Source: a virus. From it: a stretch of DNA of 64,000 nt. The stretch's first letter is position 1, and every line of letters begins with the position of its first letter. This document shows positions 1 through 64,000 of this stretch, one piece after another. The notes beneath the pieces were generated by a model. The model was not told the origin of the DNA and ran no database searches. It saw nothing but the letters and a program-made list of their open reading frames with translations. Location: IMG/VR virus record IMGVR_UViG_3300006735_000001, positions 49,578 to 113,577 of that record; one strand, 5' to 3'. The position numbers and the translations under genes are program-made.

Positions 1-1
1 A

Positions 2-688
2 GAATTGGGTATGATGTTTGCTTGGACAAACTCATATGACAAGTCAACTAGATTTCAATGTGCTGTTGGAGCATATGTAAAAGTATGTTACAATGGTATG
101 GTTGCTGGAGATATGTTAAATTTTAAAAGAAAACATACAGGGGCAGCACATTTTGATGTTAAGATGCAAATATCTAATCAGATTAAAAATGCAGAAAAGT
201 ATTACAAAAGAATACTTAATGATAGAGATCTGATGAAGAGTATTACACTTAACTGCAGACAACAAGCAGAGTTAGCAGGTAGATTATTTATTGAAGAAGA
301 AATTTTAGATACACAACAAATGACATGTGTTAAATCTGAGATAGATACTCCTACGTATTCATATGATGAGTCTTTAGATTCTGCCTGGACATTCTACAAT
401 CATGTTACTCATGCTCTTAAGAAAGCACACCCAAGAGATTGGTTGGCTGACCAACAGAACTTTCATGATTTTATGACCGCACTATGTAATAGTTTTAATA
501 CTACTAATAGTAAGTATGAAAAATGGTTAACTGATAATCCAGATTATACAATATCAGATAAAGTAGAAGAAATATCTGAAACAGCACCAACTACTGAAGA
601 TGCTGAAGAAATAATAGTAAATGATTATGAGATAGAATTGGCGGATGTAGATTACACTAATGAATCTGAGTTCCTGCTGAATGATTAA
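2..688 (+). CDS. DUF932 family protein, 5'-truncated
   Basis: The frame is open from the window edge to the stop at 688, so the true start lies outside the window; the TTG at 5 and ATG at 11 are internal. The visible part begins with a block (WTNSYDKSTRFQCAVGAYVKV, then CYNGMVAGD) that matches my memory of the DUF932 core, where a conserved 'NS.DGS.a...G..R.VC.NG' segment precedes a helical C-terminal half. DUF932 proteins are common on phages and plasmids and their biochemical role is unsettled. About 229 residues are visible, and the last 40 are acidic (runs of E and D). It is followed by a membrane micro-ORF that overlaps its stop codon, then by a terminator, so it is probably the end of an early or middle plus-strand operon. 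Family call fairly sure, function unknown. Confidence 0.7.
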   Translation, partial: ELGMMFAWTNSYDKSTRFQCAVGAYVKVCYNGMVAGDMLNFKRKHTGAAHFDVKMQISNQIKNAEKYYKRILNDRDLMKSITLNCRQQAELAGRLFIEEEILDTQQMTCVKSEIDTPTYSYDESLDSAWTFYNHVTHALKKAHPRDWLADQQNFHDFMTALCNSFNTTNSKYEKWLTDNPDYTISDKVEEISETAPTTEDAEEIIVNDYEIELADVDYTNESEFLLND

Positions 689-761
689 AACATTTATAAT
701 AGCATTTATAGTAGGATTTATTTGCTTTTATATGTGTTTAACTAATAAGTATAATAAATAA
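681..761 (+). CDS. 26-residue putative membrane peptide
   Basis: This short ORF starts at the ATG inside the end of the DUF932 gene (8-base overlap, ATGATTAA) and ends three bases before the terminator stem. The product is one hydrophobic helix (KTFIIAFIVGFICFYMCL) followed by a short polar, lysine-containing tail, which is the layout of a single-pass membrane micro-protein. The overlap suggests translational coupling. No family is recognised. AT-rich DNA often yields Ile/Phe-rich short frames by chance, so position and composition are the only support. Confidence 0.4.
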   Translation: MIKTFIIAFIVGFICFYMCLTNKYNK

Positions 762-764
762 ACC

Positions 765-821
765 GGAGAGAAAAACCAACAAGGGTCTAAGTTTTTGCAT
801 TCTTAGGCCCTCTCTCCTTTT
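765..821 (+). terminator. Rho-independent terminator
   Basis: GGAGAG (765-770) pairs with CTCTCC (812-817). Inside it GGGTCTAAG (783-791) pairs with CTTAGGCCC (802-810) with one G-U pair around a T-rich loop. A T4 run follows the outer stem and is itself followed by an A-run. It would end the DUF932/membrane-peptide transcript just before the gene at 837. Confidence 0.7.
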
Positions 822-836
822 AAAAAAGAATCACTT

Positions 837-1226
837 ATGATAACAGTAATAGAATGGAGAAGAAGACAACAGTTTGAATCAAAAAAATTAGCATCAGAGT
901 ATTTTAAAATACCTATTTGGCTCATAAATAAAAGTATTGCAAATAATGAAGAGGTATCTTATAGAGTAGATGAAGTAAATACTCCATCACAAGTTAGAAA
1001 ATATAAGTTCTCTCAAGCATATTTCCAAGGTGGTGCTACCAAAGAACTACCTATCCAAACAACTATACCCTTTGGAAAGTATAAAGGTAAAGAACCTAAA
1101 GAAGTTCCTCTTGGGTATCTTTTATGGATGTATAAAAAAACAGACTGCCCTATGGTTGTTTTAAGAGCACTAAGAGAAGTTAATAAATTAATGAACGGTA
1201 AATATGAAAAAGGTAAGAAAATGTAA
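837..1226 (+). CDS. DUF3820-domain protein
   Basis: A 129-residue protein. Its C-terminal third contains PFGKYKGKEPKEVPLGYLLW, the signature of DUF3820 ('FGKYKG..l.dvP..YL.W'), a short domain found in bacteria and phages and sometimes next to exonuclease domains. The N-terminal 70 residues are basic and start with a stretch that could be a small DNA-binding helix bundle (VIEWRRRQQFESKKLASEYF); no named family is recognised for that part. It follows the terminator, so it begins a new unit, and its 3' end overlaps the next gene by 23 bases, suggesting co-translation. The domain call is fairly sure; the role is unknown. Confidence 0.65.
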   Translation: MITVIEWRRRQQFESKKLASEYFKIPIWLINKSIANNEEVSYRVDEVNTPSQVRKYKFSQAYFQGGATKELPIQTTIPFGKYKGKEPKEVPLGYLLWMYKKTDCPMVVLRALREVNKLMNGKYEKGKKM

Positions 1227-1536
1227 TTCTTGTGGGACAAGTGTTTTTAAAATTGATAATCCCCCCTATGCTTATGAGTGTAAGGTATGTAAAAAAGAAA
1301 AATTTGCTTATGAGACATATAATTTTATATCATTATTTAGCAAAGGCATAGTAATTATATTATTAGTGTTAGCCTGTAAACCACCTAAATATAATCCAGA
1401 TACTGATCCTAATATATTAGATTGGTATGTAGACGGAAATGATACAGTAATCTATACAAAACAAGACTCTATTAAAGATGCTCGTGAAAGATGGGAATAC
1501 ATCAGAAGCATAGATAATGACAGCCTTTGGGAATGA
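1204..1536 (+). CDS. Zinc-ribbon protein with one membrane segment
   Basis: A 110-residue protein. CxxC pairs at the N terminus (CNSCG near residue 8 and CKVCKKE near residue 27) make a small zinc ribbon. A hydrophobic stretch follows (GIVIILLVLA, about residues 48-57) and leads directly into CKPPKYNPD, which resembles a lipobox (LVLAC). The remaining 50 residues are polar and acidic. A cytosolic zinc ribbon and a lipoprotein signal do not normally occur together, so the Cys may simply lie at the membrane edge, or translation may also start further in, although no good internal start is visible. It overlaps the DUF3820 gene by 23 bases. Its stop codon directly abuts the end of the convergent fibre gene. 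Confidence 0.55.
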   Translation: MKKVRKCNSCGTSVFKIDNPPYAYECKVCKKEKFAYETYNFISLFSKGIVIILLVLACKPPKYNPDTDPNILDWYVDGNDTVIYTKQDSIKDARERWEYIRSIDNDSLWE

Positions 1537-3867
1537 TTAGAATGTGCTTAATGCTGCTCTTCTCCAGTTATTATCAGCATAACAGACATAAATATGATTA
1601 GCATCAAATTTAATCTGTCCAGCTGTACCAGCAGCAGTTGCGCTTGAAGGTACTGAATCAACATTACCCTCAAAAGTATTTACATCTTTCCATTCTAAGT
1701 CAATGCTGCCTGCTGATTTAAGCATGGCCATACCAGTATTTCCTGCTGCTACTTTAGGTAGTCTCCAATATGTGTTAGCAATTGTTGAAGTTGATGCTGG
1801 TCCTGTTAGTTCTAACATACCATTACCATATAATTTAAATAAAGTATCTGTTACTCTTGCATCACCATTAGCGGAATCTAAGTATTCATTTATAATTGCA
1901 AAATAAGTAGCATCATTTTGTGCTGATGTTACAGTACCTGGATTAAAGAACAATTCATTTTCTCTTGACCCTGCTGAATTATTATAAGCAAAAGCCATAC
2001 CTTGAACATTAGTAGGATTTGCTGATGCTGTATTTCCACTAACATATAAGTATCCGTTTGCTCCAGATCCGCTTGTTGTTAGTGGTCCTTGCATATTAGC
2101 TGCACCTGTAACTGTAAGTCCTCCATTAACTGTAACATCTGTAGCTGTAAGATTTACTACATCAGTACTAGCTACAGCAAGCCTTAAAGTAGTAACACCT
2201 TTTACTACACCATTACCAGCTAGATTTGCAAAACCATCATTGCCATTAGGACCTTCTACAGTTAAACCTCCATTTCTGACTGTTGCACCTGCTGTAACAG
2301 TTTGAAACTTTACAACATTATCATGATATAGATTTACACCAGCATCTACATTAAAATCAGCATAAGTTTCACTTGCAATAGCATCTTTTACAAGTCTTAT
2401 TTTATTTTGACCATGTATTAATAAATCACCTGTTCCAACATCTCCTATAATACTATTACCAGTAGTTGCACTATGATAAATAGATAAATCACTTGCATTT
2501 GGCCCACCATTTCCAGCACCAAATCTTAAAATTGTATTATCTTCAAATCGAGCTGATCCTTTAAAGCTTATTATATTATTACTAGCTGCACCGTCATTTT
2601 CAAAAACTGATTGATTAGCATTTGTTGCTGATACATTTATTGCTCCAGCTATTGTTATAAGTGCTGTACTTTGAGTAGCTATTGAATCTCCTAATGTACT
2701 ACCATCTGGTGTCCATAATGGAATTTTATTTGCTGTTCCTGATCCAGTTACTCCATCAGCCCATATAACAGTATTACTTGCAGTTGATTTTAATACTCTA
2801 CCAGCTGAACCAGCTAAACTACTAGCAGAATCTTTTATGGGCCCTTGTATATTTGTAGTAGCTTCAAGGGTTAACTCTTCGGAATCCGCTGATCCTATTG
2901 TTAGCCTTCCATTCCCAGCAGTACTCCATACCATTGGTACGGGTGCACCATTTCCTATTACAGACCCACTGGCTGTAAACATTGCTACGTTAAGTGCAGT
3001 TCCTGTACCAGTTACTAAATCAAGACTGCTAATTAAGTCTCCAAGTTTAATTCTTTTGTTTTCACTAGCTGATTCATCAAGTATCATCAACTGATCAGTT
3101 ATTACTGCATTGGTTGCAAGATCATTTAGAGTAGATATGGTAGTACCAATCTCTATATTACTACCTATAGAGACTACGTTTGATCCAAGCAAATTACCAA
3201 CAGCACTAGACACTATAGATTTATAACCTACAGTTGTACCATCTGATATAATTAATTGACCGGCTGTTCCTGGAGGAAGAGGTTGTTGTATACCTTGAGC
3301 ATTACCTACCCATATATTACCTTGTGGAAGAGCTACAACTGGATCATCATCTGACCATACAACTCTACCATCAGCTAAAGATCTTAATACTCTATTAGCA
3401 GCACCTGCTTCAGCACCAGCAGAATCAAGAACTCGGTTAAATAATGATGTGCCATGTGTAGTATCTCCTGATGTACCTAACTCAATTTTTGTTTTTAGTA
3501 CAGTATCTTTGTTAACAGTAAGTCCACCGTCAATAGTAATTTTAGTAAGACCAGAAGAAGTAGACTGACTTGCAATACTATCTTCTATAGAAGTATTTTG
3601 ATTAACACAAGTTCCAGATACTGGAGCATACATGGGTAAAGTCTTTACTGTAGCAGTACCATTTTGAAGTACTACATTTTCTAAAATTTGACACTTTAAA
3701 TCCCCAAGCTTTAGTATAAAGGGTTCTCCTTTTGGTTGATAACCAGGATTTCCAACACTAGCTTGAAAAACTCTTCCAAGTTCAATGTAGTCTCTTTTAA
3801 AGTCTGCTTTTGTTTGCTTCTTATTTCGGTGTAGAAGTCCTAAAACCTCCTGTATAAATATGCTCAT
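1537..3867 (-). CDS. Tail fibre protein with repeated modules
   Basis: A 776-residue protein, rich in Gly, Ser, Thr, Asn and Val with few charges, as in trimeric phage fibres. The N terminus (VLGLLHRNKK then LKLGDLK) resembles that of the 280-residue protein at 5267-6109 and is probably the virion anchor. The shaft has duplicated modules: AGAANRVLRSLADGRVVWSD near residue 155 and AGSAGRVLKSTASNTVIWAD near residue 355, and DSIASQST near residue 95 with DSIATQST near residue 395. The C terminus (TAGQIKF....YVCYADNNWRRAAL) is a short ending I recall from many marine phage fibres. It is the last gene of its minus-strand unit. Receptor binding is likely but not shown. Confidence 0.75.
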   Translation of the reverse strand: MSIFIQEVLGLLHRNKKQTKADFKRDYIELGRVFQASVGNPGYQPKGEPFILKLGDLKCQILENVVLQNGTATVKTLPMYAPVSGTCVNQNTSIEDSIASQSTSSGLTKITIDGGLTVNKDTVLKTKIELGTSGDTTHGTSLFNRVLDSAGAEAGAANRVLRSLADGRVVWSDDDPVVALPQGNIWVGNAQGIQQPLPPGTAGQLIISDGTTVGYKSIVSSAVGNLLGSNVVSIGSNIEIGTTISTLNDLATNAVITDQLMILDESASENKRIKLGDLISSLDLVTGTGTALNVAMFTASGSVIGNGAPVPMVWSTAGNGRLTIGSADSEELTLEATTNIQGPIKDSASSLAGSAGRVLKSTASNTVIWADGVTGSGTANKIPLWTPDGSTLGDSIATQSTALITIAGAINVSATNANQSVFENDGAASNNIISFKGSARFEDNTILRFGAGNGGPNASDLSIYHSATTGNSIIGDVGTGDLLIHGQNKIRLVKDAIASETYADFNVDAGVNLYHDNVVKFQTVTAGATVRNGGLTVEGPNGNDGFANLAGNGVVKGVTTLRLAVASTDVVNLTATDVTVNGGLTVTGAANMQGPLTTSGSGANGYLYVSGNTASANPTNVQGMAFAYNNSAGSRENELFFNPGTVTSAQNDATYFAIINEYLDSANGDARVTDTLFKLYGNGMLELTGPASTSTIANTYWRLPKVAAGNTGMAMLKSAGSIDLEWKDVNTFEGNVDSVPSSATAAGTAGQIKFDANHIYVCYADNNWRRAALSTF

Positions 3868-3876
3868 GATTCAAGT

Positions 3877-4221
3877 TTATAGATATAGTGCAGCCACTTT
3901 AACTGATGCTGTAGCTGAACATGTTATTTTTATATTTCCTGCTGTATTATTAAATGCTCTAGTCTCAAAAGGGCCTAAAAAACCTTCTTTTGTTGCAGCT
4001 AAAGTTAATACTGCATTTTCTTTTACTAATTTACCCAATTGTGGATCAACTACAGTAGTTATTTCAGGCACTACAGTAGCAGTTATACTAGAACTACTGT
4101 CATTTCGTACATGAAAAAACTGTACACCAGTATTAGTTACTTCATCTCCACCTGCTGCTGGAGTTACATAAGTTGGTAATAAACCAGATTGTGTTATCTG
4201 TTGTGCTGTTAACTTTGCCAT
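3877..4221 (-). CDS. Small beta-rich virion-type protein, unknown
   Basis: A 114-residue protein made mostly of short alternating hydrophobic/polar stretches, including VQFFHVRNDSSSSITATVVP and a closing segment rich in small residues (ITCSATASVKVAALYL). This suggests an all-beta fold such as a decoration or fibre-accessory domain. It has no cysteine pattern, signal peptide or membrane helix. It lies 9 bases upstream of the fibre gene and starts in the AAATTATG context used by many genes here. I do not recognise the family; a structural role is inferred from position and composition. Confidence 0.5.
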   Translation of the reverse strand: MAKLTAQQITQSGLLPTYVTPAAGGDEVTNTGVQFFHVRNDSSSSITATVVPEITTVVDPQLGKLVKENAVLTLAATKEGFLGPFETRAFNNTAGNIKITCSATASVKVAALYL

Positions 4222-4231
4222 AATTTAATTT

Positions 4232-4453
4232 TTAACTATTTCTGTATCCATTTTTAAAAGCTGCTGACTGAACTGGTTCTGCTGCTCTTGTGGATTTCAT
4301 ATCACATACAATACCAGCTTTAGCTAATCTTTGTCTTTTAGCAACTTTTTTTGCATTTCTTTTCTGTTGGGACTTCTGATATTGAGAAGTAGGGTTAAAG
4401 TACCCATTAGGTACATTACCGTCTCCCACCGGGAATGATATTTTTTTTGCCAT
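4232..4453 (-). CDS. Small basic protein, unknown
   Basis: A 73-residue protein, strongly basic in the middle (KSQQKRNAKKVAKRQRLAKA), which is probably one helix able to bind nucleic acid or another virion component. It lies in a run of small basic genes between the holin and the fibre, with 10-11 base gaps, and is expressed with them. No family recognised. Confidence 0.5.
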   Translation of the reverse strand: MAKKISFPVGDGNVPNGYFNPTSQYQKSQQKRNAKKVAKRQRLAKAGIVCDMKSTRAAEPVQSAAFKNGYRNS

Positions 4454-4464
4454 AACTTTAATTT

Positions 4465-4773
4465 TTATTTTTTCATGTAAGCTTTACGTGCAGTCTTTCT
4501 GACCATACCTTTCTTAGTGCCTGCTTTCTTTTTTGAACCTCCTCTTTTATACTTTACTTTGCCACCATTAGTCATCATATCTAAAAGATCAGACTCCATA
4601 CCTTGAAGACCTCCCATTTCACCTGCCATTTCCATAACTCTTTTACCAGCATTCATAATACCTTCACTAATGTAATCACCTTTTGATGATCCACTACCTG
4701 ATGTAAGATTATTAGCCATACCCATGCCACCCATGTTCATTTTTTTAGCTAACATTTTTTTCATATTTCCCAT
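4465..4773 (-). CDS. Met/Gly-rich basic protein, unknown
   Basis: A 102-residue protein. The first 30 residues are rich in Met, Lys and Gly (MKKMLAKKMNMGGMGM). The middle is a helical segment (GIMNAGKRVMEMAGEMGGLQ). The end is a lysine/arginine tail (KYKRGGSKKKAGTKKG). It contains NGGKVKYKRGG, two copies of the basic-GG pattern that also recurs in the large proteins at 36309-48004. It lies directly downstream of the holin with a 12-base gap. A nucleic-acid or membrane-surface interaction is possible; function unknown. Confidence 0.45.
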   Translation of the reverse strand: MGNMKKMLAKKMNMGGMGMANNLTSGSGSSKGDYISEGIMNAGKRVMEMAGEMGGLQGMESDLLDMMTNGGKVKYKRGGSKKKAGTKKGMVRKTARKAYMKK

Positions 4774-4785
4774 AATTTCTAATTT

Positions 4786-5256
4786 TTAATTTTTGTTGTT
4801 ACTTATTGTTTTAAATTTTTCTGCCCCTCTAGAACCAAAATATGCTACATAGACAGTTATTAAAAGTGACTTGAGTAAATCTACCCAGCCACCGTCAATA
4901 CTAAAGTCTATATCAAAACCATCTAACAATATAAATATAACTAATGAAACAGTCAAAAATATTAACGTTAATGGTCTTGTATTTTTAGATAAGTATGAGT
5001 CAGACTTCATATCTGCCTGCCATCTCTTACTTACTTCTTGCATCTCAATCATGTCTTGTTCAAGAAGCTTCAATGCTTTTTCTTTGTCTTCTGGTGGCAA
5101 TACAATATCAGGCTCCTTTTGTATAAGACCTTTAACAACACCCAATAGACCTGCATCAGGCAATGCATCACCAACTAAACCAACAATACTTGGAACTTTC
5201 TCTGTTAGGAATTTTCCAACCTTAGTTTCACTAAATCTTTTCTTTGGCTTACTCAT
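4786..5256 (-). CDS. Holin, GTA/3-TM holin superfamily
   Basis: A 156-residue protein. It would form pores in the inner membrane late in infection. Residues 75-98 carry the superfamily signature: VSKRWQADMKSDSYLS, then RPL directly before a membrane helix (about 97-113). A second helix covers about 126-142, and a first, more amphipathic one, about 22-47. The 'W..DM.SDS.LS...RP' pattern is what I know from the 3-TM holins of gene transfer agents and many phages. The N terminus is basic. It sits among small basic genes and a fibre gene. No separate endolysin gene is visible in the window; the nearest muralytic domains are inside the 2185-residue virion protein. Confidence 0.75.
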   Translation of the reverse strand: MSKPKKRFSETKVGKFLTEKVPSIVGLVGDALPDAGLLGVVKGLIQKEPDIVLPPEDKEKALKLLEQDMIEMQEVSKRWQADMKSDSYLSKNTRPLTLIFLTVSLVIFILLDGFDIDFSIDGGWVDLLKSLLITVYVAYFGSRGAEKFKTISNNKN

Positions 5257-5266
5257 AATTTTTTGT

Positions 5267-6109
5267 TTATGGATATATTCTTATTTCTATTCCTGTTCTT
5301 AATAATTGATTGTCAGCAAGACTTCCATTTTCCTGCGTACTTAACTGAAAACTTGCAGTAGCACCACCAAATATATTAATCACTACTGTTTGATTTTTTA
5401 AATTACCTTGTGCAGGTGCAAAAAATACTTTGTCCAAATTAGCCAGAGCTGTTCCCCAAGTACCTCTATACATACCTGTGTTTGTACGTGTCCATACAAT
5501 AGTATTACCGGTTGTATTTTCTAGTACTGTTGCAACTGGTGCATCGGTTCCAGATTGTGATAACAACGCAGTATAGCTTGTATACGGTCTCCCATCTGTG
5601 GAATTAATAGTAATCTCATTTGCGCTTTGTGCTAATGTTACATTTGTACCTCCTATTAAAGATCTAAAATTAAGTGTCTCACCTACTTTATCTTTCCATA
5701 TTGCAAATCCAGTTCCTGCATTAGCAGCCGTATTAGGCTCACCTGTTGTAGTTATCTCTACATAATCATCATCATCAGAGTTGGCAAGAGTCAGGTTGCT
5801 ACTCAAAGACTTTAAGGATCTGTAAAATACAGTACAAGTCTCAAGAACGTCATCAGATTCTGTTTTCTGATATACTTGACCAGTGCCAGCAGCTGGAGAA
5901 GCTGGAGAATTTGCATGTGCACAGTGTTCTGCAGCAACCTTAAAATCTCTCACCTTTATAACTTTAACACTCTTGTAAGGTATTGGTGAAGCAACACCTT
6001 CCATATCAGGCTGTTCATTAGTTCCTATTATAAGAACATCATTTAAACCAGCTTTCTTTGCATAAACTGATCTTTTTATTAAACTTAATACATCAGTTAA
6101 AATATTCAT
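5267..6109 (-). CDS. Fibre-like/baseplate-type virion protein
   Basis: A 280-residue protein. Its N terminus (VLSLIKRSVYAKK, then VKVIKVRDFK) resembles that of the 776-residue fibre, suggesting a shared anchor. A Gly/Thr/Asn-rich beta region follows, with LNFRSLIGGTNVTLAQSANE, a motif I recall from phage fibres ahead of a C-terminal trimer or knob domain. The final 100 residues (beginning TDGRPYTSYTALLSQ) look like one compact beta domain ending in GIEIRIYP. Its start codon overlaps the stop of the upstream 58-residue gene (ATGA). Probably a short tail appendage. Confidence 0.6.
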   Translation of the reverse strand: MNILTDVLSLIKRSVYAKKAGLNDVLIIGTNEQPDMEGVASPIPYKSVKVIKVRDFKVAAEHCAHANSPASPAAGTGQVYQKTESDDVLETCTVFYRSLKSLSSNLTLANSDDDDYVEITTTGEPNTAANAGTGFAIWKDKVGETLNFRSLIGGTNVTLAQSANEITINSTDGRPYTSYTALLSQSGTDAPVATVLENTTGNTIVWTRTNTGMYRGTWGTALANLDKVFFAPAQGNLKNQTVVINIFGGATASFQLSTQENGSLADNQLLRTGIEIRIYP

Positions 6110-6282
6110 TTCTTCTTCTGTTTTTTAGATGGGCCACTGTATGTATTATGGGTACCCCCCCCTAGTTTTTTCTTTCTCAAGTTTCTTTCAAAAGCAGAAT
6201 GCATCATAATCTCACCACCTTTAGGTAATAACTTATCACCATTTTTAGGTTTCTTCTGTATTGGAAGTTTGTGAGTTCTCAT
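6106..6282 (-). CDS. 58-residue basic protein, unknown
   Basis: A short ORF of lysine-rich composition ending in KKQKKK. The N-terminal part contains LLPKGGEIMMHSAFERN, a basic-GG stretch like those in the large virion proteins. Its start overlaps the stop of the 32-residue gene (TAATG) and its stop overlaps the start of the fibre-like gene (ATGA), so it sits in a translationally coupled chain. It is crossed by a tract of eight G on the coding strand, encoding Gly-Gly-Gly. Family unknown; the tight overlaps are the main support. Confidence 0.5.
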   Translation of the reverse strand: MRTHKLPIQKKPKNGDKLLPKGGEIMMHSAFERNLRKKKLGGGTHNTYSGPSKKQKKK

Positions 6283-6380
6283 TAATCTTTATTTTTTTTA
6301 CAGCATACTTCTTTTCGGCAAGATCCTAAACAAACTTTACCAAATGTAATCCACTGTATAAATACACATATATTTCTCAT
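6282..6380 (-). CDS. 32-residue Cys-rich peptide, unknown
   Basis: A 32-residue ORF with five cysteines (including CRKEVCCKK) and a hydrophobic first half (NICVFIQWITFGKVCL). It overlaps its upstream neighbour by the sequence ATGA and its downstream neighbour by TAATG. That spacing, shared by the whole micro-cluster, is the reason to believe it. It may be a small metal-binding or membrane-associated peptide; nothing more can be said. Confidence 0.35.
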   Translation of the reverse strand: MRNICVFIQWITFGKVCLGSCRKEVCCKKNKD

Positions 6381-6502
6381 CTTCCTTGACCTCTATATTT
6401 TTGTTTATATCCGCTTTGACCTCTAGAAGCATTCTTAGAATGAACCCCTGGTCTTTTTTTACCAGATACTTTTTTATAATTATTCGTAAGAATTCTAGCC
6501 AT
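6377..6502 (-). CDS. 41-residue conserved basic phage peptide
   Basis: A basic 41-residue peptide containing KKRPGVHSKNASRGQ and ending in KYRGQGR. I recall closely similar tiny proteins ('RPGVHAK....YRGQG') from several Bacteroidota phages, usually near structural or lysis genes; their function is unknown. The start overlaps the stop of the 81-residue gene by one base (TAATG), and the stop overlaps the next start (ATGA). The strong net positive charge suggests binding to nucleic acid or to an acidic surface of the virion. Confidence 0.6.
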   Translation of the reverse strand: MARILTNNYKKVSGKKRPGVHSKNASRGQSGYKQKYRGQGR

Positions 6503-6747
6503 TACTTCTTTTTTCTACCTTTACGGGCCTTGCCTGCTAATGCATCATCAATATCACCAAGTTGATTACCAACTTGTTTTATAGCTAATCCTACATCTGC
6601 TAGCTCAGCAGCAGTAAGTTTATATCTTTTCTTAATCTCTTTTAAAGTAGCAATTGCTTTCTCGTCTAGAGATGTTCTAGACCAAACAGCTCTCCAATAA
6701 TCTTGAAGGCTATAAGTCCATAATACATTTATAAATTTTTTAAACAT
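6502..6747 (-). CDS. 81-residue helical protein, unknown
   Basis: The start at 6747 (MFKKFINVLW) is preferred over the upstream in-frame ATG at 6798, because the putative promoter at 6771-6787 lies between them. The protein begins with aromatic residues (SLQDYWRAVWSR), continues as amphipathic helices (EKAIATLKEIKKRYKLT and LADVGLAIKQVGNQLGD) and ends in KARKGRKKK. I recall similar 'DYW.A..SRT..DEK' proteins in flavobacterial phages without assigned function. First gene of the minus-strand unit that includes the holin. Confidence 0.6.
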   Translation of the reverse strand: MFKKFINVLWTYSLQDYWRAVWSRTSLDEKAIATLKEIKKRYKLTAAELADVGLAIKQVGNQLGDIDDALAGKARKGRKKK

Positions 6748-6770
6748 AATAATCTTTTTAATTGACACTA

Positions 6771-6787
6771 TATAAATAATATACAAA
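6771..6787 (-). promoter_or_regulatory. Candidate late promoter motif, copy 1
   Basis: Read on the minus strand this is TTTGTATATTATTTATA, 23 bases upstream of the start at 6747. Near-identical copies precede the genes starting at 12567, 41386 and 60861. Motif shared by sight; promoter activity is inferred. Confidence 0.45.
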
Positions 6788-6956
6788 TTTTGTCTCACTT
6801 AACCAACATTAAGAGTCAGATTAATATTATATTTGTTTTTAAATAAAATTTACTAGATTAGTTTTTTGTGTATGATCTATTTTTCTTACATTGATAATAT
6901 CTAGTAGCTGCACTTCTTTTTGATGTGTGGCTTTTTAATCCTATATACCATATACT

Positions 6957-7937
6957 ATGCAACAAAACATATTTAATTCTAGGGTAAATATCCTACCTTA
7001 TGAATATCCACAATTATTAAAATACAAAGACGCAATTAGACATTCTTACTGGATTGATACTGAGTTCAACTTTACAGAAGACATCCAAGATTTTAAAGTC
7101 AATATATCAAGTAATGAAAAAGATGTAATTAAAAAAACCATGCTTGCTATTGCGCAAATAGAGGTTAATGTAAAAACTTTTTGGGGAGACTTATATAAAC
7201 GCATGCCTATTACAGAGATAGGAGATGTAGGCTTTACTTTTGCTGAGTCAGAAGTTAGACATAAAGATGCTTATGCAAGGTTGCTTAGGATATTAGGATT
7301 AGAGAAAGAATTTCAATCAGTAGTTGAAGTTCCTGCAATAGAAGGTAGACTTAAGTACTTAAAGAAATACCTGGACGGTACACGCTCTAGAGATAATAAG
7401 ATGTACACCAAGTCTGTATTACTGTTTTCACTATTTATAGAGCACGTAAGCCTGTTTAGTCAATTCTTAATTATGATGAGCTTTAACAAAGAAAAGAATG
7501 TACTTAAAGGTATATCTAATGTTGTTGAGGCTACTAGTAAAGAAGAGGAGATACATGGTAACTTTGGTGCTGAGATTATTAATATAATCAAAAGAGAAAA
7601 TCCAGAATGGTTTGATCAAGAGTTTGAAGAATTAATTGATTCAGCTTGTAGAAAAGCTTATACAGCTGAGTGTGGAATACTTGATTGGATTTTTGAAAAA
7701 GGGGAACTTAGTTTCCTGCCACAGAATACAATACAACATTTTATAAAAAACAGATTTAATAACTCTTTAGATAAAATAGGTATGAAGCCCATCTTTGAAG
7801 TAGACCAAGAACTATTAAAGTCAGTAGAATGGTTTGATATAGAAATTACTGGTACTAAAGAAGGAGATTTCTTTTACAAGAAGAGTATTGACTATAATAA
7901 GAAAAGCAAGAGCATCACTGAAGATGATCTATTTTAA
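6957..7937 (+). CDS. nrdB: Class I ribonucleotide reductase, beta subunit
   Basis: A 326-residue R2 protein that holds the diiron centre and tyrosyl radical used by the alpha subunit to reduce ribonucleotides to dNTPs. Metal ligands can be read off: E69 (in QIEVNVK), E99 and H102 (in SEVRHKDAY), E162 (in FIEHVSLF), and E197 with H200 (in EEEIHG). Y106, four residues after H102, matches the radical tyrosine of E. coli R2 (Y122). Length is within the normal R2 range. The C terminus ends in acidic and aromatic residues (TEDDLF), as needed to dock on the alpha subunit. It is followed by a 46-residue ORF and the alpha gene, all on the plus strand against the surrounding late genes. A TATATTTG at 6828-6835 could be part of its promoter (weak). 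Confidence 0.93.
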   Translation: MQQNIFNSRVNILPYEYPQLLKYKDAIRHSYWIDTEFNFTEDIQDFKVNISSNEKDVIKKTMLAIAQIEVNVKTFWGDLYKRMPITEIGDVGFTFAESEVRHKDAYARLLRILGLEKEFQSVVEVPAIEGRLKYLKKYLDGTRSRDNKMYTKSVLLFSLFIEHVSLFSQFLIMMSFNKEKNVLKGISNVVEATSKEEEIHGNFGAEIINIIKRENPEWFDQEFEELIDSACRKAYTAECGILDWIFEKGELSFLPQNTIQHFIKNRFNNSLDKIGMKPIFEVDQELLKSVEWFDIEITGTKEGDFFYKKSIDYNKKSKSITEDDLF

Positions 7938-7948
7938 ATAATAATATA

Positions 7949-8089
7949 ATGATAACAGAGCAAACTAATGGTAACACTCAAGTAAACACAGAGAGAGGAA
8001 ACTTCAATCAAAGAGTTTCTAAATTTAAGATGTTGGGTAAATCCAAGAAAGTCCAATGGGACGGTAAGAGAAGAAACAGAACAATTTAA
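7949..8089 (+). CDS. 46-residue basic protein between nrdB and nrdA
   Basis: The ORF fills the gap between the two reductase genes (11 bases after nrdB, 9 bases before nrdA). The N-terminal half is polar and Asn/Gln-rich. The C-terminal half is basic (KSKKVQWDGKRRNRTI). It contains no cysteine, so it is not a glutaredoxin or thioredoxin. No family is recognised. Position in a tight operon is the main evidence; it might bind the reductase or nucleic acid. Confidence 0.5.
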   Translation: MITEQTNGNTQVNTERGNFNQRVSKFKMLGKSKKVQWDGKRRNRTI

Positions 8090-8098
8090 ATAAAACCA

Positions 8099-9724
8099 AT
8101 GGAATATAATAAATACTACTGGCTTAATGAAGACAGCCGCACATTTTTATCAAGAGGATATATAACAGAAGAACCAGAACAAAGAATAAAAGACATAGCA
8201 AATACAGCAGAGAAATATCTACACATGCCCGGTTTTGCTGAGAAGTTTGAAAAATACATGTCTAAAGGATTCTATAGTCTATCAACACCAGTATGGATTA
8301 ATTTTGGAAAACAAAAAGGACTGCCTATAAGTTGTTATGGATCTAACATAGATGACAATCTAGATAGTATACTCAATGCAGGCCGTGAAATAGGTATGAT
8401 GTCTAAATATGGCGGAGGTACAAGTTGTTATCTTGGTAATATAAGACCTAGAGGATCGGTTATATCAACAGGAGGACTAGCAGATGGTCCTGTGCACTAT
8501 GCTAGAATATACGATACTGTGGTAGATGTATGTAAACAGTCTGAAGCAAGACGTGGTGCTTGTGCTGCTTATCTACCAATAGAGCATACAGACATTGAAG
8601 AGTTCCTAGATATTGGAACTGAGGGAAACTTAATACAAAATTTACAGTATGGTGTTACTGTAAGTAGTAGTTGGTTAGAACAAATGCGTGCTGGTGATAA
8701 AGCTAAACGTAAAATGTGGGCTAAAGTAATTCAAAGAAGGAGTGAGTTTGGTTATCCTTATATAATGTTTACGGACAACTCAAATAACAATAGCCCATAT
8801 AAAGAAATAGGAATGAAGATCACTGCATCTAATTTATGTTCTGAGATTCAGTTGCCTACTGATACATATAACTCATTTGTATGTTGTTTAGGTTCTATAA
8901 ACTTATTGCACTGGGATGAAATTATTAAAACAGACGCTATAGAAACATATGTGTTCTTTTTAAATGCTGTTATGGATGAATTCATTAAAAAGGCTGAAGT
9001 AAAAGCTGGCCTTAAAAGAGCATATAACTTTGCTAGCAAACATAGAGCTATTGGTTTAGGAGTATTGGGATACCATAGTTTATTTCAATCAAAACTAATA
9101 GAGTTTGAGTCACTAGCAGCTAAACAATTAAACAATCATATATTTAAACATTTAAAAGAAACGTCAGATGAAGCATCAAGATGGTTATATCAACACAGAG
9201 GATACAGATCCTTACGTGAAGGATATGCAAACACAACTCTTATGGCTATTGCTCCTACTAAATCAAGTTCATTTATCCACGGTGCTGTATCTATGGGTAT
9301 TGAGCCAATAAAATCTAATTACTTTATTAAGGACCTTGCTAAGTCTAAGACTATATACAAAAATCCATTTCTTGTAGAAGAATTAAATAAGTATGGATTA
9401 AACACAAAGAAGACCTGGGCAAGTATACTTAAGAAAGATGGATCCGTACAACACTTGGACTTTCCAACTAAAGCTGTATTCAAATCGTTTGTTGAGATAA
9501 CACCTAAAGAGTTAGTTTTGCAAGCTGCACAAAGACAGAAGTATATTGATCAATCACAATCTTTAAATCTTATGATACATCCATCTGTATCTGCTAAAGA
9601 TATAAATGCATTATATTTATATGCACATGATGAGGGCGTGAAAACTTTATACTATCAGTTTAGTCAAAGCTCTGCTCAAGACTTTGCTAGAAATATATTA
9701 GAGTGTTCTAGCTGTGAAGGTTAG
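8099..9724 (+). CDS. nrdA: Class I ribonucleotide reductase, alpha subunit
   Basis: A 541-residue catalytic subunit, shorter than bacterial NrdA (about 700-760), because it begins almost at the catalytic barrel and lacks the N-terminal ATP cone; allosteric shut-off by dATP through a cone is therefore not expected. Active-site residues are visible: C79 (PISCYGS) with C262/C263 (VCCLGS) as the redox pair, N245-x-C247-x-E249 (NLCSE) with the thiyl-radical cysteine, the tandem tyrosines at 518-519 (LYYQFS) for radical transfer, and the C-terminal C536xxC539 (ECSSCEG) that relays electrons from thioredoxin or glutaredoxin. The stop overlaps that of the convergent lipoprotein gene by four bases. 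No inteins or introns are seen. Confidence 0.93.
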   Translation: MEYNKYYWLNEDSRTFLSRGYITEEPEQRIKDIANTAEKYLHMPGFAEKFEKYMSKGFYSLSTPVWINFGKQKGLPISCYGSNIDDNLDSILNAGREIGMMSKYGGGTSCYLGNIRPRGSVISTGGLADGPVHYARIYDTVVDVCKQSEARRGACAAYLPIEHTDIEEFLDIGTEGNLIQNLQYGVTVSSSWLEQMRAGDKAKRKMWAKVIQRRSEFGYPYIMFTDNSNNNSPYKEIGMKITASNLCSEIQLPTDTYNSFVCCLGSINLLHWDEIIKTDAIETYVFFLNAVMDEFIKKAEVKAGLKRAYNFASKHRAIGLGVLGYHSLFQSKLIEFESLAAKQLNNHIFKHLKETSDEASRWLYQHRGYRSLREGYANTTLMAIAPTKSSSFIHGAVSMGIEPIKSNYFIKDLAKSKTIYKNPFLVEELNKYGLNTKKTWASILKKDGSVQHLDFPTKAVFKSFVEITPKELVLQAAQRQKYIDQSQSLNLMIHPSVSAKDINALYLYAHDEGVKTLYYQFSQSSAQDFARNILECSSCEG

Positions 9725-10227
9725 TCTCTTCTAGGAATTCCTTTACTTTTTACTACACTAGGAACCCGTGGTTTTGAGTTTGTATTATTTCGCTGTACAT
9801 TAATAGTAGATCTTGTATTATTTATATTGTTATTCCAACTTTGTATATTTATATTTGATCTACTGTTGACAGGCGGGACTACAATATTATTACTAGTTCT
9901 TGGGCCATTTATTCTAACTCTTGGTTTCTCAACCTTATCCGGCTTAATATATAGATCTCTAAAATACCATGTCTGTGGTCTATATATTTGATACCCAAAG
10001 TTATAGGGCTGGTTCCAATAGTAGTTATTCCAATTATTGAATCTATAGTTATCAAATACATTTACATAATTATACTTCTGGAATTCTTTTATAGGTATAG
10101 CAACTGTATCGCCTGCAGATGTTATAGTTAAGACTTTAGTAATTTTTAATTTAGGTGTAGTCTCTAAGTTATAAACTCCACAACTCAAAATACTATGCAA
10201 GCATAATAGTAATATTAATTTTTTCAT
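9721..10227 (-). CDS. Lipoprotein, Asn/Arg-rich
   Basis: A 168-residue protein. A short hydrophobic signal ends in a lipobox (ILSC, Cys16), so the mature protein should be lipid-anchored. Residues 60-95 are very rich in Asn, Tyr and Trp (including NNWNNYYWNQPYNFGY). The C-terminal third is Asn/Ser/Arg-rich, low in complexity and basic. It ends the envelope cassette that begins with the outer-membrane barrel and overlaps the SNase gene by four bases. An outer-membrane spanin is conceivable because the cassette also has a membrane-plus-coiled-coil protein, but the length and composition are not typical. Function unknown. Confidence 0.6.
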   Translation of the reverse strand: MKKLILLLCLHSILSCGVYNLETTPKLKITKVLTITSAGDTVAIPIKEFQKYNYVNVFDNYRFNNWNNYYWNQPYNFGYQIYRPQTWYFRDLYIKPDKVEKPRVRINGPRTSNNIVVPPVNSRSNINIQSWNNNINNTRSTINVQRNNTNSKPRVPSVVKSKGIPRRD

Positions 10228-10628
10228 AAGCCTCGTTTATTGGTGTTAAGTGTTTTTTTCTTACCCCCGTCATAGACATATGCATGCCCTTCTTCTATTA
10301 AAGTTTTACAGACATCAATCTGCAAGCCTTGTTCATTCTTTATAAATACTTCTGCAAGAACCCTGCCGTACTTTCCAGTACCGTATGAGCGTATTCGGAA
10401 GAAACTCTTATCACACGTCTGTTCTGTCAGCATTTCTTTAGTTCGTGCCTTAGCCGCAAGTCCTTTTTCTTTCTCTTCTAAATCCTTCGTTCTGCACTCC
10501 CAAGTATCTAAACCGTAAAATCTAATTCTCTTTTTGACCCAGGTATCAAAACCTAAATCAATCATTGCGTCCACAGTATCTCCGTCAACTACTCGTAATA
10601 GTCTAGCTTTATATATATATTTTTCCAT
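10224..10628 (-). CDS. Thermonuclease (SNase-like)
   Basis: A 134-residue staphylococcal-nuclease-fold protein that would hydrolyse DNA and RNA phosphodiester bonds with Ca2+. Motifs in order: VVDGDTVDAMIDLGF (residues 13-27, metal side), RFYGLDTWE (R36, D41, T42 and E44, matching R35, D40, T41 and E43 of the staphylococcal enzyme) and GKYGRVLA (R89, matching R87). All catalytic positions are kept, so it should be active. No signal peptide is seen, unlike its neighbours, so it probably acts in the cytoplasm, for instance in host nucleic-acid breakdown. It overlaps the lipoprotein gene by four bases and follows the thioredoxin-fold gene by four. Confidence 0.88.
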   Translation of the reverse strand: MEKYIYKARLLRVVDGDTVDAMIDLGFDTWVKKRIRFYGLDTWECRTKDLEEKEKGLAAKARTKEMLTEQTCDKSFFRIRSYGTGKYGRVLAEVFIKNEQGLQIDVCKTLIEEGHAYVYDGGKKKTLNTNKRGL

Positions 10629-10632
10629 AATA

Positions 10633-11031
10633 TTAAAATTGACTTGCCTCAGATAAGTCGTTTATATCAGACTGTAACTTATCTAGATCTACAGGACACT
10701 CAAGATCTAATCCGGCTTTATATGTAAATTCTTTGAAACCCTCTTTAAATATTATAAGTGTGGGGGCCATGCGTATTCTATATTTTTTCTTTGAATCTGG
10801 TGAGTCAGCTATATTACATCTATAGTATTTAACTCCTGTAAGTTTTTCCCAGTCTTGAAAAGCATTGTCTTTATTAAAGTCTGCATAAAACTCAATTACA
10901 ACTATCTCATAATCTTCTTCAAAAGCATTGTTACCTGAAATGGCACTATCAAACTCTTTATCTGTTACCCAGTCTTGGGCCACTACTTGTGTCCCTACTA
11001 GCAGTAATAATAATGTTAGTAAGTACCTCAT
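10633..11031 (-). CDS. Secreted thioredoxin-fold protein without CxxC
   Basis: A 132-residue protein with a clear signal peptide (LLTLLLLLVGTQVVAQ, cleavage near residue 19). The mature part fits a thioredoxin fold: strand IVVIEFYADF, a helix, strand YYRCNIADS, then RIRMAPTLIIFKEG with the usual cis-proline and the following strand. Where thioredoxins have WCGPC it reads ADFNKDN, so it lacks the redox pair and should not exchange disulfides; it may act as a binding or chaperone-like module in the periplasm. Sits between the membrane/coiled-coil gene and the SNase gene with gaps of 3-4 bases. Confidence 0.65.
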   Translation of the reverse strand: MRYLLTLLLLLVGTQVVAQDWVTDKEFDSAISGNNAFEEDYEIVVIEFYADFNKDNAFQDWEKLTGVKYYRCNIADSPDSKKKYRIRMAPTLIIFKEGFKEFTYKAGLDLECPVDLDKLQSDINDLSEASQF

Positions 11032-11034
11032 AGC

Positions 11035-11325
11035 TTATTTTTTGGTTAGATCATAGATTCTCTCTTCCATCTTCTCAAACTTTTCTAGCAGCATCTCTAC
11101 ATCTTCTTGAGTTTCCATTATAGTCTGTCTGACAAGTTCATCTTTAAGATCATACTCAACTCTATTTATTGGTGGTTCAGGCATTTCCATTGCATGAGCT
11201 ATATCAGCTTGAAGTGTAAACCACATTGTTGCTAATGTAATTGTAAACCCTACAATCATACCTATTGTTTTTAAATCTAAAGTTACTTTAGTTTCTTCTC
11301 CTATCTGTGGTGCCTGTTGTGCCAT
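11035..11325 (-). CDS. Single-pass membrane protein with coiled coil
   Basis: A 96-residue protein. A polar N terminus is followed by one membrane helix (about residues 20-40, IGMIVGFTITLATMWFTL). The C-terminal 45 residues form an acidic/basic heptad-like helix (VEMLLEKFEKMEERIYDL). This is the general layout of an inner-membrane spanin or of a small holin-associated protein, but no specific family is recognised. Lies 6 bases after the barrel gene and 3 bases before the thioredoxin-fold gene. Confidence 0.55.
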   Translation of the reverse strand: MAQQAPQIGEETKVTLDLKTIGMIVGFTITLATMWFTLQADIAHAMEMPEPPINRVEYDLKDELVRQTIMETQEDVEMLLEKFEKMEERIYDLTKK

Positions 11326-11331
11326 TATTTA

Positions 11332-12567
11332 TTATTTAAATGAAAAGTTTAAACCTATACTACTTTGGTATAACTCACTATCCCAGAATTTACCATATTC
11401 TCCTTCTATAAAGACACCAAAGTTTTTACTTAATTTCCATCCTAGATTGATACCTAGATTGTAATCTTCCCATTGTTCATGCTGTGAGTCTTCTATTAGT
11501 CCGCCTTTACCCCAGTTGTTTCTATTTAAATAACTAAAGTCCTCATCCCCAGTAATATATGTGTGATTGGGTAATATATAATTAGCATAAGCATGTAACC
11601 AAAATTTACTCTTATAATGATAGAAGTCAAAACCTACTATAGGTGCTATCTCTCCAAATTCACTAATAAGGTCCCATTGTTCATTATTATATCTATTAAT
11701 AAGATCTCTAAATACTGAATTTCTAAAATCTAAATCTGAGTATGCCACTATATTTCCGTCTGCATCTTTCCAAATCCAGTCTTGTCTTTCTTCACCTGTG
11801 GTCACATCCGTGTAAGTTGTATAATGATCTGTGTATCCATATTCAAAACCTAAAGAATACCATGGATTAATAGGGTACTCAACAACTTCACCTTCAGGTG
11901 TTGTAAATGTTTCTGTTTCATTCAACCATATTTCAATGGGGTTATATCCGTAAGCACGCTCATGAGTACGGTAGATAGCACCAGCTGAAATACTAAACTT
12001 TTTTCCAATAGGCAAGCGTAGTCTGGCCTCAGCAGACTTATAGTTTAGGTTAATACTTCCTACTTCTCTTGATTCAGCTTTAATTATATGATATTTACCT
12101 GTATGCTTAACAAATATTCTATGATTATTGAATTCTTCTCCACGGAGTCTTTCTTTTTCTATGTGAAACTGATACTCTAATCCTGCTAGAGCAGAGGTTG
12201 GTGCAGTAAATGCCAGTTGTTGTTCTGTACCATCATACCAATTTCTTGGTTTTCTTTCATAGCTAAATCTGGCCAGCTTTCTGATTCCAAATCCTATTCT
12301 ATAATCAAAGTCATAGTACTCTGTTACATCTACTACACGGGGTATACCATAAAGATCTCCTTCATCAGGTCTCTCTACAAAAAAGTCTTGTCTGCTTGTC
12401 TGATAGGAATTACGTGCATCACCTGCTGCATATACAGTTCCATACTGTAAAAAGTCTTGGTATAATGCCTTGAAGAACTTACCTTTTTCTTTTACTTCTT
12501 GTGAGTGAGAAGCATTAGGTAAAAACAAAAGTAGTATAAAAACCAACAGACTTAAATAGTTTTTCAT
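11332..12567 (-). CDS. Phage-encoded outer-membrane beta-barrel protein
   Basis: A 411-residue protein. A signal peptide (LLVFILLLFLPNASHS, ending near residue 22) is followed by alternating amphipathic strands rich in Tyr, Phe and Trp, for example FDYRIGFGIRKLARFSYER, LGFEYGYTDHYTTYT and FWLHAYANYI. The last strand ends in aromatic/hydrophobic alternation (SIGLNFSFK), the typical C-terminal targeting strand of outer-membrane barrels. No TonB box or plug is seen. It is the first gene of the cassette 12567-9721 and has its own candidate promoter at 12605-12622. Possible roles are altering the host surface (for example superinfection exclusion) or helping disrupt the outer membrane at lysis; neither is shown. 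Confidence 0.72.
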   Translation of the reverse strand: MKNYLSLLVFILLLFLPNASHSQEVKEKGKFFKALYQDFLQYGTVYAAGDARNSYQTSRQDFFVERPDEGDLYGIPRVVDVTEYYDFDYRIGFGIRKLARFSYERKPRNWYDGTEQQLAFTAPTSALAGLEYQFHIEKERLRGEEFNNHRIFVKHTGKYHIIKAESREVGSINLNYKSAEARLRLPIGKKFSISAGAIYRTHERAYGYNPIEIWLNETETFTTPEGEVVEYPINPWYSLGFEYGYTDHYTTYTDVTTGEERQDWIWKDADGNIVAYSDLDFRNSVFRDLINRYNNEQWDLISEFGEIAPIVGFDFYHYKSKFWLHAYANYILPNHTYITGDEDFSYLNRNNWGKGGLIEDSQHEQWEDYNLGINLGWKLSKNFGVFIEGEYGKFWDSELYQSSIGLNFSFK

Positions 12568-12604
12568 ATTTAAAGTTTAATATTAATCTAGTTTAATGTT
12601 GGTC

Positions 12605-12622
12605 TATAAATATAATATACAG
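12605..12622 (-). promoter_or_regulatory. Candidate late promoter motif, copy 2
   Basis: On the minus strand: CTGTATATTATATTTATA, 37 bases upstream of the barrel gene's start. It is one base longer and slightly diverged from the copies at 6771, 41400 and 60906. Promoter role inferred. Confidence 0.4.
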
Positions 12623-12664
12623 ATAAAAGTTTAAATTTCTAAATATTAAACCTGCAAATTTGTC

Positions 12665-15600
12665 TTATTTAATAAAGAAATCTTCCATAGTGGAGTAACT
12701 ACGCCATTTATTAAACGTATGTAATATTGGTAATGCATCTCCCCAGTTTTTCCATAATTTTAATTTACCTTTTCTTTTTCCTTGTTGATAGTATACATCT
12801 TTGTTAGCTTTAACATCTAAGTCACTTTGTACCATATAGTAAAAAGGTGTTTCTAAAGTCATCCATAGTGCCTCTGATAATTCTCCCATTGTTCTTGTTG
12901 AAGCAATAGGTGATTTAACCATTTGCATTTGTTGAGTACCACCAGCTATAGGAAGGAACATTACTAATTCAAATAAAGTTCTATCTGCTTGATATTTTAC
13001 AACATTTTTCAAACGTTTAACTGTTTCACTATCATCATCATCACCAGATAAAATAGAGCTAAAGATTATTGAAGTTATTAATACACTCATCATAATACCT
13101 ATCTCACCCATAGTTCTATAAAAACCTTGAAGTTTATTCATAGCTCTTTGGTCTTTGTTACCACCCTCTCCAGTATACCCATAGTCTGCTAAAAAACCAT
13201 CTTTATAGTTAGTTCTGATTTCTCCTTTTTTAACCTGCTCAAATACATAACTTAAAAACTTCATAAAGGATACATATCTACCTTCCATAAATCCTAAGTT
13301 TTCATCAAAGTATTCTGTTTGATATCTTGCTCTAATTGCAGGAGCAACCCACTTATGAAATTGTGCAGCCAATTTACCAACAGTAATAGATTGCATAACC
13401 ATTCTATCTTCTTTAGCATAGTTACCATGAATCTGTTTATTGACTTCTCTTATTTCATTTCTAATATCATATCTTATTTTATTATACCATTTTTCAAAAG
13501 AAACATTACCTTCAGGATTAAATGTATCTGACTTACCATTTATTCTAATAATAGTATCAAATCCAGGTCTTAATTCATTTTTATGTGTTTCTGGATTATA
13601 ATCAAAGGCATCATAAAATGAAATTTGTTCCTCAGTCTTACTATTTTTTACTTGCGTATCAATCAAAATAGCCATACCATTTTTTGTTTGTACATTATAT
13701 TCTGCCGCATCCTGTAGTATATAACCCCACTCAGCTGCACGTGCAAACCAACTCTTATTATTTGATGTTGACTCTGTCTGTTCACGCAATTGAGACATGG
13801 GGTCCATCATTCTAAAAGAATCTACAAAAGCTTCATATTTACTATTAGGCTTAGTAGAATCATATGAGCTAACATTTGCTCCTGGTATTAAGCCTACAGT
13901 AATTAAGTTTCCAAAATCTTTAGCACCTGTATGAGAAGTTCTATAAATTAAATCAGGAATTGCTCTTTTGTTAAATATCATTTCAGCTCTAACGTAAGCT
14001 GATCTGCTATAGAATCTACCCCCTAATGCTTCAATAGCATTATTTATTCTACCAATAACATAGTTATTAAAGTTACCAAATGGATTAAATGCTACATATG
14101 CTAATGAAGATATTTGTATAAGTCCATCTGCAATTTTATCCCAAGCACCCTTACTTACATTTTCGTTATCATAGTAAACCATGCTCATAAACTTTTTAGC
14201 ACGTCTGACTATGTTTGCTTCTACTTGTGTTTCAGATTGTTTCTTACCAATTTTTTTAAATACTCCATTAATTACCTTACCTAAGTCTAAAGAAGGATCA
14301 GAATCCCCATATTCTCTTTGTCCAATCACCTGCAGATAGGCTCTTAACGTATCTTCTATTTCACCCATAACAGAATAATTTTCTGCCATTGCTGTAAAAG
14401 CTAAAATACTTTCTCCTAAATCTGTATTTATTTCACCAACAGTTGGAGTTGCTTCTAGTTGTTGGACCTTACCTCTTAGTGCATACATTTTTTCTTTATA
14501 CTCATCTTTTTTAATATTCCCTTTCTTACGTTCTTCTTTTAAATCAGATATTTGTTTTTCTAATTCTACTATTGCCTCTGTATCTTTCGGACTACCCACA
14601 TAATAAATAGGTAATGAAGAAACAATATTTCCTAATTCATCTGTAACAATTGTCTTTTCACTATAAGTTCCTGTAAATGCACCCCAAGCTTCTTTACTAA
14701 TAATTTTGCTAAAGACTTTATTTACAAAAGTAGGTTTCTTAGTCATGTCTTTAATAAACTTATCCTTCTGTAGTGGTACCTTATTTATCATCATTGTTCT
14801 TATACCTGGGTCTAGTTTGGATAATAACTCATCTTGATATAAGTCCAGAACAATATTTTCATAAAATTCTTTTTGTGCAACACCTAATGCATCTGTAGGA
14901 TTCATTATTTCTATATATTGCTTACTCATCATATTAGTGCCATCTGCTGCTACATCTCTAACCTCTATAAACTCTGGCTTAACAAAAGGTCTGCTAGGCT
15001 TAACATTTTCAACAACCACACCATTAAATTTACCATCAACTTTTATTGCCTTTGTATAAGGATTTGGAGTTTGATAATATTTATTTTCATATACTGCAAA
15101 CTCTCCAGTACCCACATACTTATTTCTAACCAACCAATATCCAGGGGATCCTTCATTTCCCGGATTCCATACTTCATACTTATCTCTAGCATTTTTAAAC
15201 TCTTGTGTATATTGATGATAATTACCTGCTACAGGCTGACCAGTTTCTGGATCTTTTTGTTCAGCTCTTAAAAATAATCCAAAGTCTTCTTTAGCTTGAG
15301 CAAGCCTAATGTTGTTTTTTATATCTTCTTCAGATGCTACATCTAAATCACTTACAGGTGCATAAACATATTTTGTACCTGTGTTATCAGATAAAGGTGC
15401 ATAAAATTGTGCTTTAAGTATATCATACTGTGCACCAATTCTTTGAACAATATCATTTCTAATACCACCTTGATCATCTTGTGCAAAGGCAAACTTAAAT
15501 GCTTCTTTTCCTTCAAGTCCTGATAGTTGTAATACTGGGTTGGCAAATCTAGCAATTCTATCTTTTTGTAATTGTACTTGATCTAATAATTCTTGATTTT

Positions 15601-18574
15601 TAGATTTAAACATTTTTGCCATAAGCGCTAACATTACATCTGGAGATGTATCCATATCTCTTGTTTGTAACTCAGTGCCGTTTATATCTTTAGTATATCT
15701 AATAAGCTCTTCTAAATTTTCTTCAGTAAATAAACTATTGATACCACCATAATCTCTATTAGATCTTGCCTTAATATCTGCCTTTACAAAATCATCTACA
15801 GCAGTTCTAATAATAGGAGGTTGATCTCCAACACCTTCCTTTAACTCATTCAATAAACTTGTTAATCTAAAATATAAAGACTTCTGTACAGCATTAAGAT
15901 CTTTGTTATCTTTCAATTGATGTAGTCCTCTGAAAGTCGCTGCAAATCTATTATAATTTAAAACATATGTTATGTAGTTTCCATCATCCATATTACTAGG
16001 ATCTAAAACATACTCTTTAAATGCTTTAATTTCATCTATAGAGTCTTTTAAAAATGATGTGTATGCTGAACTTGCTTTTATACCACCTTCTTGTAATGCA
16101 TAACCTATGTAAGATATATGCATTGCAATTCTATCTCTTTGCTCAAGTTTAGTTCTATTTCTAAAGATATTACTTCTTATAGCTTTTTCAGCTTCTTGTA
16201 CTGATATAAGACCAATTCTAAAATTTTCTAGTGCAGCAAGTATAGAATTATATTCTGGATATACTTGTTTATTTATAGTACCTTCTTCATCACTAAAGTC
16301 TTCATCTTTTCCACGGTAAGGTTTGTTAGGATCCCCTTGTGTTTGTCTATCAAGTTTATCTGCTTCAAAATTATCTAATGTTGCAGGTATAATTTTATTT
16401 ATTTGAGGTTTGAATTGACCTGGTGGATGTTTTGTCACACCTTCAAACTTAATAGTACCAAAAGTTTTATCCTTTACAATTTTTATACCTTTTTCATTTC
16501 TTAATGTCTCACCGTCTTTAGTTTCATACACATCTTTTATTCCTGTACTAAAATGTAAAGTAACTACGTCAGATCCGTCCTCACTAAAATCAAATTCATA
16601 TCCCATATTCTCCAACATCCTTCTATAGAGATTTACCTGAAACATTTGTTGAGTCTTTAAGGTCATACTATCCACACCTGCATTAAATACTAAACTACCA
16701 CTTTGTTCAGGTTTGAATGGATATGATGTATCGCTATATGGATTTATAACTGGATCCCCTACCTTCTGACCTTTTCTCTTCTCATATATACTATTCTTAG
16801 ATGTTTTAAGATCTAGTATTTTAATCTTACCTTCTTCTGTAATAATTATTACATCAGCTGTACCTGCAATTTCAGTTGCCTTATCAAAAAGAGTAACTTG
16901 TGTTAACATGATTGAGCCAGCAGGCCTAAATGTATCTAATGCAGTTTCCAAAGCAATTGATATTCTAGTTACATCTTCAACTTGCATTTGATCTAAAGAA
17001 GCTTTTAGTACTCTAAGTTGAAATGATTTTGTTCCTGCAATTGATGAATCCTCTGGAGACTGTGCAATTTCTTTTTCTAACTTATCTATTTTTAATTTAG
17101 TATCCTTAGTAATGTTCTCTAACATTTGTTCTGGAGTAAATAAAATAGAATTTGATTGCATATTAGTTACAACATAATCTAATAATGCATCTACTTGATT
17201 ACCTACTTCTATTTCTAAAGTAGCATCATAATCTATCTGTAAATCACCTTTGATAACATTAGTTACTGATCTGTATTCTTTACCTGTGTTTAAGTTATAA
17301 TATTTATGGTCTGGTTCGTTTAATGCTACTATATCAGTAGGGGTATCCACATTTGCATTTACAGCTAATGTAGATACTTCTTCATCTAATTTAGTAGATA
17401 CCATAGTCATTCTATCTACTAGAGTTCTCTGCAGTGAGTTACCTTTACTTTTAGCAGCATCAACTTGTTTTTGTTTTTCATTTGATAAACTAAATCTCAC
17501 TCTCCCATTAGTAGGTACATCAAGTTTGAACTCTATTCCTTCTGTATTTAGAAGTTTAGCAATATCTGTAAGAGTTGTATTAGGATTTATTGCTGTAACT
17601 GGTATAGCTCTACCGGTAAGATATTCATTTAAATTCTTTATAACTCCACTGAACCATTCTAAAAAATCTTTTATCTTATCTAAAAAAGATTTGGTTGGTT
17701 TAGTTTCATATTCTCTTTTAAAGTGTCTAGTTAATGCTTGCGTTACTATTTCTATGTTTCTATCTGTCTCATTAAAACCCCTATCATTATTATAAGTATC
17801 TTTTATTTCTTGCACCATTGATGGAAATGTTTTGCTAGCCTCAGCTAATAAACCATCATATAGTTCTTTATTATCTAATCTAACAGACTCTATAAAGGGG
17901 TGCATCATTTCTTCTATAGCAGTTTCATCTGTAACTCTTCCTTGAATTAAATAAGCTGTGCCATCTACATAAAATGAGTTTGCGTCTTGTTTTATTGAGT
18001 TAGGAAATGATTTTAGTAGAACATTTGCTTGACCGGGTGTAATCATTTTTACTTTTATACCAGGGAATAACCTCATAAGATGAGTTACAACTGCTCTTGA
18101 TCTAGGAGTATCCCACCCCCTTGATTTATCTATCATATCTTTAGGAGAAAACATATCGTCATTTACAGTAACTCTAAATGATTCTTTTGTTCTTGTAAGG
18201 CTAATTGTATCTTGAGGAATATTATTTATATCTAAATATCTTTTTAACCTTTTAACGTTAGATTGCAAAAACATTTCATCATATTCTCTTGTAGCTGGAT
18301 TTGAATTGTTTACATAGAAAGAATCTTTAAAGTTATGACCTATCCTTTCTCTGCGTAAATTAGATAATAAAGACTCACCAAATAGTTTTTGCTTTAAAGA
18401 GAATGATTTTTTCTTTTGATTTAAATAAGTTTCAACTTCAAAAGGTGTTGGAAAAACATTTGTATTATTTACATCTTGCCAACCATTAATAATATTATTA
18501 GTGTCTATTTCACTTTTATATATATTATTAATTATCTGATAACCCGGATCATTTATATTAAAACACTTAGCCAT
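12665..18574 (-). CDS. Large virion-type protein with PD-(D/E)XK nuclease domain
   Basis: A 1969-residue protein. Residues about 425-660 form a RecB/Cas4-like nuclease domain: it opens with PDHKYYNLNTGKEYRSVT, then D574 (in GTADVI), D588-L-K590 (in KILDLKTSK) and Q646-x3-Y650 (in FQVNLYRRML), the order and spacing of the PD-(D/E)XK exonuclease family. Upstream, TAIEEMMHPF (residues 219-227) looks like an HExxH metallopeptidase motif whose first His is Glu, so probably inactive. The middle (700-1800) is a mostly helical region without recognised domains. A hydrophobic segment near residues 1820-1840 (IGIMMSVLITSIIFSSIL) is followed by an Asp run. It lies 3 bases after the 4769-residue gene, so the two are surely co-expressed. 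Inferred to be a virion protein ejected with the polymerase; the nuclease could act on host or competing DNA. Confidence 0.72.
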   Translation of the reverse strand: MAKCFNINDPGYQIINNIYKSEIDTNNIINGWQDVNNTNVFPTPFEVETYLNQKKKSFSLKQKLFGESLLSNLRRERIGHNFKDSFYVNNSNPATREYDEMFLQSNVKRLKRYLDINNIPQDTISLTRTKESFRVTVNDDMFSPKDMIDKSRGWDTPRSRAVVTHLMRLFPGIKVKMITPGQANVLLKSFPNSIKQDANSFYVDGTAYLIQGRVTDETAIEEMMHPFIESVRLDNKELYDGLLAEASKTFPSMVQEIKDTYNNDRGFNETDRNIEIVTQALTRHFKREYETKPTKSFLDKIKDFLEWFSGVIKNLNEYLTGRAIPVTAINPNTTLTDIAKLLNTEGIEFKLDVPTNGRVRFSLSNEKQKQVDAAKSKGNSLQRTLVDRMTMVSTKLDEEVSTLAVNANVDTPTDIVALNEPDHKYYNLNTGKEYRSVTNVIKGDLQIDYDATLEIEVGNQVDALLDYVVTNMQSNSILFTPEQMLENITKDTKLKIDKLEKEIAQSPEDSSIAGTKSFQLRVLKASLDQMQVEDVTRISIALETALDTFRPAGSIMLTQVTLFDKATEIAGTADVIIITEEGKIKILDLKTSKNSIYEKRKGQKVGDPVINPYSDTSYPFKPEQSGSLVFNAGVDSMTLKTQQMFQVNLYRRMLENMGYEFDFSEDGSDVVTLHFSTGIKDVYETKDGETLRNEKGIKIVKDKTFGTIKFEGVTKHPPGQFKPQINKIIPATLDNFEADKLDRQTQGDPNKPYRGKDEDFSDEEGTINKQVYPEYNSILAALENFRIGLISVQEAEKAIRSNIFRNRTKLEQRDRIAMHISYIGYALQEGGIKASSAYTSFLKDSIDEIKAFKEYVLDPSNMDDGNYITYVLNYNRFAATFRGLHQLKDNKDLNAVQKSLYFRLTSLLNELKEGVGDQPPIIRTAVDDFVKADIKARSNRDYGGINSLFTEENLEELIRYTKDINGTELQTRDMDTSPDVMLALMAKMFKSKNQELLDQVQLQKDRIARFANPVLQLSGLEGKEAFKFAFAQDDQGGIRNDIVQRIGAQYDILKAQFYAPLSDNTGTKYVYAPVSDLDVASEEDIKNNIRLAQAKEDFGLFLRAEQKDPETGQPVAGNYHQYTQEFKNARDKYEVWNPGNEGSPGYWLVRNKYVGTGEFAVYENKYYQTPNPYTKAIKVDGKFNGVVVENVKPSRPFVKPEFIEVRDVAADGTNMMSKQYIEIMNPTDALGVAQKEFYENIVLDLYQDELLSKLDPGIRTMMINKVPLQKDKFIKDMTKKPTFVNKVFSKIISKEAWGAFTGTYSEKTIVTDELGNIVSSLPIYYVGSPKDTEAIVELEKQISDLKEERKKGNIKKDEYKEKMYALRGKVQQLEATPTVGEINTDLGESILAFTAMAENYSVMGEIEDTLRAYLQVIGQREYGDSDPSLDLGKVINGVFKKIGKKQSETQVEANIVRRAKKFMSMVYYDNENVSKGAWDKIADGLIQISSLAYVAFNPFGNFNNYVIGRINNAIEALGGRFYSRSAYVRAEMIFNKRAIPDLIYRTSHTGAKDFGNLITVGLIPGANVSSYDSTKPNSKYEAFVDSFRMMDPMSQLREQTESTSNNKSWFARAAEWGYILQDAAEYNVQTKNGMAILIDTQVKNSKTEEQISFYDAFDYNPETHKNELRPGFDTIIRINGKSDTFNPEGNVSFEKWYNKIRYDIRNEIREVNKQIHGNYAKEDRMVMQSITVGKLAAQFHKWVAPAIRARYQTEYFDENLGFMEGRYVSFMKFLSYVFEQVKKGEIRTNYKDGFLADYGYTGEGGNKDQRAMNKLQGFYRTMGEIGIMMSVLITSIIFSSILSGDDDDSETVKRLKNVVKYQADRTLFELVMFLPIAGGTQQMQMVKSPIASTRTMGELSEALWMTLETPFYYMVQSDLDVKANKDVYYQQGKRKGKLKLWKNWGDALPILHTFNKWRSYSTMEDFFIK

Positions 18575-18577
18575 AAT

Positions 18578-21500
18578 TTATTTTTTTAATATACATTTTT
18601 TAACATCCTCAACATAGTCTTGTTCACTTTCATACTTCAAATTCTTATCATTAAACTTACCAATAAATTTCTTAAACGTTCCTGCTCCTTGAGCTCTCAT
18701 AATTTTTCTATTTTCTGCACTAGGATTTATTGTGTCTGTCCAAAAATTATAAAGTACAGGATAGATCTCTTCCAAAGATAACTTTAATTCATTAAATAAA
18801 CTAGTTTGTGGGTCAGTCATTTCTGGATTAGATGTATCCACATCTTCAATAGTATATGCTTGGCGCTCATCTTCTTCTACTGCTTCTGAGTTAGCACTAA
18901 TTTGTTCTGCTAGTTTAGCAGTATCTTCTATATTAGTTTCTTTTGCTTCAGGATCTAATTTAACTTTTATTCCAGAATCTTGCATTGGTGTTCCTTGGAC
19001 AGCTGTAATATTACTATTCTGCTGTTTTAATGCCATTTCCTTTACTGCATTCTCATAGCTTGATATAGGAGCCATACTTTCTCCAGGCATTATATCACTA
19101 GATTTTTGATTTTCTGATCTATATTTATTTAAATCATTTGTTGATATTAAATCACCAAACATAAAACCTATACCATTTTGTCTAGGAGAACCTTTAGTTG
19201 ATTCAAGAGAATAAGTGACAGTCATTTTTTTCTGTATATCTTGAACATCCCATTCTTCCATTGCCACTGCTCTACTAACTGTAGGTCCGTCTTCACCTTG
19301 TACTAAATAATTAAATGAATACAATCTAGGGCCTCTGTAAAAACCTTTATCATTTCTTATAGGTTCAATACCAAGATCTCTATAATATTCTAACCAGTCA
19401 ACAACTAATGATTGAGTACCTTCAGGAGTTATTTCAATAGAAACACCCACATCAGAACTACTCAAAGTAAATACTTTATCATTTGATGCAGCAGCAACAG
19501 TATATCCTTTTATAAATTCATTTATTAAACTTCTTATATCCTGTCCAAACACAGTGTCTATAGATTGTTTACCTCTTAGTGCATCATTAACTGTATTTAC
19601 ATGTGATAAATATTTATTTAAAATGTAAGGGTTTACAGCATCTAATAAAGTTCCATAACCAATCTGTAGACCATCTTTTACCATCATATAACTAACAAGA
19701 TTCATTGCGTCTTGTCTAGTATTAGGTGACCCATATAATCTACTAAATCCATTTTGTAAGTCAACTTTCATTAGAGAGTTCATCACTCTAAAAGTATTTG
19801 CCTCAGCTAAATTAAGCCCTGACTTACTGTTTTTAGAATCTGTAACTATTAAGAATCCATTTAAGAAATCATTATCAACTCCTTCTGGTGTTTCTTTTAA
19901 TCTATTTACAATATCAACAATGTTTTCTTGTTTAGATGGATATAATATATCATTTGTTAGTCCTCCAACCACATGACTCTCATTCTCCATCATATTATTT
20001 CTATAACCTTTAATGGTTAAGTATGATAATAAATCTAATGATATCTTGTCAAGCATCTCTTCATTGGTGGCTTGATTAGTTAAATCCATTTGATCAGCTA
20101 TTAAACTCAATATCTCTTGAAAATCTATAGATGATCTAAGAAATGTAGCAGGTAATAAATTATTAGTTAGTAAATTAAAACCTTCTATGTATGTACCATG
20201 CCATGTATTAGGACCAAAGACTTTATTTAGATTTATTGGTGCATCTTTATCAAAAAGCTTTTCAATTTGTTTTTTTCTTCTTGATATATTCTGCATTGAT
20301 TTACCAAGACCTTTTGTTAATCCAGTAACTGCAGCCATATTGTTAGTAAACTCTTGTAGTCTACTTGCTTTTGCAAACTCTCTTAATATAGAAAGATCTA
20401 CATCATAAAATTCTGCTGGATCTAAATTTTCATTATAATTTGCATTAATATAATCAGACATCATTTCTGAAGTCAACTTAGGAACTGAAGGCTTTTTGTC
20501 ATCAAAAGTATTAAGAATAACAGCAAATGCTTTCTTTATTTCTTTATTTACTCTGTATGGTGAGTAGTTAGATTCTGATGCATTCTTATACACTTGTCTT
20601 ATTGTTGGTGTATTTATTAATAGAATAATAGTTTCCATTGGCATACCCAAACTTAACATATTCATTGCTAAACTTGTAGCATGTTTGTTAAATCCTGCCT
20701 TTCCAACAAATCTATTAGTTGGATTATCTACTGTCATACTTACAATAGCAGCTTTACCATCTTGATTTATTTTTGCTTGTTCAACAGATCCTGGGTCAAA
20801 ACTATTATAAGTAATACCATCTATTATAGGAGTAAATGTTTTATCAGTAATTTCACTTCCAGCCTCAACTAAATTACTAAGATATAAGTTAGGCAATACA
20901 GATGCCCCAATAGATGCCCCTTTGTTGTCTTGGAATGCAATTGCTTGACCTAAAAAACTACTTGGATCATAAGGTGTGTCAGCTCTTTTATCTCTAAAGT
21001 AATTGTTTGAATCTAATCCTATAATTTTTTGTTCTTTTTCCTCAAGTAATTTAAGTGCAGCATTAATTGGCTCTTCTGAGGTTGGCGTGTAAGATATTGG
21101 GTTGTTCCCAGTTGTCATACTTTCATTACCTACTAAAGCAAACTTATAATCTAATAACTGATTGTTGAAGGGTGCCTCAAACGGATAACCATATTTTAGT
21201 TTGTATTCTGAATATTGTGCAGGAGATATAGGAAGTCCAAGTACAGCTAAAGCCTTTGCAGTATCTAATAGCATACCACCCCCCTGTTTGTCTATTGGGT
21301 CAGTAGCAATATCTATTACAGCTGAATCAGGTGAGCTATCTATTCTAGCATCTAATTCATTGTTACTATATAACTCAAATACTGATTGTAGCTGTGATCC
21401 CTTTGCTTTAACTAATCTATTAGAATATCTAACATACTCTAAATACTCTTCTCTTTTATTTTTAGTCTTTCCATACTCCTTGAATACACCATCTTGTACA

Positions 21501-24500
21501 TAAAAATCTTTTATATGTGCAAATGTTTTATCTCCATCATGATCTGAACCTGCAATTTCTATTAACTCTTGAGCATACATTCCAACTGAACCCATAGCTG
21601 TAGGCATAAAGTCTACTAATAAAGATGGTGTAGATGAATGAAAATCATCTGTAGGAATACGTACTGCAAATTGTCTAGCTATAACATTTGGAATAGGAGC
21701 ATTAGTATTTTCTATAAGATCCCTTACTGAAGAATGATGAGCTGGCATTTGCATTTCCATAGCTCTTTCACCCGTGTAAGAATTAGGATTTTTAGGGTTA
21801 CTATATACAGGCACCACTCTTAATCTATCAAGTACTATATAACCTTTAGCTGGTATGTTACCAGGTGTTAAATCTTGTAAGTCTTTCTCTACAGTCAAAC
21901 CTAATCTATCAAAAACTTTATCTCTAACAATTTCTGATCTAGTAGGTATTGTTTCTCCATTAACTATTTCTACATCATATACTCTTCTATATTTTTTTAC
22001 CCCAAATGGTGAAACTAAAGTCAGCTTAACCATAGGTACTTTTTGAGAAAATACACCTTTAGCAAAATAATTTAAAAACAATTGTTCAAACTTAGGTGCA
22101 GTAATTGGGTTATTTAAATTATAATTTTGTTTACCATCAACACTTGAAAAGAATTCTAATAAGTTAGTACTTGTCTTACCTGCTTTTAAACTCTTCTCAG
22201 CAAATTTTAAAAATGCTGCTAGCTTAGGAGTAATGTCTGTGTTATTAGATATATTAAAATCATTTACAGCACTTTCAAATTCATATATTAAATTTCTTTT
22301 ATTATTAAAACTTAGTTTAAACTTTTTGGTCTTTACTTCATTGTATGCTGTTATGATTTGTTTTAAGTCTAAAGCATCACCGTTTAAATCTCTAAGTCCT
22401 GGTACTTTAGTCTTATAAAACTGAACTGGAATATTAGTAATTATTTCAGCTATCTGTGTTGGATCAGGACCTTCTAATTGATTTGAAGGTGTAATCTGCT
22501 GTAACCTCATATGTTTAGCAGATAAAGTTGAGTGAGGAAGAACTTCCAATGCTCCTATATTATCATTTATATCACTCAGTGGTACAACTCTCATTTTTTC
22601 TGCCTTACTAGCACTCAATGGTCCAGCAACTGTAATAGTATCTTTACTAGCATCAATCTTTTCCATTGCTACTCTTAAGTTATGAAGCGTCAACATACCA
22701 GGTTTAGCCTCCCAAACTTGAGTTACTGGATTTAAATTAGAAGTGTATTCTTTAAATAGTGTAGTTATTGTAAATTTTAAATACTTTTGCCCATCAAAAT
22801 ATGCATACTTTTTAGAGTTAACCATATCCTTGTCCTGTACTAGACCTATTGGGGTTTCTTCATTACCAAAATATACAGAAGACTGATATGATTCTGACAG
22901 CCCATCTTCCATAGCATCAAGTAATTGAGCTTGTCCTGTACTTAAAGAATCAGTACCAAATTTTAAATGTCTAAATCCTTTAACAGTAGTATATCCTTGT
23001 GCATCAGCAATATCAATATTATTTTCTATTGGCTCTTCAAATAATATATAACTAATATCATCTGTTGTATGTAATATTCCTTTCTTAGTATCAATTACTT
23101 CTGAGTATGCTGGTGTACCCGCATTGTTATTTCCTTTAGCTCTTTTAGTTATATCTGCAGAGCTTTTAAATAACCTTGCTTGATCACCATGTTGTGCTTC
23201 ATTAAACGCAGCTGCATTTAACTTTTGATTAAAAAATATTTGTCTTAAGTTATATCTAGCATTTGTTGGTATTAGATTTAATGATTCTGAAGATTCATTT
23301 ACATTGTTTCTACTTACACCTTCAGCAACCACTAGTCCATCTTTTACCTTTTTGGAAATTTCATCATATATATTTTCATCAATAAGATATTGAACATAAT
23401 CACTATATTCATTATTCAATTGAGTTCTTATATCTTCTCTGATTTGACTTAATGTATAAGGTGTAAATTTAATAGCATCATCAAAACTAATAGTATTACG
23501 GGCTTGGCCTTGATCATAAGCTACTTTAGATAATTCATTTTTAAATTCTTGACTAAGTAAAGTGGTATTATTAAAGAAGCTAAAGCCCCTCCCCCCTACA
23601 TCATTATAACCTAACACTGTTTCTGTAGCTGTATCAATATTTGATTCTCTATTTATTCTAGTAAACTCATTTTTAATACCATCTAAGAATAAATCTAATG
23701 TCTCATCAGTTATGATTGCATTAGATCCTTCTACCGTTTTTATAACAGGTAATCCAATTAATTCAGAAGTATTAGATGCCTCCATTACTTTAGGAAATAT
23801 AGGAGCAATAGCAGACTCATTACCTTGACTGTCTATTACAGTATCTACTCTACCACTTTTAGTATTAAAGAATGCCGTATATAAATTAATTTGAGTTAAT
23901 GAAAATTCTTTAGGTGAAAAGTTTCCATATGTTTGTGTTCTAAAGTAATCTGTATTATCAATAGATACTCCATCTTCTACATTACTTTCTGATAGTGCTC
24001 CAGAAGCAACTTTTGAACCTTCCATTCTAAGCATTCTTATTTGTCTATCCTGACTCATTTTCTTAAATGCCTCGCTATTAAGTAAAAAATTCTGTTCCTT
24101 ATATGGATCTGCTAGAAGATTATTATAAAAGTCTATATTATTTAGATTATTGACAAACAATAAATTAAATGTAGGTTTCTGATGAGCATAAACAAGATCA
24201 CCATTAGAATTTCTATGTATGGTTGCTCCAACTGTTTCATCAAAAGGTGCATTTGCTATAGATAGTTCTCTAAGTCTACCTAGTATACCACCTTTCTCAT
24301 CAAAAATATCTTGGTTAGACTGCAGTTGCTCACTCAATAAAGACATTGTACTAAAGTCACTCCCTGTACCACTATCTTGAATTACTTTAGCATCTGAATA
24401 TAGTTTCTTTAAAGACTTTTGTTTTTTTGTTTTTCCATTTCTATTTTGCAACAGACTTACTTTGATAAACAAACTGCTTAATTTAATTCCAACATTATCA

Positions 24501-27500
24501 TACAAATCTTGTGAGTATGCTTTAGACATTTTATCTAATGCCTTATCTGTCATTTCATTAGAACCTTTTAGAGCTTTGTCAAAATCTTTTATTTGATTTA
24601 TAACATTTGTGGTTTTATTAGAGTCTGCTCTTAATTTTCTTTTAGCAACATAATAAGCTTGTTGCCACCTGGTAAGTTGTGAATTAATATCATCTTTTTG
24701 AGATGCTGTATAAATTCTTACATCTCCAGCTAATGATCTTTCTACAAATAAATAGTCTAGCCTTACATTAGTAAAGCCATTTATAAATGATTGAAGTAAG
24801 CTAGAGTTTTGTATTTCTGCCGGAAAGGATTCATCTGTTAATAATGATTCAGAACTATAACCAACATCATGTAAAAGCTTTCTAACTATAGCACCTCCCT
24901 GTACGTTATCTTCTCCAAAGAAATACATACTCTTTAAAAAGTCAAGTGGATTAGTAATATTAGATGTAGATTTTAATATTGAATTAAATGCATCTACAAA
25001 ATCTACAGGAACAATTATTCTTTCACCTTTAGTTAAATACTCATTTCCAAAGAAATCTTTTTCAGATACTGAAGTTAAAGCTATATATTTTCTTACATCA
25101 GAAGGAATAGCTTTTAAACCACCTATCAGTGATGCATCTAGATCATATTGTGATACAGTTCTAACTCCAACAGAATCTTCAACATTATCTATATTCTCTT
25201 CTTGAATGACAGATTTATCTGTTATCATTTCAAGTAAATTATCCGCTTGCTCTATAATTAAAGTAGAATAGTTTAAAAATGCAGACTCAATTTGTTTTAA
25301 CTTTTCCTTTTGTTCATCTGTCTTTAAATCATTGACTTCATTATTAGGACTATATAACCATTGATAATCATCTACTACTTCATCAAATATATCTTTAGGG
25401 TTATATGGTAACTCAGCTTTTGCTGATCTTGCCAGGTAGCTTGCCGCTATACCTCTGACTATCATATCAGCTATATTTCCATCTAAGTAATCAAAACCTT
25501 CTGTATCTTTAACAACTATCTTTTTAAAAGGCACCAATGCATTAGCAATTATAGGCCCGTCATTTAATACTGACTCAGTAAATTCATTACTCACTACTGA
25601 TGCATTTTTATATTTACCTGCATCAATATCTTCAAAAGTTCTTTGTAATTGTGAAGTAGTAAACCTATCTATAAAAGCTTTTATAAATTCAATTATTCTA
25701 TTAAATAAAGATTTTACTTCTGTATTTGTATTAGTATTCCTTGGATTTATTTTGAACTTATCAAACTCATCAGACATGTACTCTTCATAGTATAATTTTT
25801 CTAACTGCTTTCTACTCATATCACTATAAGTATTTGCTGAGTTCTTAAATTTTTGTAGTTCTTTCTCAAAGCTTTTACCTTCAGCTCTAAGTTTTGCTCT
25901 TACTTCTTTTCTGGCTACAGATTGTAATCTCTTTTGTTGTTCTGGTGTAAGTAATAATCTATATACAGCATGAAAAGCTTCATGATATTTAAATGGATTT
26001 TGTGCTCCTGTATAAATTGTACCTTTTACATTTAATCCACCGGCTAAATCATTTAAATACATTTGAAAAGCACCTACCCTAACTCCTCCAGCTTTCATAT
26101 TATCACCTAATACTGCTATGTCTTCTATGCTAATGAAGTCTGGTAATATTCTTTCAGCCTCCATCATAAAATCATTAATATTAACTATATCAAGATCATC
26201 AAATACTGGAGTAAATACACCACTTAGAATTTTGTTAACTAACCCTTTATCTTGTCTATCTCTTTCTTTTAATAATTTCTGATACTCTTCATTTTTTTGT
26301 AAAGTTTTAAAATGATCTCTTGGTGCTACACCCTCTAACAAGGATACCTTTAACTCTTCAATTTGAATGTTGATATTATTTTGTTTAACAGGTAATCCTG
26401 GTTGCTTACCATCTCTAAACATTAGCCAGCTAGATTTATTATTTCCAACTTGTGGGATACTACCATCTAATCTATCTTGAATATAGTCAACTATAATACC
26501 CATTTTGTCCATAGAAAAATCATAGTCTTTGGTTATTCTTTTCAGAACCATTTCTCTACCTTTTTCTAGTGTTATCTTTCCGTTCTTTATGCCTTTATCT
26601 ATTGTCTTTATGTAACTCTCTATAGATTTATCTTCTACAGCTTTTTCATCAGAATTTAAATATATGATATCACCATTGCTGTCTTTCCCTTTAGTCTTAG
26701 TTCCAAGAGGTTGGGTACTATTACCTCTCCTTGCAGCACTTTTTGCTTCATATAACTGAGTAGTAAGGCTCTTAAATTTAGCTCTATTTTTATCAGAAAC
26801 CTCTCCTGTAACAGGATCTCTTAAAGCTCGAATCTGTTTCTCAACAGTAGATACAACATCATCAAACTTTTGATTTGGATTAGTAGAAGCTGTTGTAGGA
26901 TTAGGAGCAATAGCTACTTTCATATCAATAATCTCTGAATTAGTGTCGTATATACCTTGTTCTCTTAGAGAAAACTCTCCACCTCTTCTTTTGACTTCTG
27001 CTATTTGATCTAAGAATGCAACTGGTACAGGGACATTACCTTCAACCATATCAGTATATTCTGTCTCAGTTATATCTAGTACACTATTCTCTGCTTCATT
27101 ACTAGTTCGTGCTGGAGTTTGTAATACTGGTCCTATTGGTTTACCAGAATAAGGTTCAGTCATCTGAAAAGTCCCTGATGCATTTGCTGCATCTGGTACA
27201 CCTCTACCAGCATCTATCCCTGCTGAGTTAGCATTTAATCTTACCTTCTGTCCTTTAAATACATTTGTTGCAGTTTTTGTTGTAGTCTTATCTAATATCT
27301 CATCATATGTAGCATCTTCAGGAAATCCTTTACTAAACTTAGCAGGGGTAATCACCACACCAGTAGATTCTATTTCTTCATTTAATCTACTAATTAATGT
27401 AACAAGTTTTGCTTCTACAGAAATCTTAGGATCATTTACTTCATCTCTTGTTAATTTTGGTGTTTTTGTAGCTACATCTTTTTTATTATTTTTATCATAC

Positions 27501-30500
27501 AATTGCATTTGTACTTCCCCATATGGGTTTACTTGTATAGATACGGTATATCCACCTTTATTACTTTTAATAAATATGTCCCGTGCTATTTCATCATTAA
27601 ATTTATTATTAAACGTAGAACTTTCTTGTTGAACCTTTGTTTTACCTTTGTTGTCTTCTTGCTTTTTTTCTGCTTGATCTATTAAATCAAAAGCTAACTG
27701 ACTAAACTCATCAGATGTTAGTTGTTTTGCTTGCAATGTTGCAAAACCATATGTACCATTTGGTGCTTTAACAATTAAATAATATCTATCTGTTCCATTC
27801 AGTATTTTATCTTCATATATTTGTTGTGATTTTAATCCACTTACTGTATCATCTATTAGTTTTCTTCTTTCTTCTACTCCAAATTCAGGATCATTATCTA
27901 CTGAAGTTATTTCATTTATACTTTTAAATTGACCTTTATTTCTTTTTACATCAAAGATAAAAGTGTCTCCTTCTTCATTTACAAATTGATATTCTAATTC
28001 AGATACTGGTTTAGGTACGTTATCAAAATCTATTATAGCACCAGTCAGTACTGTTCTAATATCAAAATTAATCATGTCTTCAGAATCAAAAGAAATTGAT
28101 ATTTTATTATTATCACCTAATAGTTTTCCAGCTTGTGTTGCTATCAAAATATTAGTGGTAAACATATCTTGTACGCTTTGAACTAATTCATTATCTTGCA
28201 TTCCTTCTGGAAAGGTTGCATTGTTAATTATATTTTTAACTTCTTTAATAGTAATATTTCTAGGGTCAAGACCTAAAGATTCTGGCGTAGGTTTGATTGC
28301 ATAATTACCATTATCCACATATCCAAAAACCACCCCTTCTTCTAATGCTCCTAAGTTTTCTTTTTGTAACTTATCATTAACCTTATCCAATAAGATTAGA
28401 GGCAGACTAAACCCAATTTTATAAACTGATACAGCTTGAATTAATTGAGGGTTAGGTTTCTTTAAAGTTGGATTAGTAGGAATTACATATGGTCCTTTTA
28501 TTTCACCTGATTTAGGATCTCTTTCAATAACTAAATTAAGTGTTTGTATTTCTTCAGCACTCAGACTACTAAGTATAACTGCTAATCTACGTTGTGCTCT
28601 ACTAAATTTATCTGGTAATGATTGCTCATTGTCAAAAACACGTGGATAGATTTCTACATTTTTACCAAAATTTAATTTAGCAAAATCATCAGTCAAAGCT
28701 TGAACATCTCTTTCTTGAAGTGTATATTCAGATCTAAAGTTACCTAAACCTACTGATCTCATTGGTTCTACATCAGCTGGATTTTTATCATTATCTTCTT
28801 TTTTTCTAAGGAGAATTCTTCCTTTATCACTCACCATTTTTGGTGTACTCTTAACTAACCACTCTTGTCCATCTCTATCTATTACAGTCTCACCTAAATG
28901 AATAGTATAACCATCAAATAAATATGCACTATCATCAGGCATTAGAGAGTCTAAATAATTTAATGCATCACTCGCACTATCCGCTGTATTATATATTCCA
29001 GCTATAAAACCTTTAAATTTTTTAGGTAAAAGACTAAGTACATCTTCTTTTAAAGGATTATTATTTTTATCTCTTAATTCAAAATATGGTTCAGGATCTA
29101 TATCAACTTTAGTTACATCAAACTTAGTACCTTGCATGAAAGGACCTTTACCTTCATTTGCTGGACGAGCAGTCTTAGAAACTGGTGCTCCATCTGAATC
29201 ATCAATAATATCATTTAATGTTAATCCTGCTTCTGATAATAATTTTTGTACAATGGGGTCTTCTATAGCCTCACGTGTCAATAAAAATTCTGCAAAGCCT
29301 TCTTCATTTGTAACTTGCCTTTCACTTACAGTAATCTTAAAAGTGTTTCCTTCTGAATCTTTACTATCATAACCTTGTGCCCATACTTTTTTTATATTAT
29401 TAAATGTTGTTTGAATAAGTTTTGCCTCTTCACTTGATCTCCATTTATTAAAACTATCTACTGGTTCGTTTTTGGAAGATGTTAGTGCTGCATATTTATT
29501 ATAACTCCTATTTAATAAACTATTAAGCATTGGTGTATTGTTTGGTTTTTTTAATACAACGCTTATACCCGCATCACTTAATATTTCTTCTTGTTCTTTA
29601 TTAGTAACTTCACTAACCTCTGCTTCACTAACCTCAGCATCATTTTGTGCTTGATCAGACTTGCTAACCATACGGTTATAATTTGCTATAATAGCTTGAA
29701 TTTTTAACCACTTAGCCTTATCATTTGTAGCATTGATTTGACCATACTGAGTAAAGAAGTTTTTTAACACAGATGAATCTCCTGTCTGCAGGAACTCAGC
29801 TGATTCATCTCCAGCTACAACTACATCTTCTTGAGACATTAGTTCATTAATTAACTTATTTGCTAACTGTATGTCAATATATTTTTCAAGATTCTTTTTT
29901 GTTGTTTCATAATTATTTTCAAATCTTTCTTCTACTACTGATAATGTTCTATTATATATCTCATCAAAGTTTTCAGGCTTCATTAAATATAGTAAAGCTC
30001 TATTGTATATTCCTATGTTACCATCTAAATATGTATAGTCTATAATATCTATTAGTGCTTTACGTACTTCTGTTGGATCTACAAAAGTTTGAGTTAACCC
30101 ATCTTTCTGGGATTGACTTGCTAAAAATTGAACATAAGCTTGAAAAGGTTTTTCAATTGTTTTCATCTTACGTCTATCAAATGGCCCTTTACCATCCTTG
30201 GTTCTATTTTTTGGATTTATAATAGTAGTAAAAAATTTAGCTATTAAATCAAGTTTTTTTGTTTTAAAGGCTAAATCTTTTTTTACCTTATCAGTTTGCT
30301 CTCCAGCCTTTAACAAACTTATTTCATCTGTTAAAATCTGCATTTCCTTTACTAAACTTTCTTTGCTAGTTAAAACTGTTAAATCACTAGCAGACATATT
30401 TTTAAATAGTGGTTCATTTTGTAATCTACTATTGATAGATGCAGCTCTCTCAGCAGCTCTAACCATAGAGTTCTTGGTAAACATAAGAAGCATTCTTGAA

Positions 30501-32887
30501 TGATCCCATGCTCTGCTTTGTAATACTGCTCTTTTATAATCTTCTGATTCAGGTGGATATTGCGCTGGATTAAATAAATTAGGAAACTCATCTCTAAAGT
30601 TATTATAGTCAGTTTGCATTTCTTTAATGTTATCAATTTGATCTTGTAACTTTTCTCTTGCTTTCCCATTCTTAATTTGGGTGGGCGTAAAACCAAAACC
30701 AGCTTCATACAAAGCTTTATCATCTAACTGCATGAAATCTTTAATTTGATCAATAAACAAATGAGAAGTCCCAGTTTCAAAAATTGCATGAGCATTAGCA
30801 AATCTTGATTCATCTTGCATGTTTACAATATTATATAAATCTTCTTGCATCCTAAGATCATTGCTAAGTTGTTTTTGAAAAGTAAGATTAAACATTTTAG
30901 GATCAAAAACAGACAAAGGATCATTTGCCATATTGTCCCATGTATTATTAAGTGCATCTAATGCAGTCTGTACAGTTTTTTCTTTTGCATCTCTAAATTC
31001 TTGAAACGCTTCTTTTTGCTTTTCTGTTGCCAAACCTGTTAAACCAACTTGAGAACCACCGTACTTATATAAAGAAGGTATACCTTGAAATAAAAGCTTT
31101 TGTGGACCTTGTACAAAACCACCCATTAAAAACCCTGACATAAACACTTCAAAACCTTGACCAGAAAGTTGCTCTCCCATACCAGCCTTAATATTAGCTT
31201 TTCTTAAAGCCCATCCTCCTGATAAAGGATCATCTAATATAGCACTGTAGTACCCAGTAGTTGCAGCAGCTACCGCCTCTTGAGATACTTCTTGCACACC
31301 TTCTGCAATATTATTTGCAAAGTATCTTAATGATGAACTAGCTATTAACCCGGCACTTCCCCTAACACCTCCAGCTTTAACTCCATTCCACCATGCTGAA
31401 ATACCAGTGCCTCTATCTTTAAACATTTTACCTACATTAGGTAAACCTGTTTTAGGATTAATACTCTTTCTTGTTCTTAGAATTCTTTTACCTACATTTT
31501 GATAACCCTCTCTAATAGTCATACCCAATGTTCTTCTATAACCCCCTAAAGCATTGCCAAGAACAAACCAGTTACTTGCATAAATAATAGGTGCATTAAT
31601 CATCATAGTCTCAAATGCTGCTTCATGAGACTTAGATATAATCTCTTGCATATCTTTATCAGTGACAGTTTCACCTCTAGCTTCTCTTTTAGTTACTTCT
31701 GAGTTTACTAAATTATTAGCAACCATGCCTCCTTCAAGTCTACCTTCTGATACAGCAAGATTTACAGCACGTAAATCTCTATAGAACCCACCAAATAGTT
31801 TAGTAGTATTAGCAATGTTTCTTGAGTTTTGCGCAACTGTTTTAGTAGTATTCCATCTTTTGAGAGCAAATAAAGTATTAGGGGTAAACGCTTGTCCTAA
31901 AACTTTAGTGCCATTTATTGAACCTTGCCAAAAATTCTTTGCATTTTGAACATCTTTTAATTTTTTTAAAAATTTATTTGCATAAAATGAATTTTTTATT
32001 CCTTGACCAATAGTTTTTACTCCACGAAAAATATTCCAACCAGATCTTGCTACTGTTCCAGCTACAGCAGCACCTGCTGCGGGTGTCGTAGTCCCACCAG
32101 ATGGTATTGTACTTAATCCTAATGCTGAAGTACCTAATACCATTGCTAATTCTTCTACAGCTATAGATGCTATTATACCACCAGTATATGCACTATTTAA
32201 AAAAAAGTTATTAGCAAAACCACCAAAGCCTCCTCTAGTACTATTACCAACCATCATTGCCTCTTCAAATGCTTCTGCAGTTTCATCATCACCACTAAAT
32301 ACTGAATCCCAATCACCAGCCATTACATCTGCTGCAGTTCTATATGAACTCATAAATGCAGCACCACCTAAAGCTCCAAGCTCACCACTCATTCTAGATA
32401 GATCATCCATTATATTGCTATTAGCATTATAGTAAGTTTCCATATCAGCATATGGTACAAATCCTAAATTCTTATATTCTGGATGCTCATAATATCTTCT
32501 AAAATTACTTGACTTGACATCAAATGCAATAGGAGATACATTAATCTTTCCTTCACTTAAATCACCCTGCATTATTTGTTTTGAAGATTCATAACTACCT
32601 GGTTGAGGTGGTCTTGATTGAGAGTAAGGATCAAAATTTGTTGTTGCTGAGCCAGGTAAAGGATTTGAAATATTAGTAGTAGGAACAATAGAATACCTGT
32701 TTATCATTTCCTGAGCAGCTCTTACATTAGTAACGCCACCTGGATCAAGCATCATAGCATCAGCTCTATCCATATCTGGACTTTCAAACATGTCTTCTAT
32801 AGGAGTAAAAGTAAAATTACTTTGAGGTAATGTTTGTTCTAACTGATCTGTTTGTATAGATTGTTCTAAGCTATTTTGATTTAGCAT
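18578..32887 (-). CDS. Giant virion RNA polymerase/metallopeptidase protein
   Basis: A 4769-residue protein. At D3782-H-D3784-G-D3786-K it has the DxDGD Mg2+-binding loop of two-barrel RNA polymerases, preceded by R3743-I-P and GFLP-like DFMPTAMGS, the arrangement I recall from beta'-like barrels and from giant crAss-like phage proteins. A candidate beta-like barrel begins near residue 3295 (DAQGYTTVKGF) and runs to about 3450 (FDGQKYLKF, then KAEKMRVVPL). Structural work on the crAss-like phage phi14:2 showed that such a protein is a virion polymerase transcribing early genes. Residues 2302-2306 (HEAFH), with E2368/E2369 in YYEEYMSDEF, form a separate zincin metallopeptidase site. Near the N terminus (about 210-290) are hydrophobic, Ala/Gly-rich stretches (GGIIASIAVEELAMVLG) that could contact membrane. 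The size is about twice that of phi14:2 gp66. It lies between a 1116-residue virion-type gene and the nuclease gene with 3-11 base gaps. Polymerase call strong; ejection inferred. Confidence 0.82.
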   Translation of the reverse strand: MLNQNSLEQSIQTDQLEQTLPQSNFTFTPIEDMFESPDMDRADAMMLDPGGVTNVRAAQEMINRYSIVPTTNISNPLPGSATTNFDPYSQSRPPQPGSYESSKQIMQGDLSEGKINVSPIAFDVKSSNFRRYYEHPEYKNLGFVPYADMETYYNANSNIMDDLSRMSGELGALGGAAFMSSYRTAADVMAGDWDSVFSGDDETAEAFEEAMMVGNSTRGGFGGFANNFFLNSAYTGGIIASIAVEELAMVLGTSALGLSTIPSGGTTTPAAGAAVAGTVARSGWNIFRGVKTIGQGIKNSFYANKFLKKLKDVQNAKNFWQGSINGTKVLGQAFTPNTLFALKRWNTTKTVAQNSRNIANTTKLFGGFYRDLRAVNLAVSEGRLEGGMVANNLVNSEVTKREARGETVTDKDMQEIISKSHEAAFETMMINAPIIYASNWFVLGNALGGYRRTLGMTIREGYQNVGKRILRTRKSINPKTGLPNVGKMFKDRGTGISAWWNGVKAGGVRGSAGLIASSSLRYFANNIAEGVQEVSQEAVAAATTGYYSAILDDPLSGGWALRKANIKAGMGEQLSGQGFEVFMSGFLMGGFVQGPQKLLFQGIPSLYKYGGSQVGLTGLATEKQKEAFQEFRDAKEKTVQTALDALNNTWDNMANDPLSVFDPKMFNLTFQKQLSNDLRMQEDLYNIVNMQDESRFANAHAIFETGTSHLFIDQIKDFMQLDDKALYEAGFGFTPTQIKNGKAREKLQDQIDNIKEMQTDYNNFRDEFPNLFNPAQYPPESEDYKRAVLQSRAWDHSRMLLMFTKNSMVRAAERAASINSRLQNEPLFKNMSASDLTVLTSKESLVKEMQILTDEISLLKAGEQTDKVKKDLAFKTKKLDLIAKFFTTIINPKNRTKDGKGPFDRRKMKTIEKPFQAYVQFLASQSQKDGLTQTFVDPTEVRKALIDIIDYTYLDGNIGIYNRALLYLMKPENFDEIYNRTLSVVEERFENNYETTKKNLEKYIDIQLANKLINELMSQEDVVVAGDESAEFLQTGDSSVLKNFFTQYGQINATNDKAKWLKIQAIIANYNRMVSKSDQAQNDAEVSEAEVSEVTNKEQEEILSDAGISVVLKKPNNTPMLNSLLNRSYNKYAALTSSKNEPVDSFNKWRSSEEAKLIQTTFNNIKKVWAQGYDSKDSEGNTFKITVSERQVTNEEGFAEFLLTREAIEDPIVQKLLSEAGLTLNDIIDDSDGAPVSKTARPANEGKGPFMQGTKFDVTKVDIDPEPYFELRDKNNNPLKEDVLSLLPKKFKGFIAGIYNTADSASDALNYLDSLMPDDSAYLFDGYTIHLGETVIDRDGQEWLVKSTPKMVSDKGRILLRKKEDNDKNPADVEPMRSVGLGNFRSEYTLQERDVQALTDDFAKLNFGKNVEIYPRVFDNEQSLPDKFSRAQRRLAVILSSLSAEEIQTLNLVIERDPKSGEIKGPYVIPTNPTLKKPNPQLIQAVSVYKIGFSLPLILLDKVNDKLQKENLGALEEGVVFGYVDNGNYAIKPTPESLGLDPRNITIKEVKNIINNATFPEGMQDNELVQSVQDMFTTNILIATQAGKLLGDNNKISISFDSEDMINFDIRTVLTGAIIDFDNVPKPVSELEYQFVNEEGDTFIFDVKRNKGQFKSINEITSVDNDPEFGVEERRKLIDDTVSGLKSQQIYEDKILNGTDRYYLIVKAPNGTYGFATLQAKQLTSDEFSQLAFDLIDQAEKKQEDNKGKTKVQQESSTFNNKFNDEIARDIFIKSNKGGYTVSIQVNPYGEVQMQLYDKNNKKDVATKTPKLTRDEVNDPKISVEAKLVTLISRLNEEIESTGVVITPAKFSKGFPEDATYDEILDKTTTKTATNVFKGQKVRLNANSAGIDAGRGVPDAANASGTFQMTEPYSGKPIGPVLQTPARTSNEAENSVLDITETEYTDMVEGNVPVPVAFLDQIAEVKRRGGEFSLREQGIYDTNSEIIDMKVAIAPNPTTASTNPNQKFDDVVSTVEKQIRALRDPVTGEVSDKNRAKFKSLTTQLYEAKSAARRGNSTQPLGTKTKGKDSNGDIIYLNSDEKAVEDKSIESYIKTIDKGIKNGKITLEKGREMVLKRITKDYDFSMDKMGIIVDYIQDRLDGSIPQVGNNKSSWLMFRDGKQPGLPVKQNNINIQIEELKVSLLEGVAPRDHFKTLQKNEEYQKLLKERDRQDKGLVNKILSGVFTPVFDDLDIVNINDFMMEAERILPDFISIEDIAVLGDNMKAGGVRVGAFQMYLNDLAGGLNVKGTIYTGAQNPFKYHEAFHAVYRLLLTPEQQKRLQSVARKEVRAKLRAEGKSFEKELQKFKNSANTYSDMSRKQLEKLYYEEYMSDEFDKFKINPRNTNTNTEVKSLFNRIIEFIKAFIDRFTTSQLQRTFEDIDAGKYKNASVVSNEFTESVLNDGPIIANALVPFKKIVVKDTEGFDYLDGNIADMIVRGIAASYLARSAKAELPYNPKDIFDEVVDDYQWLYSPNNEVNDLKTDEQKEKLKQIESAFLNYSTLIIEQADNLLEMITDKSVIQEENIDNVEDSVGVRTVSQYDLDASLIGGLKAIPSDVRKYIALTSVSEKDFFGNEYLTKGERIIVPVDFVDAFNSILKSTSNITNPLDFLKSMYFFGEDNVQGGAIVRKLLHDVGYSSESLLTDESFPAEIQNSSLLQSFINGFTNVRLDYLFVERSLAGDVRIYTASQKDDINSQLTRWQQAYYVAKRKLRADSNKTTNVINQIKDFDKALKGSNEMTDKALDKMSKAYSQDLYDNVGIKLSSLFIKVSLLQNRNGKTKKQKSLKKLYSDAKVIQDSGTGSDFSTMSLLSEQLQSNQDIFDEKGGILGRLRELSIANAPFDETVGATIHRNSNGDLVYAHQKPTFNLLFVNNLNNIDFYNNLLADPYKEQNFLLNSEAFKKMSQDRQIRMLRMEGSKVASGALSESNVEDGVSIDNTDYFRTQTYGNFSPKEFSLTQINLYTAFFNTKSGRVDTVIDSQGNESAIAPIFPKVMEASNTSELIGLPVIKTVEGSNAIITDETLDLFLDGIKNEFTRINRESNIDTATETVLGYNDVGGRGFSFFNNTTLLSQEFKNELSKVAYDQGQARNTISFDDAIKFTPYTLSQIREDIRTQLNNEYSDYVQYLIDENIYDEISKKVKDGLVVAEGVSRNNVNESSESLNLIPTNARYNLRQIFFNQKLNAAAFNEAQHGDQARLFKSSADITKRAKGNNNAGTPAYSEVIDTKKGILHTTDDISYILFEEPIENNIDIADAQGYTTVKGFRHLKFGTDSLSTGQAQLLDAMEDGLSESYQSSVYFGNEETPIGLVQDKDMVNSKKYAYFDGQKYLKFTITTLFKEYTSNLNPVTQVWEAKPGMLTLHNLRVAMEKIDASKDTITVAGPLSASKAEKMRVVPLSDINDNIGALEVLPHSTLSAKHMRLQQITPSNQLEGPDPTQIAEIITNIPVQFYKTKVPGLRDLNGDALDLKQIITAYNEVKTKKFKLSFNNKRNLIYEFESAVNDFNISNNTDITPKLAAFLKFAEKSLKAGKTSTNLLEFFSSVDGKQNYNLNNPITAPKFEQLFLNYFAKGVFSQKVPMVKLTLVSPFGVKKYRRVYDVEIVNGETIPTRSEIVRDKVFDRLGLTVEKDLQDLTPGNIPAKGYIVLDRLRVVPVYSNPKNPNSYTGERAMEMQMPAHHSSVRDLIENTNAPIPNVIARQFAVRIPTDDFHSSTPSLLVDFMPTAMGSVGMYAQELIEIAGSDHDGDKTFAHIKDFYVQDGVFKEYGKTKNKREEYLEYVRYSNRLVKAKGSQLQSVFELYSNNELDARIDSSPDSAVIDIATDPIDKQGGGMLLDTAKALAVLGLPISPAQYSEYKLKYGYPFEAPFNNQLLDYKFALVGNESMTTGNNPISYTPTSEEPINAALKLLEEKEQKIIGLDSNNYFRDKRADTPYDPSSFLGQAIAFQDNKGASIGASVLPNLYLSNLVEAGSEITDKTFTPIIDGITYNSFDPGSVEQAKINQDGKAAIVSMTVDNPTNRFVGKAGFNKHATSLAMNMLSLGMPMETIILLINTPTIRQVYKNASESNYSPYRVNKEIKKAFAVILNTFDDKKPSVPKLTSEMMSDYINANYNENLDPAEFYDVDLSILREFAKASRLQEFTNNMAAVTGLTKGLGKSMQNISRRKKQIEKLFDKDAPINLNKVFGPNTWHGTYIEGFNLLTNNLLPATFLRSSIDFQEILSLIADQMDLTNQATNEEMLDKISLDLLSYLTIKGYRNNMMENESHVVGGLTNDILYPSKQENIVDIVNRLKETPEGVDNDFLNGFLIVTDSKNSKSGLNLAEANTFRVMNSLMKVDLQNGFSRLYGSPNTRQDAMNLVSYMMVKDGLQIGYGTLLDAVNPYILNKYLSHVNTVNDALRGKQSIDTVFGQDIRSLINEFIKGYTVAAASNDKVFTLSSSDVGVSIEITPEGTQSLVVDWLEYYRDLGIEPIRNDKGFYRGPRLYSFNYLVQGEDGPTVSRAVAMEEWDVQDIQKKMTVTYSLESTKGSPRQNGIGFMFGDLISTNDLNKYRSENQKSSDIMPGESMAPISSYENAVKEMALKQQNSNITAVQGTPMQDSGIKVKLDPEAKETNIEDTAKLAEQISANSEAVEEDERQAYTIEDVDTSNPEMTDPQTSLFNELKLSLEEIYPVLYNFWTDTINPSAENRKIMRAQGAGTFKKFIGKFNDKNLKYESEQDYVEDVKKCILKK

Positions 32888-32898
32888 ACTGTTGGTAT

Positions 32899-35800
32899 TT
32901 AATTATTTAAATTTAAAACAGGTCTATTATCTTTGACTATTGTATCCTTTGGTAAATATCTGTTTTTATTATCTTTGATGCCATATCTTTTGCTATCTAA
33001 GTCAAAAAGAGCCTTATTATTTTTTCTTAATTGTTCAAAAGATTTTCTTTGTGCCTCAATTTTTTTATCTAACTCTTTAAGAGAAAATCCTTTTGGAAAA
33101 AACAATTGCATTGTTCCAACATCCGGAATATAATTACCACCTGATTTATCATTTGGATTATAAGGGTTATAGTTGTATGCTTTATACATCATTCTATAAA
33201 TATTATCTGCATCTTTTACTACTTGAAACTCTGCAGTAGTTTGTATATCACCTGGAACAGTAGTAGTATATGTATCATTAGGTGACTCTAATATTGCTGT
33301 TTCAACAAAAGAAAAATACGGTTTATTTACAGCATATTCACTTATATCTTGATCTTGTGGAAAAATTATAGATATACCTTTAGCATTAGAATCGTACATA
33401 GCAGTGCCTTCTTTTTCTCCATAAAGAGTACCAGGCTCAGGAACAATACCTTTTAAGCTATTAATATCTCTTGTATCTAATGCTCCATAAGAATCATTAC
33501 TACTACCTTTTTTCTTACTTGCTAACCAGTCTTCATCAAATACTATTTGCCAACCTGCATTAGCTTTGTCACCATCATCTGATTGTCCTAAAACAGGCTT
33601 ATAAATTAACTCAACTGCTGGTACTGGTTTATCAGGATTTTTTTGAGGATTTGCTAAATATTCTGCATAATCTTTTCTCCACATTCTTAAAACCTTTTCA
33701 GCTGTTGCATCTTTCTGCATAAGTTCATCTGAGTCCAACCCTCTTTTATTAATGCTACCAGCTATCACACCATAAGGTCTTCCTTGAAAACTATTTAATT
33801 GATTAAAAAATGCAAGCACTGCTTCATTATTTTGTCTTTGTAGTTCTGGACTAAGCTTAACAATTGGATTTATTTTATAAGATATTGAAGTACCTGCATA
33901 AGCATTTTCAAATATATCTCCACGTCCTTCCATTATACCTCTAAAACTAATAGGAGGTAAAGAACCATATTTTTTATCTCCTTTTAAAGATTCTGTAAGT
34001 GCTTCTCTATATATATCATAATACTTACCAGCATCAGATGCTACCGCATCTTCATCTAAACCTTTTGAATAAGATATATCCATAAACTCACCATGACCTG
34101 TAACTGTTTTAATATCATTCATGTAGTTTTTATCTGCCGATCCAGATAATAAAGGCACAGAACTTTGATTACCATCTATAAATCTAGAATCCCAGTTTGT
34201 AAGTTGACCAGCCTCAGCTAATTTTATTGCTTGCTGAATAAACTTTTCTCTGGTCATTATACCACCTCTCTCATTTAGTATACTTCCTAAACCTGCCCTT
34301 CTACCATCTCTTGCATCACTAGTTCTAATTAGTTGCTCATTTTGGAATTTATTATCTATAGCAGTATAATGTTGAGTTATTCTTTTATAATTTTCTTCTA
34401 ATACTGCATTAATTGACCTAATTTGATTTTCAGTAGATTGAGGATTAGTAATCATATCTCCATATAACTCATCATATGGAGCTCTATTTTCTGTTAAATT
34501 TGGATTATTCAATATCATCTGCCTTCTATCTTTTATTACTTTGACAGCATCATCAAAAGCTATATTAACTTTATCTCTATTTTCTAATAATCCATTTTCA
34601 CCTACTGCATTCATTTGAAGCCTTAAATCATTAGGTGTACCTTCAAATAATATATTTCCTCCATCATCACGTACAGCATATGTATTAGTTTGTCCTCCTA
34701 CATTCCCAGTAGGGTTTGTAATTGTTAATGTTTTAATAATATTTTCAACTTGTCTTTTATGTAGAGCAGCATCTGCTTCATCAAATTCCTGTTCAAATAT
34801 TTCGTATGGTTTGAATTCCGTCAAATCTGGGTCTCCATCACTATCTGTAGGAAATTTATTTGTATCTGAAGACCCATAAGTTTTATTTACCCCATTTGCT
34901 GCATCTATTATTCTTTGTTGACTTTCACTATTGATAGTACCTTCTGCTATTCCTTTTAAATATTCAAGTTCATATTTTCTTTCTTGTCTTTTATCTGCAG
35001 CTCTATCTCTTTGACTTTGTAAAGCAGAAGCATAATCAGCTTGCTTTTTTATAACACCATACTTACTTTCTCTTATTGAATATTCATAATCTCTAGATGC
35101 ATAATCTCTTGCAGATTTATTTATATCACCTAATATATTATAATTCATAATTAAGTTATATGCTTTATTCATCAAAGCTTGATCAGTGTTGCTAGGTAAG
35201 TTAGCAATCTCTTTCATTTCTAAACTTGCATTTAAAGAAGCTTCGGTTGCATCTAACATTTCTTGCTGATCTTGATAAGCCAAAGCCATTGTAGAGTCAG
35301 GACCTTCCAATATACCTACATTAGCTTGATAGTTTTGCCAATTTACATTTGCATTAACAAGATTTTGTTTTTTTCTAATTTTTTCTTGAGTATCTTTGGT
35401 ATTCATACTATCAATACGTCTGATAGTTTCTTTTGCCCAAGCTTCTTTACCTTGACTAATAGAAGAAAAAGTACCATTAGTAACACCCTCAGATGCAAAA
35501 TCTCTAGATCTTACAAAGCCTTCTTCATAATATGCAGCAATTACTTTAGGATTTTGTAATAGTTGATTCCTTAATATTTGTTCTGCTTGTCCTGTTACTT
35601 GTTTACCGTTTTGTTCAGTAATAATAAAATCTGTTAATGGTCTACCTTTTTTATCTGTCTCAAAATAATCTACCTTTCTTTTCAAAGGAGGATCCATTTC
35701 TGATAAAATCTTATCGGCTAATAGACCTAGGTCAGCATCTTCTACATATTTAGGTAGTGCCATATTCATAGCTTCTTGCTCAGATGCATTTATAAAATCC

Positions 35801-36249
35801 TCCATTCTATATTGTAATCCTTTCTTACCGGTATCCCAATACTTTTCATATTGTTCTTTGTTTGGATTATCTAATAGTAAATTTGCATAAGACATTTCAT
35901 CTCTAAATCTAGAAGTAAATACAACATCTCTTACAGTTAAATCATCTTGATAAAATGGAGCAAACACAGACTTAGCTGCATCTGCATTACTCTGCAGTGA
36001 TAAATCTAATCCAGATATTTTTTCAATCTGTGGACCTATTTGTTGAGCATATTGATCTCTTCTATCTTTAGTATCTTGTCTAGATAGATCAGCATAAACA
36101 ACTTTGTTGTATAAATCATTAGTAGCCTGGAAGTTAGCATCATACTTATCTTGCCTAGCATTTACTACCTGAGATAAAAATTTATAGTCAGGTGTAAATG
36201 GTTTAATATCTGGTAAATAAGTATCAGCTCCTTTTATATATGTTGCCAT
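32899..36249 (-). CDS. Virion-type protein, 1116 residues, unknown
   Basis: Begins with TYIKGADTYLPDIKPFTPDY and YKFLSQVVNARQDKYDANF, an opening I recall from many uncharacterised virion proteins of marine and gut Bacteroidota phages. The first 400 residues are helical and charged, with heptad-like stretches. The second half is mixed, with Asp/Asn/Gly-rich loops. No enzymatic motif, signal peptide or membrane helix is seen. It lies directly upstream of the polymerase gene, so it is probably a tail or capsid-cargo protein. The 59-base gap before it carries a TTTGTAAACTTATT sequence resembling the candidate promoter motif. Confidence 0.6.
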   Translation of the reverse strand: MATYIKGADTYLPDIKPFTPDYKFLSQVVNARQDKYDANFQATNDLYNKVVYADLSRQDTKDRRDQYAQQIGPQIEKISGLDLSLQSNADAAKSVFAPFYQDDLTVRDVVFTSRFRDEMSYANLLLDNPNKEQYEKYWDTGKKGLQYRMEDFINASEQEAMNMALPKYVEDADLGLLADKILSEMDPPLKRKVDYFETDKKGRPLTDFIITEQNGKQVTGQAEQILRNQLLQNPKVIAAYYEEGFVRSRDFASEGVTNGTFSSISQGKEAWAKETIRRIDSMNTKDTQEKIRKKQNLVNANVNWQNYQANVGILEGPDSTMALAYQDQQEMLDATEASLNASLEMKEIANLPSNTDQALMNKAYNLIMNYNILGDINKSARDYASRDYEYSIRESKYGVIKKQADYASALQSQRDRAADKRQERKYELEYLKGIAEGTINSESQQRIIDAANGVNKTYGSSDTNKFPTDSDGDPDLTEFKPYEIFEQEFDEADAALHKRQVENIIKTLTITNPTGNVGGQTNTYAVRDDGGNILFEGTPNDLRLQMNAVGENGLLENRDKVNIAFDDAVKVIKDRRQMILNNPNLTENRAPYDELYGDMITNPQSTENQIRSINAVLEENYKRITQHYTAIDNKFQNEQLIRTSDARDGRRAGLGSILNERGGIMTREKFIQQAIKLAEAGQLTNWDSRFIDGNQSSVPLLSGSADKNYMNDIKTVTGHGEFMDISYSKGLDEDAVASDAGKYYDIYREALTESLKGDKKYGSLPPISFRGIMEGRGDIFENAYAGTSISYKINPIVKLSPELQRQNNEAVLAFFNQLNSFQGRPYGVIAGSINKRGLDSDELMQKDATAEKVLRMWRKDYAEYLANPQKNPDKPVPAVELIYKPVLGQSDDGDKANAGWQIVFDEDWLASKKKGSSNDSYGALDTRDINSLKGIVPEPGTLYGEKEGTAMYDSNAKGISIIFPQDQDISEYAVNKPYFSFVETAILESPNDTYTTTVPGDIQTTAEFQVVKDADNIYRMMYKAYNYNPYNPNDKSGGNYIPDVGTMQLFFPKGFSLKELDKKIEAQRKSFEQLRKNNKALFDLDSKRYGIKDNKNRYLPKDTIVKDNRPVLNLNN

Positions 36250-36308
36250 AATTCAAAATTAATATAATTTAATAAGTTTACAAAGAGGAATAAATAAACT
36301 CTTTAAGT

Positions 36309-38837
36309 TTACATTCCCATCTTCCCAGTATAAAATGCTGGGTTTATAGCAAACTTTTTCATTTCGTTTCCATCCTTTGCTTCATCTGGTTCATCTGTTC
36401 TTTCTGCTCTATATCCAATAGGTGCTCCATATTCTTGACTATATACTTGTGCATTGTTCATATTAGCAGTATTCTGAGGTAACCCTCCAACCATATTTCT
36501 ATATAATGCATCAACTGTTTTATCGTCCATTGGTCTCCCTAAGTATTTTTCATATCTTTGGACTTTCTGAGCAAATGCAATTTCAGCATTTTGTTTAGGA
36601 TCTTCATAAGGTTGTCTACCTCTACCAGTAAACTCAATATCACCATATTGATCAGCACCAATCTTATACATATCATTAAGACTATTTAAGTTATATGTAT
36701 TTGATGCATTAGTTGCACCTACATTAAACAACTCATTAGCTTTCATTGTCTTCCAGTTATCCTCATTGTCTTTATTTTGTAAAGCAACTATAGTATTATC
36801 ATACAGACTTTTAGTTCTATCATTTTGTAGTTTATCATATTGCATTCCAAATTGAGGTGCAAGCATACCCACTTTATTCATAGTTTGAACATTTGCTTGA
36901 TTAACACCTGATATTGCTTTTGCATTAGCATCTAATGTTGTTCCTTGTATATTACTTCGTGCAATAGCTTGTGGTCCATAATTACCTAATGCATCAGCCA
37001 TAGTACCTTGAGCAGCTAAGTTTGCATTAATAATTGTAGTTGGATCATCTAGTACATAATCTATTTTACGTTCTTGTATTGGAGCTTGAAATGGTAAATA
37101 TAAGTTACTATCAAACATATTTAATGCTTGTAAATTATTTACATCTTGTTGCCACCATGGTTTTCCTGGATCATCTGACGGAATAACTGGAGGTATTTCA
37201 ATAGGTGCTTCAGGTCCTTTTATATTAAACTCATCACCAGGTTCAAAACCTACATTAAGTCTAGGAGTATTAAATGTATGCAAACCAAAGTCACCATCAA
37301 ATCCTCTACCCTTTTCCCAATTAGGATCATCTTTACTTAAGAAATATGGTACATATGGTATATTAGCTGCTAAAGCTTCTTCTTTTCTTTTTGCTTCTGC
37401 TGCTTTTTGAAATCTTAATACTTCCTTTTCGCTAGGGTCAGAATAGTTAAACCCCTCTTCTCCAAACTCAGCTTCTATTACATCACCCCATCTAGTATAA
37501 AAATCTTCTTTATTTTCTTCTAACAGAATGTCTTCAGACCCATAAATTTTAGCACCTTTAACTTTTCCTTGATCACGTGATCTTTTCCCTCCAGATAAAG
37601 AACCATACTTGTATTGTGCTTTATCAGATGCATCTATTACTTCACCTTGTAAACTAATGTCTTCATTATATATATCTACTGCAGTACTATCAGGTCTTAA
37701 CCTAGTAGGTACTCTACGTTCAGAACCTGATCCACCTGGAAACTTACCTTTAGGAGCTAATTTAAAATTATAATTATTAGTTGCTGGATCATATGTCATT
37801 ACATAACCTTTACTTATAGCATCTAAATATTTTTTTGTGTTAACTGGATCACCAACAAATGGGTTTTCTTGTATAATAATATCAGTGTTATCAACCTCTT
37901 CAGGTGACTCACCAGCAGTTTGATATCTTGGTATAAAAGTCTCTAGACCATTCTTAGCCATATTCATCATACTTGTATCAGCTTGAGCAAGTTGTGCTTG
38001 ATTAGCAGAAAACTCTGGTGGCCCTTGAGTCCCTTGAGCTACTGCACCTGCTTGATTTTCTTGAGCCATCATGTTTTGCAACATCTGTATCATATTTTGT
38101 TGCTCTGTAGGTAATTGTTGAATTGCATTTTCTCTAGCTTGAGCTTGACTAATACCTTCTACCTGTGAAGTAAACTCTAAAGGATCAATACCTTGCCCCA
38201 ATAAATAAGGGTGTGCGATTAAAGGAACACCATCATCAAAGTTCTTTTTAGCTTCTTGCATAAAACCAAGTTTAGATAAATCATTCATATTCTTTTGAAT
38301 CATTAATTCTGCACTTCTGGTAGATATATCATCAGCAAACTGAGATCCTATTTCTGCATAATAATCATTTAGATTAAACTTCTGTGATATTTTAGCAGGA
38401 GTCTTTCTTGAACCACCCATATCAAACTCTGACATTTCTTCTTTTGTAAATTTTAATTTTGGTGTATCAGAATATATAAATGACTGTTCTGGTAAGAACA
38501 TAGGTACACCCCCTTGAGAATGTCTTTTACCACTTATATTATATAAACCAAATTTTCCATCATCATTTAAATCTGTCAAAACTGTTTCTCCACCTTCTGC
38601 TTCTACATTAGCAACATCTCTTGGAACTTTTGATAAACTGTATCTTACACTTTTATCTTGTTCATTATTAAAAGATGTACTTCCATAGTACTCTTGAGGA
38701 GTTGTAACCAAACCATAATTAGCTTGATCACCTGTTACATATACGTCACCACCTTGTTGCATAACTTGATCTTCAACAACTTTGCCGTTAACCAATTTAA
38801 ATCCTTCAGGTAATTTATTTATTTTTATTTTTGCCAT
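36309..38837 (-). CDS. Virion-type protein with GGE/EF-hand-like N-terminal domain
   Basis: An 842-residue protein. Residues 74-115 carry VEAEGGETVLTD, an EF-hand-like loop (D89, N91, D93, G94) and GKRHSQGGVP, a block I have seen in several large phage proteins ('EaEgGE.v...gk.HSqGG'). The centre is Gln-rich and helical (residues 215-300, including QQNMIQMLQNMMAQ). The rest is Pro/Asp-rich and probably flexible. Short basic or Gln plus Gly-Gly segments (VMQQGGDVYV, RYQTAGESPE) mark domain borders and resemble those in the next two proteins. It starts 2 bases after the 848-residue gene's stop. Function unknown; virion location inferred. Confidence 0.6.
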   Translation of the reverse strand: MAKIKINKLPEGFKLVNGKVVEDQVMQQGGDVYVTGDQANYGLVTTPQEYYGSTSFNNEQDKSVRYSLSKVPRDVANVEAEGGETVLTDLNDDGKFGLYNISGKRHSQGGVPMFLPEQSFIYSDTPKLKFTKEEMSEFDMGGSRKTPAKISQKFNLNDYYAEIGSQFADDISTRSAELMIQKNMNDLSKLGFMQEAKKNFDDGVPLIAHPYLLGQGIDPLEFTSQVEGISQAQARENAIQQLPTEQQNMIQMLQNMMAQENQAGAVAQGTQGPPEFSANQAQLAQADTSMMNMAKNGLETFIPRYQTAGESPEEVDNTDIIIQENPFVGDPVNTKKYLDAISKGYVMTYDPATNNYNFKLAPKGKFPGGSGSERRVPTRLRPDSTAVDIYNEDISLQGEVIDASDKAQYKYGSLSGGKRSRDQGKVKGAKIYGSEDILLEENKEDFYTRWGDVIEAEFGEEGFNYSDPSEKEVLRFQKAAEAKRKEEALAANIPYVPYFLSKDDPNWEKGRGFDGDFGLHTFNTPRLNVGFEPGDEFNIKGPEAPIEIPPVIPSDDPGKPWWQQDVNNLQALNMFDSNLYLPFQAPIQERKIDYVLDDPTTIINANLAAQGTMADALGNYGPQAIARSNIQGTTLDANAKAISGVNQANVQTMNKVGMLAPQFGMQYDKLQNDRTKSLYDNTIVALQNKDNEDNWKTMKANELFNVGATNASNTYNLNSLNDMYKIGADQYGDIEFTGRGRQPYEDPKQNAEIAFAQKVQRYEKYLGRPMDDKTVDALYRNMVGGLPQNTANMNNAQVYSQEYGAPIGYRAERTDEPDEAKDGNEMKKFAINPAFYTGKMGM

Positions 38838-38839
38838 AA

Positions 38840-41386
38840 TTATAACATTTCTATATCAGCACCAGCAGCTATTAATTTAGCTAACATTGCCGGCCCTACA
38901 TTTACAGTTTGACTATTTATACTACCACCTCTTTTTGATGTTCTGGTTGATCCTTGATTTAAAAATAAACCAGTAGTTGCATCATCCTCTGAACCAAACA
39001 TAGAATCATTTACTGATAAACCTTTACCTTTAATAAAAGGAGGAGCTTGTACATTAAACTGGCTATCTGCACCAGTTTGATTAAATAGATTTACATATGC
39101 ATCATCTTTATCCTTATCACCAAAAATTACATCATTTACTACACTTGAACCTACAACACCAAACGCACCCACATCCTCAAAAGTTTTCATAGCATTACTA
39201 TTATATACATCTTTTGCTAAACCACTTAAAGATGTATCAGGATTAAAAGTAAACTTTGCTGGATTAATATTTTGACCAGGATTTACTTGTGCTAGTTGTT
39301 GATCTGTTTGATTATTCAAACTATCTACTATTGCTTGATTATTTTCTTCTAATGGTGTAGAACCTAAATCTGGAAACCTATTTTGTAAAAATGCATCTGC
39401 TACATCTTGTGTATCTTGCATATAGTTTGTCATTCCTTGATTATTAAATAATGCGGAAAAGTCAATATTGGTTTGTGCTTTAGGTAAGTCATTACCACCA
39501 TACTTTCTTTTCATTATTTTATCTTGTACAAAGTCAGGTAATGCACGGAATCCTTCATTATCTGGTTCACCACCTTTTTCAGCTTTATTCATAGATGCTT
39601 TAATAGCTGCATCTTTTCTTGCTAAATATACATCTTCTCCTTTAGGTCCACCATATTTCATATAACCCATCTTGTTACGTACTTGTCTTGGTAACTTACG
39701 TAAACCTTTACCTTTTTTTCCTGATGGTGTTTGTTTTAGTTGACCACCAAATTTTACTTCTTCTTCTATTTCTTCTACCTTAACATCTTCTATGTTAATA
39801 GGAGTATCTACATCATCAGTAATAATATTTTTAAGAGCCTTCTGCTCTTCAGCTTTACTACGTTTTTTTTCATAGTAATTTCTATATAGTTTTCCTATGC
39901 CACTACCTATATCATCTCCTAGTCCATCAAAGAAAGGTACTGCATCATCATTTATAAAACTCTTTACATCTTGCCCTATATTTTTTGCGTTTTCTTTTTG
40001 AGTATTTAACCAATTATTAAAGTTTGCTCTTTTATTTGCTGGTATGTTAGATAAATCAAAATTAGAAAATACACTAGGATCTATATCAGTACCTGCTTTA
40101 AGACTTTCATTTATATAATCTTGTATAGCTTTTTGATTAGCTGGAGATACATCTATCTCAAAATCAACAGATCCTCTGGTAACTCTATCAATATCATTTA
40201 AATTTTTCTTTTTTCTCCAATCTCTAAATGTACCATCTGCAGCACCGTCACCATTTTTATCATCAGAACCAAAAAACATATCATTGGTATTACTTAAAAA
40301 GTTATAAATTCTTCCTAAGTTATTCATAGAGTTGTCTGGAACAGGGTTGTATTTATAACCTTTTTTTGATGCATCTCCTGGTTCTTGTTCATATAAAATA
40401 CTACCATCTAATGCTTTTACATAACCGTCAGATATATTAGGTCCAAAAAATTTAGAGTAATCTATATCATTTAAATTCTTAAATGTAGAATTGAAAGCAC
40501 CTGCACCGGTTGTACCCTGAGTACCTTGAGTACCAGCAATAACATCATCAATCATACTATTAGATTGTCTGTCAGTATTAGAGTTATTTCTATTAGCACT
40601 TGAAATACCAAATGCATTACCCAATGCTTCAAAAGCAGCCGCATATTTTGGATCTAAATCAGGACGTTTTGCATATACATCTTCTGTATCTTGTTTGTAA
40701 TCTGTTTTTCCTTGATACTTATCAGTATACTGCTGAGGAGTAAGACTCTTAATAAAGTCCATATTTATATTAAACTGAGCTTTAGGTAACCCTTCACCAC
40801 CTTCTTCTCTTTTAAACTTAGCAGCATTCTTTGCAAAATTAGCCATCTTTACAACAGCAGGAGAATATTTCTCCTTATTTGCCATAACCTTCTTAGCAGC
40901 TTCTTGAACGCCCATACCACGTGCTTTAGCCCATCTAGTAAACTTACCTCTATTTTTCTTTTTAATTTCTATACCTGATTTAGCTTCATCCATCATTGGA
41001 TCTATTTCGTCTAACACAGGTAACTTATCTTGATCACTTTCTATATATTGCTCTCTACTAAGTTCTTGAGGATTTTGATTTATTTCTTCTCCTGTTGGAT
41101 CAGCAGGTCTCTGCATCTTTTCAACATTCTTAAATATAATCATTATGTCTTCTTCTTGCATTCCAGATACCATCATTGCTTGTGCAAGACTTTGTTGGTC
41201 TACCTGCTTCTCCATTAACATCATTACAACTTCTTCAGGTTTTTTACCTTGTTGTATAGACATCATAAAAAAATCACTTATTTGTTTAATTTGTGGATCA
41301 ACTTGTGGTGGATTTGGTTGCATACCTGGTTGCTCAGGAATCATCTGTCCACCTTGTTGTTTTAAACTTTTTTTGTTTAGATGCAT
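38840..41386 (-). CDS. Virion-type protein with duplicated modules
   Basis: An 848-residue protein. Residues 146-192 contain RGKFTRWAKARGMGVQEAAK and KMANFAKNAAKF, a basic helical motif that I recall repeatedly from uncultured phage structural proteins. Two pairs of short repeats suggest internal duplication: LPKAQFNINMDF near residue 200 with LPKAQTNIDFSA near 645, and GLRKLPRQVRNKMGYMKYGG near 575 with GFRALPDFVQDKIMKRKYGG near 620. An EF-hand-like start DKNGDG lies at 376-381. Many segments end in KxGG. First gene of the unit leading to the polymerase; its start lies only 13 bases from a candidate promoter. Function unknown. Confidence 0.6.
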   Translation of the reverse strand: MHLNKKSLKQQGGQMIPEQPGMQPNPPQVDPQIKQISDFFMMSIQQGKKPEEVVMMLMEKQVDQQSLAQAMMVSGMQEEDIMIIFKNVEKMQRPADPTGEEINQNPQELSREQYIESDQDKLPVLDEIDPMMDEAKSGIEIKKKNRGKFTRWAKARGMGVQEAAKKVMANKEKYSPAVVKMANFAKNAAKFKREEGGEGLPKAQFNINMDFIKSLTPQQYTDKYQGKTDYKQDTEDVYAKRPDLDPKYAAAFEALGNAFGISSANRNNSNTDRQSNSMIDDVIAGTQGTQGTTGAGAFNSTFKNLNDIDYSKFFGPNISDGYVKALDGSILYEQEPGDASKKGYKYNPVPDNSMNNLGRIYNFLSNTNDMFFGSDDKNGDGAADGTFRDWRKKKNLNDIDRVTRGSVDFEIDVSPANQKAIQDYINESLKAGTDIDPSVFSNFDLSNIPANKRANFNNWLNTQKENAKNIGQDVKSFINDDAVPFFDGLGDDIGSGIGKLYRNYYEKKRSKAEEQKALKNIITDDVDTPINIEDVKVEEIEEEVKFGGQLKQTPSGKKGKGLRKLPRQVRNKMGYMKYGGPKGEDVYLARKDAAIKASMNKAEKGGEPDNEGFRALPDFVQDKIMKRKYGGNDLPKAQTNIDFSALFNNQGMTNYMQDTQDVADAFLQNRFPDLGSTPLEENNQAIVDSLNNQTDQQLAQVNPGQNINPAKFTFNPDTSLSGLAKDVYNSNAMKTFEDVGAFGVVGSSVVNDVIFGDKDKDDAYVNLFNQTGADSQFNVQAPPFIKGKGLSVNDSMFGSEDDATTGLFLNQGSTRTSKRGGSINSQTVNVGPAMLAKLIAAGADIEML

Positions 41387-41399
41387 TTTGCTAGAGTTA

Positions 41400-41416
41400 T
41401 ATTAATAATATACAAA
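41400..41416 (-). promoter_or_regulatory. Candidate late promoter motif, copy 3
   Basis: On the minus strand: TTTGTATATTATTAATA, identical over 17 bases to the copy at 60906-60922. It lies 13 bases from the start at 41386, so a transcript starting just downstream would have a very short leader. Confidence 0.5.
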
Positions 41417-41446
41417 TAATTAAGGAATTTCACTAATCTTTTAGGT

Positions 41447-44400
41447 TTAAGAATTTCCTATGACATGTGTCATAACATAATTAGGTATAGACATATTTGC
41501 TAATTTAGCTGATTTATAATTCTTCCTATTAAGTTTATCATATACTCTTTGAGCTTGTTCTTTTGAACCTCCTTCTTTATATATACCCTTAATGTAGTTT
41601 GTATAAATTTTATTCATAGATCTTAAAGGGCCTCCTTTTTGTTTAAAATATTCTATAATATCATTATACTTAGGATTAATAATAATATTTTCAAACTCAT
41701 CATTAAATTTAGAGTCCTTCCTCTTTAAGATTTTATTAATATAATCACTTGATTCATTATTTATAGAGTCTGTCCAATCTGTAGAATTATATATATCTAT
41801 ACCTTTATTTTTTAATTTTGTTATTGAATTTTTTGCACCAGTTGGACCAGCATTATATGCAAATAAAATTTTAGCCAAAACAGATTCATCATTACCTTGA
41901 TTTAAATAAGGTCGTTCACTTAAATAGTTCATCCATTTTTTTTGTGCTGGGATAGCCTGATTTATATCATATGGATCAAAATCATCACCTACTATTTTTA
42001 AACGTTGCATTTCTTCAATAGTTATAGGTGTAAATTGTGCAACACCTTTAGCATCCTTTTTAGATGTAGCATTTGCATTAAAAGATGATTCTTTAAATAA
42101 TTGTCTTAATAATAAATCATTACTTATAATTGGTGCACTGTTCTTTGTAATAATTTGTGCTCTGCTTGGTGTAGAAACGGGACCTCCTTCTTGATATTTC
42201 TTTTGTTTTATATTTAAATACTTAGAATTCTTTAATGCATTCCGTGTATAGGCATCTCTATTAGGATCACTACTACTAGTTCCTGCATATAATCTTGGTA
42301 AATCTTCTATGGCTACATTACCACCTTCTCTGTTATTACGCAAGTATGCTAAAATACCTACTGTACCTAATGCAGCTTTTTTTGGATCATCAAAGTCTTC
42401 ACCACTTGTTATACCTAAACTAGCTAATGATTTTACTAACTCAGGTTCCTTTAGTATTTGACCCCATCTAACTTGTGTTAATCCCATACTAGCATTATTA
42501 GGATCAGATATACCTACATTATCAAGTAAATTATTTACATTTCTTTCTGCTTTATAGTCTGCACTTCCTCTAGGTCCTATTTTTAAACTATCAGGTAAAT
42601 CTAAATTATCAATAGCTTTATCATAAAGAGATGATCCAAATTTTAGACCAGCTCTTACAGTATTACCTATTGCACTATGTGTATCTCCAAAACCTGTTTC
42701 ATTTCCAAATATACCAAAAGCTAATCCCGCTAAATCATTATATACATCACCATTAACTTTTAAATTTTTCATTACAAGTTGTTTATTATCTTGCAGTGAC
42801 TTAGCAAAAGGTACTACTGTATTATTGTATTCTTCATCATCGTCACCAAAAAAATCAGTTTCATTAAATTGATCTTCTTTAAATTTATCATCTATAGATA
42901 CTTGTATAGGTTTATAGTTTAAAGTATTAACGGTTCTATTTATTCCTTGCCCTTTTTGTATATTACCTCTATCATCTTCATATTCTAAATAATCATTTCT
43001 TTTAGAACCAGCCTTAAAATTTAATTGACCATTTTCAAATACAAACTTATTTCCCTCATCTTCTGGTAGTATAAATACTTCAGAGCTTTGTTGCAAATAA
43101 TCTGTCAATACATTTAAACTGCCTTGATTACATCTTATGCAACCATTAGATACTCTACTGTTATCATCATCAATATATCCTGCATGAAGTGAGGTTCCTA
43201 CATTTTGACCAGATTCATTAGATAAATTAAAGCTAGGTAAATCCATATAACCAGCTCTGTTTATATTAGATATTTTATATCTTCCTGCTCCTGTCATTTT
43301 ATTACCAGCTGACCAATCAATATTATCTGGTGATATTTCATCTTGACTAATAGTACCATCTTGATTTATATCTACATATTTTGTAACTGTTTGAGCATCA
43401 CCCATAACTGCACCTAAATCTACAGGAGCACTATAAATAGGTTCATTTGGATTATTACCTGGCTCATAGACATGCATCAATCCGGATTGTTTATCTACTA
43501 TTACATAAGGTTTATTATTATTTGATTGATTCTGAAAGTTAACAATCAAATCAGCTTGACTCATTTTATTAAATTCATTAGCCCTATTTTTTACATCAGC
43601 AATATCTTCATACTCATCTATATCTACAACATCAGTAGAACTATATGGACTAGCAACCAATTCATTTTGAACTTGTATATCTTGTGCTTCTCTTTGTCTT
43701 AATCCAGCATTTGTCATATCTTCATCAGATGGATTAAACTCTTCACCTTTTAGATTTGTTCCATAGTTTTTATTATTATAATTAAATATTTTATTAGGAC
43801 CATAGTAATCTCTTGCTATTCTAAATGCAGAATTAAAATCTTGTGCACCATTAATTCTATCATCAACTTCTACTACACTTAATGTAGAAAGAGGTGTATC
43901 AGCAGTATTAGATGGAGGTAAATTAGTAGATGGCGTAGGTTTAAATTTATTAGGATTATCTAATAACTCTGATCTTAACTTCATATTTACATCATAACTA
44001 CCATCAGTTAATCCTTGTTCTTTAGCAGCTGACCATGGAGTTCCAGTAACATTTTCCCAAATATCACTTACTGCACCACCTTGTTGTGCTTTAGGTAATG
44101 TTTTAATCTTACCGTTCTCAGTTCTAGCATATCTATTATTTTCATTTTCCATGCTAGGAATGAGTGTGCCTGAATAAGTTTTACCTTTCCATTGCCAGCT
44201 TACTGATCCACCTTCTTTAAAACCTAATTTGTTTTTCCAGTAATTTGGTATATTTTTAATACCTTCCATAGAGATGTCTATATCATTAATGGGAATACCA
44301 GTCATCTCTGCAAAACTATCAACATCAGAAAGCCCCTCAACCTGAGGAATAAATTGAGCTCTTTCATTATATAATCCTTTTAATACATTTGGTATTGTTC

Positions 44401-47400
44401 CTTCTGGTAGATTATCATATATATCTTTTATATCATTACCTAGTTTACCTAATCTATTTTTTGCCATTTGAACTCTACCTGTACCAGGTTTATCACCACC
44501 AGGAAGAACATCTGATAAAAATACATCAAGATCAGCCAATGTTTTATTTCCTAATCTTTCAAAATATGCAGGATTATTTCTATTTTTTATTGCTTTTATT
44601 GCTGTAGGATTTTGTAATACTGTTTCTACTGCATTATTTATTTCATTTCTATCTAAACCATCTAAATAATTTGTGAGAAGATTAATGGTGTCACCACTAA
44701 GATCTACTTTTGCTTCTTCTTTTACTAATTTTGCTAACCCATCAAATCTACTTGTCCTTTTTCCTTTTACACTTCCTGGAACTATTTTATCACTATAATT
44801 TTCTAAAATATTATCCATAACAAAATTAGGATCAGTAATACCCCCTCTACTATTTTCTGGTGAATTAGGATCCATACCTAAGGCCAAACATACTCCAGTA
44901 GCACAATTAGAATCTAAAAAGTCATAATTATATATGCTGTTATCCTCCAATGATAAAGGAAGTTTAGTTGTGTTCATTCTTAAATTACTATGAATAGAAC
45001 TTCTTTCAGTACCTTCAAATAATTGTGCTTGATCTACAAAACCTTTTATTTCTTCATCAGATAAATCTAAATCTAAAACTCTTACCTCATTTTTCCCTTT
45101 ATAATCTTTTTCACTAACACGCTTATTTCCTGAACCAGTTGACCATCTATTTACACGGCCAACTAAATCAGTACCAGGTATTTGATTTACTTGATCACCT
45201 GTATCAGTATTAATTAGTACAGCTTCAATATGTCCAGGACTAAACTTTTTACTTCCATAAGGATATTGTATAACTCTTACATTATATTTTGAATAATCTA
45301 TTTCTTTACCGTCTTGAGCCATATTCCAACTTACTAAACCACCTTCTTTTTGTTGGTTTAATCCCGCTGCTCCTATAATAGCTGGAGGTGCAATAGCAGG
45401 AAAAGCTTTATTATTCATTAATTTAGATAACTTTGGATATGTTGAAGGATCTAAAAAATCTAATAATCTAGTATTACTAAAAAAACTATCTGAAAATCCA
45501 GGATTCTTCTCAATTAAACCAGCAGGTCTTGCAGAAAAACTTTTTTTTGCTGCATTTAATATGCTAGGGGTTATTTCATCATATATGTTATTTATTAAAC
45601 CCCTCTCTAGCATACTTCTCCTTAGTTCAACAGCAAAAGGTATAGGTTCATCTCCTATATATCCTTGTCTAGGGTTAGGACTTCCAGTTGCAAAGTAATC
45701 ATAGTCACTTGTTAATTGTTTACTTCCAGTATTGATCTTAGCTTTGTTCAAACCAAAACCAGTACCAGAAGACAAATCTAATTTAGTATTAACTAAATCG
45801 TTAGGTTTAAGTACTCTGAATTCATCACTCAAACCTATAGGTCTGTTAGCATTAAATAAATGTCCAATTTCATGATCTAAAGTAGTATTAAGACTTTTAC
45901 CACTAAACATAGGGCCTACACCTATAGTTCCTTTTCCAGGTTTAAGACCTAATCTAGTTGTAAATGAATAATCTCCTGACATAGGAGAACTTCTATTTAC
46001 AGTTATTACATCACCCACTGTACCTCCAGCACCTGGATTCCTAAAATATGCATTAGTAAATAAACCTTGATTTTCACTTATAAAATTTTTTGCTATATCA
46101 TAGTATTCACTAGAAGGATTTCCTGCACCATCATTAAACATATTACGTGCATGATGATTAATGGTATTTCCTTTTAAATTTGATAATTCTTGATATCTAG
46201 CTAATGCTGCTGATTGAGCTGCATCATCTAATGTAGTACCTGCTGGCGGAACATAACCAGATGCTTTTAAATGATTTAACTCTTGATTTGCTAGTCTATT
46301 AAAACCTTCTGATCCAGGTTTAATCTCATCTAGTCTCATTGTTATAAAATTATCTATTTCATCAGCATTTCTACCTAACATTTCTAAACCATCTGTTAGA
46401 TCAGGATTACTACCAGGTGTAGCGTCAAAGATCCTATCTCTTACACTTTTTATTTTTTGCATGTCTACATCTACAACATCATCAAAATTAGTAGGTGAAA
46501 TACCTCTGTCATTAAATTGATTTATTTGGATTCCTCTACCACTTGTAGAAGCTCCTGTAAAATATTTACCTGCATTAAGCGCTGGTATACCCATAGATAA
46601 AGCATCAAGCCCTACTGTAGCAGCATTACCCAAAGTAGGGTTATCAATAAACTGTTTTGTGTCGGGAGCTATATTACCTGCTCCATATACAAAACCTACT
46701 CCATCTAATGTTTGACCAACAGTAGCTCCAGTAGAAATTGGTCTATAGTTCATTGCTTTAGAAAAAGGTTGCCCTATATACTTAGAAGCAAATCTTCCCG
46801 CAGGACTGTTAGCTAAGAATCTTAATCCTTGTGGTACTCTACTAAGTCCTCCTACTGCACCCATTCCCATTCCTAATACAGGAGCTGTTGCTGCTCCAAT
46901 AATATTCATAGTATTCATCTGCATTGCATCTCTCTTCTGCAGCATGTCATTCCACTGCGGTCTGAAAAACTCATCCATTGTATAATCCCCAAGGGCTGTT
47001 CCTCTTTGATAGTTTCTCCCATACTTTTGGTTGTATTCCTCTAGAGTCCCTTTGAAAGGTGAATACCACCAATCTGGATCATTTTCTAAATATTCAGGTT
47101 TCTCATACTCATACTGATATATATCCTTTCTTCCCCTACCTGTATTTAATAATCGTGAAACTACATTTCCATCTTTATCTGAGTCACGGAAGGCTGTGTC
47201 TTTTTTTCTTTTTGGTGCACTTAAAACAATTTCATCTAAATCATAACCATCAGTTGTCATTTTAGTTGGTATAACCCCTTCTTCTAATTCTACTGTTTCA
47301 CCAGCAGTCTGCATTTTTGGTAGTTTTAGATATTCAGGTCGGTTTGGTTCTCTTCCAAACAGTCTATCATAATAATTTTTATCATAAAGCTCTCTAGTAT

Positions 47401-48004
47401 ATTCTGATGGAGTGTATCCTCCATCTTCTGCCCATGTACCACCTGTATACCCGTCTATATTATGGTATTTAGACTGATTACTAAATGTTGGATGATTTGG
47501 TTTTTTCCATTTATCACTTCCATGATTATCCTCATCCATTTTCATATAGTCACCAGACTTCCAAAAACCTTGAATATCATATGCTCCAAGATCCATTGTA
47601 ATATCTCTACCCTGTCTTTTAGATTCAGAAGTTACCCAAGCATCATATTTAATTTTTTCTTCTTCTGTAAGTGGTGTATTATACTTTTCTTTAAATATCA
47701 TTTCAGGGTCACCACCAACTTGAGCCATAGGTACTTCAACAACATAGTCTGCATCTTTGAAGTTATAATTTAATTCTCCAGGTTTCATATCCTGAACCAT
47801 ACCATTATTTCCATATCCCCTAACTGGAAAGTCTACACCTTCCATAGTAATATTATTTGACTCAATAATATTAAACGGATTGTTTACATCAGGGCTATCT
47901 GATTTATATCCTTCTACAGATATGTATTGTGTTATATTCTGTAAGAACTCATTAGGTCCACCCGGAAGCCCTCTTCTTTCTGTTTTTGAATAACTTTTTT
48001 TCAT
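41447..48004 (-). CDS. Multi-enzyme cell-wall-penetrating virion protein
   Basis: A 2185-residue protein with at least five enzyme-like sites in one chain. (1) A zincin metallopeptidase at H711-E712-x2-H715 (LDHEIGHLFN) with a later Glu in FAVELRRSM. (2) A permuted NlpC/P60-like site with H925 (PGHIEAV) before C1034 (SNCATGVCLALG). (3) A YkuD L,D-transpeptidase domain with H1607 and S1619-N-G-C1622-I-R, interrupted earlier by a canonical EF-hand loop at 1545-1556 (DINQDGTISQDE). (4) A lysozyme-like domain at E1769 (GNETGFG) with SMGLTQVRW. (5) An SLT-type transglycosylase at E1972 (FKESSFN) with AKGVAQFTP and AYNAGPTGA. The N-terminal 350 residues are structural-looking, followed by Gly/Ala-rich hydrophobic stretches near 370-400. 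KxGG segments separate the modules (QKEGGLVSW, FKEGGSVSW, YQEGGPVS). It overlaps the muzzle-like gene by one base. Most likely it opens a path through peptidoglycan on infection. Confidence 0.78.
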   Translation of the reverse strand: MKKSYSKTERRGLPGGPNEFLQNITQYISVEGYKSDSPDVNNPFNIIESNNITMEGVDFPVRGYGNNGMVQDMKPGELNYNFKDADYVVEVPMAQVGGDPEMIFKEKYNTPLTEEEKIKYDAWVTSESKRQGRDITMDLGAYDIQGFWKSGDYMKMDEDNHGSDKWKKPNHPTFSNQSKYHNIDGYTGGTWAEDGGYTPSEYTRELYDKNYYDRLFGREPNRPEYLKLPKMQTAGETVELEEGVIPTKMTTDGYDLDEIVLSAPKRKKDTAFRDSDKDGNVVSRLLNTGRGRKDIYQYEYEKPEYLENDPDWWYSPFKGTLEEYNQKYGRNYQRGTALGDYTMDEFFRPQWNDMLQKRDAMQMNTMNIIGAATAPVLGMGMGAVGGLSRVPQGLRFLANSPAGRFASKYIGQPFSKAMNYRPISTGATVGQTLDGVGFVYGAGNIAPDTKQFIDNPTLGNAATVGLDALSMGIPALNAGKYFTGASTSGRGIQINQFNDRGISPTNFDDVVDVDMQKIKSVRDRIFDATPGSNPDLTDGLEMLGRNADEIDNFITMRLDEIKPGSEGFNRLANQELNHLKASGYVPPAGTTLDDAAQSAALARYQELSNLKGNTINHHARNMFNDGAGNPSSEYYDIAKNFISENQGLFTNAYFRNPGAGGTVGDVITVNRSSPMSGDYSFTTRLGLKPGKGTIGVGPMFSGKSLNTTLDHEIGHLFNANRPIGLSDEFRVLKPNDLVNTKLDLSSGTGFGLNKAKINTGSKQLTSDYDYFATGSPNPRQGYIGDEPIPFAVELRRSMLERGLINNIYDEITPSILNAAKKSFSARPAGLIEKNPGFSDSFFSNTRLLDFLDPSTYPKLSKLMNNKAFPAIAPPAIIGAAGLNQQKEGGLVSWNMAQDGKEIDYSKYNVRVIQYPYGSKKFSPGHIEAVLINTDTGDQVNQIPGTDLVGRVNRWSTGSGNKRVSEKDYKGKNEVRVLDLDLSDEEIKGFVDQAQLFEGTERSSIHSNLRMNTTKLPLSLEDNSIYNYDFLDSNCATGVCLALGMDPNSPENSRGGITDPNFVMDNILENYSDKIVPGSVKGKRTSRFDGLAKLVKEEAKVDLSGDTINLLTNYLDGLDRNEINNAVETVLQNPTAIKAIKNRNNPAYFERLGNKTLADLDVFLSDVLPGGDKPGTGRVQMAKNRLGKLGNDIKDIYDNLPEGTIPNVLKGLYNERAQFIPQVEGLSDVDSFAEMTGIPINDIDISMEGIKNIPNYWKNKLGFKEGGSVSWQWKGKTYSGTLIPSMENENNRYARTENGKIKTLPKAQQGGAVSDIWENVTGTPWSAAKEQGLTDGSYDVNMKLRSELLDNPNKFKPTPSTNLPPSNTADTPLSTLSVVEVDDRINGAQDFNSAFRIARDYYGPNKIFNYNNKNYGTNLKGEEFNPSDEDMTNAGLRQREAQDIQVQNELVASPYSSTDVVDIDEYEDIADVKNRANEFNKMSQADLIVNFQNQSNNNKPYVIVDKQSGLMHVYEPGNNPNEPIYSAPVDLGAVMGDAQTVTKYVDINQDGTISQDEISPDNIDWSAGNKMTGAGRYKISNINRAGYMDLPSFNLSNESGQNVGTSLHAGYIDDDNSRVSNGCIRCNQGSLNVLTDYLQQSSEVFILPEDEGNKFVFENGQLNFKAGSKRNDYLEYEDDRGNIQKGQGINRTVNTLNYKPIQVSIDDKFKEDQFNETDFFGDDDEEYNNTVVPFAKSLQDNKQLVMKNLKVNGDVYNDLAGLAFGIFGNETGFGDTHSAIGNTVRAGLKFGSSLYDKAIDNLDLPDSLKIGPRGSADYKAERNVNNLLDNVGISDPNNASMGLTQVRWGQILKEPELVKSLASLGITSGEDFDDPKKAALGTVGILAYLRNNREGGNVAIEDLPRLYAGTSSSDPNRDAYTRNALKNSKYLNIKQKKYQEGGPVSTPSRAQIITKNSAPIISNDLLLRQLFKESSFNANATSKKDAKGVAQFTPITIEEMQRLKIVGDDFDPYDINQAIPAQKKWMNYLSERPYLNQGNDESVLAKILFAYNAGPTGAKNSITKLKNKGIDIYNSTDWTDSINNESSDYINKILKRKDSKFNDEFENIIINPKYNDIIEYFKQKGGPLRSMNKIYTNYIKGIYKEGGSKEQAQRVYDKLNRKNYKSAKLANMSIPNYVMTHVIGNS

Positions 48005-51000
48005 TAGCGTTTAGATAATAGTAATTTAGTATTGTCTAATCTAAGTAACATTTTTCTGTCACCAGATACATTTCTTCTTAAAATTACTTGGTTGGAATAA
48101 TGTCTAAACTTTTTTCTTTGTGTATTAGGTTTATTATAATTTAAGTTGACACTATTTAATGGTCTTATATATCCATTACATTCTGTATTAAATATAGACT
48201 GTTCTACATTTGTAAACTCTCCTCTATCATTTGTTATATCCCAAAATTGATTAAATCTAAATTTATGTTCAACCTTAGATGATAAAATTTCAATACTATT
48301 TGGAGTTATAATAGGATAAGCTAATTCACCCCAAGGATTTTCTGAAGGTTGAGTATTTAATATTAATTGTCCTGAAACCTGATCACTGTTATATACAATA
48401 GATGAATCAAAATTAAAATCTAAATCTTCCCATTTATCACCACCACACATGTAAAATTGTGGATCTCCTTTATACACATATGATTCTAATTGATATTCAA
48501 AACTACGTACAGTATTTACAGTTTGTCCAGTATTAGAAATTATATCTATTTCCCAAGGATAATTTTTATTATAAAAATTAACAAAAGAATCACATCTAAA
48601 ATTATGTCTCCATATTGAGCCAGTTTCTTTACTAGCTTCTGTTGTTTCTTCTAAATAATAATTACATAATCTTGGATCTGCTTGTGGTGCATCTGCATCA
48701 ACCATTTGATAAATTTGTGGAGCAGTATCAGGGCATGTACCTATAGGAGTAACCACTGAACCTGGTACAGTATTAGGTGGACAACTACATGTAACTTTTC
48801 TACATATAGGTGGATTTGCAGGATCACAGTCTCCTGTGCTATTAATATATGAATTAGTAACAGGATCTCTATATACTAAAGTATATCCTGTAGGACATTC
48901 ACACGTAGTTGGTGTACCACATATATCAGCCGCTATTCCATTTGCTACTATATCCCAATTAGTTATAGGGTAATTGGCATCTATACTAGATTGTATACCA
49001 TATTGGAATGGATCTGTAACTACCCCAGGACCTTGATTAGCAGTAACAGGACCAGGAGTACATGTTATAGTATTCAGTGTAGTATTAAGAGGGGTTCCAC
49101 CAGGAAAAGGACTATTAACCCCACAAAATAATGCATATACAAACTGATCATTTGGGGCAGTACCATTTGTAGCTGCTAATGGTGATTGATAAGCACAACC
49201 TGTAGCTGCTCCAACAGTAGCATCTGTAACAAGTAAAATTATTTTTCTAAAGTTTGCTTGTCCAGTTCTATCTCCTAACTGACTATTTGCTCTATCATTT
49301 AATAAATCTTGTGCTCGATGTAATGCATTATCTGTACATGTCTGGGCATTAATCCAGTTACTAGTGAAAAAATTATCTGCTTGAGTTTGAATAGTATTTG
49401 AATTACTACTCATACTAACTGGTGATGGAGTTCCTTGTATTTGTCCAGTTGCGCATGTTGTTGCAGTACTATTCCAAAGTCTACTACTTTGACAAGCATC
49501 AGCATTTCCAGGAACGCAAACACCATTAACCGTTTGACCTGACCAGCTAACAAAACCAATTTGCATAAGGTTATTATCTAAAGCTGTTGTTACAGTACTA
49601 TTTGATAAAAAACTATTTAACCAACCCATTTCTGCATTAGCCCTAGTTTGAGCACCATCCTGAGTTGGAGGTCCATTAGTACTACCTGATGTATCTATTG
49701 CAATTACTAAATCTACTAAACATGATTGAGATCCGCCACTTGTATTTGAAGCTATATTCTCTACAATTATATCAGCTGGCTCAGTAATATTTGTTGCTCT
49801 TTCACACAAACCTGAGGTTGAATTATAATTATATCCTGGTGGACATATTGGTTCTGCTGATTCTATTGTCTTAGTAGTAAAGAAATGATTTATACTTGGT
49901 AAAGATATTTCTGGATGCCAGTCATGAAATGATAACCACGCTTGAGTTTTTGGATCATAGCTGCAAGTCCATGAACAATCATCAAAAAATAATGGATCAC
50001 CAATATCAACATTTATTGTTCCAGTTGGTAAAGCCAACCTAACAGGTTTTACTAAACTATTTGTAAATGTAGCTACTGTAATATATTCTGGTTTAATTCC
50101 AAAATCTCTTTTCATAAAATACACTACATCATCAACAGCATCATACATAACTTGACATCCCACTCCTTTTACAGGATTGTCTGACCAAACTGATTCTTCT
50201 GAATCCGGAAATTGTTTTACAAATCTAGATGGTAAATATTTTGCAAACCACCACTTCATTCCTGCATTTGATATAGGAGATAAACCTCTACCAGGTACAT
50301 ATTGAAATATTTTTCCTTGTGCTTGAGAAATATAGAATAAACCTGCAGCTGTATTTATTACACCTCTAATACTTTCACATGATCCATATTCCATAGATAT
50401 ATCTGCGTTAGCAATATTTTGCATAGGTTGACTAAATAATCCTCCATCACCAATTGTTATCTTTGTATCTAGTTGAGTTTTTAAAGTATCAACTCCATTA
50501 AATAAACTTGGAGATAAATTTGGAAAAAATACTACAGCACCGTTTTGATTAACAGGTTTAATAACACTAACCTCATTTTTAAAGTCTTTATAATTAAAGT
50601 TTAAGAACACCCTCCAATAATCCTTTCTAGCTTCTTCTTGAGCCTGTAATGAGTATATTAATCTTTTTGGGTATGATACAAAACAAGTCTCTGCAACCAA
50701 TGGATCATAATCTAAAGGTTGTACCTCTGCAAAAGAACCAAGTTGAGAAGGAAACTTAGATGGACTTAAAGACTCATCATATTTATAAAAGTTTCCAGCT
50801 TTTTCAATCTTTGCATGAAATAACTCATCTATATCATTATTACTATATGATGAATATATTTGTCTACCAGGTAAGTCTTCATACTCTCTCTGTGTCAAAT
50901 TGATTTCTGATTCAACAAAGAAATCTAATATACCATTACTATGTGTATACATATATGCATATTCCATTGCAAATGCTGGATTAGGATCTGAACCACCTCC

Positions 51001-54000
51001 AAATATTTGATCCCAGTTGGTAGAACATGAATCATTTCCTCTATCTAAATAATATAAATCACCTGGATATTTATTGTCTACCTCACTTGTACTTGCAAAA
51101 CCAAAAGTAGCTATCTCTGATGCTAAAACACTCATGTCAAACTTTTGAGAGTTTAACCAAAATCTTGGGTAAGGTATATTTGCATATAAAGAATAATTGT
51201 AAGTAAAGCCATCAGGCTGACCCATTAAATAATCAGTAAAAATAGGCATGATAGTTTTTTCAGTAAATCTACCCACAAATGTATCACCAGAAAAAATAGG
51301 TTTACTAGTATATAAAAATTCATTTGGTTTTGTTGGATCTATTAATTCAACACAACCTCTCATCTGTACTTGTTTAATTCCAGAGAGTTGACCATATTGA
51401 TTATCAAAATTAAATTTTAATGCACCATAATAAGATGAAATTGGTGACTGCTTACCAGCTCTAGGATCTAATAAATAACTATCAGAAAAAGGTGCAACTA
51501 CTGTTTGAGTATATTCTCCCTGTGCATTTTGAAATAATTCCATTTCTCCACCAACTACAAATCTTGATTTATCTTTGATAGTTGGATCAGAAACTTGTTT
51601 ATCTAATGCTACTACAACTGTTTCAGGTCTAAATAAATTATTTATTTTATAATTACCTCCATCAAAAAGCTGAAAAGAACTTCCTACATAATTTGAGTCA
51701 GTATTTTTAATTCTCCATAAACCATTTACTTGATTACTATAATTACTATAAAATCCTAATGAATTATATTTCCATGCAAAATCTGAATCCTTAACCAAAT
51801 TATACATTAGTTCTATAATCTCATTACCACCAATTGCAATATTAGATTGAGTTAATACTAAAGAAGTTATTAATCTAGCAAATAAAGGTAGATTAGAAGT
51901 GCTAGTATCTTTATCAGTTCCAAGAGTTAAACGACCACCTACAACTCCAGGAATAGCTCCTAAAGCTTGATCAGTCTTTAATTTAACATCATTAATTATA
52001 TCAAAAACGGCACCTCCTGTGTATACATCATCTACAGTTCCTGCTGTATCTATAACAAGAGCTGTAGCAATATCTGTTAATGTATTCGCTGCAATAGCAC
52101 CTAATTGGAAAGCTGAGATAGTAGCTGTAGTTCCTAGTCCAGGAGAAGTAAATATCCCACCACCATTTGTAAAACCTCCTACTATGAAACCTCCTTCACC
52201 ACCTAATCCAGCAGAGTCTGCTGTCATACCTTGTCTATCGTCTTTTCTTGTTCCTCTAATTTGATGTAATGCATACCCAAATCCTAATATAGAAGCAACT
52301 AATCCAGCTGACCCTCTTAATAACTTAAATTGAGGATGTTCTTCTGAAGGTTTGAAATATCCTGTAGAGGAGCCACTTAACTGACCGTATAATCTTGTTT
52401 CATAAGCATTTAAAAATGGTTTAGTAAACATTAAATCTGGTGAATGAAATGTAAATGCTTTTCTAGAGTATCCACTTGGTTCTCCATTAACATCAGGTCT
52501 ATCACCTAATGCTCTAAAAGTAGTTAAAGATTGTCCAAGGGTATCACATCCATCAGTTCTGTTTAATGAGTTCTTACCTCCTTCATGAAAATAAATATCT
52601 GGTCTCAAATCATTATATGGATAATTAGGATAAAGACCTTGTGTAGATTGACCTATTAAATTATCTCCATTTGGTATAGTATACTTACGCATATTTCTAA
52701 ATATACCTTTACCTAATATTGATTTAGCCCCTAGTCTAGAACCACGTAGTATTTCATAACCAACTATATTTTCTATATATGTACCATCATTAAATTTTGG
52801 TCGTTCAATATTTTCAAACTGAACACCTAAAATATTTATTAAATCACCATTGGTATCAGTTAAATGTAATTGAGAAGCAATTTGTTCAGTTGGCATTTTA
52901 TGATGTCTAATAAATTTACCACATAAATTACCCCATATATCTGGCCTATTAGTAGGATATCTTTCTGTTGATTCCCAATATCCCATATCTCCTTTAGCTG
53001 TAATAATTGATCCATCTTCTTGATCAATATTTAATGTACTAGTTAATGATGCAGTATTATATACTTTAAATAACTTATCTCCATTAATATCTAATACATT
53101 CTCTCCAAATATTAATTCATTTTCTAAAAGTATATTTCCATTTGCATTATAATTTCTTGGTGCACGTCCAGGTATATGGTATGAAGATGATCTTTCTCCA
53201 GTATTATAAATCCATCTTATGAAAAATGCATATTGCTCATCTCTCATAAAATTAAACTTATTACCACCATTACTATAATAATTTGATGGTACTGCATTAG
53301 TAACCCACTGAACTTTTATATTATTTGCTAAAGGTTGGTAATTAAAATCAAATTGTTCTACCGGCCCCTGTCTAATTAAATAGTCATTAACTACAAACAT
53401 TGACTCAGACTTTTCATAAGCTGGAGTACGTAAAGGAATATTTTTTAAACTTACTGCAGTTAATGCTGGGTCAATAAAATCTAAATTTATATTGTTTGTT
53501 TGTGTACTATAAAATCCAATTCTTTTTGCTGATGTCTGTCCTTGATTACGTCTTAAAATAACAAGTTCAAAGTATTCATAATCTTCATCTAAATTAGATA
53601 CAGAAATATTTAATGAACCAGCTGAACCATCATCAGCCCAAATAGTTTGTATATTAGATACACCTATATAATCAGTTACTTTTTGTTCATTTTGCACATA
53701 TGCTATATATGCTTGATAAGCACCATTTCTTAATTGTCCACCATCTGTAGACTTCTCAAGTTTTACACAAGGAGTGTCAAGTAAAGGAGCCAACCTAATC
53801 TTTTCACAATCTAATTCCTTTGGTTCTATATCCTCATATACTGCACATGAATTACCGTCTATTCCAGGTCCACTTATTTGTACTTGTTTGTATGGTATAT
53901 CATCTACATTTAATGATCTAGATGGATTATTTCCATCATCCCAATAAACTTGCCAAGTACAATCAAAATTTTCTTTTGCTGCTCCAGTTATTAAATGCTT

Positions 54001-54402
54001 TCTGCTAAAACTTAAACATGGGTCATTTATTAATACAGTATATTTACACTCACTATCATCAAATCTACCTATCTCTGAGTTTATATCATCTGTAGAATAC
54101 ACAATCCATTCATCACCATATCTGTGTATTGCACCTATAACAGTATAAGGAATAACTCCACATAGTAAGTTTGAAGGTTCATTACCTACAACACCTAAAT
54201 CTCCATCTTCTGAATTATTTACTAAATTACGTGCATGCCACCATGATTGATTATTTTCCAAAGAAGGTGCAATATCTTTGTTCATCCCCTTTACAAAAGA
54301 GTTTGTTTGAACAGTAGATGAACTTCTTGTGGTTGGTGTTCTCCGTCTACTAGAAGGTTGCTGTCTGGAATTCTTTGAAGACTGTCTTCTTTGTTTTGCC
54401 AT
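48004..54402 (-). CDS. Tail muzzle/stabilization-like protein with inserted vWA domain
   Basis: A 2132-residue protein. A very basic, Ser/Arg/Gln-rich start (1-30) is followed by SFVKGMNKDIAPSLENNQSW, an opening typical of this large tail protein. Residues 1470-1510 (DDCSWTCSYDPKTQAWLSFH) and the final 200 (WRHNFRCDSFVNFY, FNQFWDITNDRGEF, QRKKFRHYSNQVILRR) match blocks I recall from the crAss-like tail stabilization/muzzle family. Between them, at about 1510-1928, lies an extra 415-residue region holding a von Willebrand A domain (DTSGST at 1570-1575, the MIDAS metal site, and ILLVTDATVG later) followed by a Cys-rich segment. In the relatives I recall, the two flanks are adjacent. It is likely to be an exposed tail-tip adhesin as well as a structural part. 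Confidence 0.72.
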   Translation of the reverse strand: MAKQRRQSSKNSRQQPSSRRRTPTTRSSSTVQTNSFVKGMNKDIAPSLENNQSWWHARNLVNNSEDGDLGVVGNEPSNLLCGVIPYTVIGAIHRYGDEWIVYSTDDINSEIGRFDDSECKYTVLINDPCLSFSRKHLITGAAKENFDCTWQVYWDDGNNPSRSLNVDDIPYKQVQISGPGIDGNSCAVYEDIEPKELDCEKIRLAPLLDTPCVKLEKSTDGGQLRNGAYQAYIAYVQNEQKVTDYIGVSNIQTIWADDGSAGSLNISVSNLDEDYEYFELVILRRNQGQTSAKRIGFYSTQTNNINLDFIDPALTAVSLKNIPLRTPAYEKSESMFVVNDYLIRQGPVEQFDFNYQPLANNIKVQWVTNAVPSNYYSNGGNKFNFMRDEQYAFFIRWIYNTGERSSSYHIPGRAPRNYNANGNILLENELIFGENVLDINGDKLFKVYNTASLTSTLNIDQEDGSIITAKGDMGYWESTERYPTNRPDIWGNLCGKFIRHHKMPTEQIASQLHLTDTNGDLINILGVQFENIERPKFNDGTYIENIVGYEILRGSRLGAKSILGKGIFRNMRKYTIPNGDNLIGQSTQGLYPNYPYNDLRPDIYFHEGGKNSLNRTDGCDTLGQSLTTFRALGDRPDVNGEPSGYSRKAFTFHSPDLMFTKPFLNAYETRLYGQLSGSSTGYFKPSEEHPQFKLLRGSAGLVASILGFGYALHQIRGTRKDDRQGMTADSAGLGGEGGFIVGGFTNGGGIFTSPGLGTTATISAFQLGAIAANTLTDIATALVIDTAGTVDDVYTGGAVFDIINDVKLKTDQALGAIPGVVGGRLTLGTDKDTSTSNLPLFARLITSLVLTQSNIAIGGNEIIELMYNLVKDSDFAWKYNSLGFYSNYSNQVNGLWRIKNTDSNYVGSSFQLFDGGNYKINNLFRPETVVVALDKQVSDPTIKDKSRFVVGGEMELFQNAQGEYTQTVVAPFSDSYLLDPRAGKQSPISSYYGALKFNFDNQYGQLSGIKQVQMRGCVELIDPTKPNEFLYTSKPIFSGDTFVGRFTEKTIMPIFTDYLMGQPDGFTYNYSLYANIPYPRFWLNSQKFDMSVLASEIATFGFASTSEVDNKYPGDLYYLDRGNDSCSTNWDQIFGGGSDPNPAFAMEYAYMYTHSNGILDFFVESEINLTQREYEDLPGRQIYSSYSNNDIDELFHAKIEKAGNFYKYDESLSPSKFPSQLGSFAEVQPLDYDPLVAETCFVSYPKRLIYSLQAQEEARKDYWRVFLNFNYKDFKNEVSVIKPVNQNGAVVFFPNLSPSLFNGVDTLKTQLDTKITIGDGGLFSQPMQNIANADISMEYGSCESIRGVINTAAGLFYISQAQGKIFQYVPGRGLSPISNAGMKWWFAKYLPSRFVKQFPDSEESVWSDNPVKGVGCQVMYDAVDDVVYFMKRDFGIKPEYITVATFTNSLVKPVRLALPTGTINVDIGDPLFFDDCSWTCSYDPKTQAWLSFHDWHPEISLPSINHFFTTKTIESAEPICPPGYNYNSTSGLCERATNITEPADIIVENIASNTSGGSQSCLVDLVIAIDTSGSTNGPPTQDGAQTRANAEMGWLNSFLSNSTVTTALDNNLMQIGFVSWSGQTVNGVCVPGNADACQSSRLWNSTATTCATGQIQGTPSPVSMSSNSNTIQTQADNFFTSNWINAQTCTDNALHRAQDLLNDRANSQLGDRTGQANFRKIILLVTDATVGAATGCAYQSPLAATNGTAPNDQFVYALFCGVNSPFPGGTPLNTTLNTITCTPGPVTANQGPGVVTDPFQYGIQSSIDANYPITNWDIVANGIAADICGTPTTCECPTGYTLVYRDPVTNSYINSTGDCDPANPPICRKVTCSCPPNTVPGSVVTPIGTCPDTAPQIYQMVDADAPQADPRLCNYYLEETTEASKETGSIWRHNFRCDSFVNFYNKNYPWEIDIISNTGQTVNTVRSFEYQLESYVYKGDPQFYMCGGDKWEDLDFNFDSSIVYNSDQVSGQLILNTQPSENPWGELAYPIITPNSIEILSSKVEHKFRFNQFWDITNDRGEFTNVEQSIFNTECNGYIRPLNSVNLNYNKPNTQRKKFRHYSNQVILRRNVSGDRKMLLRLDNTKLLLSKR

Positions 54403-54416
54403 AATTTATTTACTCT

Positions 54417-55376
54417 TTAACAAGTGGGACATGTACTAGTTGATGTAGAATTACCTACAGCTGTGTTTTGAGCAGGAGAAATACTAGGCTGAGCAGGTGC
54501 ATAACTTAAAAACATATTATAAAAATTATGATATTGAGCTCTACGGTTCATTGTCCATACCTTTCTCATTTCTGCAAAGTTAGGAGTGTTCACAAATGTC
54601 AATGCATTATTTCTTGAAGCACGTAATCTTTGCTCTATTAATCCTAATTGATCACCAACTTTTTCACCTTGAAACATCATGTTTTCAAGTATACGTTGTT
54701 TAATAGCATACTCATAATACTCATTACAATATGGATGATCTAAAAGTAATAAATCTCCTTCTGCATTTTCCATAGCTCCTTGATAACTTAAATATACTTT
54801 ACCAGTAGTAAAGTTTGTTAAAAGAAAACCATCTTTAATTTCTGCTACATCTAAAGCTTGAGCACCTAAAGCAGGACAATAGCATACTTTATCATTAAGT
54901 CCAGTTATTCTTAATTGAGACCAATGATTGTATATTCTAAATTGTTCTGGACCTATTCTTTGAATAAGCTGATGTGAATTTTTATCATCACAAGTTTTAA
55001 TTACACATACATCTCTGCATTTAGAATCATCACATGGTCCTGATTCTCCTGGAGCTGGTACATAAGGTACATCATTAAAAGTTTCTACATGTGTACCTGA
55101 AGGTAGTGTAGAATTTATTTTATACTCGCCACATCTAAAACCATAATTAACATATTGAAAATCCATAGGTAATTGTGCTCTGCCATGCTCAACATCTATT
55201 ATTACTTCTTTAGTTCTATGTATTCTTAAACCTAAATCATAATTAACTCGTTGTGCCACTTTAATTAATTGTTGTGGCTCTATCATTCCTTCTAATGCAT
55301 AAGTAGAAAAATCAATAGAGACACTCTCCATTAATTGACTAAATGTTTTATATTTTTGTGAAACTCCATTTCCCAT
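54417..55376 (-). CDS. Ring/tail-hub-type virion protein
   Basis: A 319-residue protein. It opens with KTFSQLMESVSIDFSTYALE and IKVAQRVNYDLGLRIHRTKE, the helical start I associate with one of the crAss-like ring (tail hub) proteins. A Cys-rich mid-section (PCDDSKCRDVCVIKTCDD, near residues 118-135) may bind metal. The region around residues 205-260 is helical (NEYYEYAIKQRILENMMFQG). The C terminus ends in a Ser/Thr/Pro tail with CPTC. Placed between the muzzle-like gene and a second ring-type gene, with which it overlaps by one base. Role inferred from context and family memory. Confidence 0.6.
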   Translation of the reverse strand: MGNGVSQKYKTFSQLMESVSIDFSTYALEGMIEPQQLIKVAQRVNYDLGLRIHRTKEVIIDVEHGRAQLPMDFQYVNYGFRCGEYKINSTLPSGTHVETFNDVPYVPAPGESGPCDDSKCRDVCVIKTCDDKNSHQLIQRIGPEQFRIYNHWSQLRITGLNDKVCYCPALGAQALDVAEIKDGFLLTNFTTGKVYLSYQGAMENAEGDLLLLDHPYCNEYYEYAIKQRILENMMFQGEKVGDQLGLIEQRLRASRNNALTFVNTPNFAEMRKVWTMNRRAQYHNFYNMFLSYAPAQPSISPAQNTAVGNSTSTSTCPTC

Positions 55377-56050
55377 TATTGTCTATTTAGATTACGTTTA
55401 TTGTCTGAATCTTCAGAAGGTATTTTTAATGTATTCATCATTGTACCTACAACTTGGTTTTCTATTTCTGCAAATAAAGCTTCTGGTATGTATATCTCCT
55501 GTTCATATCTAGGAGTACAGTTATTTGTTTCATCACAATCCCATTTAGTTATATCTGAGTCAAATACTCCTTCAACTTTAATAGCATCCCATTCTATATT
55601 TGGACAATATATATAACCATCTAACCACCAAAAATATAATGTTCTATTATATTTAAATGTAGTTGTTTTAGTCATTGATGTATATGTCCCAGGTTGAGTT
55701 GCTTGTAATTCTTGTGAACCATCTATTGAGCTAATAGTACGGATTAAAGGCCCCCAATATCCTTCAAACATAGAAGGTAGTTTATGTTTTGTACGTTTTA
55801 TTGTACAACCACTTTGAATCCCAGCACAATGTGCTTCTACTTTATCTACCTCAATAAGTTCTACGTATGGTAATGTTTTCCATACTGAATTAAATTTAAT
55901 TAGTTTATTCCTATAATCTTGTCTCCTCATTAAAAACTGAGCAAACTTCTCTATTAAACTATAAATATATCTATCTGTAACAAAAGCGTCTTGTACCTCT
56001 GCTTTTACCTGGCCTCTAATTCTAGATATTGCTTCTGCTATTGTTGACAT
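55376..56050 (-). CDS. Ring/tail-hub-type virion protein
   Basis: A 224-residue protein. The N terminus (IAEAISRIRGQVKAEVQDAF followed by FVTDRYIYSLI) matches an opening I recall from a conserved crAss-like structural protein located beside the tail ring and muzzle genes. The middle is beta-rich with aromatic patches (RTLYFWWLDGYIYCPN), and the end is a helical block (EALFAEIENQVVGTMMNTL). It lies 5 bases after the 188-residue gene. Assignment by motif memory and gene order. Confidence 0.6.
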   Translation of the reverse strand: MSTIAEAISRIRGQVKAEVQDAFVTDRYIYSLIEKFAQFLMRRQDYRNKLIKFNSVWKTLPYVELIEVDKVEAHCAGIQSGCTIKRTKHKLPSMFEGYWGPLIRTISSIDGSQELQATQPGTYTSMTKTTTFKYNRTLYFWWLDGYIYCPNIEWDAIKVEGVFDSDITKWDCDETNNCTPRYEQEIYIPEALFAEIENQVVGTMMNTLKIPSEDSDNKRNLNRQ

Positions 56051-56055
56051 GATTC

Positions 56056-56622
56056 TTATTTTTCAAATTCATTATAATTCTTTAATGCTTTTTCTGTATC
56101 TTCAGGATTAGGATCATATAAATGAGCCACCCTATATTTATTTTTCATAACCACATATTTTGTCCAACTCATAGGATACTCTTTAGCTACAGATCTTTTA
56201 AAATCTCTACTAGCTAAAAAATGCCATAACTCTCTATTTTTAAATCTATATTTAGTAGAATAATTTGTATAAAATATTTTACCAATATTTCCATCTGTGT
56301 CCCAGTTTTTATTTTGCAATACTTTACCATATTCTTTTGACAGAGCATAATTAGTATTAACAGATTTTGAAGGTTTACAAGTTCCTATAAATAAATATCC
56401 CAAGGAATCCGGTAACTCTACACCATCTCTATTTTTAATAACTGTTTCCCATAATCTCTTATTATAGATTTTAATAATCTTTTTAAGTTTAACATTATCT
56501 ATTTCAGAGTATAAAGGTTTCTTATCTTTAAACTCTTTAATTGTATCCTTATTTAATAATCCCAATCTTTTTTCTCTATATCTAGGTGCTTTTAAATTAG
56601 GTTTTTTAAAATTATTTATCAT
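56056..56622 (-). CDS. Conserved phage protein of unknown function
   Basis: A 188-residue basic protein. It opens with KPNLKAPRYREKRLGLLNKD and has WETVIKNRDGVELPDSLGYL and YSTKYRFKNRELWHFLASRD in the middle. I recall this pattern ('LWe.vie.RDGVELPe.lGylfiG') from crAss-like phages, next to structural genes and without assigned function. A transcription or virion factor is possible. It starts 22 bases after the terminator of the phosphoesterase gene and directly after a sequence resembling the candidate late promoter, so it may head the muzzle/cell-wall-protein operon. Confidence 0.6.
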   Translation of the reverse strand: MINNFKKPNLKAPRYREKRLGLLNKDTIKEFKDKKPLYSEIDNVKLKKIIKIYNKRLWETVIKNRDGVELPDSLGYLFIGTCKPSKSVNTNYALSKEYGKVLQNKNWDTDGNIGKIFYTNYSTKYRFKNRELWHFLASRDFKRSVAKEYPMSWTKYVVMKNKYRVAHLYDPNPEDTEKALKNYNEFEK

Positions 56623-56630
56623 ATGGTTAC

Positions 56631-56646
56631 ATTTATAATTTACAAA
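56631..56646 (-). promoter_or_regulatory. Possible promoter motif, diverged copy
   Basis: On the minus strand: TTTGTAAATTATAAAT, similar to the TTTGTATATTATTAATA motif. It overlaps the end of the preceding terminator's T-run and lies 8 bases from the start at 56622. The resemblance is partial. Confidence 0.25.
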
Positions 56647-56677
56647 AAAAAGCCCAGTAAATGAAATTTTGCTGGGG
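56644..56677 (-). terminator. Rho-independent terminator after the phosphoesterase gene
   Basis: On the minus strand CCCAG (56676-56672) and CTGGG (56657-56653) form the stem base, extended by A/T pairing around a T-rich loop, and are followed by a run of eight T. It begins a few bases after the phosphoesterase stop codon. Confidence 0.65.
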
Positions 56678-56680
56678 TCT

Positions 56681-57907
56681 TTATATAGCTTGGTATGTTA
56701 ATTCACAAATATTACCCATTGTTGGGTGTTGAAGTTCAAGCTTTCCAGATCTTCTATTACCTACATATTTATTACTATAGTGATAATAATCTGTATTTCC
56801 TATACTTGGTAAAGTTTTATGAATAAACCCTGTTGTCTCAGCAGTAGTCATATATTCTACTTTTCTTTCTGTATGAAAATGACCTGTAAATAAAGTTCTA
56901 TTTACAGTATTACCCCACTCTTTAGGATATTCTGTTGCATAAACCAAAGGGGTATTTTTGCTTGGTTTATCTCCATGTTCAAATGCATTAAAATTATTAT
57001 GCCATACATGTACTTTTCTTTCTTCATATGTTATATCCCATTCAATTTCTTTACTTTCTATAGATTGAGATAATGCATGTACTAAATGAAAAGATGATAA
57101 TCTATCATGATTACCTGGAACATATACTACTACTAATTCTTTACAATAATTTTTAATATAACTTATTGCCCAATGCATTGCATCAAATGCTTGCATATAA
57201 GCTTCTGTAGAAGTCATACAATTTTCTAAAGGTGTACCACTAGTAGTAGTACCACCAAAGGTATCCATATTGATTAAATCACCACCTACAACAAAATATA
57301 ATTTTTCCATATAATGTGCAGGCGCTGCTCTAGATATTAAGTTAATTATTGTGTCTTCAAAATCTTTATCAATAGTTTGATTACCTTCTTTACCAAAATG
57401 TATATCTTGTATAGACATTACACCACAGACCTTCTCAGCCTTTTTAGGAAACTTTAATAATGTTTTAGGTAGTTTATATGTTTTAGGCTTCCAATGCTTT
57501 AAAAGGTCTTCTAAATACTTTTCATTATTATTTTGGATTTTAGAAACTAGTGCAGAAACTCTCCAATGATCACCCATTTGTTTATTCCAATATGTTGAAA
57601 GTTTCCAAATATTTGTATCTATCTTTAATAGCTGGATTATTTCTTCAGCACTTTTAGGTTCATGATCAAATGTTCCTGATAATTTACCTTGTCCTTTTTC
57701 TACATCAATTGATTCTACCAATTGAGAATTTTCTGCAGCTTTAGTAAAAAAATTCTTTTTCTTTTTACTTTGCTTTCTTTCTTTTAGAATCTGTTTTTTT
57801 ATTTTTTTATATTCCTCTTCAGAAATACCTACTCTCTCAGCACTAATACTTGGATGTTTTTTCCATTTTAATGAGTCTAATACTCTTTGTTTTAAATAAT
57901 TTGACAT
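56681..57907 (-). CDS. Calcineurin-like metallophosphoesterase with basic N terminus
   Basis: A 408-residue protein. The C-terminal half holds all five metallophosphoesterase motifs: D168-x-H170 (QDIHFG), GGD at 208-210 with N213, G265-N-H-D268, H311 (EHGD), and G342-H-F-H345. It should therefore hydrolyse phosphoester bonds with two bound metals, as do DNA-processing nucleases such as SbcD/Mre11; the substrate is not known. Residues 10-60 look like a helix-turn-helix (ISAERVGISEEEYKKI) followed by a lysine-rich stretch, suggesting DNA binding. Terminators lie on both sides, so it is probably its own transcription unit between the tail-hub and adhesin genes. Confidence 0.82.
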   Translation of the reverse strand: MSNYLKQRVLDSLKWKKHPSISAERVGISEEEYKKIKKQILKERKQSKKKKNFFTKAAENSQLVESIDVEKGQGKLSGTFDHEPKSAEEIIQLLKIDTNIWKLSTYWNKQMGDHWRVSALVSKIQNNNEKYLEDLLKHWKPKTYKLPKTLLKFPKKAEKVCGVMSIQDIHFGKEGNQTIDKDFEDTIINLISRAAPAHYMEKLYFVVGGDLINMDTFGGTTTSGTPLENCMTSTEAYMQAFDAMHWAISYIKNYCKELVVVYVPGNHDRLSSFHLVHALSQSIESKEIEWDITYEERKVHVWHNNFNAFEHGDKPSKNTPLVYATEYPKEWGNTVNRTLFTGHFHTERKVEYMTTAETTGFIHKTLPSIGNTDYYHYSNKYVGNRRSGKLELQHPTMGNICELTYQAI

Positions 57908-57970
57908 GTCTAGTTATGTATTGATTTTAGTAAAAGTAAGAATAAAATATTAATTTTCATATTAGTGCAT

Positions 57971-57999
57971 AAAAAAAGAGACTGAGTTTCCTCAGTCCC
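57971..57999 (-). terminator. Rho-independent terminator after the 186-residue gene
   Basis: On the minus strand GGGACTGAG (57999-57991), loop GAAA, CTCAGTCTC (57986-57978), then seven T (57977-57971). Nine paired positions with one G-U. It lies 50 bases past the stop of the FnIII/Cys-rich gene. The best terminator in the window. Confidence 0.9.
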
Positions 58000-58049
58000 T
58001 CCCAACGTTTGCAGTAGAAAACCAACAAACCACTTGCATGTTGTTTCTT

Positions 58050-58610
58050 TTAAGCAGCTAATGTTGCAAACAATATTCCTATTGGTTTGCATGCTGCATT
58101 ATTTCCATTATCAACCACCTTAACTTTGTATGCTGTTGAAGCTGTTAAGTTAGTTAGTTTAAGATTAAATATTGTTGTTGCTATTGGTGTAGCGTTTTGT
58201 AATACCCATCCTTGCGGATTAATTTGTGTATCTAAATAAATATTTATACCTGTGCTTGAACTCCATATTCCATTCCATAATATTTCTACAGAGTCTTTTG
58301 TAATTGTTCCTGCATATACATTATATGGATCATGTTGTACATCATTAGATGTGCATGCACCTAAGCCATTTGATAAAATCATTGCAAATTTTTGAATAAT
58401 TGAATCTAATCTTTCTCCTGATGTAATTACAATCTTTTGTCCTGTAGGACCTATTTGAAAAGATGTACCACAATAACTAACACATGCTGCACATTGAACA
58501 TCATCACACCTTTCACTACCTACACTACAATCCGTATAAGTACATGGATTTGTTAAAGCTGTATCAGAACAACTACATTTTTCACTACATTTTGTACAAT
58601 TACATGCCAT
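58050..58610 (-). CDS. Cys-rich/FnIII-like small appendage protein
   Basis: A 186-residue protein. The first 50 residues hold about 13 cysteines (CNCTKCSEKCSCSD, then CTYTDC, CDDVQCAAC), a probable disulfide or metal-bound cluster. A short helical link follows (SGERLDSIIQKFAMIL). Residues about 95-186 resemble a fibronectin type III domain (SVEILWNG...WVLQN and LTNLTASTAYKVKVVDNG). It pairs with the 745-residue protein just upstream (13-base gap), which has the same Cys and FnIII flavour. It is probably a virion surface or fibre-tip protein. Ends with a strong terminator. Confidence 0.55.
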   Translation of the reverse strand: MACNCTKCSEKCSCSDTALTNPCTYTDCSVGSERCDDVQCAACVSYCGTSFQIGPTGQKIVITSGERLDSIIQKFAMILSNGLGACTSNDVQHDPYNVYAGTITKDSVEILWNGIWSSSTGINIYLDTQINPQGWVLQNATPIATTIFNLKLTNLTASTAYKVKVVDNGNNAACKPIGILFATLAA

Positions 58611-58623
58611 ATTCTTTTATTTA

Positions 58624-60861
58624 TTATGGTGAAGGTGGTGAACAAGCAGCTGTTATACTACTTTCAATTACAGATGGTGATGCACTAGCATTCCATGCAG
58701 CTCCTGTAGCTGTTGCAAGATCACGCCATACATAAACTCTATCAGAAGCTGATCCACCTGGAGGCATATAAAATAAATTTACTCCAGCACCTAATACAAA
58801 TACTTTAACACCTTGAACATTTGCTAAATTTCCTATTGCTTGTACTTGGCTAACATCTGTTAATGTGAATGCGTCATCATTACCACTTGGAAGACCATCA
58901 GTTATTAAAATAACATATTTTGCAACATTAGCTCTAAATACATTAAGGAATCCACCTGACAATACTTGTGCTAATGCCATATCTGTTGGATCTGGACCAT
59001 TATTACCACCTCCTAAAGGTACACCTGCTGTAGGATTTCCTGAATTAAGTTTGTTAATTTGAGTTGTTGCTGATGATCCATTATTATCTGCAAACTTTTC
59101 CCATGCAGTAATAAATTGCGTATTACCTACACCTTGATTAACAATTTTTTGAGTAGCTCCTAAAGCTACATAATCAGATGAAGTATTATATGTTGGTACT
59201 TGATTTACTCCAGCTGTCTCATCAGAAGTTACTATACCAATTCTATAATTGTTACCACCTTGAACTTGACTAGATATTGTACTTACTAGTGATGCAAAGC
59301 CTGTTTTAATTGCATTTATTTCAGAGCCCATTGTAGATGTATAGTCTAATATTAAAGCTACATCTAATCCAAGACCACAAGCTGATCCCGCTGATAATGT
59401 TTGGAATGCTACTGCTGAACAAGTTGAATTAGTTACACCATTTAATGTAACTGTAACTTGTACATTATAATTTGTATTAGGTGTTAAACCTGTAAAATTA
59501 TGAGTTACGGTTGCTGTTGGATTATTTATAGTTGTAGTCTTTTCTATAACATTTGTAGCTACATTAATTATATCTATTTTATATGTTGCTGCTGAACCTA
59601 ATAAATTTGCTAAACTTACTGTCAAACCTGTTGTTGTTATACTACTTATTATTGGAGTAGCACATGGTACTTTACCACCTATTGTATTTGTTTGTACATC
59701 ACTACATGTATCCACTCCATTGGTTACACCAAATTCAACTCTTACAGTTAAAGCACTTTGAGTATTTAATGAGCCTGTACTAAATGTTAATCCTGCTCCA
59801 TTATTTTGTTCTGATACAATACTAAATGTAGTAGTTAATGATACTCCACTTGTATCAGTTACAATAATTTTATTACCTCCTGTTACATCATTAAATGTTC
59901 CTGGTATACTTGAGCCTGAGAAATCAAATAATATTCCATTTATTAGTCCAGATGTATTTAATGTAGTTGAAGTACTATAAGCAAATGTAACAGATGAACA
60001 TCCTGATTCACAACAACTTGATTGTACATTAGCTAACGCTGTGTATAAGTCATCTATAACTACCCAAGCATTTTGAACACTTTGAGCAAGATTTAATGCA
60101 CTGTTATTCCATCCAGTTATTGATCCATATGATGTACTTGATGTTGTTAATGAGTTGCTACTACCAGTTATATCTGATTGAACTATTGCTAAATTTATTG
60201 CTGAAGGTAAACCTACGGCATCTCTTAAATTACAAAAAGCACTTTCTAGTGCTAATACTACTACAGATACATTAGTTAGATTTCCTACATTTACAATACA
60301 TGTAGGTACTATTTGTTTTTCTGCAACTGTTCCTGAACATGGTAATACACATGCTTCTAATACATCAAGTCTATTACTATAGCTTGTTAATGTTGCATTT
60401 ATAGTTTGTATGCTAGATAAATTAGTACATACTTGATTTGCTATAAGTGAAGCAAAATCATCTAAACGTAATTGAGTAACAGGATTTCCATTAGTATCAG
60501 TATACTCTAAACATGTAGGTAATGTCATTAATGGTAATTCTGCTCCAGGTGTTGGATCTACTGCTGATTGTGCATTTGCACAAATAGCCACTATCATATC
60601 ATTTAATACAGGAACTAAAGTTGTTGGATTTGTTCCGGGAATATTTAAACAATCTATATTTAACCCTACTAAACTTGGATTTGCTGTAACACCATTAGTA
60701 ATAATATCACACACCTTAGTACCTAATTTAGCCGTAACTTCACTTATTGTATCTCCGCTACATAAATTTATGCAGGAAATATCAGGACCTTGCCAAATTA
60801 CGCAATTAGAGGAAATGTTATCACAACCATTGGTAGAAGCACTTGAACTTGTTGGGATCAT
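58624..60861 (-). CDS. Adhesin-like protein with FnIII and vWA domains
   Basis: A 745-residue protein. The N-terminal 300 residues contain Cys-flanked repeats (SNCVIWQGPDISCINLC near 18-34, then PTCLEY, PTCIVN and AFCNLRDAVGLPSAI), a pattern I recall from flavobacterial phage appendage proteins. Residues about 395-490 are a fibronectin type III domain (LTPNTNYNVQVTV). Residues about 500-740 are a von Willebrand A domain: D506-Y-T-S-T at the metal site, where Thr replaces the two Ser of the canonical DxSxS, and YVILITDGLPSG. The protein is low in charge and rich in Thr, Ser and Asn. A candidate promoter and an inverted repeat lie upstream. Host-surface binding is likely, not shown. Confidence 0.7.
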   Translation of the reverse strand: MIPTSSSASTNGCDNISSNCVIWQGPDISCINLCSGDTISEVTAKLGTKVCDIITNGVTANPSLVGLNIDCLNIPGTNPTTLVPVLNDMIVAICANAQSAVDPTPGAELPLMTLPTCLEYTDTNGNPVTQLRLDDFASLIANQVCTNLSSIQTINATLTSYSNRLDVLEACVLPCSGTVAEKQIVPTCIVNVGNLTNVSVVVLALESAFCNLRDAVGLPSAINLAIVQSDITGSSNSLTTSSTSYGSITGWNNSALNLAQSVQNAWVVIDDLYTALANVQSSCCESGCSSVTFAYSTSTTLNTSGLINGILFDFSGSSIPGTFNDVTGGNKIIVTDTSGVSLTTTFSIVSEQNNGAGLTFSTGSLNTQSALTVRVEFGVTNGVDTCSDVQTNTIGGKVPCATPIISSITTTGLTVSLANLLGSAATYKIDIINVATNVIEKTTTINNPTATVTHNFTGLTPNTNYNVQVTVTLNGVTNSTCSAVAFQTLSAGSACGLGLDVALILDYTSTMGSEINAIKTGFASLVSTISSQVQGGNNYRIGIVTSDETAGVNQVPTYNTSSDYVALGATQKIVNQGVGNTQFITAWEKFADNNGSSATTQINKLNSGNPTAGVPLGGGNNGPDPTDMALAQVLSGGFLNVFRANVAKYVILITDGLPSGNDDAFTLTDVSQVQAIGNLANVQGVKVFVLGAGVNLFYMPPGGSASDRVYVWRDLATATGAAWNASASPSVIESSITAACSPPSP

Positions 60862-60905
60862 AAATATTTATTTTACTATAACGTTATGTTGTCTCAGTAT
60901 TAGTA

Positions 60906-60922
60906 TATTAATAATATACAAA
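60906..60922 (-). promoter_or_regulatory. Candidate late promoter motif, copy 4
   Basis: On the minus strand: TTTGTATATTATTAATA, identical to the copy at 41400-41416 and 44 bases upstream of the start at 60861. Its TTTG end overlaps the left arm of a perfect inverted repeat by four bases. Confidence 0.5.
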
Positions 60923-60967
60923 AATTTTTAAAACCAAACAAGAATAGTATAGTTTTAAAAATTTTTG
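60919..60967. repeat. Perfect 16-bp AT-rich inverted repeat
   Basis: CAAAAATTTTTAAAAC (60919-60934) is matched by its exact reverse complement GTTTTAAAAATTTTTG (60952-60967) across a 17-base loop. It sits between the 88-residue gene and the candidate promoter of the adhesin gene. It may be a weak terminator or a protein-binding site; the stem has only two G-C pairs. Confidence 0.7.
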
Positions 60968-60990
60968 ATAAATATTTATGTAGTAAAATC

Positions 60991-61257
60991 TTATGCTGGA
61001 CTCAATACAGGTTCTTGCTCAACTTCTTTGACTTCACCTGTAGCTAAATCTATATTTACTTTACCATATTTCTCTTCAAGAGCTTTTGCATTTTCATTCC
61101 AAGTTTCTTGGATTGTTGAATGCTTGTCTAAAAGTTGATTTTTGACTACTTCAGTATTACCTATTTGAGCTAGTACATTACTAACTTCTTTTTGTAATTG
61201 ATTTAGAGTTTCTAATTCTTTTTTAGAAATCTTTTTTACTTTTTTTGACTTTGCCAT
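60991..61257 (-). CDS. Small coiled-coil phage protein, unknown
   Basis: An 88-residue protein. A Lys-rich start (AKSKKVKKISKKELETL) runs into an amphipathic helix (LNQLQKEVSNVLAQIG and a second helix near residues 45-65). It ends with YGKVNIDLATGEVKEVEQE. I recall similar short helical proteins ('YG..nId..tGei') next to tail genes in marine phages, without a firm function. The 130 bases downstream hold an inverted repeat and a candidate promoter for the adhesin gene. Confidence 0.5.
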   Translation of the reverse strand: MAKSKKVKKISKKELETLNQLQKEVSNVLAQIGNTEVVKNQLLDKHSTIQETWNENAKALEEKYGKVNIDLATGEVKEVEQEPVLSPA

Positions 61258-61317
61258 TATTTTATATATTGATTTATAACAAATATATAAAAATTATTTA
61301 TTTCTAAAAAAATTTTA

Positions 61318-61821
61318 TTAATTTATTTCCTGTGCATCTTTTGTATATTCTCTATCTTCTTTTGGCTGAAATAAACCAGACATATGAAACAAACCATTCT
61401 TTTTCCATTTACCGTTCCATTGTTTACCGTACTTAGTCCACCTATCGTGTGCTTTAGCAAACTTCCAAACTTTTATTCCATTGTCTTTACCTTTAAATAT
61501 CTTATCATAAGTTTTGACCCAGTACATATCAAAAGGACCCATAGCTCTAGCCTGCAACATTAAATCTCTAGTTTTATCATTAGGTTTACCAGTTACACAT
61601 ATATCTATATCTGTTGTTGGCCAACCTTCAAGTATGCCACCAACCACATACAATTTATGATGTTGCCAATCTAGCTTTAATAATTCTTTTATGTAACTTT
61701 TATATATAGGATCTTCTAATCCATGCATCCAAGGTATAAATATAAAACCACCATTTACATTTTTTACTTCACCATCTTCAAATACGTTATAGTCTTCTTC
61801 TTTCCAAAAAGTTTTAAGCAT
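61318..61821 (-). CDS. Nucleotidyltransferase-like protein
   Basis: A 167-residue protein. Residues 57-76 give the start of the polymerase-beta-like nucleotidyltransferase fold: a hydrophobic strand, G61-G62, a short link, then D71-I-D73 (VVGGILEGWPTTDIDICV). The first two metal ligands are present; a clear third acid is not obvious. The rest is basic and Trp-rich (KYGKQWNGKWKKNG), with no domain recognised. It may add nucleotides to RNA or to a protein, or be an inactive relative. It lies 7 bases after the collagen-like gene inside the fibre region, an odd place for an enzyme. Confidence 0.55.
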   Translation of the reverse strand: MLKTFWKEEDYNVFEDGEVKNVNGGFIFIPWMHGLEDPIYKSYIKELLKLDWQHHKLYVVGGILEGWPTTDIDICVTGKPNDKTRDLMLQARAMGPFDMYWVKTYDKIFKGKDNGIKVWKFAKAHDRWTKYGKQWNGKWKKNGLFHMSGLFQPKEDREYTKDAQEIN

Positions 61822-61828
61822 AATTTTA

Positions 61829-62332
61829 TTACTTTGCTACGTTTAATTTATATGTAACTTCATCTTTACCATCTGAAATAGTTATATTTAATGTTCTTGA
61901 TTTACTGTTATACACTATAGAATGTACACTAGATAAATGACTATTGCCATTTTCGCCGTCACTGCCATTTACGCCAGCTGGACCTTGAGCTCCTGTAGAA
62001 CCTGTATTACCTTTTGGTCCTTGAGATCCAGTATCACCTTTAGCACCTTGTGAAGCTGCAGATGAAGAGTCTTTACCAAAAGCATCTTTTATAAAGGCGT
62101 GCAGTTCTTCTACATCAGCCCTTAAATCTTCAACTTGCTTTAGTAAAAATCTATTAACCTGATATAATCCATCATCATTAAATACATCACTAACATCTGT
62201 TAATGATGCTAAATCATCTGATATCTCTTTAGATACAGTTATTTCTCCATCACTACCTTTAGATGCAAGTTGTTTAGAACTACCCTCTTTGAATAGTTTT
62301 TTACCTCTTATGTTGTCGTTTAAATTTGCCAT
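61829..62332 (-). CDS. Collagen-like fibre-associated protein
   Basis: A 167-residue protein. An N-terminal helical part (DVFNDDGLYQVNRFLLKQ and a coiled-coil stretch VEDLRADVEELHAFI) is followed by about 11 Gly-X-Y triplets (near residues 98-130, GAKGDTGSQGPKGNTGSTGA). A short C-terminal beta domain follows (ILTISDGKDEVTYKL-like). Such coiled-coil/collagen/beta-tail proteins form trimers in phage fibres. Its start overlaps the stop of the large fibre gene by one base. Confidence 0.7.
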   Translation of the reverse strand: MANLNDNIRGKKLFKEGSSKQLASKGSDGEITVSKEISDDLASLTDVSDVFNDDGLYQVNRFLLKQVEDLRADVEELHAFIKDAFGKDSSSAASQGAKGDTGSQGPKGNTGSTGAQGPAGVNGSDGENGNSHLSSVHSIVYNSKSRTLNITISDGKDEVTYKLNVAK

Positions 62333-64000
62333 TATACTTTTGTAAATTCTATTATTATTGATGCACTAACACCTCTCCAATATTTACTACTTGCACTTTT
62401 TCTATAAGCAATCATTACTTTGTCACCTTTACTAAATGAAAGATTAGGTTCATATTCTATTGAACCACCACTAGCAGTTAAAGAACCAGAGGATTGTGTT
62501 GGAGTTTGAGTACTGTTTCTCCATATATCAAATATAGTTGTAAAACCGGTACTTAATGTACCTTTTGTATTTTGCATTCTAATTCTTTTTATAGTACCAT
62601 CAGCAGGACAATCAAAAGTATTATAGTATTGATTTGATGTTGTATCAGTTAAAGTGTTAAAAGGTATTCTAAACGCAGACGTTGAGCTAGTATCATCAGA
62701 AAAATTACTAAATAATACTGTTTGTGTAGTAGTACCACCAGCTGTTCCCCATTGAACACCTGAACCTGTAGATGTTAGTACTTGACCATTTGTACCTTGA
62801 GCACCGTTAATTTTAAAATTATCGGCATCCATTACACCTTGTACATTTACATTTGTAACATTACTTGCTGGTGCTCCAAAGTATACAGTGCCGCCGCTTG
62901 CACCTGTGTTGATAAAGGCTAAACCACCAGATTTAAACATATTTAAATAAGTAGTTCCACTATCTTGTAATGTTATATTACCTGCAAAAGTTGTGTTATT
63001 ATTTATATAAACGTTTCCACTCGCTGCTCCTATGTTTAAATCTTTTGATGAACCCGTATTAATAGAACCGTGTCCAGAACCAGTATTTGAAAATTGTAAG
63101 CTACCACTATTTTGTGTAATAGTTAAATCATCAGTAGTTTGTAAAGTTCCTTCTATAACAGTATTTGCAGAAACTTGAAAAGGATATGATGGAGTAGCAT
63201 CATTTATTCCTATATACCCATTGCTTCCTTGTATAAATATATAACCTGCACCACCTTGCATTCTTGTATCTGTATCATTACTATTTCCTAATGTTATATA
63301 ACTTTCAGTAGCTTCTCTAAAATCTATAAATTCATCTCCACCTGCATAATAAGTTTGTCTATCTGCTGAAAATACTATCTTTGTATCTGTATCTCCATTG
63401 TGATATATATTGTCATCTATATAAGCATCTCTTATAAACCCATCATCTACATATAAATCTTCCCAGCGTAATGATGCTGAACCAATATTGTGTGCATTTT
63501 CTGCTGAAGGTAAAACATCTCCTGCAAAAGTTGCGTTTCCTGAACTGTCTATGGTCATTCTTGTTGTAGCAGTAGTGTTGTTTGCAGCTGCAGTTGCAAA
63601 AATAATTTCTGAGCCACCATTTGCACCTTGTAAACCTATATGTGCGTGTGATTTATTAGCATCATTGAATGCCCCTGTATTAGGATTTCTTTGAGTATTA
63701 AATTGTAAATTAGTGCTATCAAAATCAATATAACCTCCACTATTTATTCTAATTACTTTTGAGCTTCCTGTCATATTTAAACTTCCACCCATATCAATAT
63801 CATCTCTAAATGTAGCTGAGCCACCATTTGACATATCTAAGGTTAATGCTACAATACCAGTTCCACCATCATTTCCATGAAATTTAATATCCTTATCTTG
63901 TATTGATGAGGTAATATTTAAATTACTACTTGCATTGTCAAATTTAGCATACTCAGTTCCATTTACTTTTAATCTAATATCATCTCCACCTGCATCTAAA
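62332..64000 (-). CDS. Tail fibre protein, 5'-truncated by the window end
   Basis: The frame stays open from 63834 (an internal Met) to the window edge and encodes more fibre-like sequence (VNGTEYAKFDNASSNLNI), so the start is outside the window. Over 550 residues are visible. The shaft has repeated 'GNATFAGDV', 'ITLGNSNDTDTRM' and 'VYINNNTTFAGNI' type beta stretches, typical of marine phage fibres. Near the end is NGQVLTSTGSGVQWGTAG, a common link to a C-terminal knob. The last 140 residues (FSNFSDDTSSTSAFRIPF onward) look like one beta domain. Together with the collagen-like protein it probably forms a long adhesive fibre. Confidence 0.78.
   Translation of the reverse strand, partial: LDAGGDDIRLKVNGTEYAKFDNASSNLNITSSIQDKDIKFHGNDGGTGIVALTLDMSNGGSATFRDDIDMGGSLNMTGSSKVIRINSGGYIDFDSTNLQFNTQRNPNTGAFNDANKSHAHIGLQGANGGSEIIFATAAANNTTATTRMTIDSSGNATFAGDVLPSAENAHNIGSASLRWEDLYVDDGFIRDAYIDDNIYHNGDTDTKIVFSADRQTYYAGGDEFIDFREATESYITLGNSNDTDTRMQGGAGYIFIQGSNGYIGINDATPSYPFQVSANTVIEGTLQTTDDLTITQNSGSLQFSNTGSGHGSINTGSSKDLNIGAASGNVYINNNTTFAGNITLQDSGTTYLNMFKSGGLAFINTGASGGTVYFGAPASNVTNVNVQGVMDADNFKINGAQGTNGQVLTSTGSGVQWGTAGGTTTQTVLFSNFSDDTSSTSAFRIPFNTLTDTTSNQYYNTFDCPADGTIKRIRMQNTKGTLSTGFTTIFDIWRNSTQTPTQSSGSLTASGGSIEYEPNLSFSKGDKVMIAYRKSASSKYWRGVSASIIIEFTKV

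Follow-up and report, generated by a model that had tools for sequence, protein, structure and literature searches.

The window analyzed here, a 64-kb stretch of a 113,577-base virus record, carries a run of five close-packed minus-strand genes (Table 1). The run is headed by the gene for a predicted outer-membrane β-barrel (OMP), which is followed by those for TM96, Trx, an SNase nuclease, and lipo168. The barrel gene had been placed correctly in an earlier, first-pass annotation of this DNA; its reading frame runs on the minus strand from an ATG at 12567 to a stop codon ending at 11332. The same annotation had sent four of the five products to the envelope and, since OMP, TM96, Trx, and lipo168 are all predicted envelope proteins, this holds by prediction. 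Its cassette stood only in part: the conserved unit proved to be OMP, TM96, and Trx, while the nuclease and the lipoprotein were optional neighbors. The lipo168 family, a possible candidate o-spanin, lay within 6 kb in 14/84 loci in one count and in 20/80 in another.

Table 1. Positions of the features within the 64-kb window
Feature	Position	Strand	Details
Holin	4786..5256	-	phrog_3427, E 3.6e-17; ~4.5 kb from the five-gene run
lipo168, 168-aa Asn/Pro-rich predicted lipoprotein	9721..10227	-	Lipobox regex; optional neighbor
SNase-family nuclease	10224..10628	-	phrog_452; optional neighbor, in 7/84 OMP loci
Trx, 132-aa secreted thioredoxin fold	10633..11031	-	Pfam Thioredoxin, 5.8e-06
TM96, 96-aa single-pass inner-membrane protein with coiled coil	11035..11325	-	Begins 6 bp after OMP
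OMP, 411-aa predicted outer-membrane β-barrel	11332..12567	-	ORF, structure models, fold matches, alignments
Promoter-like motif, TATATTAT-spacer-TATA-(A/G)ACC	12601..12619	-	~35 to 40 nt before the OMP start codon
1969-aa gene adjoining the barrel gene	12665..18574	-	Related to crAss001 RNA-polymerase subunit gp49

Gene content places the virus among the crAss-like phages as a distant member, since its terminase is homologous, it carries the crAss001 gp49-like gene, and its portal and capsid proteins match PHROG head families. Among the matches listed (125 records), the terminase was ~25% identical to crAss-like terminases, and its matches take in Bacteroides and Flavobacterium phages; homology of both the terminase and the RNA-polymerase genes is what places a phage in the Crassvirales. 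Upstream of the gp49-like gene lies an unusually long ORF of 4769 aa (window 18578-32887).

The AT-rich TATATTAT motif was conserved upstream of OMP in 9 of the 11 loci compared by eye, and it was present in L005 too, where the five-gene cassette sits elsewhere and in the other orientation. With a stricter regular expression, the copy before OMP was the sole one in four record pieces; a looser expression gave one further match (L087, position 8374, plus strand). Scans allowing three mismatches returned 25 matches in the window against 14.3 expected, and in the other record pieces chance was not exceeded. The pattern suggests that the cassette has a candidate promoter of its own. A role as a general late promoter was rejected, as the stricter expression found no copy at other late genes.

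The barrel protein and its relatives

Both sequence features pointed out in the first-pass annotation are present in OMP, namely a signal peptide at the N-terminus (read by eye) and a C-terminus that closes with LNFSFK; relatives have the same kind of signal peptide and C-terminus. A first AlphaFold model, made with 45 sequences, reached a pLDDT of 73.2 and a pTM of 0.67, and a second, for which the mature protein and a more diverse set of 77 sequences were used, reached 83.4 and 0.75. Fourteen main strands and a helix at the N-terminus make up the second model; its four long loops lie on the expected extracellular side, with topology assigned from the strand list. For either model, all 50 top PDB entries (VIA-align) were outer-membrane or organellar barrels, the best being CymA (Z 12.2) and OmpG (Z 12.1) for the first and TamA (Z 10.8) and OmpG (Z 10.7) for the second. 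The barrel proposed at first pass is thus borne out by prediction, and OMP combines a Sec signal peptide with a predicted membrane barrel, as outer-membrane β-barrel proteins do. Near-tied matches of this kind point, at the level of the models, to a fold and not to a function. OmpG, CymA, and TamA/BamA share the fold (Z about 9-12) and differ in sequence (5-14% identity); a sequence-profile search of the PDB returned nothing relevant and no sequence relation to its barrels, and searches of Pfam and PHROG gave nothing below an E value of 0.1. A closer structural match came from BFVD, in which the unnamed viral protein A0A516LKJ4 (342 aa) aligned with OMP at a Foldseek E value of 1.4e-26 (TM 0.71/0.79). 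Going by the models, it is likely a true homologue, although the two differ in sequence (23% identity).

Scanning with the barrel gave relatives encoded at 75 IMG/VR loci, so that OMP is no chance reading frame. The 44 that were aligned had 58-88% identity to the window protein, and a distant group had 35-37%. Nine further loci came from a scan of genome contigs; each lay in a metagenome-assembled genome, and the taxa of these were mixed. A host origin of the gene was rejected for these, which we read as binned phage contigs. In two loci (L065 and L173) the OMP gene was broken into two ORFs, by sequencing error or decay. A second, small barrel-like gene (L142:13325-13747) was seen a short way past the lysis genes in a 164-kb phage contig; it matched Pfam OMP_b-brl at E 0.0018, which falls short of the curated cut-off.

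It is very improbable that OMP is a virion or ejection protein and not a protein of the host membrane. The idea draws on its position in the window, where it directly follows the gene related to the virion RNA-polymerase subunit of crAss001. However, the signal peptide is retained in the relatives read, the cassette lies in the other orientation beside the RNA-polymerase gene in L005 to L008, and in other backbones it is found elsewhere.

A triad of OMP, TM96, and Trx

Around the 84 OMP loci (75 viral and nine from genome contigs), TM96 was a neighbor in 76 and Trx in 75, and several of the misses were contig ends. Because counts anchored on OMP risk circularity, we anchored the analysis on TM96, for which 155 distinct sequences were available, 106 of them with at least 2.5 kb of flank on both sides; loci under this flank, duplicate TM96 DNA sequences, and truncated or X-containing proteins were left out. 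In these 106 distinct viral loci, whose counts are not independent because the loci share ancestry, Trx was found in all 106 and OMP in 105. The single exception, L151, has TM96 and Trx without OMP, and a search of its whole 106.6-kb record turned up no barrel. TM96 and Trx are adjacent, with a median gap of 2 bp from the last sense codon and at most 30 bp in 147/149; OMP stands either before or after this pair, at most 30 bp from TM96 in 85/147.

IMG/VR contains at least 549 relatives that match TM96. The terminases of 20 of 25 long carrier records matched phrog_6681, with values of 1e-160 or better in some and close to 1e-60 in others and three matches that were weak, and the other five had no match; judged by terminase, the triad appears to occur in different packaging backgrounds. 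Its carriers are crAss-like and other, mostly uncultured, phages, and their hosts are probably Bacteroidota. A tblastn search of 50,697 phage records with the window OMP, two divergent OMPs, three TM96 proteins, and one Trx gave no credible match, and the triad was thus not found in any cultured phage. Likewise, HMM searches of crAss001 (positions 1-69,067) and phi14:2 (1-100,000) gave no convincing match.

TM96 has a single transmembrane segment, an N-in/C-out topology by charge (read by eye), and a C-terminal coiled coil according to hydropathy and heptads. In the 162 members with the anchor motif, seven of the nine a/d positions were hydrophobic in every sequence; of the remaining two, a3 was hydrophobic in 154/162 and d2 in 10/162. 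The positions outside a/d were hydrophobic in an average of 21 of the 162. From these features, TM96 looks like an i-spanin, that is, an inner-membrane protein with a periplasmic coiled coil. A second TM96-like gene was seen beside or near the first in L006, L008, L106, L118, L134, and L157 to L160.

Trx belongs to the thioredoxin-fold superfamily by profile similarity (best PDB match 3.3e-13) and by its retained cis-Pro. The CxxC active site that marks redox-active thioredoxins was absent from 77/78 sequences, most of which have F-N-x-x-N there, and the lone CxxC string lies at position 14, away from the active site. Trx is therefore best described, from its sequence, as a putative redox-dead secreted thioredoxin fold. 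Its C-terminal residue was F or Y in 153/155 (SQF, SKF, NKF, and similar), reminiscent of the C-terminal signals of outer-membrane proteins.

Distance correlations, computed without correction for phylogeny, were 0.78 for TM96-Trx, 0.39 for OMP-Trx, and 0.23 for OMP-TM96 (n=90), and 0.69 for OMP-M15 endolysin (n=53). TM96 and Trx therefore look like the tightest pair, and the weak OMP-TM96 value lends no co-evolutionary support to direct contact between these two. By analogy with T and RI of phage T4, which act together, TM96 could serve as holin or antiholin under the control of Trx as a periplasmic regulator, with OMP sensing the outside and controlling the timing of lysis. Besides the TM96-Trx correlation, this idea draws on the weak PHROG holin matches of 13/29 TM96 members (best 7.2e-05). 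The PHROG matches were mixed: 7/29 members matched Rz-like spanins (best 0.023) and up to 23/29 matched families without assigned function. Weak matches of this sort can come from any protein with a transmembrane segment and a coil. Given that separate holins adjoin the triad in several lineages, with one in the window as well, and that the part of OMP is left unexplained, we consider this explanation quite improbable.

Linkage to lysis genes and proposed function

An endolysin (M15 or amidase, assigned by Pfam) lay within 2.5 kb in 68 of the 106 TM96-anchored loci and was co-directional in all 68; in the other 38, no endolysin was found nearby. Relatives of the window's holin, with holins assigned by Pfam or PHROG, were near in 17 of the 106 loci, all co-directional, and in some related loci adjoined it. 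The control neighbor nrdA (ribonucleotide reductase) was near in 44/106 and co-directional in 19 of these, and shows that conserved position alone can occur. The order of genes varied, with OMP-TM96-Trx-M15, TM96-Trx-OMP-M15-holin, M15-TM96-Trx-OMP, and M15-OMP-TM96-Trx all represented; in one distant lineage, the M15 endopeptidase, TM96, Trx, and OMP follow one another with few bases between genes. The 164-kb contigs have c32-OMP-TM96-Trx-amidase-holin, with an endolysin unrelated to M15 and a holin that matches Phage_holin_4_1 (3.4e-05). In the genome of the window, the endolysin (an amidase, record 21834-22751) lies ~38 kb from the five-gene run, and it is likewise far from the triad in records related to the window phage. 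Of two holin assignments made by eye, that of the two-TM protein c32 gained no support from Pfam or PHROG; that of a 156-aa protein as a GTA-type holin was unsupported by Pfam, but PHROG calls this protein a holin.

As the triad is often found beside cell-lysis genes, it may represent a means, not described until now, of breaking the outer membrane and releasing new virus particles. Our working interpretation, put forward tentatively, is that OMP, TM96, and Trx form a lysis module that spans the envelope, with OMP as its part in the outer membrane; the fold, the layout of TM96, the assignment of Trx, and the linkage were computed, and from these we infer the function. In such a scheme, the endolysin would first remove the peptidoglycan. 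With periplasmic Trx as a bridge, inner-membrane TM96 would then engage OMP, and this engagement would destabilize the outer membrane or bring the two membranes together. The module would thus act like a spanin, with the barrel replacing the o-spanin lipoprotein. In favor of this reading are the near-invariable triad, the co-directional endolysins, a linkage that persists across gene orders, endolysin types, and packaging backgrounds, the hydrophobic a/d positions of TM96, its weak matches to holins and Rz-like spanins, and the scarcity of nearby lipoproteins. Against it stand the distant endolysin in the window's genome and the 38/106 loci with none nearby, the weak OMP-TM96 correlation, the lack of Cys in TM96 and the mature window OMP, the barrel-less L151, and the shared ancestry of the loci. 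More speculatively, the combination of a trans-envelope TM96 coil, a redox-dead Trx bridge, and OMP might constitute a new class of outer-membrane disruption machine, which uncultured phages in large number would use in place of lipoprotein spanins.

Two functions had been offered at first pass. The first, that OMP opens the outer membrane during lysis, is now the better supported, as OMP is fixed to the i-spanin-like TM96 and is often co-directional with endolysin and holin; the other, remodeling of the host surface against superinfection, seems to us somewhat unlikely. There, OMP would block binding or injection by later phages, and TM96 and Trx would aid its assembly. The ordinary outer-membrane barrel fold is compatible with such a role, as are the predicted porin-like barrels in other phages (BFVD) and the motif upstream of OMP, owing to which OMP need not be strictly late. 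Yet its presence in 105/106 TM96-anchored loci is unlike that of a patchy accessory gene, and it is linked to endolysin and holin. The extracellular loops, moreover, came close to the strands in conservation (weighted identity 0.64 vs 0.71 over 158 and 161 residues), lying below them at p 0.0015 on a Jensen-Shannon score. Near-constant presence and well-conserved loops are more readily expected of a core machine than of a surface gene that is optional; as a superinfection-exclusion gene, OMP would be unusually conserved.

A further explanation, which we regard as unlikely, is that TM96 pairs with lipo168 or with the lipoprotein c26 in an ordinary two-component spanin and that OMP and Trx have another envelope role. 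It is in keeping with the presence of lipo168 in the window cassette, with lipo168 or c26 between or beside the triad genes in some relatives, with the lipo168-type lipoprotein adjoining the second TM96-like gene in L006 and L008, and with the Pro/Asn-rich composition of the lipoprotein, which resembles many o-spanins. However, a lipoprotein, recognized by a lipobox regex or as one of the lipo168/c26 families, lay within 3 kb in at most 31/100 loci, whereas OMP is nearly always near; the lipoprotein count is a maximum, since the signal peptides of some Trx proteins match the lipobox regex too. The near-constant outer-membrane neighbor of TM96 is, then, a predicted barrel and not a lipoprotein. 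The record of the window has three lipobox candidates, namely lipo168 and two other small proteins. In the genome of the window, 1.2 kb from the endolysin, lies the gene for a lipoprotein of 59 aa whose C-terminus is hydrophobic (L088:3924-4100; record 23924-24100). Its layout is that of a miniature u-spanin, but we consider it an improbable one, the ~20 residues between its anchors being judged too few to span the periplasm.

Comparison with known systems

By hydropathy and heptads, TM96 has the layout of an i-spanin, a type II inner-membrane protein with a periplasmic coiled coil. Other features of two-component spanins are missing: a lipoprotein coded beside the i-spanin is not the rule, although the window itself has lipo168, and Cys was absent from TM96 (177/177) and from the mature window OMP. 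According to the excerpts consulted of PMC6139136, 507/528 two-component spanins have at least one Cys in one component. Lacking the lipoprotein and cysteine features, the triad falls outside the definition of the two-component spanin family. The same excerpts count 91/677 phages without spanins, Bacteroides and Croceibacter phages among them, pose the opening of the outer membrane by spanin-less phages of Gram-negative bacteria as an open question, and state the possibility that an OMP could act as o-spanin; one survey, as excerpted from PMC12596118, gives only u-spanins for Bacteroidetes phages. The triad is not described in the consulted excerpts of either paper, and our literature searches, one of which was swamped by unrelated matches, gave no description of a module of OMP, TM96, and Trx. 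It is a concrete and widespread candidate for the OMP-as-o-spanin possibility and, if the lysis reading is true, would provide a mechanism of lysis based on a barrel, together with marker genes by which the lysis modules of uncultured phages could be recognized.

Like the triad, Rz/Rz1 of phage lambda and PseT.3/PseT.2 of T4 pair a small inner-membrane coiled-coil protein with an outer-membrane partner. They are often found beside endolysin and holin, as is the triad in many loci, though not in the window's own genome. The triad differs from these two-component spanins in that the partner is a 14-strand barrel and not a small lipoprotein, in its third member with a thioredoxin fold, and in the lack of Cys in TM96. 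The unimolecular spanin gp11 of phage T1 acts on the outer membrane in lysis, as proposed for the triad, but is one lipoprotein with a C-terminal transmembrane segment, whereas the triad consists of three proteins and its outer-membrane part is a barrel. Phage surface barrels near lysis or late genes have precedents in porin Lc of the lambdoid phage PA-2 and Lom of lambda, both known as lysogenic-conversion genes. These are the precedents for the superinfection reading and resemble OMP as phage outer-membrane barrels coded near late or lysis genes but, unlike OMP, do not form a constant unit with TM96 and Trx.

Follow-up and report, generated by a model that had tools for sequence, protein, structure and literature searches.

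A giant protein with five enzyme-like domains encoded beside the tail-tip gene of a crAss-like phage

Introduction

The closest described counterparts of the protein studied here are phage T7 gp16 and its relatives, very large internal virion proteins of which gp16 carries a single muralytic domain, an N-terminal lytic transglycosylase. It has been reported that hydrolase domains are swapped among ejection proteins (PMC8954989). In the crAss-like phage phicrAss001, the cargo proteins gp45 and gp46 are encoded after the muzzle gene and ahead of the RNA-polymerase cargo genes, and the description of this cargo (PMC10172136) makes no mention of peptidoglycan or lysozyme. In Cellulophaga phage phi4:1, two separate genes encode gp040, whose record notes experimental identification as a virion protein by MS/MS, and gp041, which follows the muzzle homologue directly, matches the Pfam phage tail lysozyme family and is also an MS/MS structural protein; no YkuD, zincin or NlpC-like module was detected in these two proteins. 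Enzymes of the YkuD family (Ldts, Csd6, Pgp2, Bd1075, DpaA) have in common a fold, a histidine and an S-x-G-C motif, usually SHGC.

The protein described here, C1, is encoded in a window of 64,000 nucleotides (the whole stretch of DNA analysed, from IMG/VR record IMGVR_UViG_3300006735_000001). It has a very large size and a homologous SLT module in common with T7 gp16, and differs from it in having as many as five enzyme modules, YkuD among them, set between constant N- and C-terminal domains. It occupies the same site as gp45/gp46, with GG spacers in both. Unlike in phi4:1, where the N-terminal domain of C1 (in gp040) and the lysozyme (gp041) are encoded apart, its enzyme-like modules are joined in one chain, and its YkuD domain differs from the bacterial ones in being phage-encoded, fused to a lysozyme-like domain and built on SNGC.

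Results

The C1 reading frame is open throughout its 2185 codons (Table 1) and lies directly behind the muzzle gene of a crass-type genome, as a Crassvirales cargo gene would, with overlapping stop and start; the same arrangement is found in the relatives that have both genes on the locus. Directly upstream of C1 come the muzzle gene and then ring proteins 1 and 2, a crass-type context. By tblastn, the N-terminal domain matches structural proteins from two Cellulophaga phages, phi4:1 and phi17:2 (6e-6), and its HMM scores 55 bits against phi4:1 gp040 and 41.7 bits against the protein encoded after the muzzle in Leptolyngbya phage Lbo-JY46. Through these structural relatives, C1 becomes a candidate virion protein that may be ejected. 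The preliminary description had called it a virion or tail protein, and the first half of this fits the N-terminal family and its MS/MS record. The second half is imprecise, because a gene that follows the muzzle gene within the cargo block makes C1 a candidate for ejected cargo rather than for a structural protein of the tail. A 56-residue segment of the next cargo protein, C2, is similar to phicrAss001 gp45 (hhalign E 5e-5); the idea of C1 itself as the gp45 orthologue was not supported, as hhalign gave no profile similarity between the two. Searched whole by tblastn against cultured phages, C1 gave no match.

Table 1. Features of C1 and of its neighbourhood, in window coordinates
Feature	Residues (key residues)	Coordinates	Strand	Basis
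C1, modular cargo/ejection-type protein (candidate)	2185 aa	41447..48004	-	Intact ORF; follows muzzle gene
Constant N-terminal domain	1-97	47714..48004	-	HMM in 34 C1 proteins; tblastn and HMM to phage structural proteins
Gly/Ala-rich module	236-500	46505..47299	-	8 proteins; hydropathy
HEIGH zincin-like metallopeptidase module	565-877 (H711, H715, candidate third ligand E786)	45374..46312	-	HExxH and E786 conservation
Permuted NlpC/P60-like module	900-1095 (H925, C1034)	44720..45307	-	H and C conservation; weak Lnb_N match; fold model
Helical tail of NlpC-like module	1096-1264	44213..44719	-	Co-occurrence with the NlpC-like module
Spacer module with the junction peptide LPKAQQGG at its end	1262-1310	44075..44221	-	5 proteins, varying positions; junction-peptide counts
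YkuD L,D-transpeptidase-type module	1486-1659 (H1607, C1622, R1624)	43028..43549	-	Pfam, fold match, conservation
Lysozyme/LT_GEWL-like module	1705-1934 (E1769)	42203..42892	-	Always directly after YkuD; E1769 conservation; weak LT_GEWL fold matches
SLT lytic transglycosylase module	1960-2106 (E1972)	41687..42127	-	Pfam 1e-8, PHROG 1e-16, tblastn
Constant C-terminal domain	2122-2185	41450..41641	-	HMM in 25 C1 proteins
Muzzle-like protein, upstream neighbour		48004..54402	-	PHROG virion protein 5e-38; tblastn to crass-like phages
Crass ring proteins 1 and 2 (markers of the tail block)		54417..56050	-	Pfam CrAss_Ring_1 1.4e-7, CrAss_Ring_2 4.4e-18
C2, next cargo gene		38840..41386	-	56-residue segment in common with phicrAss001 gp45

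Five enzyme-like sites had been noticed in the letters of this gene, and all of them are present in the intact frame: H711-E-I-G-H715, the His-then-Cys pair H925 and C1034 (which flank the residue 980 around which this site had been placed), H1607 with S1619-NGCIR-1624, E1769, and E1972. The HExxH motif is expected 0.004 times per residue-shuffled copy of C1, and the YkuD-type motif did not occur in any of 2000 such shuffles. Loss of the catalytic residues in close homologues, named beforehand as an outcome that would speak against the five domains, is not what was observed, since they are kept in all distinct relatives for every domain (8 to 25 per domain). C1 is one giant protein with five separate enzyme-like domains, four of which probably have the bacterial cell wall as their target. 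Across 30 C1 proteins, Pfam recovers SLT in nine, LysM in eight, YkuD in seven and PG_binding_1 in two.

On sequence grounds, the identity of the SLT domain is certain. PF01464 scores 35.2 bits against a cut-off of 21.3 (E 1e-8), E1972 is kept in 12/12 distinct relatives, and the nearest relatives in cultured phages are internal virion proteins of the T7 gp16 type (tblastn, best 1e-8). The best PHROG match of this part carries the name endolysin.

The identity of the YkuD domain is well supported, and here the proposed fold agrees with both Pfam and the predicted structure. PF03734 reaches 26.9 bits in a single-genome search of the window's genome, above the cut-off of 23.4; by hmmscan of the whole of C1 it scores 19.7 bits, under the cut-off (E 0.0014), and in relatives 26.4-38.1 bits, with E down to 6e-13. 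The [ST]-x-G-C-I motif is kept in 23/23 distinct relatives, and the catalytic histidine is aligned in all but one of them (22/23), the exception being L074, whose own histidine is displaced by the alignment. At E<=0.001, the model of the region matched 46 PDB structures by fold, and those listed belong to the L,D-transpeptidase family, among them Bd1075, LdtMt2 and YkuD. The model is of moderate quality (pLDDT 66, TM to query about 0.2), and for this reason the ranking among YkuD enzymes is unreliable. A fold match over the YkuD and lysozyme region was also found to a LysM domain-containing protein of Virus NIOZ-UU157 (UniProt A0A7S9XDV9; E 5e-28, 33% identity), a database entry listed with no assigned function. 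Homology of the YkuD module to the product of phicrAss001 gene 30, which is annotated as an L,D-carboxypeptidase/transpeptidase, was looked for and not found. A YkuD domain in a phage had been regarded as unusual; it is indeed rare among phage lytic proteins, yet already recorded in 10 PhaLP entries and one gut endolysin.

In the relatives, every YkuD module is accompanied by the lysozyme-like module, and YkuD usually stands behind LysM. LysM-YkuD-lysozyme forms a gene between the portal and the major head protein in one distant relative, and YkuD-lysozyme is a stand-alone gene in L072. The pair gave no match in cultured phages, and no bacterial relative of it was confirmed in a peptide-pattern scan of genome contigs, which detects only relatives keeping those peptides. 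In the lysozyme-like module, E1769 is kept in 25/25 distinct relatives and the LT_GEWL fold matches are weak. Pfam gives this domain no clear match (Phage_lysozyme2 was found in 1/30 C1 members, unmapped to the domain), and hhalign shows no link between it and SLT.

For the NlpC-like module, H925 and C1034 are kept in 8/8 distinct relatives, the core is modelled with pLDDT mostly of 75-95, and the top PDB fold match, TseH, is non-significant (E 0.16); no significant Pfam match was obtained, and in one relative (L012) the Cys motif is matched weakly by Lnb_N. For the HEIGH domain, the sequence-level evidence is that both HExxH and the downstream E786 are kept in 8/8 distinct relatives. It has no significant Pfam match, and its model is poor (pLDDT about 30-45 over most of the domain), giving no fold support. 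The alignment used for modelling was joint for these two modules, with the catalytic residues aligned. Queries with the two modules found no match in cultured phages, and the unassigned domains of C1 found nothing significant among PDB sequences. The lysozyme-like, permuted-papain-like (H925/C1034) and zincin assignments are tentative ones, made from conserved motifs and weak matches.

The comparison of 44 distinct relatives shows a constant N-terminal domain, a nearly constant C-terminal domain and, between them, a variable payload (406-2588 aa), which differs even between phages with muzzles 56-68% identical. The Gly/Ala-rich module contains the sole strongly hydrophobic stretch of C1 (366-387, by hydropathy) and often precedes HEIGH. 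The junction peptide LPKAQ(D/N)G recurs as a spacer in the payload. The combination of five sites in one protein had been highlighted beforehand; among those compared it is found in this phage only, and it is not a fixed machine, as in the close relative L002 the NlpC-like part is all that is left of the five. L002 also keeps the spacer and both ends, and it carries a SET domain in place of the rest. In 13/44 relatives, including intact C1 proteins of 406-432 aa, none of the five modules was detected by these HMMs, which indicates that none of them is required in every phage. Given that the relatives keep both ends and swap the enzymes in the middle, C1 looks like an exchangeable toolkit for crossing the envelope. 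This modularity is a larger finding than the set of five sites.

Discussion

The order of the modules, their homologies and swapping, the conserved catalytic residues and the gene context together lead us to infer that C1 is likely a modular cargo or ejection protein with which a crass-like phage crosses the envelope. It would be a counterpart of T7 gp16 of much greater complexity. The constant terminal domains would probably serve in packaging or docking, with exchangeable envelope-acting enzymes held between them on flexible junction peptides. At infection, C1 would be extruded by way of portal and tail and so reach the periplasm. Glycan strands there may be the substrate of the SLT and lysozyme-like domains, and peptides or proteins that of the NlpC-like domain (perhaps of the zincin too), each being cut, and stem peptides may be edited by YkuD. 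Together they could open and manage a local hole for the passage of protein and DNA, a task for which T7 gp16 has one transglycosylase. Against this explanation count the post-muzzle protein gp45 of phicrAss001, which has no profile similarity to C1, the 13/44 relatives in which none of the five modules was detected, and the fold support, which is absent for HEIGH and weak for the NlpC-like and lysozyme-like domains.

Within the envelope-crossing explanation, two sub-hypotheses concern the YkuD module alone. The chances that it is a hydrolase widening the hole, as an LD-carboxypeptidase or a cleaver of 3-3 or protein-wall bonds, are close to evenly balanced. Its best fold match, the LD-carboxypeptidase Bd1075, and the further matches Pgp2 and DpaA are all hydrolases (PMC8938487, PMC10653827), and both the invariant pairing with a lysozyme-like module and the remaining identified modules, which bind or degrade the wall, point the same way. 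The residue two positions after the cysteine stands on the other side, together with the moderate quality of the model. This residue is usually Arg in LD-transpeptidases and Ala in hydrolases of the Csd6/Pgp2/YafK type (PMC8938487); in the C1 family it is Asn in 21/23 proteins and Arg in the window and L074, and never Ala.

The same residue favours a true L,D-transpeptidase, although a single pocket residue is weak evidence. Such an enzyme might reseal the hole by 3-3 cross-links after entry, or couple a phage protein to meso-DAP to anchor the channel, and we hold this to be somewhat improbable. Most of the fold matches listed are transpeptidases, and the LysM-YkuD order of the relatives resembles that of bacterial Ldts. 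The top match and the partner modules identified by family, which are hydrolases or binding domains, speak against it, and we know of no joining step in the known ejection systems. It is doubtful that the phage delivers a working L,D-transpeptidase together with wall cutters, so that one injected protein would open the wall and then re-cross-link it or tether the channel, as a swappable payload cassette between constant ends, in the manner of polymorphic effectors.

The junction peptides also bear on whether C1 is a polyprotein from which a phage or host protease, cutting at LPKAQ(D/N)G or GG junctions, would free separate virion enzymes. The pattern P[KM][AGM]Q occurs 45 times in C1-C3 versus none in 156,596 residues of the muzzle and other ORFs, and 0/42 fall inside mapped modules; in addition, phi4:1 has separate adjacent virion genes and L072 encodes YkuD-lysozyme on its own. 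Nonetheless, the motif is accounted for equally well by a flexible hinge that lets the chain unfold as it is extruded, many GG spacers are present in phicrAss001 gp45 too, and the word 'cleav' is absent from PMC10172136, so we consider processing unlikely. An endolysin-like protein acting mainly in lysis at the end of infection would fit the wall-lytic domains with LysM, typical of endolysins, and the name of the PHROG match, but is very improbable because C1 lies inside a virion-protein operon with the holin gene far off (4786-5256), its N-terminal family is structural by MS/MS in phi4:1, and its SLT relatives are internal virion proteins.

The C1 locus family, read as modular envelope-crossing cargo, names candidate enzymes for the crossing of the periplasm and wall by crass-like phages and displays enzyme exchange between phages with conserved tails. 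The constant ends and the junction peptide give a simple handle for finding payload modules in related phages, including those not directed at the wall, such as the SET domain, and the YkuD module may allow the idea of an L,D-transpeptidase carried in the virion to be put to the test.

Modular organization of C1

The gene of C1, the modular candidate cargo or ejection-type protein, is an uninterrupted reading frame, and every residue that the preliminary description had listed for it is present at its position. The YkuD-type motif did not occur in any of 2000 residue shuffles of C1, and the chance expectation for HExxH is 0.004. The junction peptide P[KM][AGM]Q, which is usually LPKAQ(D/N)G and often preceded by GG, is found 33 times in C1, 11 times in C2 (the next cargo gene), and not at all in the muzzle, a crass tail protein, and the other ORFs, with approximately 1.5 occurrences expected from shuffles of each set. 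Its occurrences inside the mapped enzyme modules, which hold 20% of the residues, are 0 of 42. At many loci, the genes of C1 and C2 contain the longer form, LPKAQ(D/N)G/GG, which is strongly enriched versus other ORFs. The junction peptide marks the borders of modules and may serve there as a hinge or as a cleavage site.

Positions of the features in the window and in related phages
Feature	Sequence	Nucleotides	Residues
C1 reading frame, minus strand	Window	41447-48004	2185 aa
LPKAQ(D/N)G/GG between modules	Window C1		91-98, 228-236, 894-901, 1303-1310
ORF of the cargo block	Window	18578-32887	4769 aa
Muzzle-like protein	Window	48004-54402	
Possible vWA-like insertion	Window muzzle-like protein		about 1560-1730
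ORF with fn3 and weak VWA match	Window	58624-60861	
SET domain	L002 C1	8001-10775 (C1 gene)	76-114
Gene 30	phicrAss001 (L090)	6405-6866	
Gene after muzzle homologue	Lbo-JY46 (L092)	19566-21053	

Gene neighborhood and link to virions

The source record is a virus contig of 113,577 bases, in which crass ring proteins 1 and 2 (Pfam) and a muzzle-like protein lie directly upstream of the C1 gene. Phages of Cellulophaga, Flavobacterium, and Leptolyngbya, as well as the crass-like phage csAssE-Sib, encode relatives of this muzzle-like protein; its possible vWA-like insertion falls below the cut-off (Pfam VWA_2, E 0.004). In phicrAss001, the muzzle (gp44) is followed by the cargo protein gp45, gp46, and RNA-polymerase subunits (PMC10172136). 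C1 occupies the crass cargo block, but its orthology to gp45 is not supported: it has no profile similarity to this protein, and it is C2 that shares a segment of 56 residues with gp45 (E 5e-5). The 4769-residue ORF in the block is, by position, probably a virion RNA polymerase subunit.

By tblastn (6e-6), the N-terminal domain of C1 is similar to proteins with a structural annotation in phi4:1 and phi17:2, and the phi4:1 record states experimental MS/MS for the matching protein. In phi4:1, the tail lysozyme is a separate, MS/MS-detected protein right after the muzzle homologue. In another relative (L076), a LysM-YkuD-lysozyme gene lies between those for the portal and the major head protein. 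These links of C1 to the virion are indirect.

Enzyme modules

YkuD gives a Pfam match in 7 of 30 C1 members (best 6e-13), and its fold model, built from 7 sequences (pLDDT 66), retrieves L,D-transpeptidase-family structures from the PDB, with Bd1075 as the best, followed by Ldts, YkuD, Pgp2, and DpaA. The catalytic residues are invariant among relatives, the His of L074 being displaced by the alignment. Most LD-transpeptidases have Arg two residues after the catalytic Cys, and Csd6/Pgp2 and YafK-like hydrolases have Ala (PMC8938487). At this pocket position, the YkuD modules of the window and of L074 have Arg, and the remaining 21 sequences have Asn. By this residue, the predicted activity leans to transfer; by the best fold match, it leans to hydrolysis. 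Gene 30 of phicrAss001, near the lysis genes, is annotated as an L,D-carboxypeptidase/transpeptidase and shows no relationship to the window YkuD by hhalign.

In all relatives of sufficient length to include both, the lysozyme-like module is the immediate neighbor of YkuD, and LysM often precedes the pair. The lysozyme-like module has an invariant Glu, weak LT_GEWL fold matches, and no profile link to SLT. The SLT module is recognized by Pfam (1e-8) and PHROG (1e-16); by tblastn it matches 473 cultured-phage records, and among the matches listed most are T7-like internal virion proteins or transglycosylases.

The His and Cys of the H925/C1034 module are invariant among relatives, one of which gives a weak Lnb_N match; the top fold match, which is non-significant, is TseH, an NlpC/P60-like effector. 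In the HEIGH module, HExxH and E786 are invariant in relatives, and the fold model is poor.

Exchange of the payload among relatives

Relatives came from 47 loci of a muzzle-alignment scan, with L074 added by a later scan. Where the downstream gene is present, the C1-type gene as a rule overlaps the muzzle stop or starts within a few bases of it. Complete proteins of the muzzle-scan set have 406 to 2185 residues (2588 in L074), and the N- and C-terminal domains occur in 34 and 25 proteins of this set, respectively. The modules between these constant domains exchange freely: phages whose muzzles are 56-68% identical have payloads with NlpC alone, SLT alone, YkuD-lysozyme, or HEIGH-YkuD-lysozyme, or with no module of the five. 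Among 44 distinct proteins with the N-terminal domain, some truncated by contig ends, the full set of five modules occurs only in that of the window; L056 carries NlpC-YkuD-lysozyme-SLT. The L002 protein (925 aa), a relative identified by whole-protein search, lacks the modules HEIGH, YkuD, lysozyme-like, and SLT. Its payload region contains a SET domain (Pfam 7e-5, over the cut-off), which is unexpected in a phage virion-type protein. A possible zinc knuckle, CGWxWKAxDGGxDxxxCHKCG, absent from the window C1, recurs just after the N-terminal domain or later in other C1 proteins (e.g., L021, L037, L038, and L046).

Ejection proteins with a single swappable muralytic domain have precedent (PMC8954989), and the PhaLP collection of phage lytic proteins contains 10 occurrences of YkuD (PMC8310338), with a single further one in a survey of gut endolysins (PMC13284279). 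A literature search that covered few subscription journals and preprints found no paper that places YkuD in a cargo protein of crass phages or that describes a C1-like payload cassette.

In the Leptolyngbya phage Lbo-JY46, the gene after the muzzle homologue encodes the C1 N-terminal domain together with a weak transglycosylase match. The presence of this domain in a cyanophage suggests that the modular C1 system reaches beyond phages of Bacteroidota.

Follow-up and report, generated by a model that had tools for sequence, protein, structure and literature searches.

A von Willebrand A domain inserted in the tail muzzle protein of crAss-like phages: a putative exchangeable host-surface binding module

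The muzzle, or tail-tip channel protein, encoded in the analyzed viral DNA (the window, 64,000 nucleotides of IMG/VR record IMGVR_UViG_3300006735_000001) carries an insert with a von Willebrand A (vWA) domain and a complete MIDAS. Taking its evolution and fold together, this insert is probably an exchangeable, hexavalent, metal-dependent module of the muzzle that would bind the host surface, a reading held here with moderate confidence. Swappable receptor-binding modules of phage tails are already known; what would be new here is the siting of such a module on the muzzle and its being a vWA domain.

Identity of the Muzzle Protein

The tail locus of the window comprises the following two genes:

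54417 to 55376, minus strand: tail ring protein 1, upstream neighbor of the muzzle gene (Pfam CrAss_Ring_1, E 1.4e-7)
48004 to 54402, minus strand: muzzle (tail-tip channel) protein, an open reading frame of 2132 aa

It is the CrAss_Ring_1 neighbor that identifies the tail locus. Among annotated phages, the closest relatives of the window muzzle are found in a Leptolyngbya phage, in csAssE-Sib, where the protein is annotated as a muzzle, and in Cellulophaga phi4:1. Homology to the csAssE-Sib muzzle spans most of the length (hhalign 100%, E 1.9e-73, 1438 columns), and phi4:1 gp042, a virion protein detected by MS, is matched at 8e-18 in tblastn. Furthermore, the window protein matches PHROG 37948 (virion structural protein) with an E-value of 5e-38. 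A putatively related tail-end channel protein of solved structure, phicrAss001 gp44, has a tail ring gene, gp43, directly upstream (PMC10172136); its hhalign match (E 7.6e-5, probability 62%) covers only the N-terminal part, and the C-terminal blocks of both proteins give a plausible MAFFT alignment. A profile search of the PDB with the window muzzle returned no match. With respect to the order Crassvirales, the genes compared were those of the tail. Elsewhere in the window, an open reading frame of 4769 residues (18578 to 32887) has no Pfam match at E 0.01.

Boundaries of the Insert

Alignment with relatives divides the C-terminal region of the muzzle as follows:

49867 to 50262, minus strand: N-side flank, residues 1381-1512 (MKWWFAKY ... 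SFHDW ... HFFTTKT), conserved in relatives
48622 to 49866, minus strand: whole insert, residues 1513-1927 (415 aa), absent from the sister clade
49732 to 49866, minus strand: N-terminal connector with a CPPGY...C motif, residues 1513-1557, retained in vWA-less loci
48913 to 49731, minus strand: vWA domain, residues 1558-1830 (residues 58-330 of the AF2 model), matched by VIA-align and Foldseek
48622 to 48912, minus strand: C-terminal Cys-rich connector (8 Cys), residues 1831-1927, from the Cys count and locus comparison
48007 to 48621, minus strand: C-side flank, residues 1928-2132 (GSIWRHN ... end), from the alignment with relatives

In the sister clade, which shares about 40% identity with the window muzzle, the SFHDW and WKHN blocks start 25 residues apart, as against several hundred in the window protein, and the 415-aa block is the sole difference of such size in the alignment. 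The flanks are also contiguous at this site in csAssE-Sib, Cellulophaga phi4:1, the Leptolyngbya phage and phicrAss001 gp44, the last of which has no insert there. The sequence-only reading had proposed an insertion of about 415 residues between blocks that are adjacent elsewhere, flanked at residues 1506 and 1930 and ending in a Cys-rich tail. The insertion and its length are confirmed by these comparisons, and the boundaries lie within 7 residues of those proposed. The insert as a whole has 4.6 Cys per 100 residues compared to 1.1 in the rest of the muzzle, and motifs of the CPPGY...C type occur in the short connectors on both sides of the vWA. The N-terminal connector persists in vWA-less loci (L037, L021, L101, L105 and L121), and the C-terminal one is retained in loci with a vWA, a PA14-like module or no module.

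The phi4:1 protein gp042 (L072) has an insert of its own, about 280 residues long, which lies one loop ahead of the vWA site and precedes the motif EDASWTLAYDP. This part of the muzzle accordingly accepts insertions at other points too.

Fold and Metal Site of the vWA Domain

The AF2 model of the insert, obtained with 35 homologues (pLDDT 82, pTM 0.64), and its comparison by VIA-align both give a vWA domain with a Rossmann-like alpha/beta fold; the Foldseek and VIA comparisons covered mainly the vWA part of the insert. The top VIA-align match is 7n1o (Z 17.9, rmsd 2.3, 173 residues), with Z values of 17.9 for the CMG2 vWA, 15.7-17 for integrin I domains and 16.0 for SpaC and Mfa5. When sorted by E-value, the Foldseek list is headed by PitA (E 2.5e-8) and SpaC, both pilus adhesins. 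At the level of sequence, the Pfam VWA_2 match to the insert (E 9.5e-5) is below the Pfam cut-off. Integrin I and vWF A domains share the fold and the MIDAS (Z about 15.7-17), but their identity to the window vWA is only about 12-17%.

The ligands of the MIDAS are placed as follows:

49681 to 49695, minus strand: MIDAS motif 1, D1570-x-S1572-x-S1574, invariant in 35 homologues
49339 to 49341, minus strand: MIDAS Thr1688, invariant in 35 homologues and present in 78/80 of the wider set
49222 to 49224, minus strand: MIDAS Asp1727, invariant in 35 homologues and present in 76/80 of the wider set

All five residues are invariant in the 35/35 homologues, and the complete MIDAS, which had been read from the DTSGST motif, is upheld together with the vWA fold. 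In the wider set of vWA domains, the Asp and the two Ser of DxSxS are retained in 78/80, 78/80 and 79/80 cases, respectively. Binding of a divalent metal at this site is predicted. L096, L100 and L179 are missing several, or even all, of their acidic and serine ligands; these losses, together with the existence of phages devoid of the module, indicate that the module is not essential.

Distribution of the Insert and Other Modules at the Site

A scan of IMG/VR provided 68 muzzle loci, and three further scans with HMM-based extraction extended the set to 159 distinct muzzles. The site is empty in 58 of them and holds a vWA in 80, a PA14-like module in 7, the connector only in 6 and other content in 6, with 2 short cases. 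In a backbone tree of 143 rows, from which the insert was left out, 93 rows form one clade (SH-aLRT 100) and the site is occupied in 87 of these; in all 50 rows outside the clade it is empty. The occupied site is a trait of the whole clade and not a novelty of the source phage. An insert unique to that phage is ruled out by the 80 vWA-bearing muzzles. The idea that homologues throughout the order carry the region is likewise rejected, as in the tree the insert does not occur beyond this single clade.

Nor is the site specific to vWA domains: PA14-like, protease and other modules are accommodated there as well, as are bare Cys-rich connectors, or nothing. The designation "PA14-like" is tentative and relies on weak Pfam matches (E 0.0045 for L179 and 0.15 for L168) and on the sequence pattern. 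In L179, the PA14-like module is followed by a vWA without MIDAS. The replacement module of L044, modeled with AF2 from two sequences, reaches a pLDDT of 36, and further modules occur without an assigned family in L102 and L115 and in L164, L210 and L241. Among the 6 muzzles with other content, L270 (11767-13782) has the motif HEMGHVVGAYH at the module site, with Pfam matches to Reprolysin_5 (E 1.2e-5) and to Reprolysin_3, the latter above its cut-off; this reprolysin-like zinc protease could represent a surface-degrading variant of the module.

The module gave no match in 50,697 phage and 72,556 plasmid records searched for cultured phages and plasmids; the nearest cultured phages are Leptolyngbya phage Lbo-JY46 and Cellulophaga phi4:1. 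A host search in genome contigs returned 7 matches, in MAGs of unrelated phyla, which pointed to no usable host. One Campylobacteraceae MAG contains two muzzle types, L120 (empty site) and L121 (connector only), probably two phages binned together.

Gain, Loss and Cassette Exchange

At least 15 changes are needed to account for all site labels on the backbone tree. Their simplest reading would be a single gain of connectors and module, followed by losses and replacements. Reversions to an empty site are seen in the grouped L094, L097, L098, L104 and L106, and in L120, and the vWA alone has been lost in L037, L021, L101 and L105. The absence in L037 is clean, with DNA about 90% identical to L023 around it.

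Furthermore, vWA cassettes have been swapped between near-identical phages in two clean cases. The DNA of L003 and L004 is 89-100% identical over about 8 kb upstream, falls to 56-75% across the vWA and then returns to at least 95%; in protein terms, the backbones are 96% and the vWAs 44% identical. Each vWA has its closer counterparts in other phages, at 76-77% identity for L003 (L001, L006 and L017) and 76-81% for L004 (L009, L024, L026, L057 and L065). The second case is L081, which combines the backbone of L079 (mostly 85-99%, insert 62-76%) with a vWA of the L080 type (backbone mostly 70-88%, insert 85-97%). The module is exchanged and diversified among close relatives, as expected of phage receptor-binding proteins. 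A diversity-generating retroelement target was considered and rejected, as no reverse transcriptase (RVT_1) match is present in the 113.6-kb record, itself possibly incomplete.

In the gene downstream of the muzzle (window 41447-48004; 2185 aa), which matches SLT and, weakly, YkuD, the first 98 or so residues are conserved and are followed by a hypervariable block. This block (13574-14660 in L003, 14500-15850 in L081, 14400-15700 in L012 and 14400-15760 in L024) is exchanged even between phages with an unchanged vWA, and is a second hotspot, independent of the vWA site.

Rate and Pattern of vWA Evolution

The dN/dS ratio of the vWA exceeds that of the N-side backbone in 17 out of 17 close pairs, not all of which are independent, with ranges of 0.18-0.89 and 0.02-0.30, respectively; the values for L012/L018, for instance, are 0.43 and 0.14. 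As no ratio is above 1, the domain is taken to be constrained while evolving in a relaxed or diversifying way, and positive selection is not proven. The variation is localized on the MIDAS side. The standard deviation of length reaches 10.7 in the MIDAS-side loops, compared to 0-1.9 in the loops of the opposite side and 0 in the main strands, and in ten close pairs replacements amount to 13.8% in the MIDAS-side loops and 8.5% elsewhere in the vWA (p 9e-5). Collectively, fast evolution, swapping and replacement by other surface modules suggest that the vWA is probably a device for gripping the host.

These patterns also bear on the nature of the partner. The module might instead bind non-receptor material (particles, mucus or extracellular polymers, for example) and thereby keep the phage close to its hosts. 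The repertoire at the site, with vWA, PA14-like and other modules, does resemble general surface-binding domains; nevertheless, fast replacement and cassette swaps between close phages favor an evolving cellular target, and we regard this alternative as unlikely. Slightly less credible still is a structural role, in which the vWA would bind a virion protein (fiber hub, fiber or neighboring muzzle subunit) and stabilize the tail end. Protein-protein contacts are frequent for vWA domains, the connectors are Cys-rich and conserved, and disulfide-stabilized contacts occur in crassvirus tails (PMC10172136). However, the module is lost or swapped for unrelated folds while the flanks change little, and variation is greatest in the MIDAS-side loops, where a fixed partner would be expected to have the opposite effect.

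Position on the Muzzle and Proposed Function

The insert site aligns to the gp44 turn FYAFKD/GKMWEQF, near residues 1235-1239, and by its sequence pattern would correspond to the B-C hairpin of the last beta-propeller blade. In the standard propeller topology, B-C loops and between-blade loops lie on one face; this topology, combined with a low-identity assignment of the gp44 strands, suggests that the insert is on the distal, cell-facing side. Below the gp44 propeller are IG1, located between blades 2 and 3, and IG2, an insertion in blade 3, and published length variation of muzzles concerns the crass and IG2 regions, not the last propeller blade (PMC10172136). The AF2 insert model has long strands at both ends (4-19, and 412-422 with 424-437), compatible with a ribbon-like stalk. 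The vWA presumably protrudes from the muzzle, and its location at the outermost tip is likewise presumed. With regard to the tail-tip location proposed by the sequence-only reading, the alignment to gp44 would place the site on a hairpin in the last blade of the propeller and not in the tip-forming crass domain.

In the proposed mechanism of host binding, the last-blade B-C hairpin would be drawn into a two-stranded ribbon carrying the vWA, and six vWA domains, the number per muzzle expected by analogy with gp44, would ring the channel exit and face the cell. Their MIDAS faces would bind a variable host-surface protein (or glycoprotein) through a divalent metal, in the manner of bacterial pili tipped with a vWA, and this binding would position and steady the channel for ejection. 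The distal muzzle is thought to contact the cell (PMC10172136), and in the PilB pilin a vWA module binds host proteins, with the MIDAS required for pilus function (PMC8179133). Against this proposal, PilB bound fibronectin and fibrinogen in vitro without a need for metal (PMC8179133), and in crassviruses the tail fibers are the expected primary receptor binders (PMC10136315). The adhesion role put forward by the sequence-only reading is in keeping with the fold, the MIDAS conservation, the module swapping and the fast evolution; it is amended in that the trait belongs to a whole clade and the site is not vWA-specific.

vWA and I domains are able to change shape upon ligand binding, as is established for integrins. 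The vWA could act as a trigger and not merely as an anchor: on binding its ligand it would shift the last propeller blade and so assist gate opening. The propeller that holds it also carries the gate loop (gp44 blade 4; PMC10172136). Phages whose site is empty, however, have to open their gate with no vWA, and a trigger is improbable. In a broader scheme, the last propeller blade would be a general docking site at which a large crAss-like lineage tests host-contact modules (vWA, PA14-like, protease and others), and the vWA would be a switch whose MIDAS, once it has bound a ligand, pulls the blade and contributes to the opening of the ejection gate. This scheme is speculative and has a low probability; if true, receptor recognition and gating would be united within one protein.

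Relation to Known Systems and Significance

The exchangeable host-surface binding module favored here resembles the vWA-tipped pilus adhesins (SpaC, PitA, RrgA, Mfa5 and PilB), in which a surface structure likewise ends in a vWA with a MIDAS and adjacent variable loops. Those, however, belong to bacterial pili, whereas the muzzle is a channel protein of phages that is hexameric as judged from homology. Sequence identity between the two is 11-19%. The vWA-MIDAS proteins of other phages and archaeal viruses (phicrAss001 gp52, Hardycor1 and CobT-like proteins) share the occurrence of a vWA in a tailed virus, but they are encoded by separate genes and are not parts of tail proteins, and the archaeal ones adjoin AAA ATPases or CobS. 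The gp52 gene (L074, 29503-30270) encodes a standalone vWA protein and is distant from the muzzle gene. Among the papers searched, none links von Willebrand domains to crAss-like phages or to Crassvirales.

The crass domain of the muzzle has only been presumed to touch the cell, and the insert bears on the contact between crAss-like phages and their hosts during ejection. As a defined module of the channel protein itself, it can be detached and its metal site can be mutated, and it adds the muzzle site as a new exchange site within the known modularity of phage tails. With natural phage pairs that are near-identical except for the module, the part played by the muzzle in choosing a host becomes testable.
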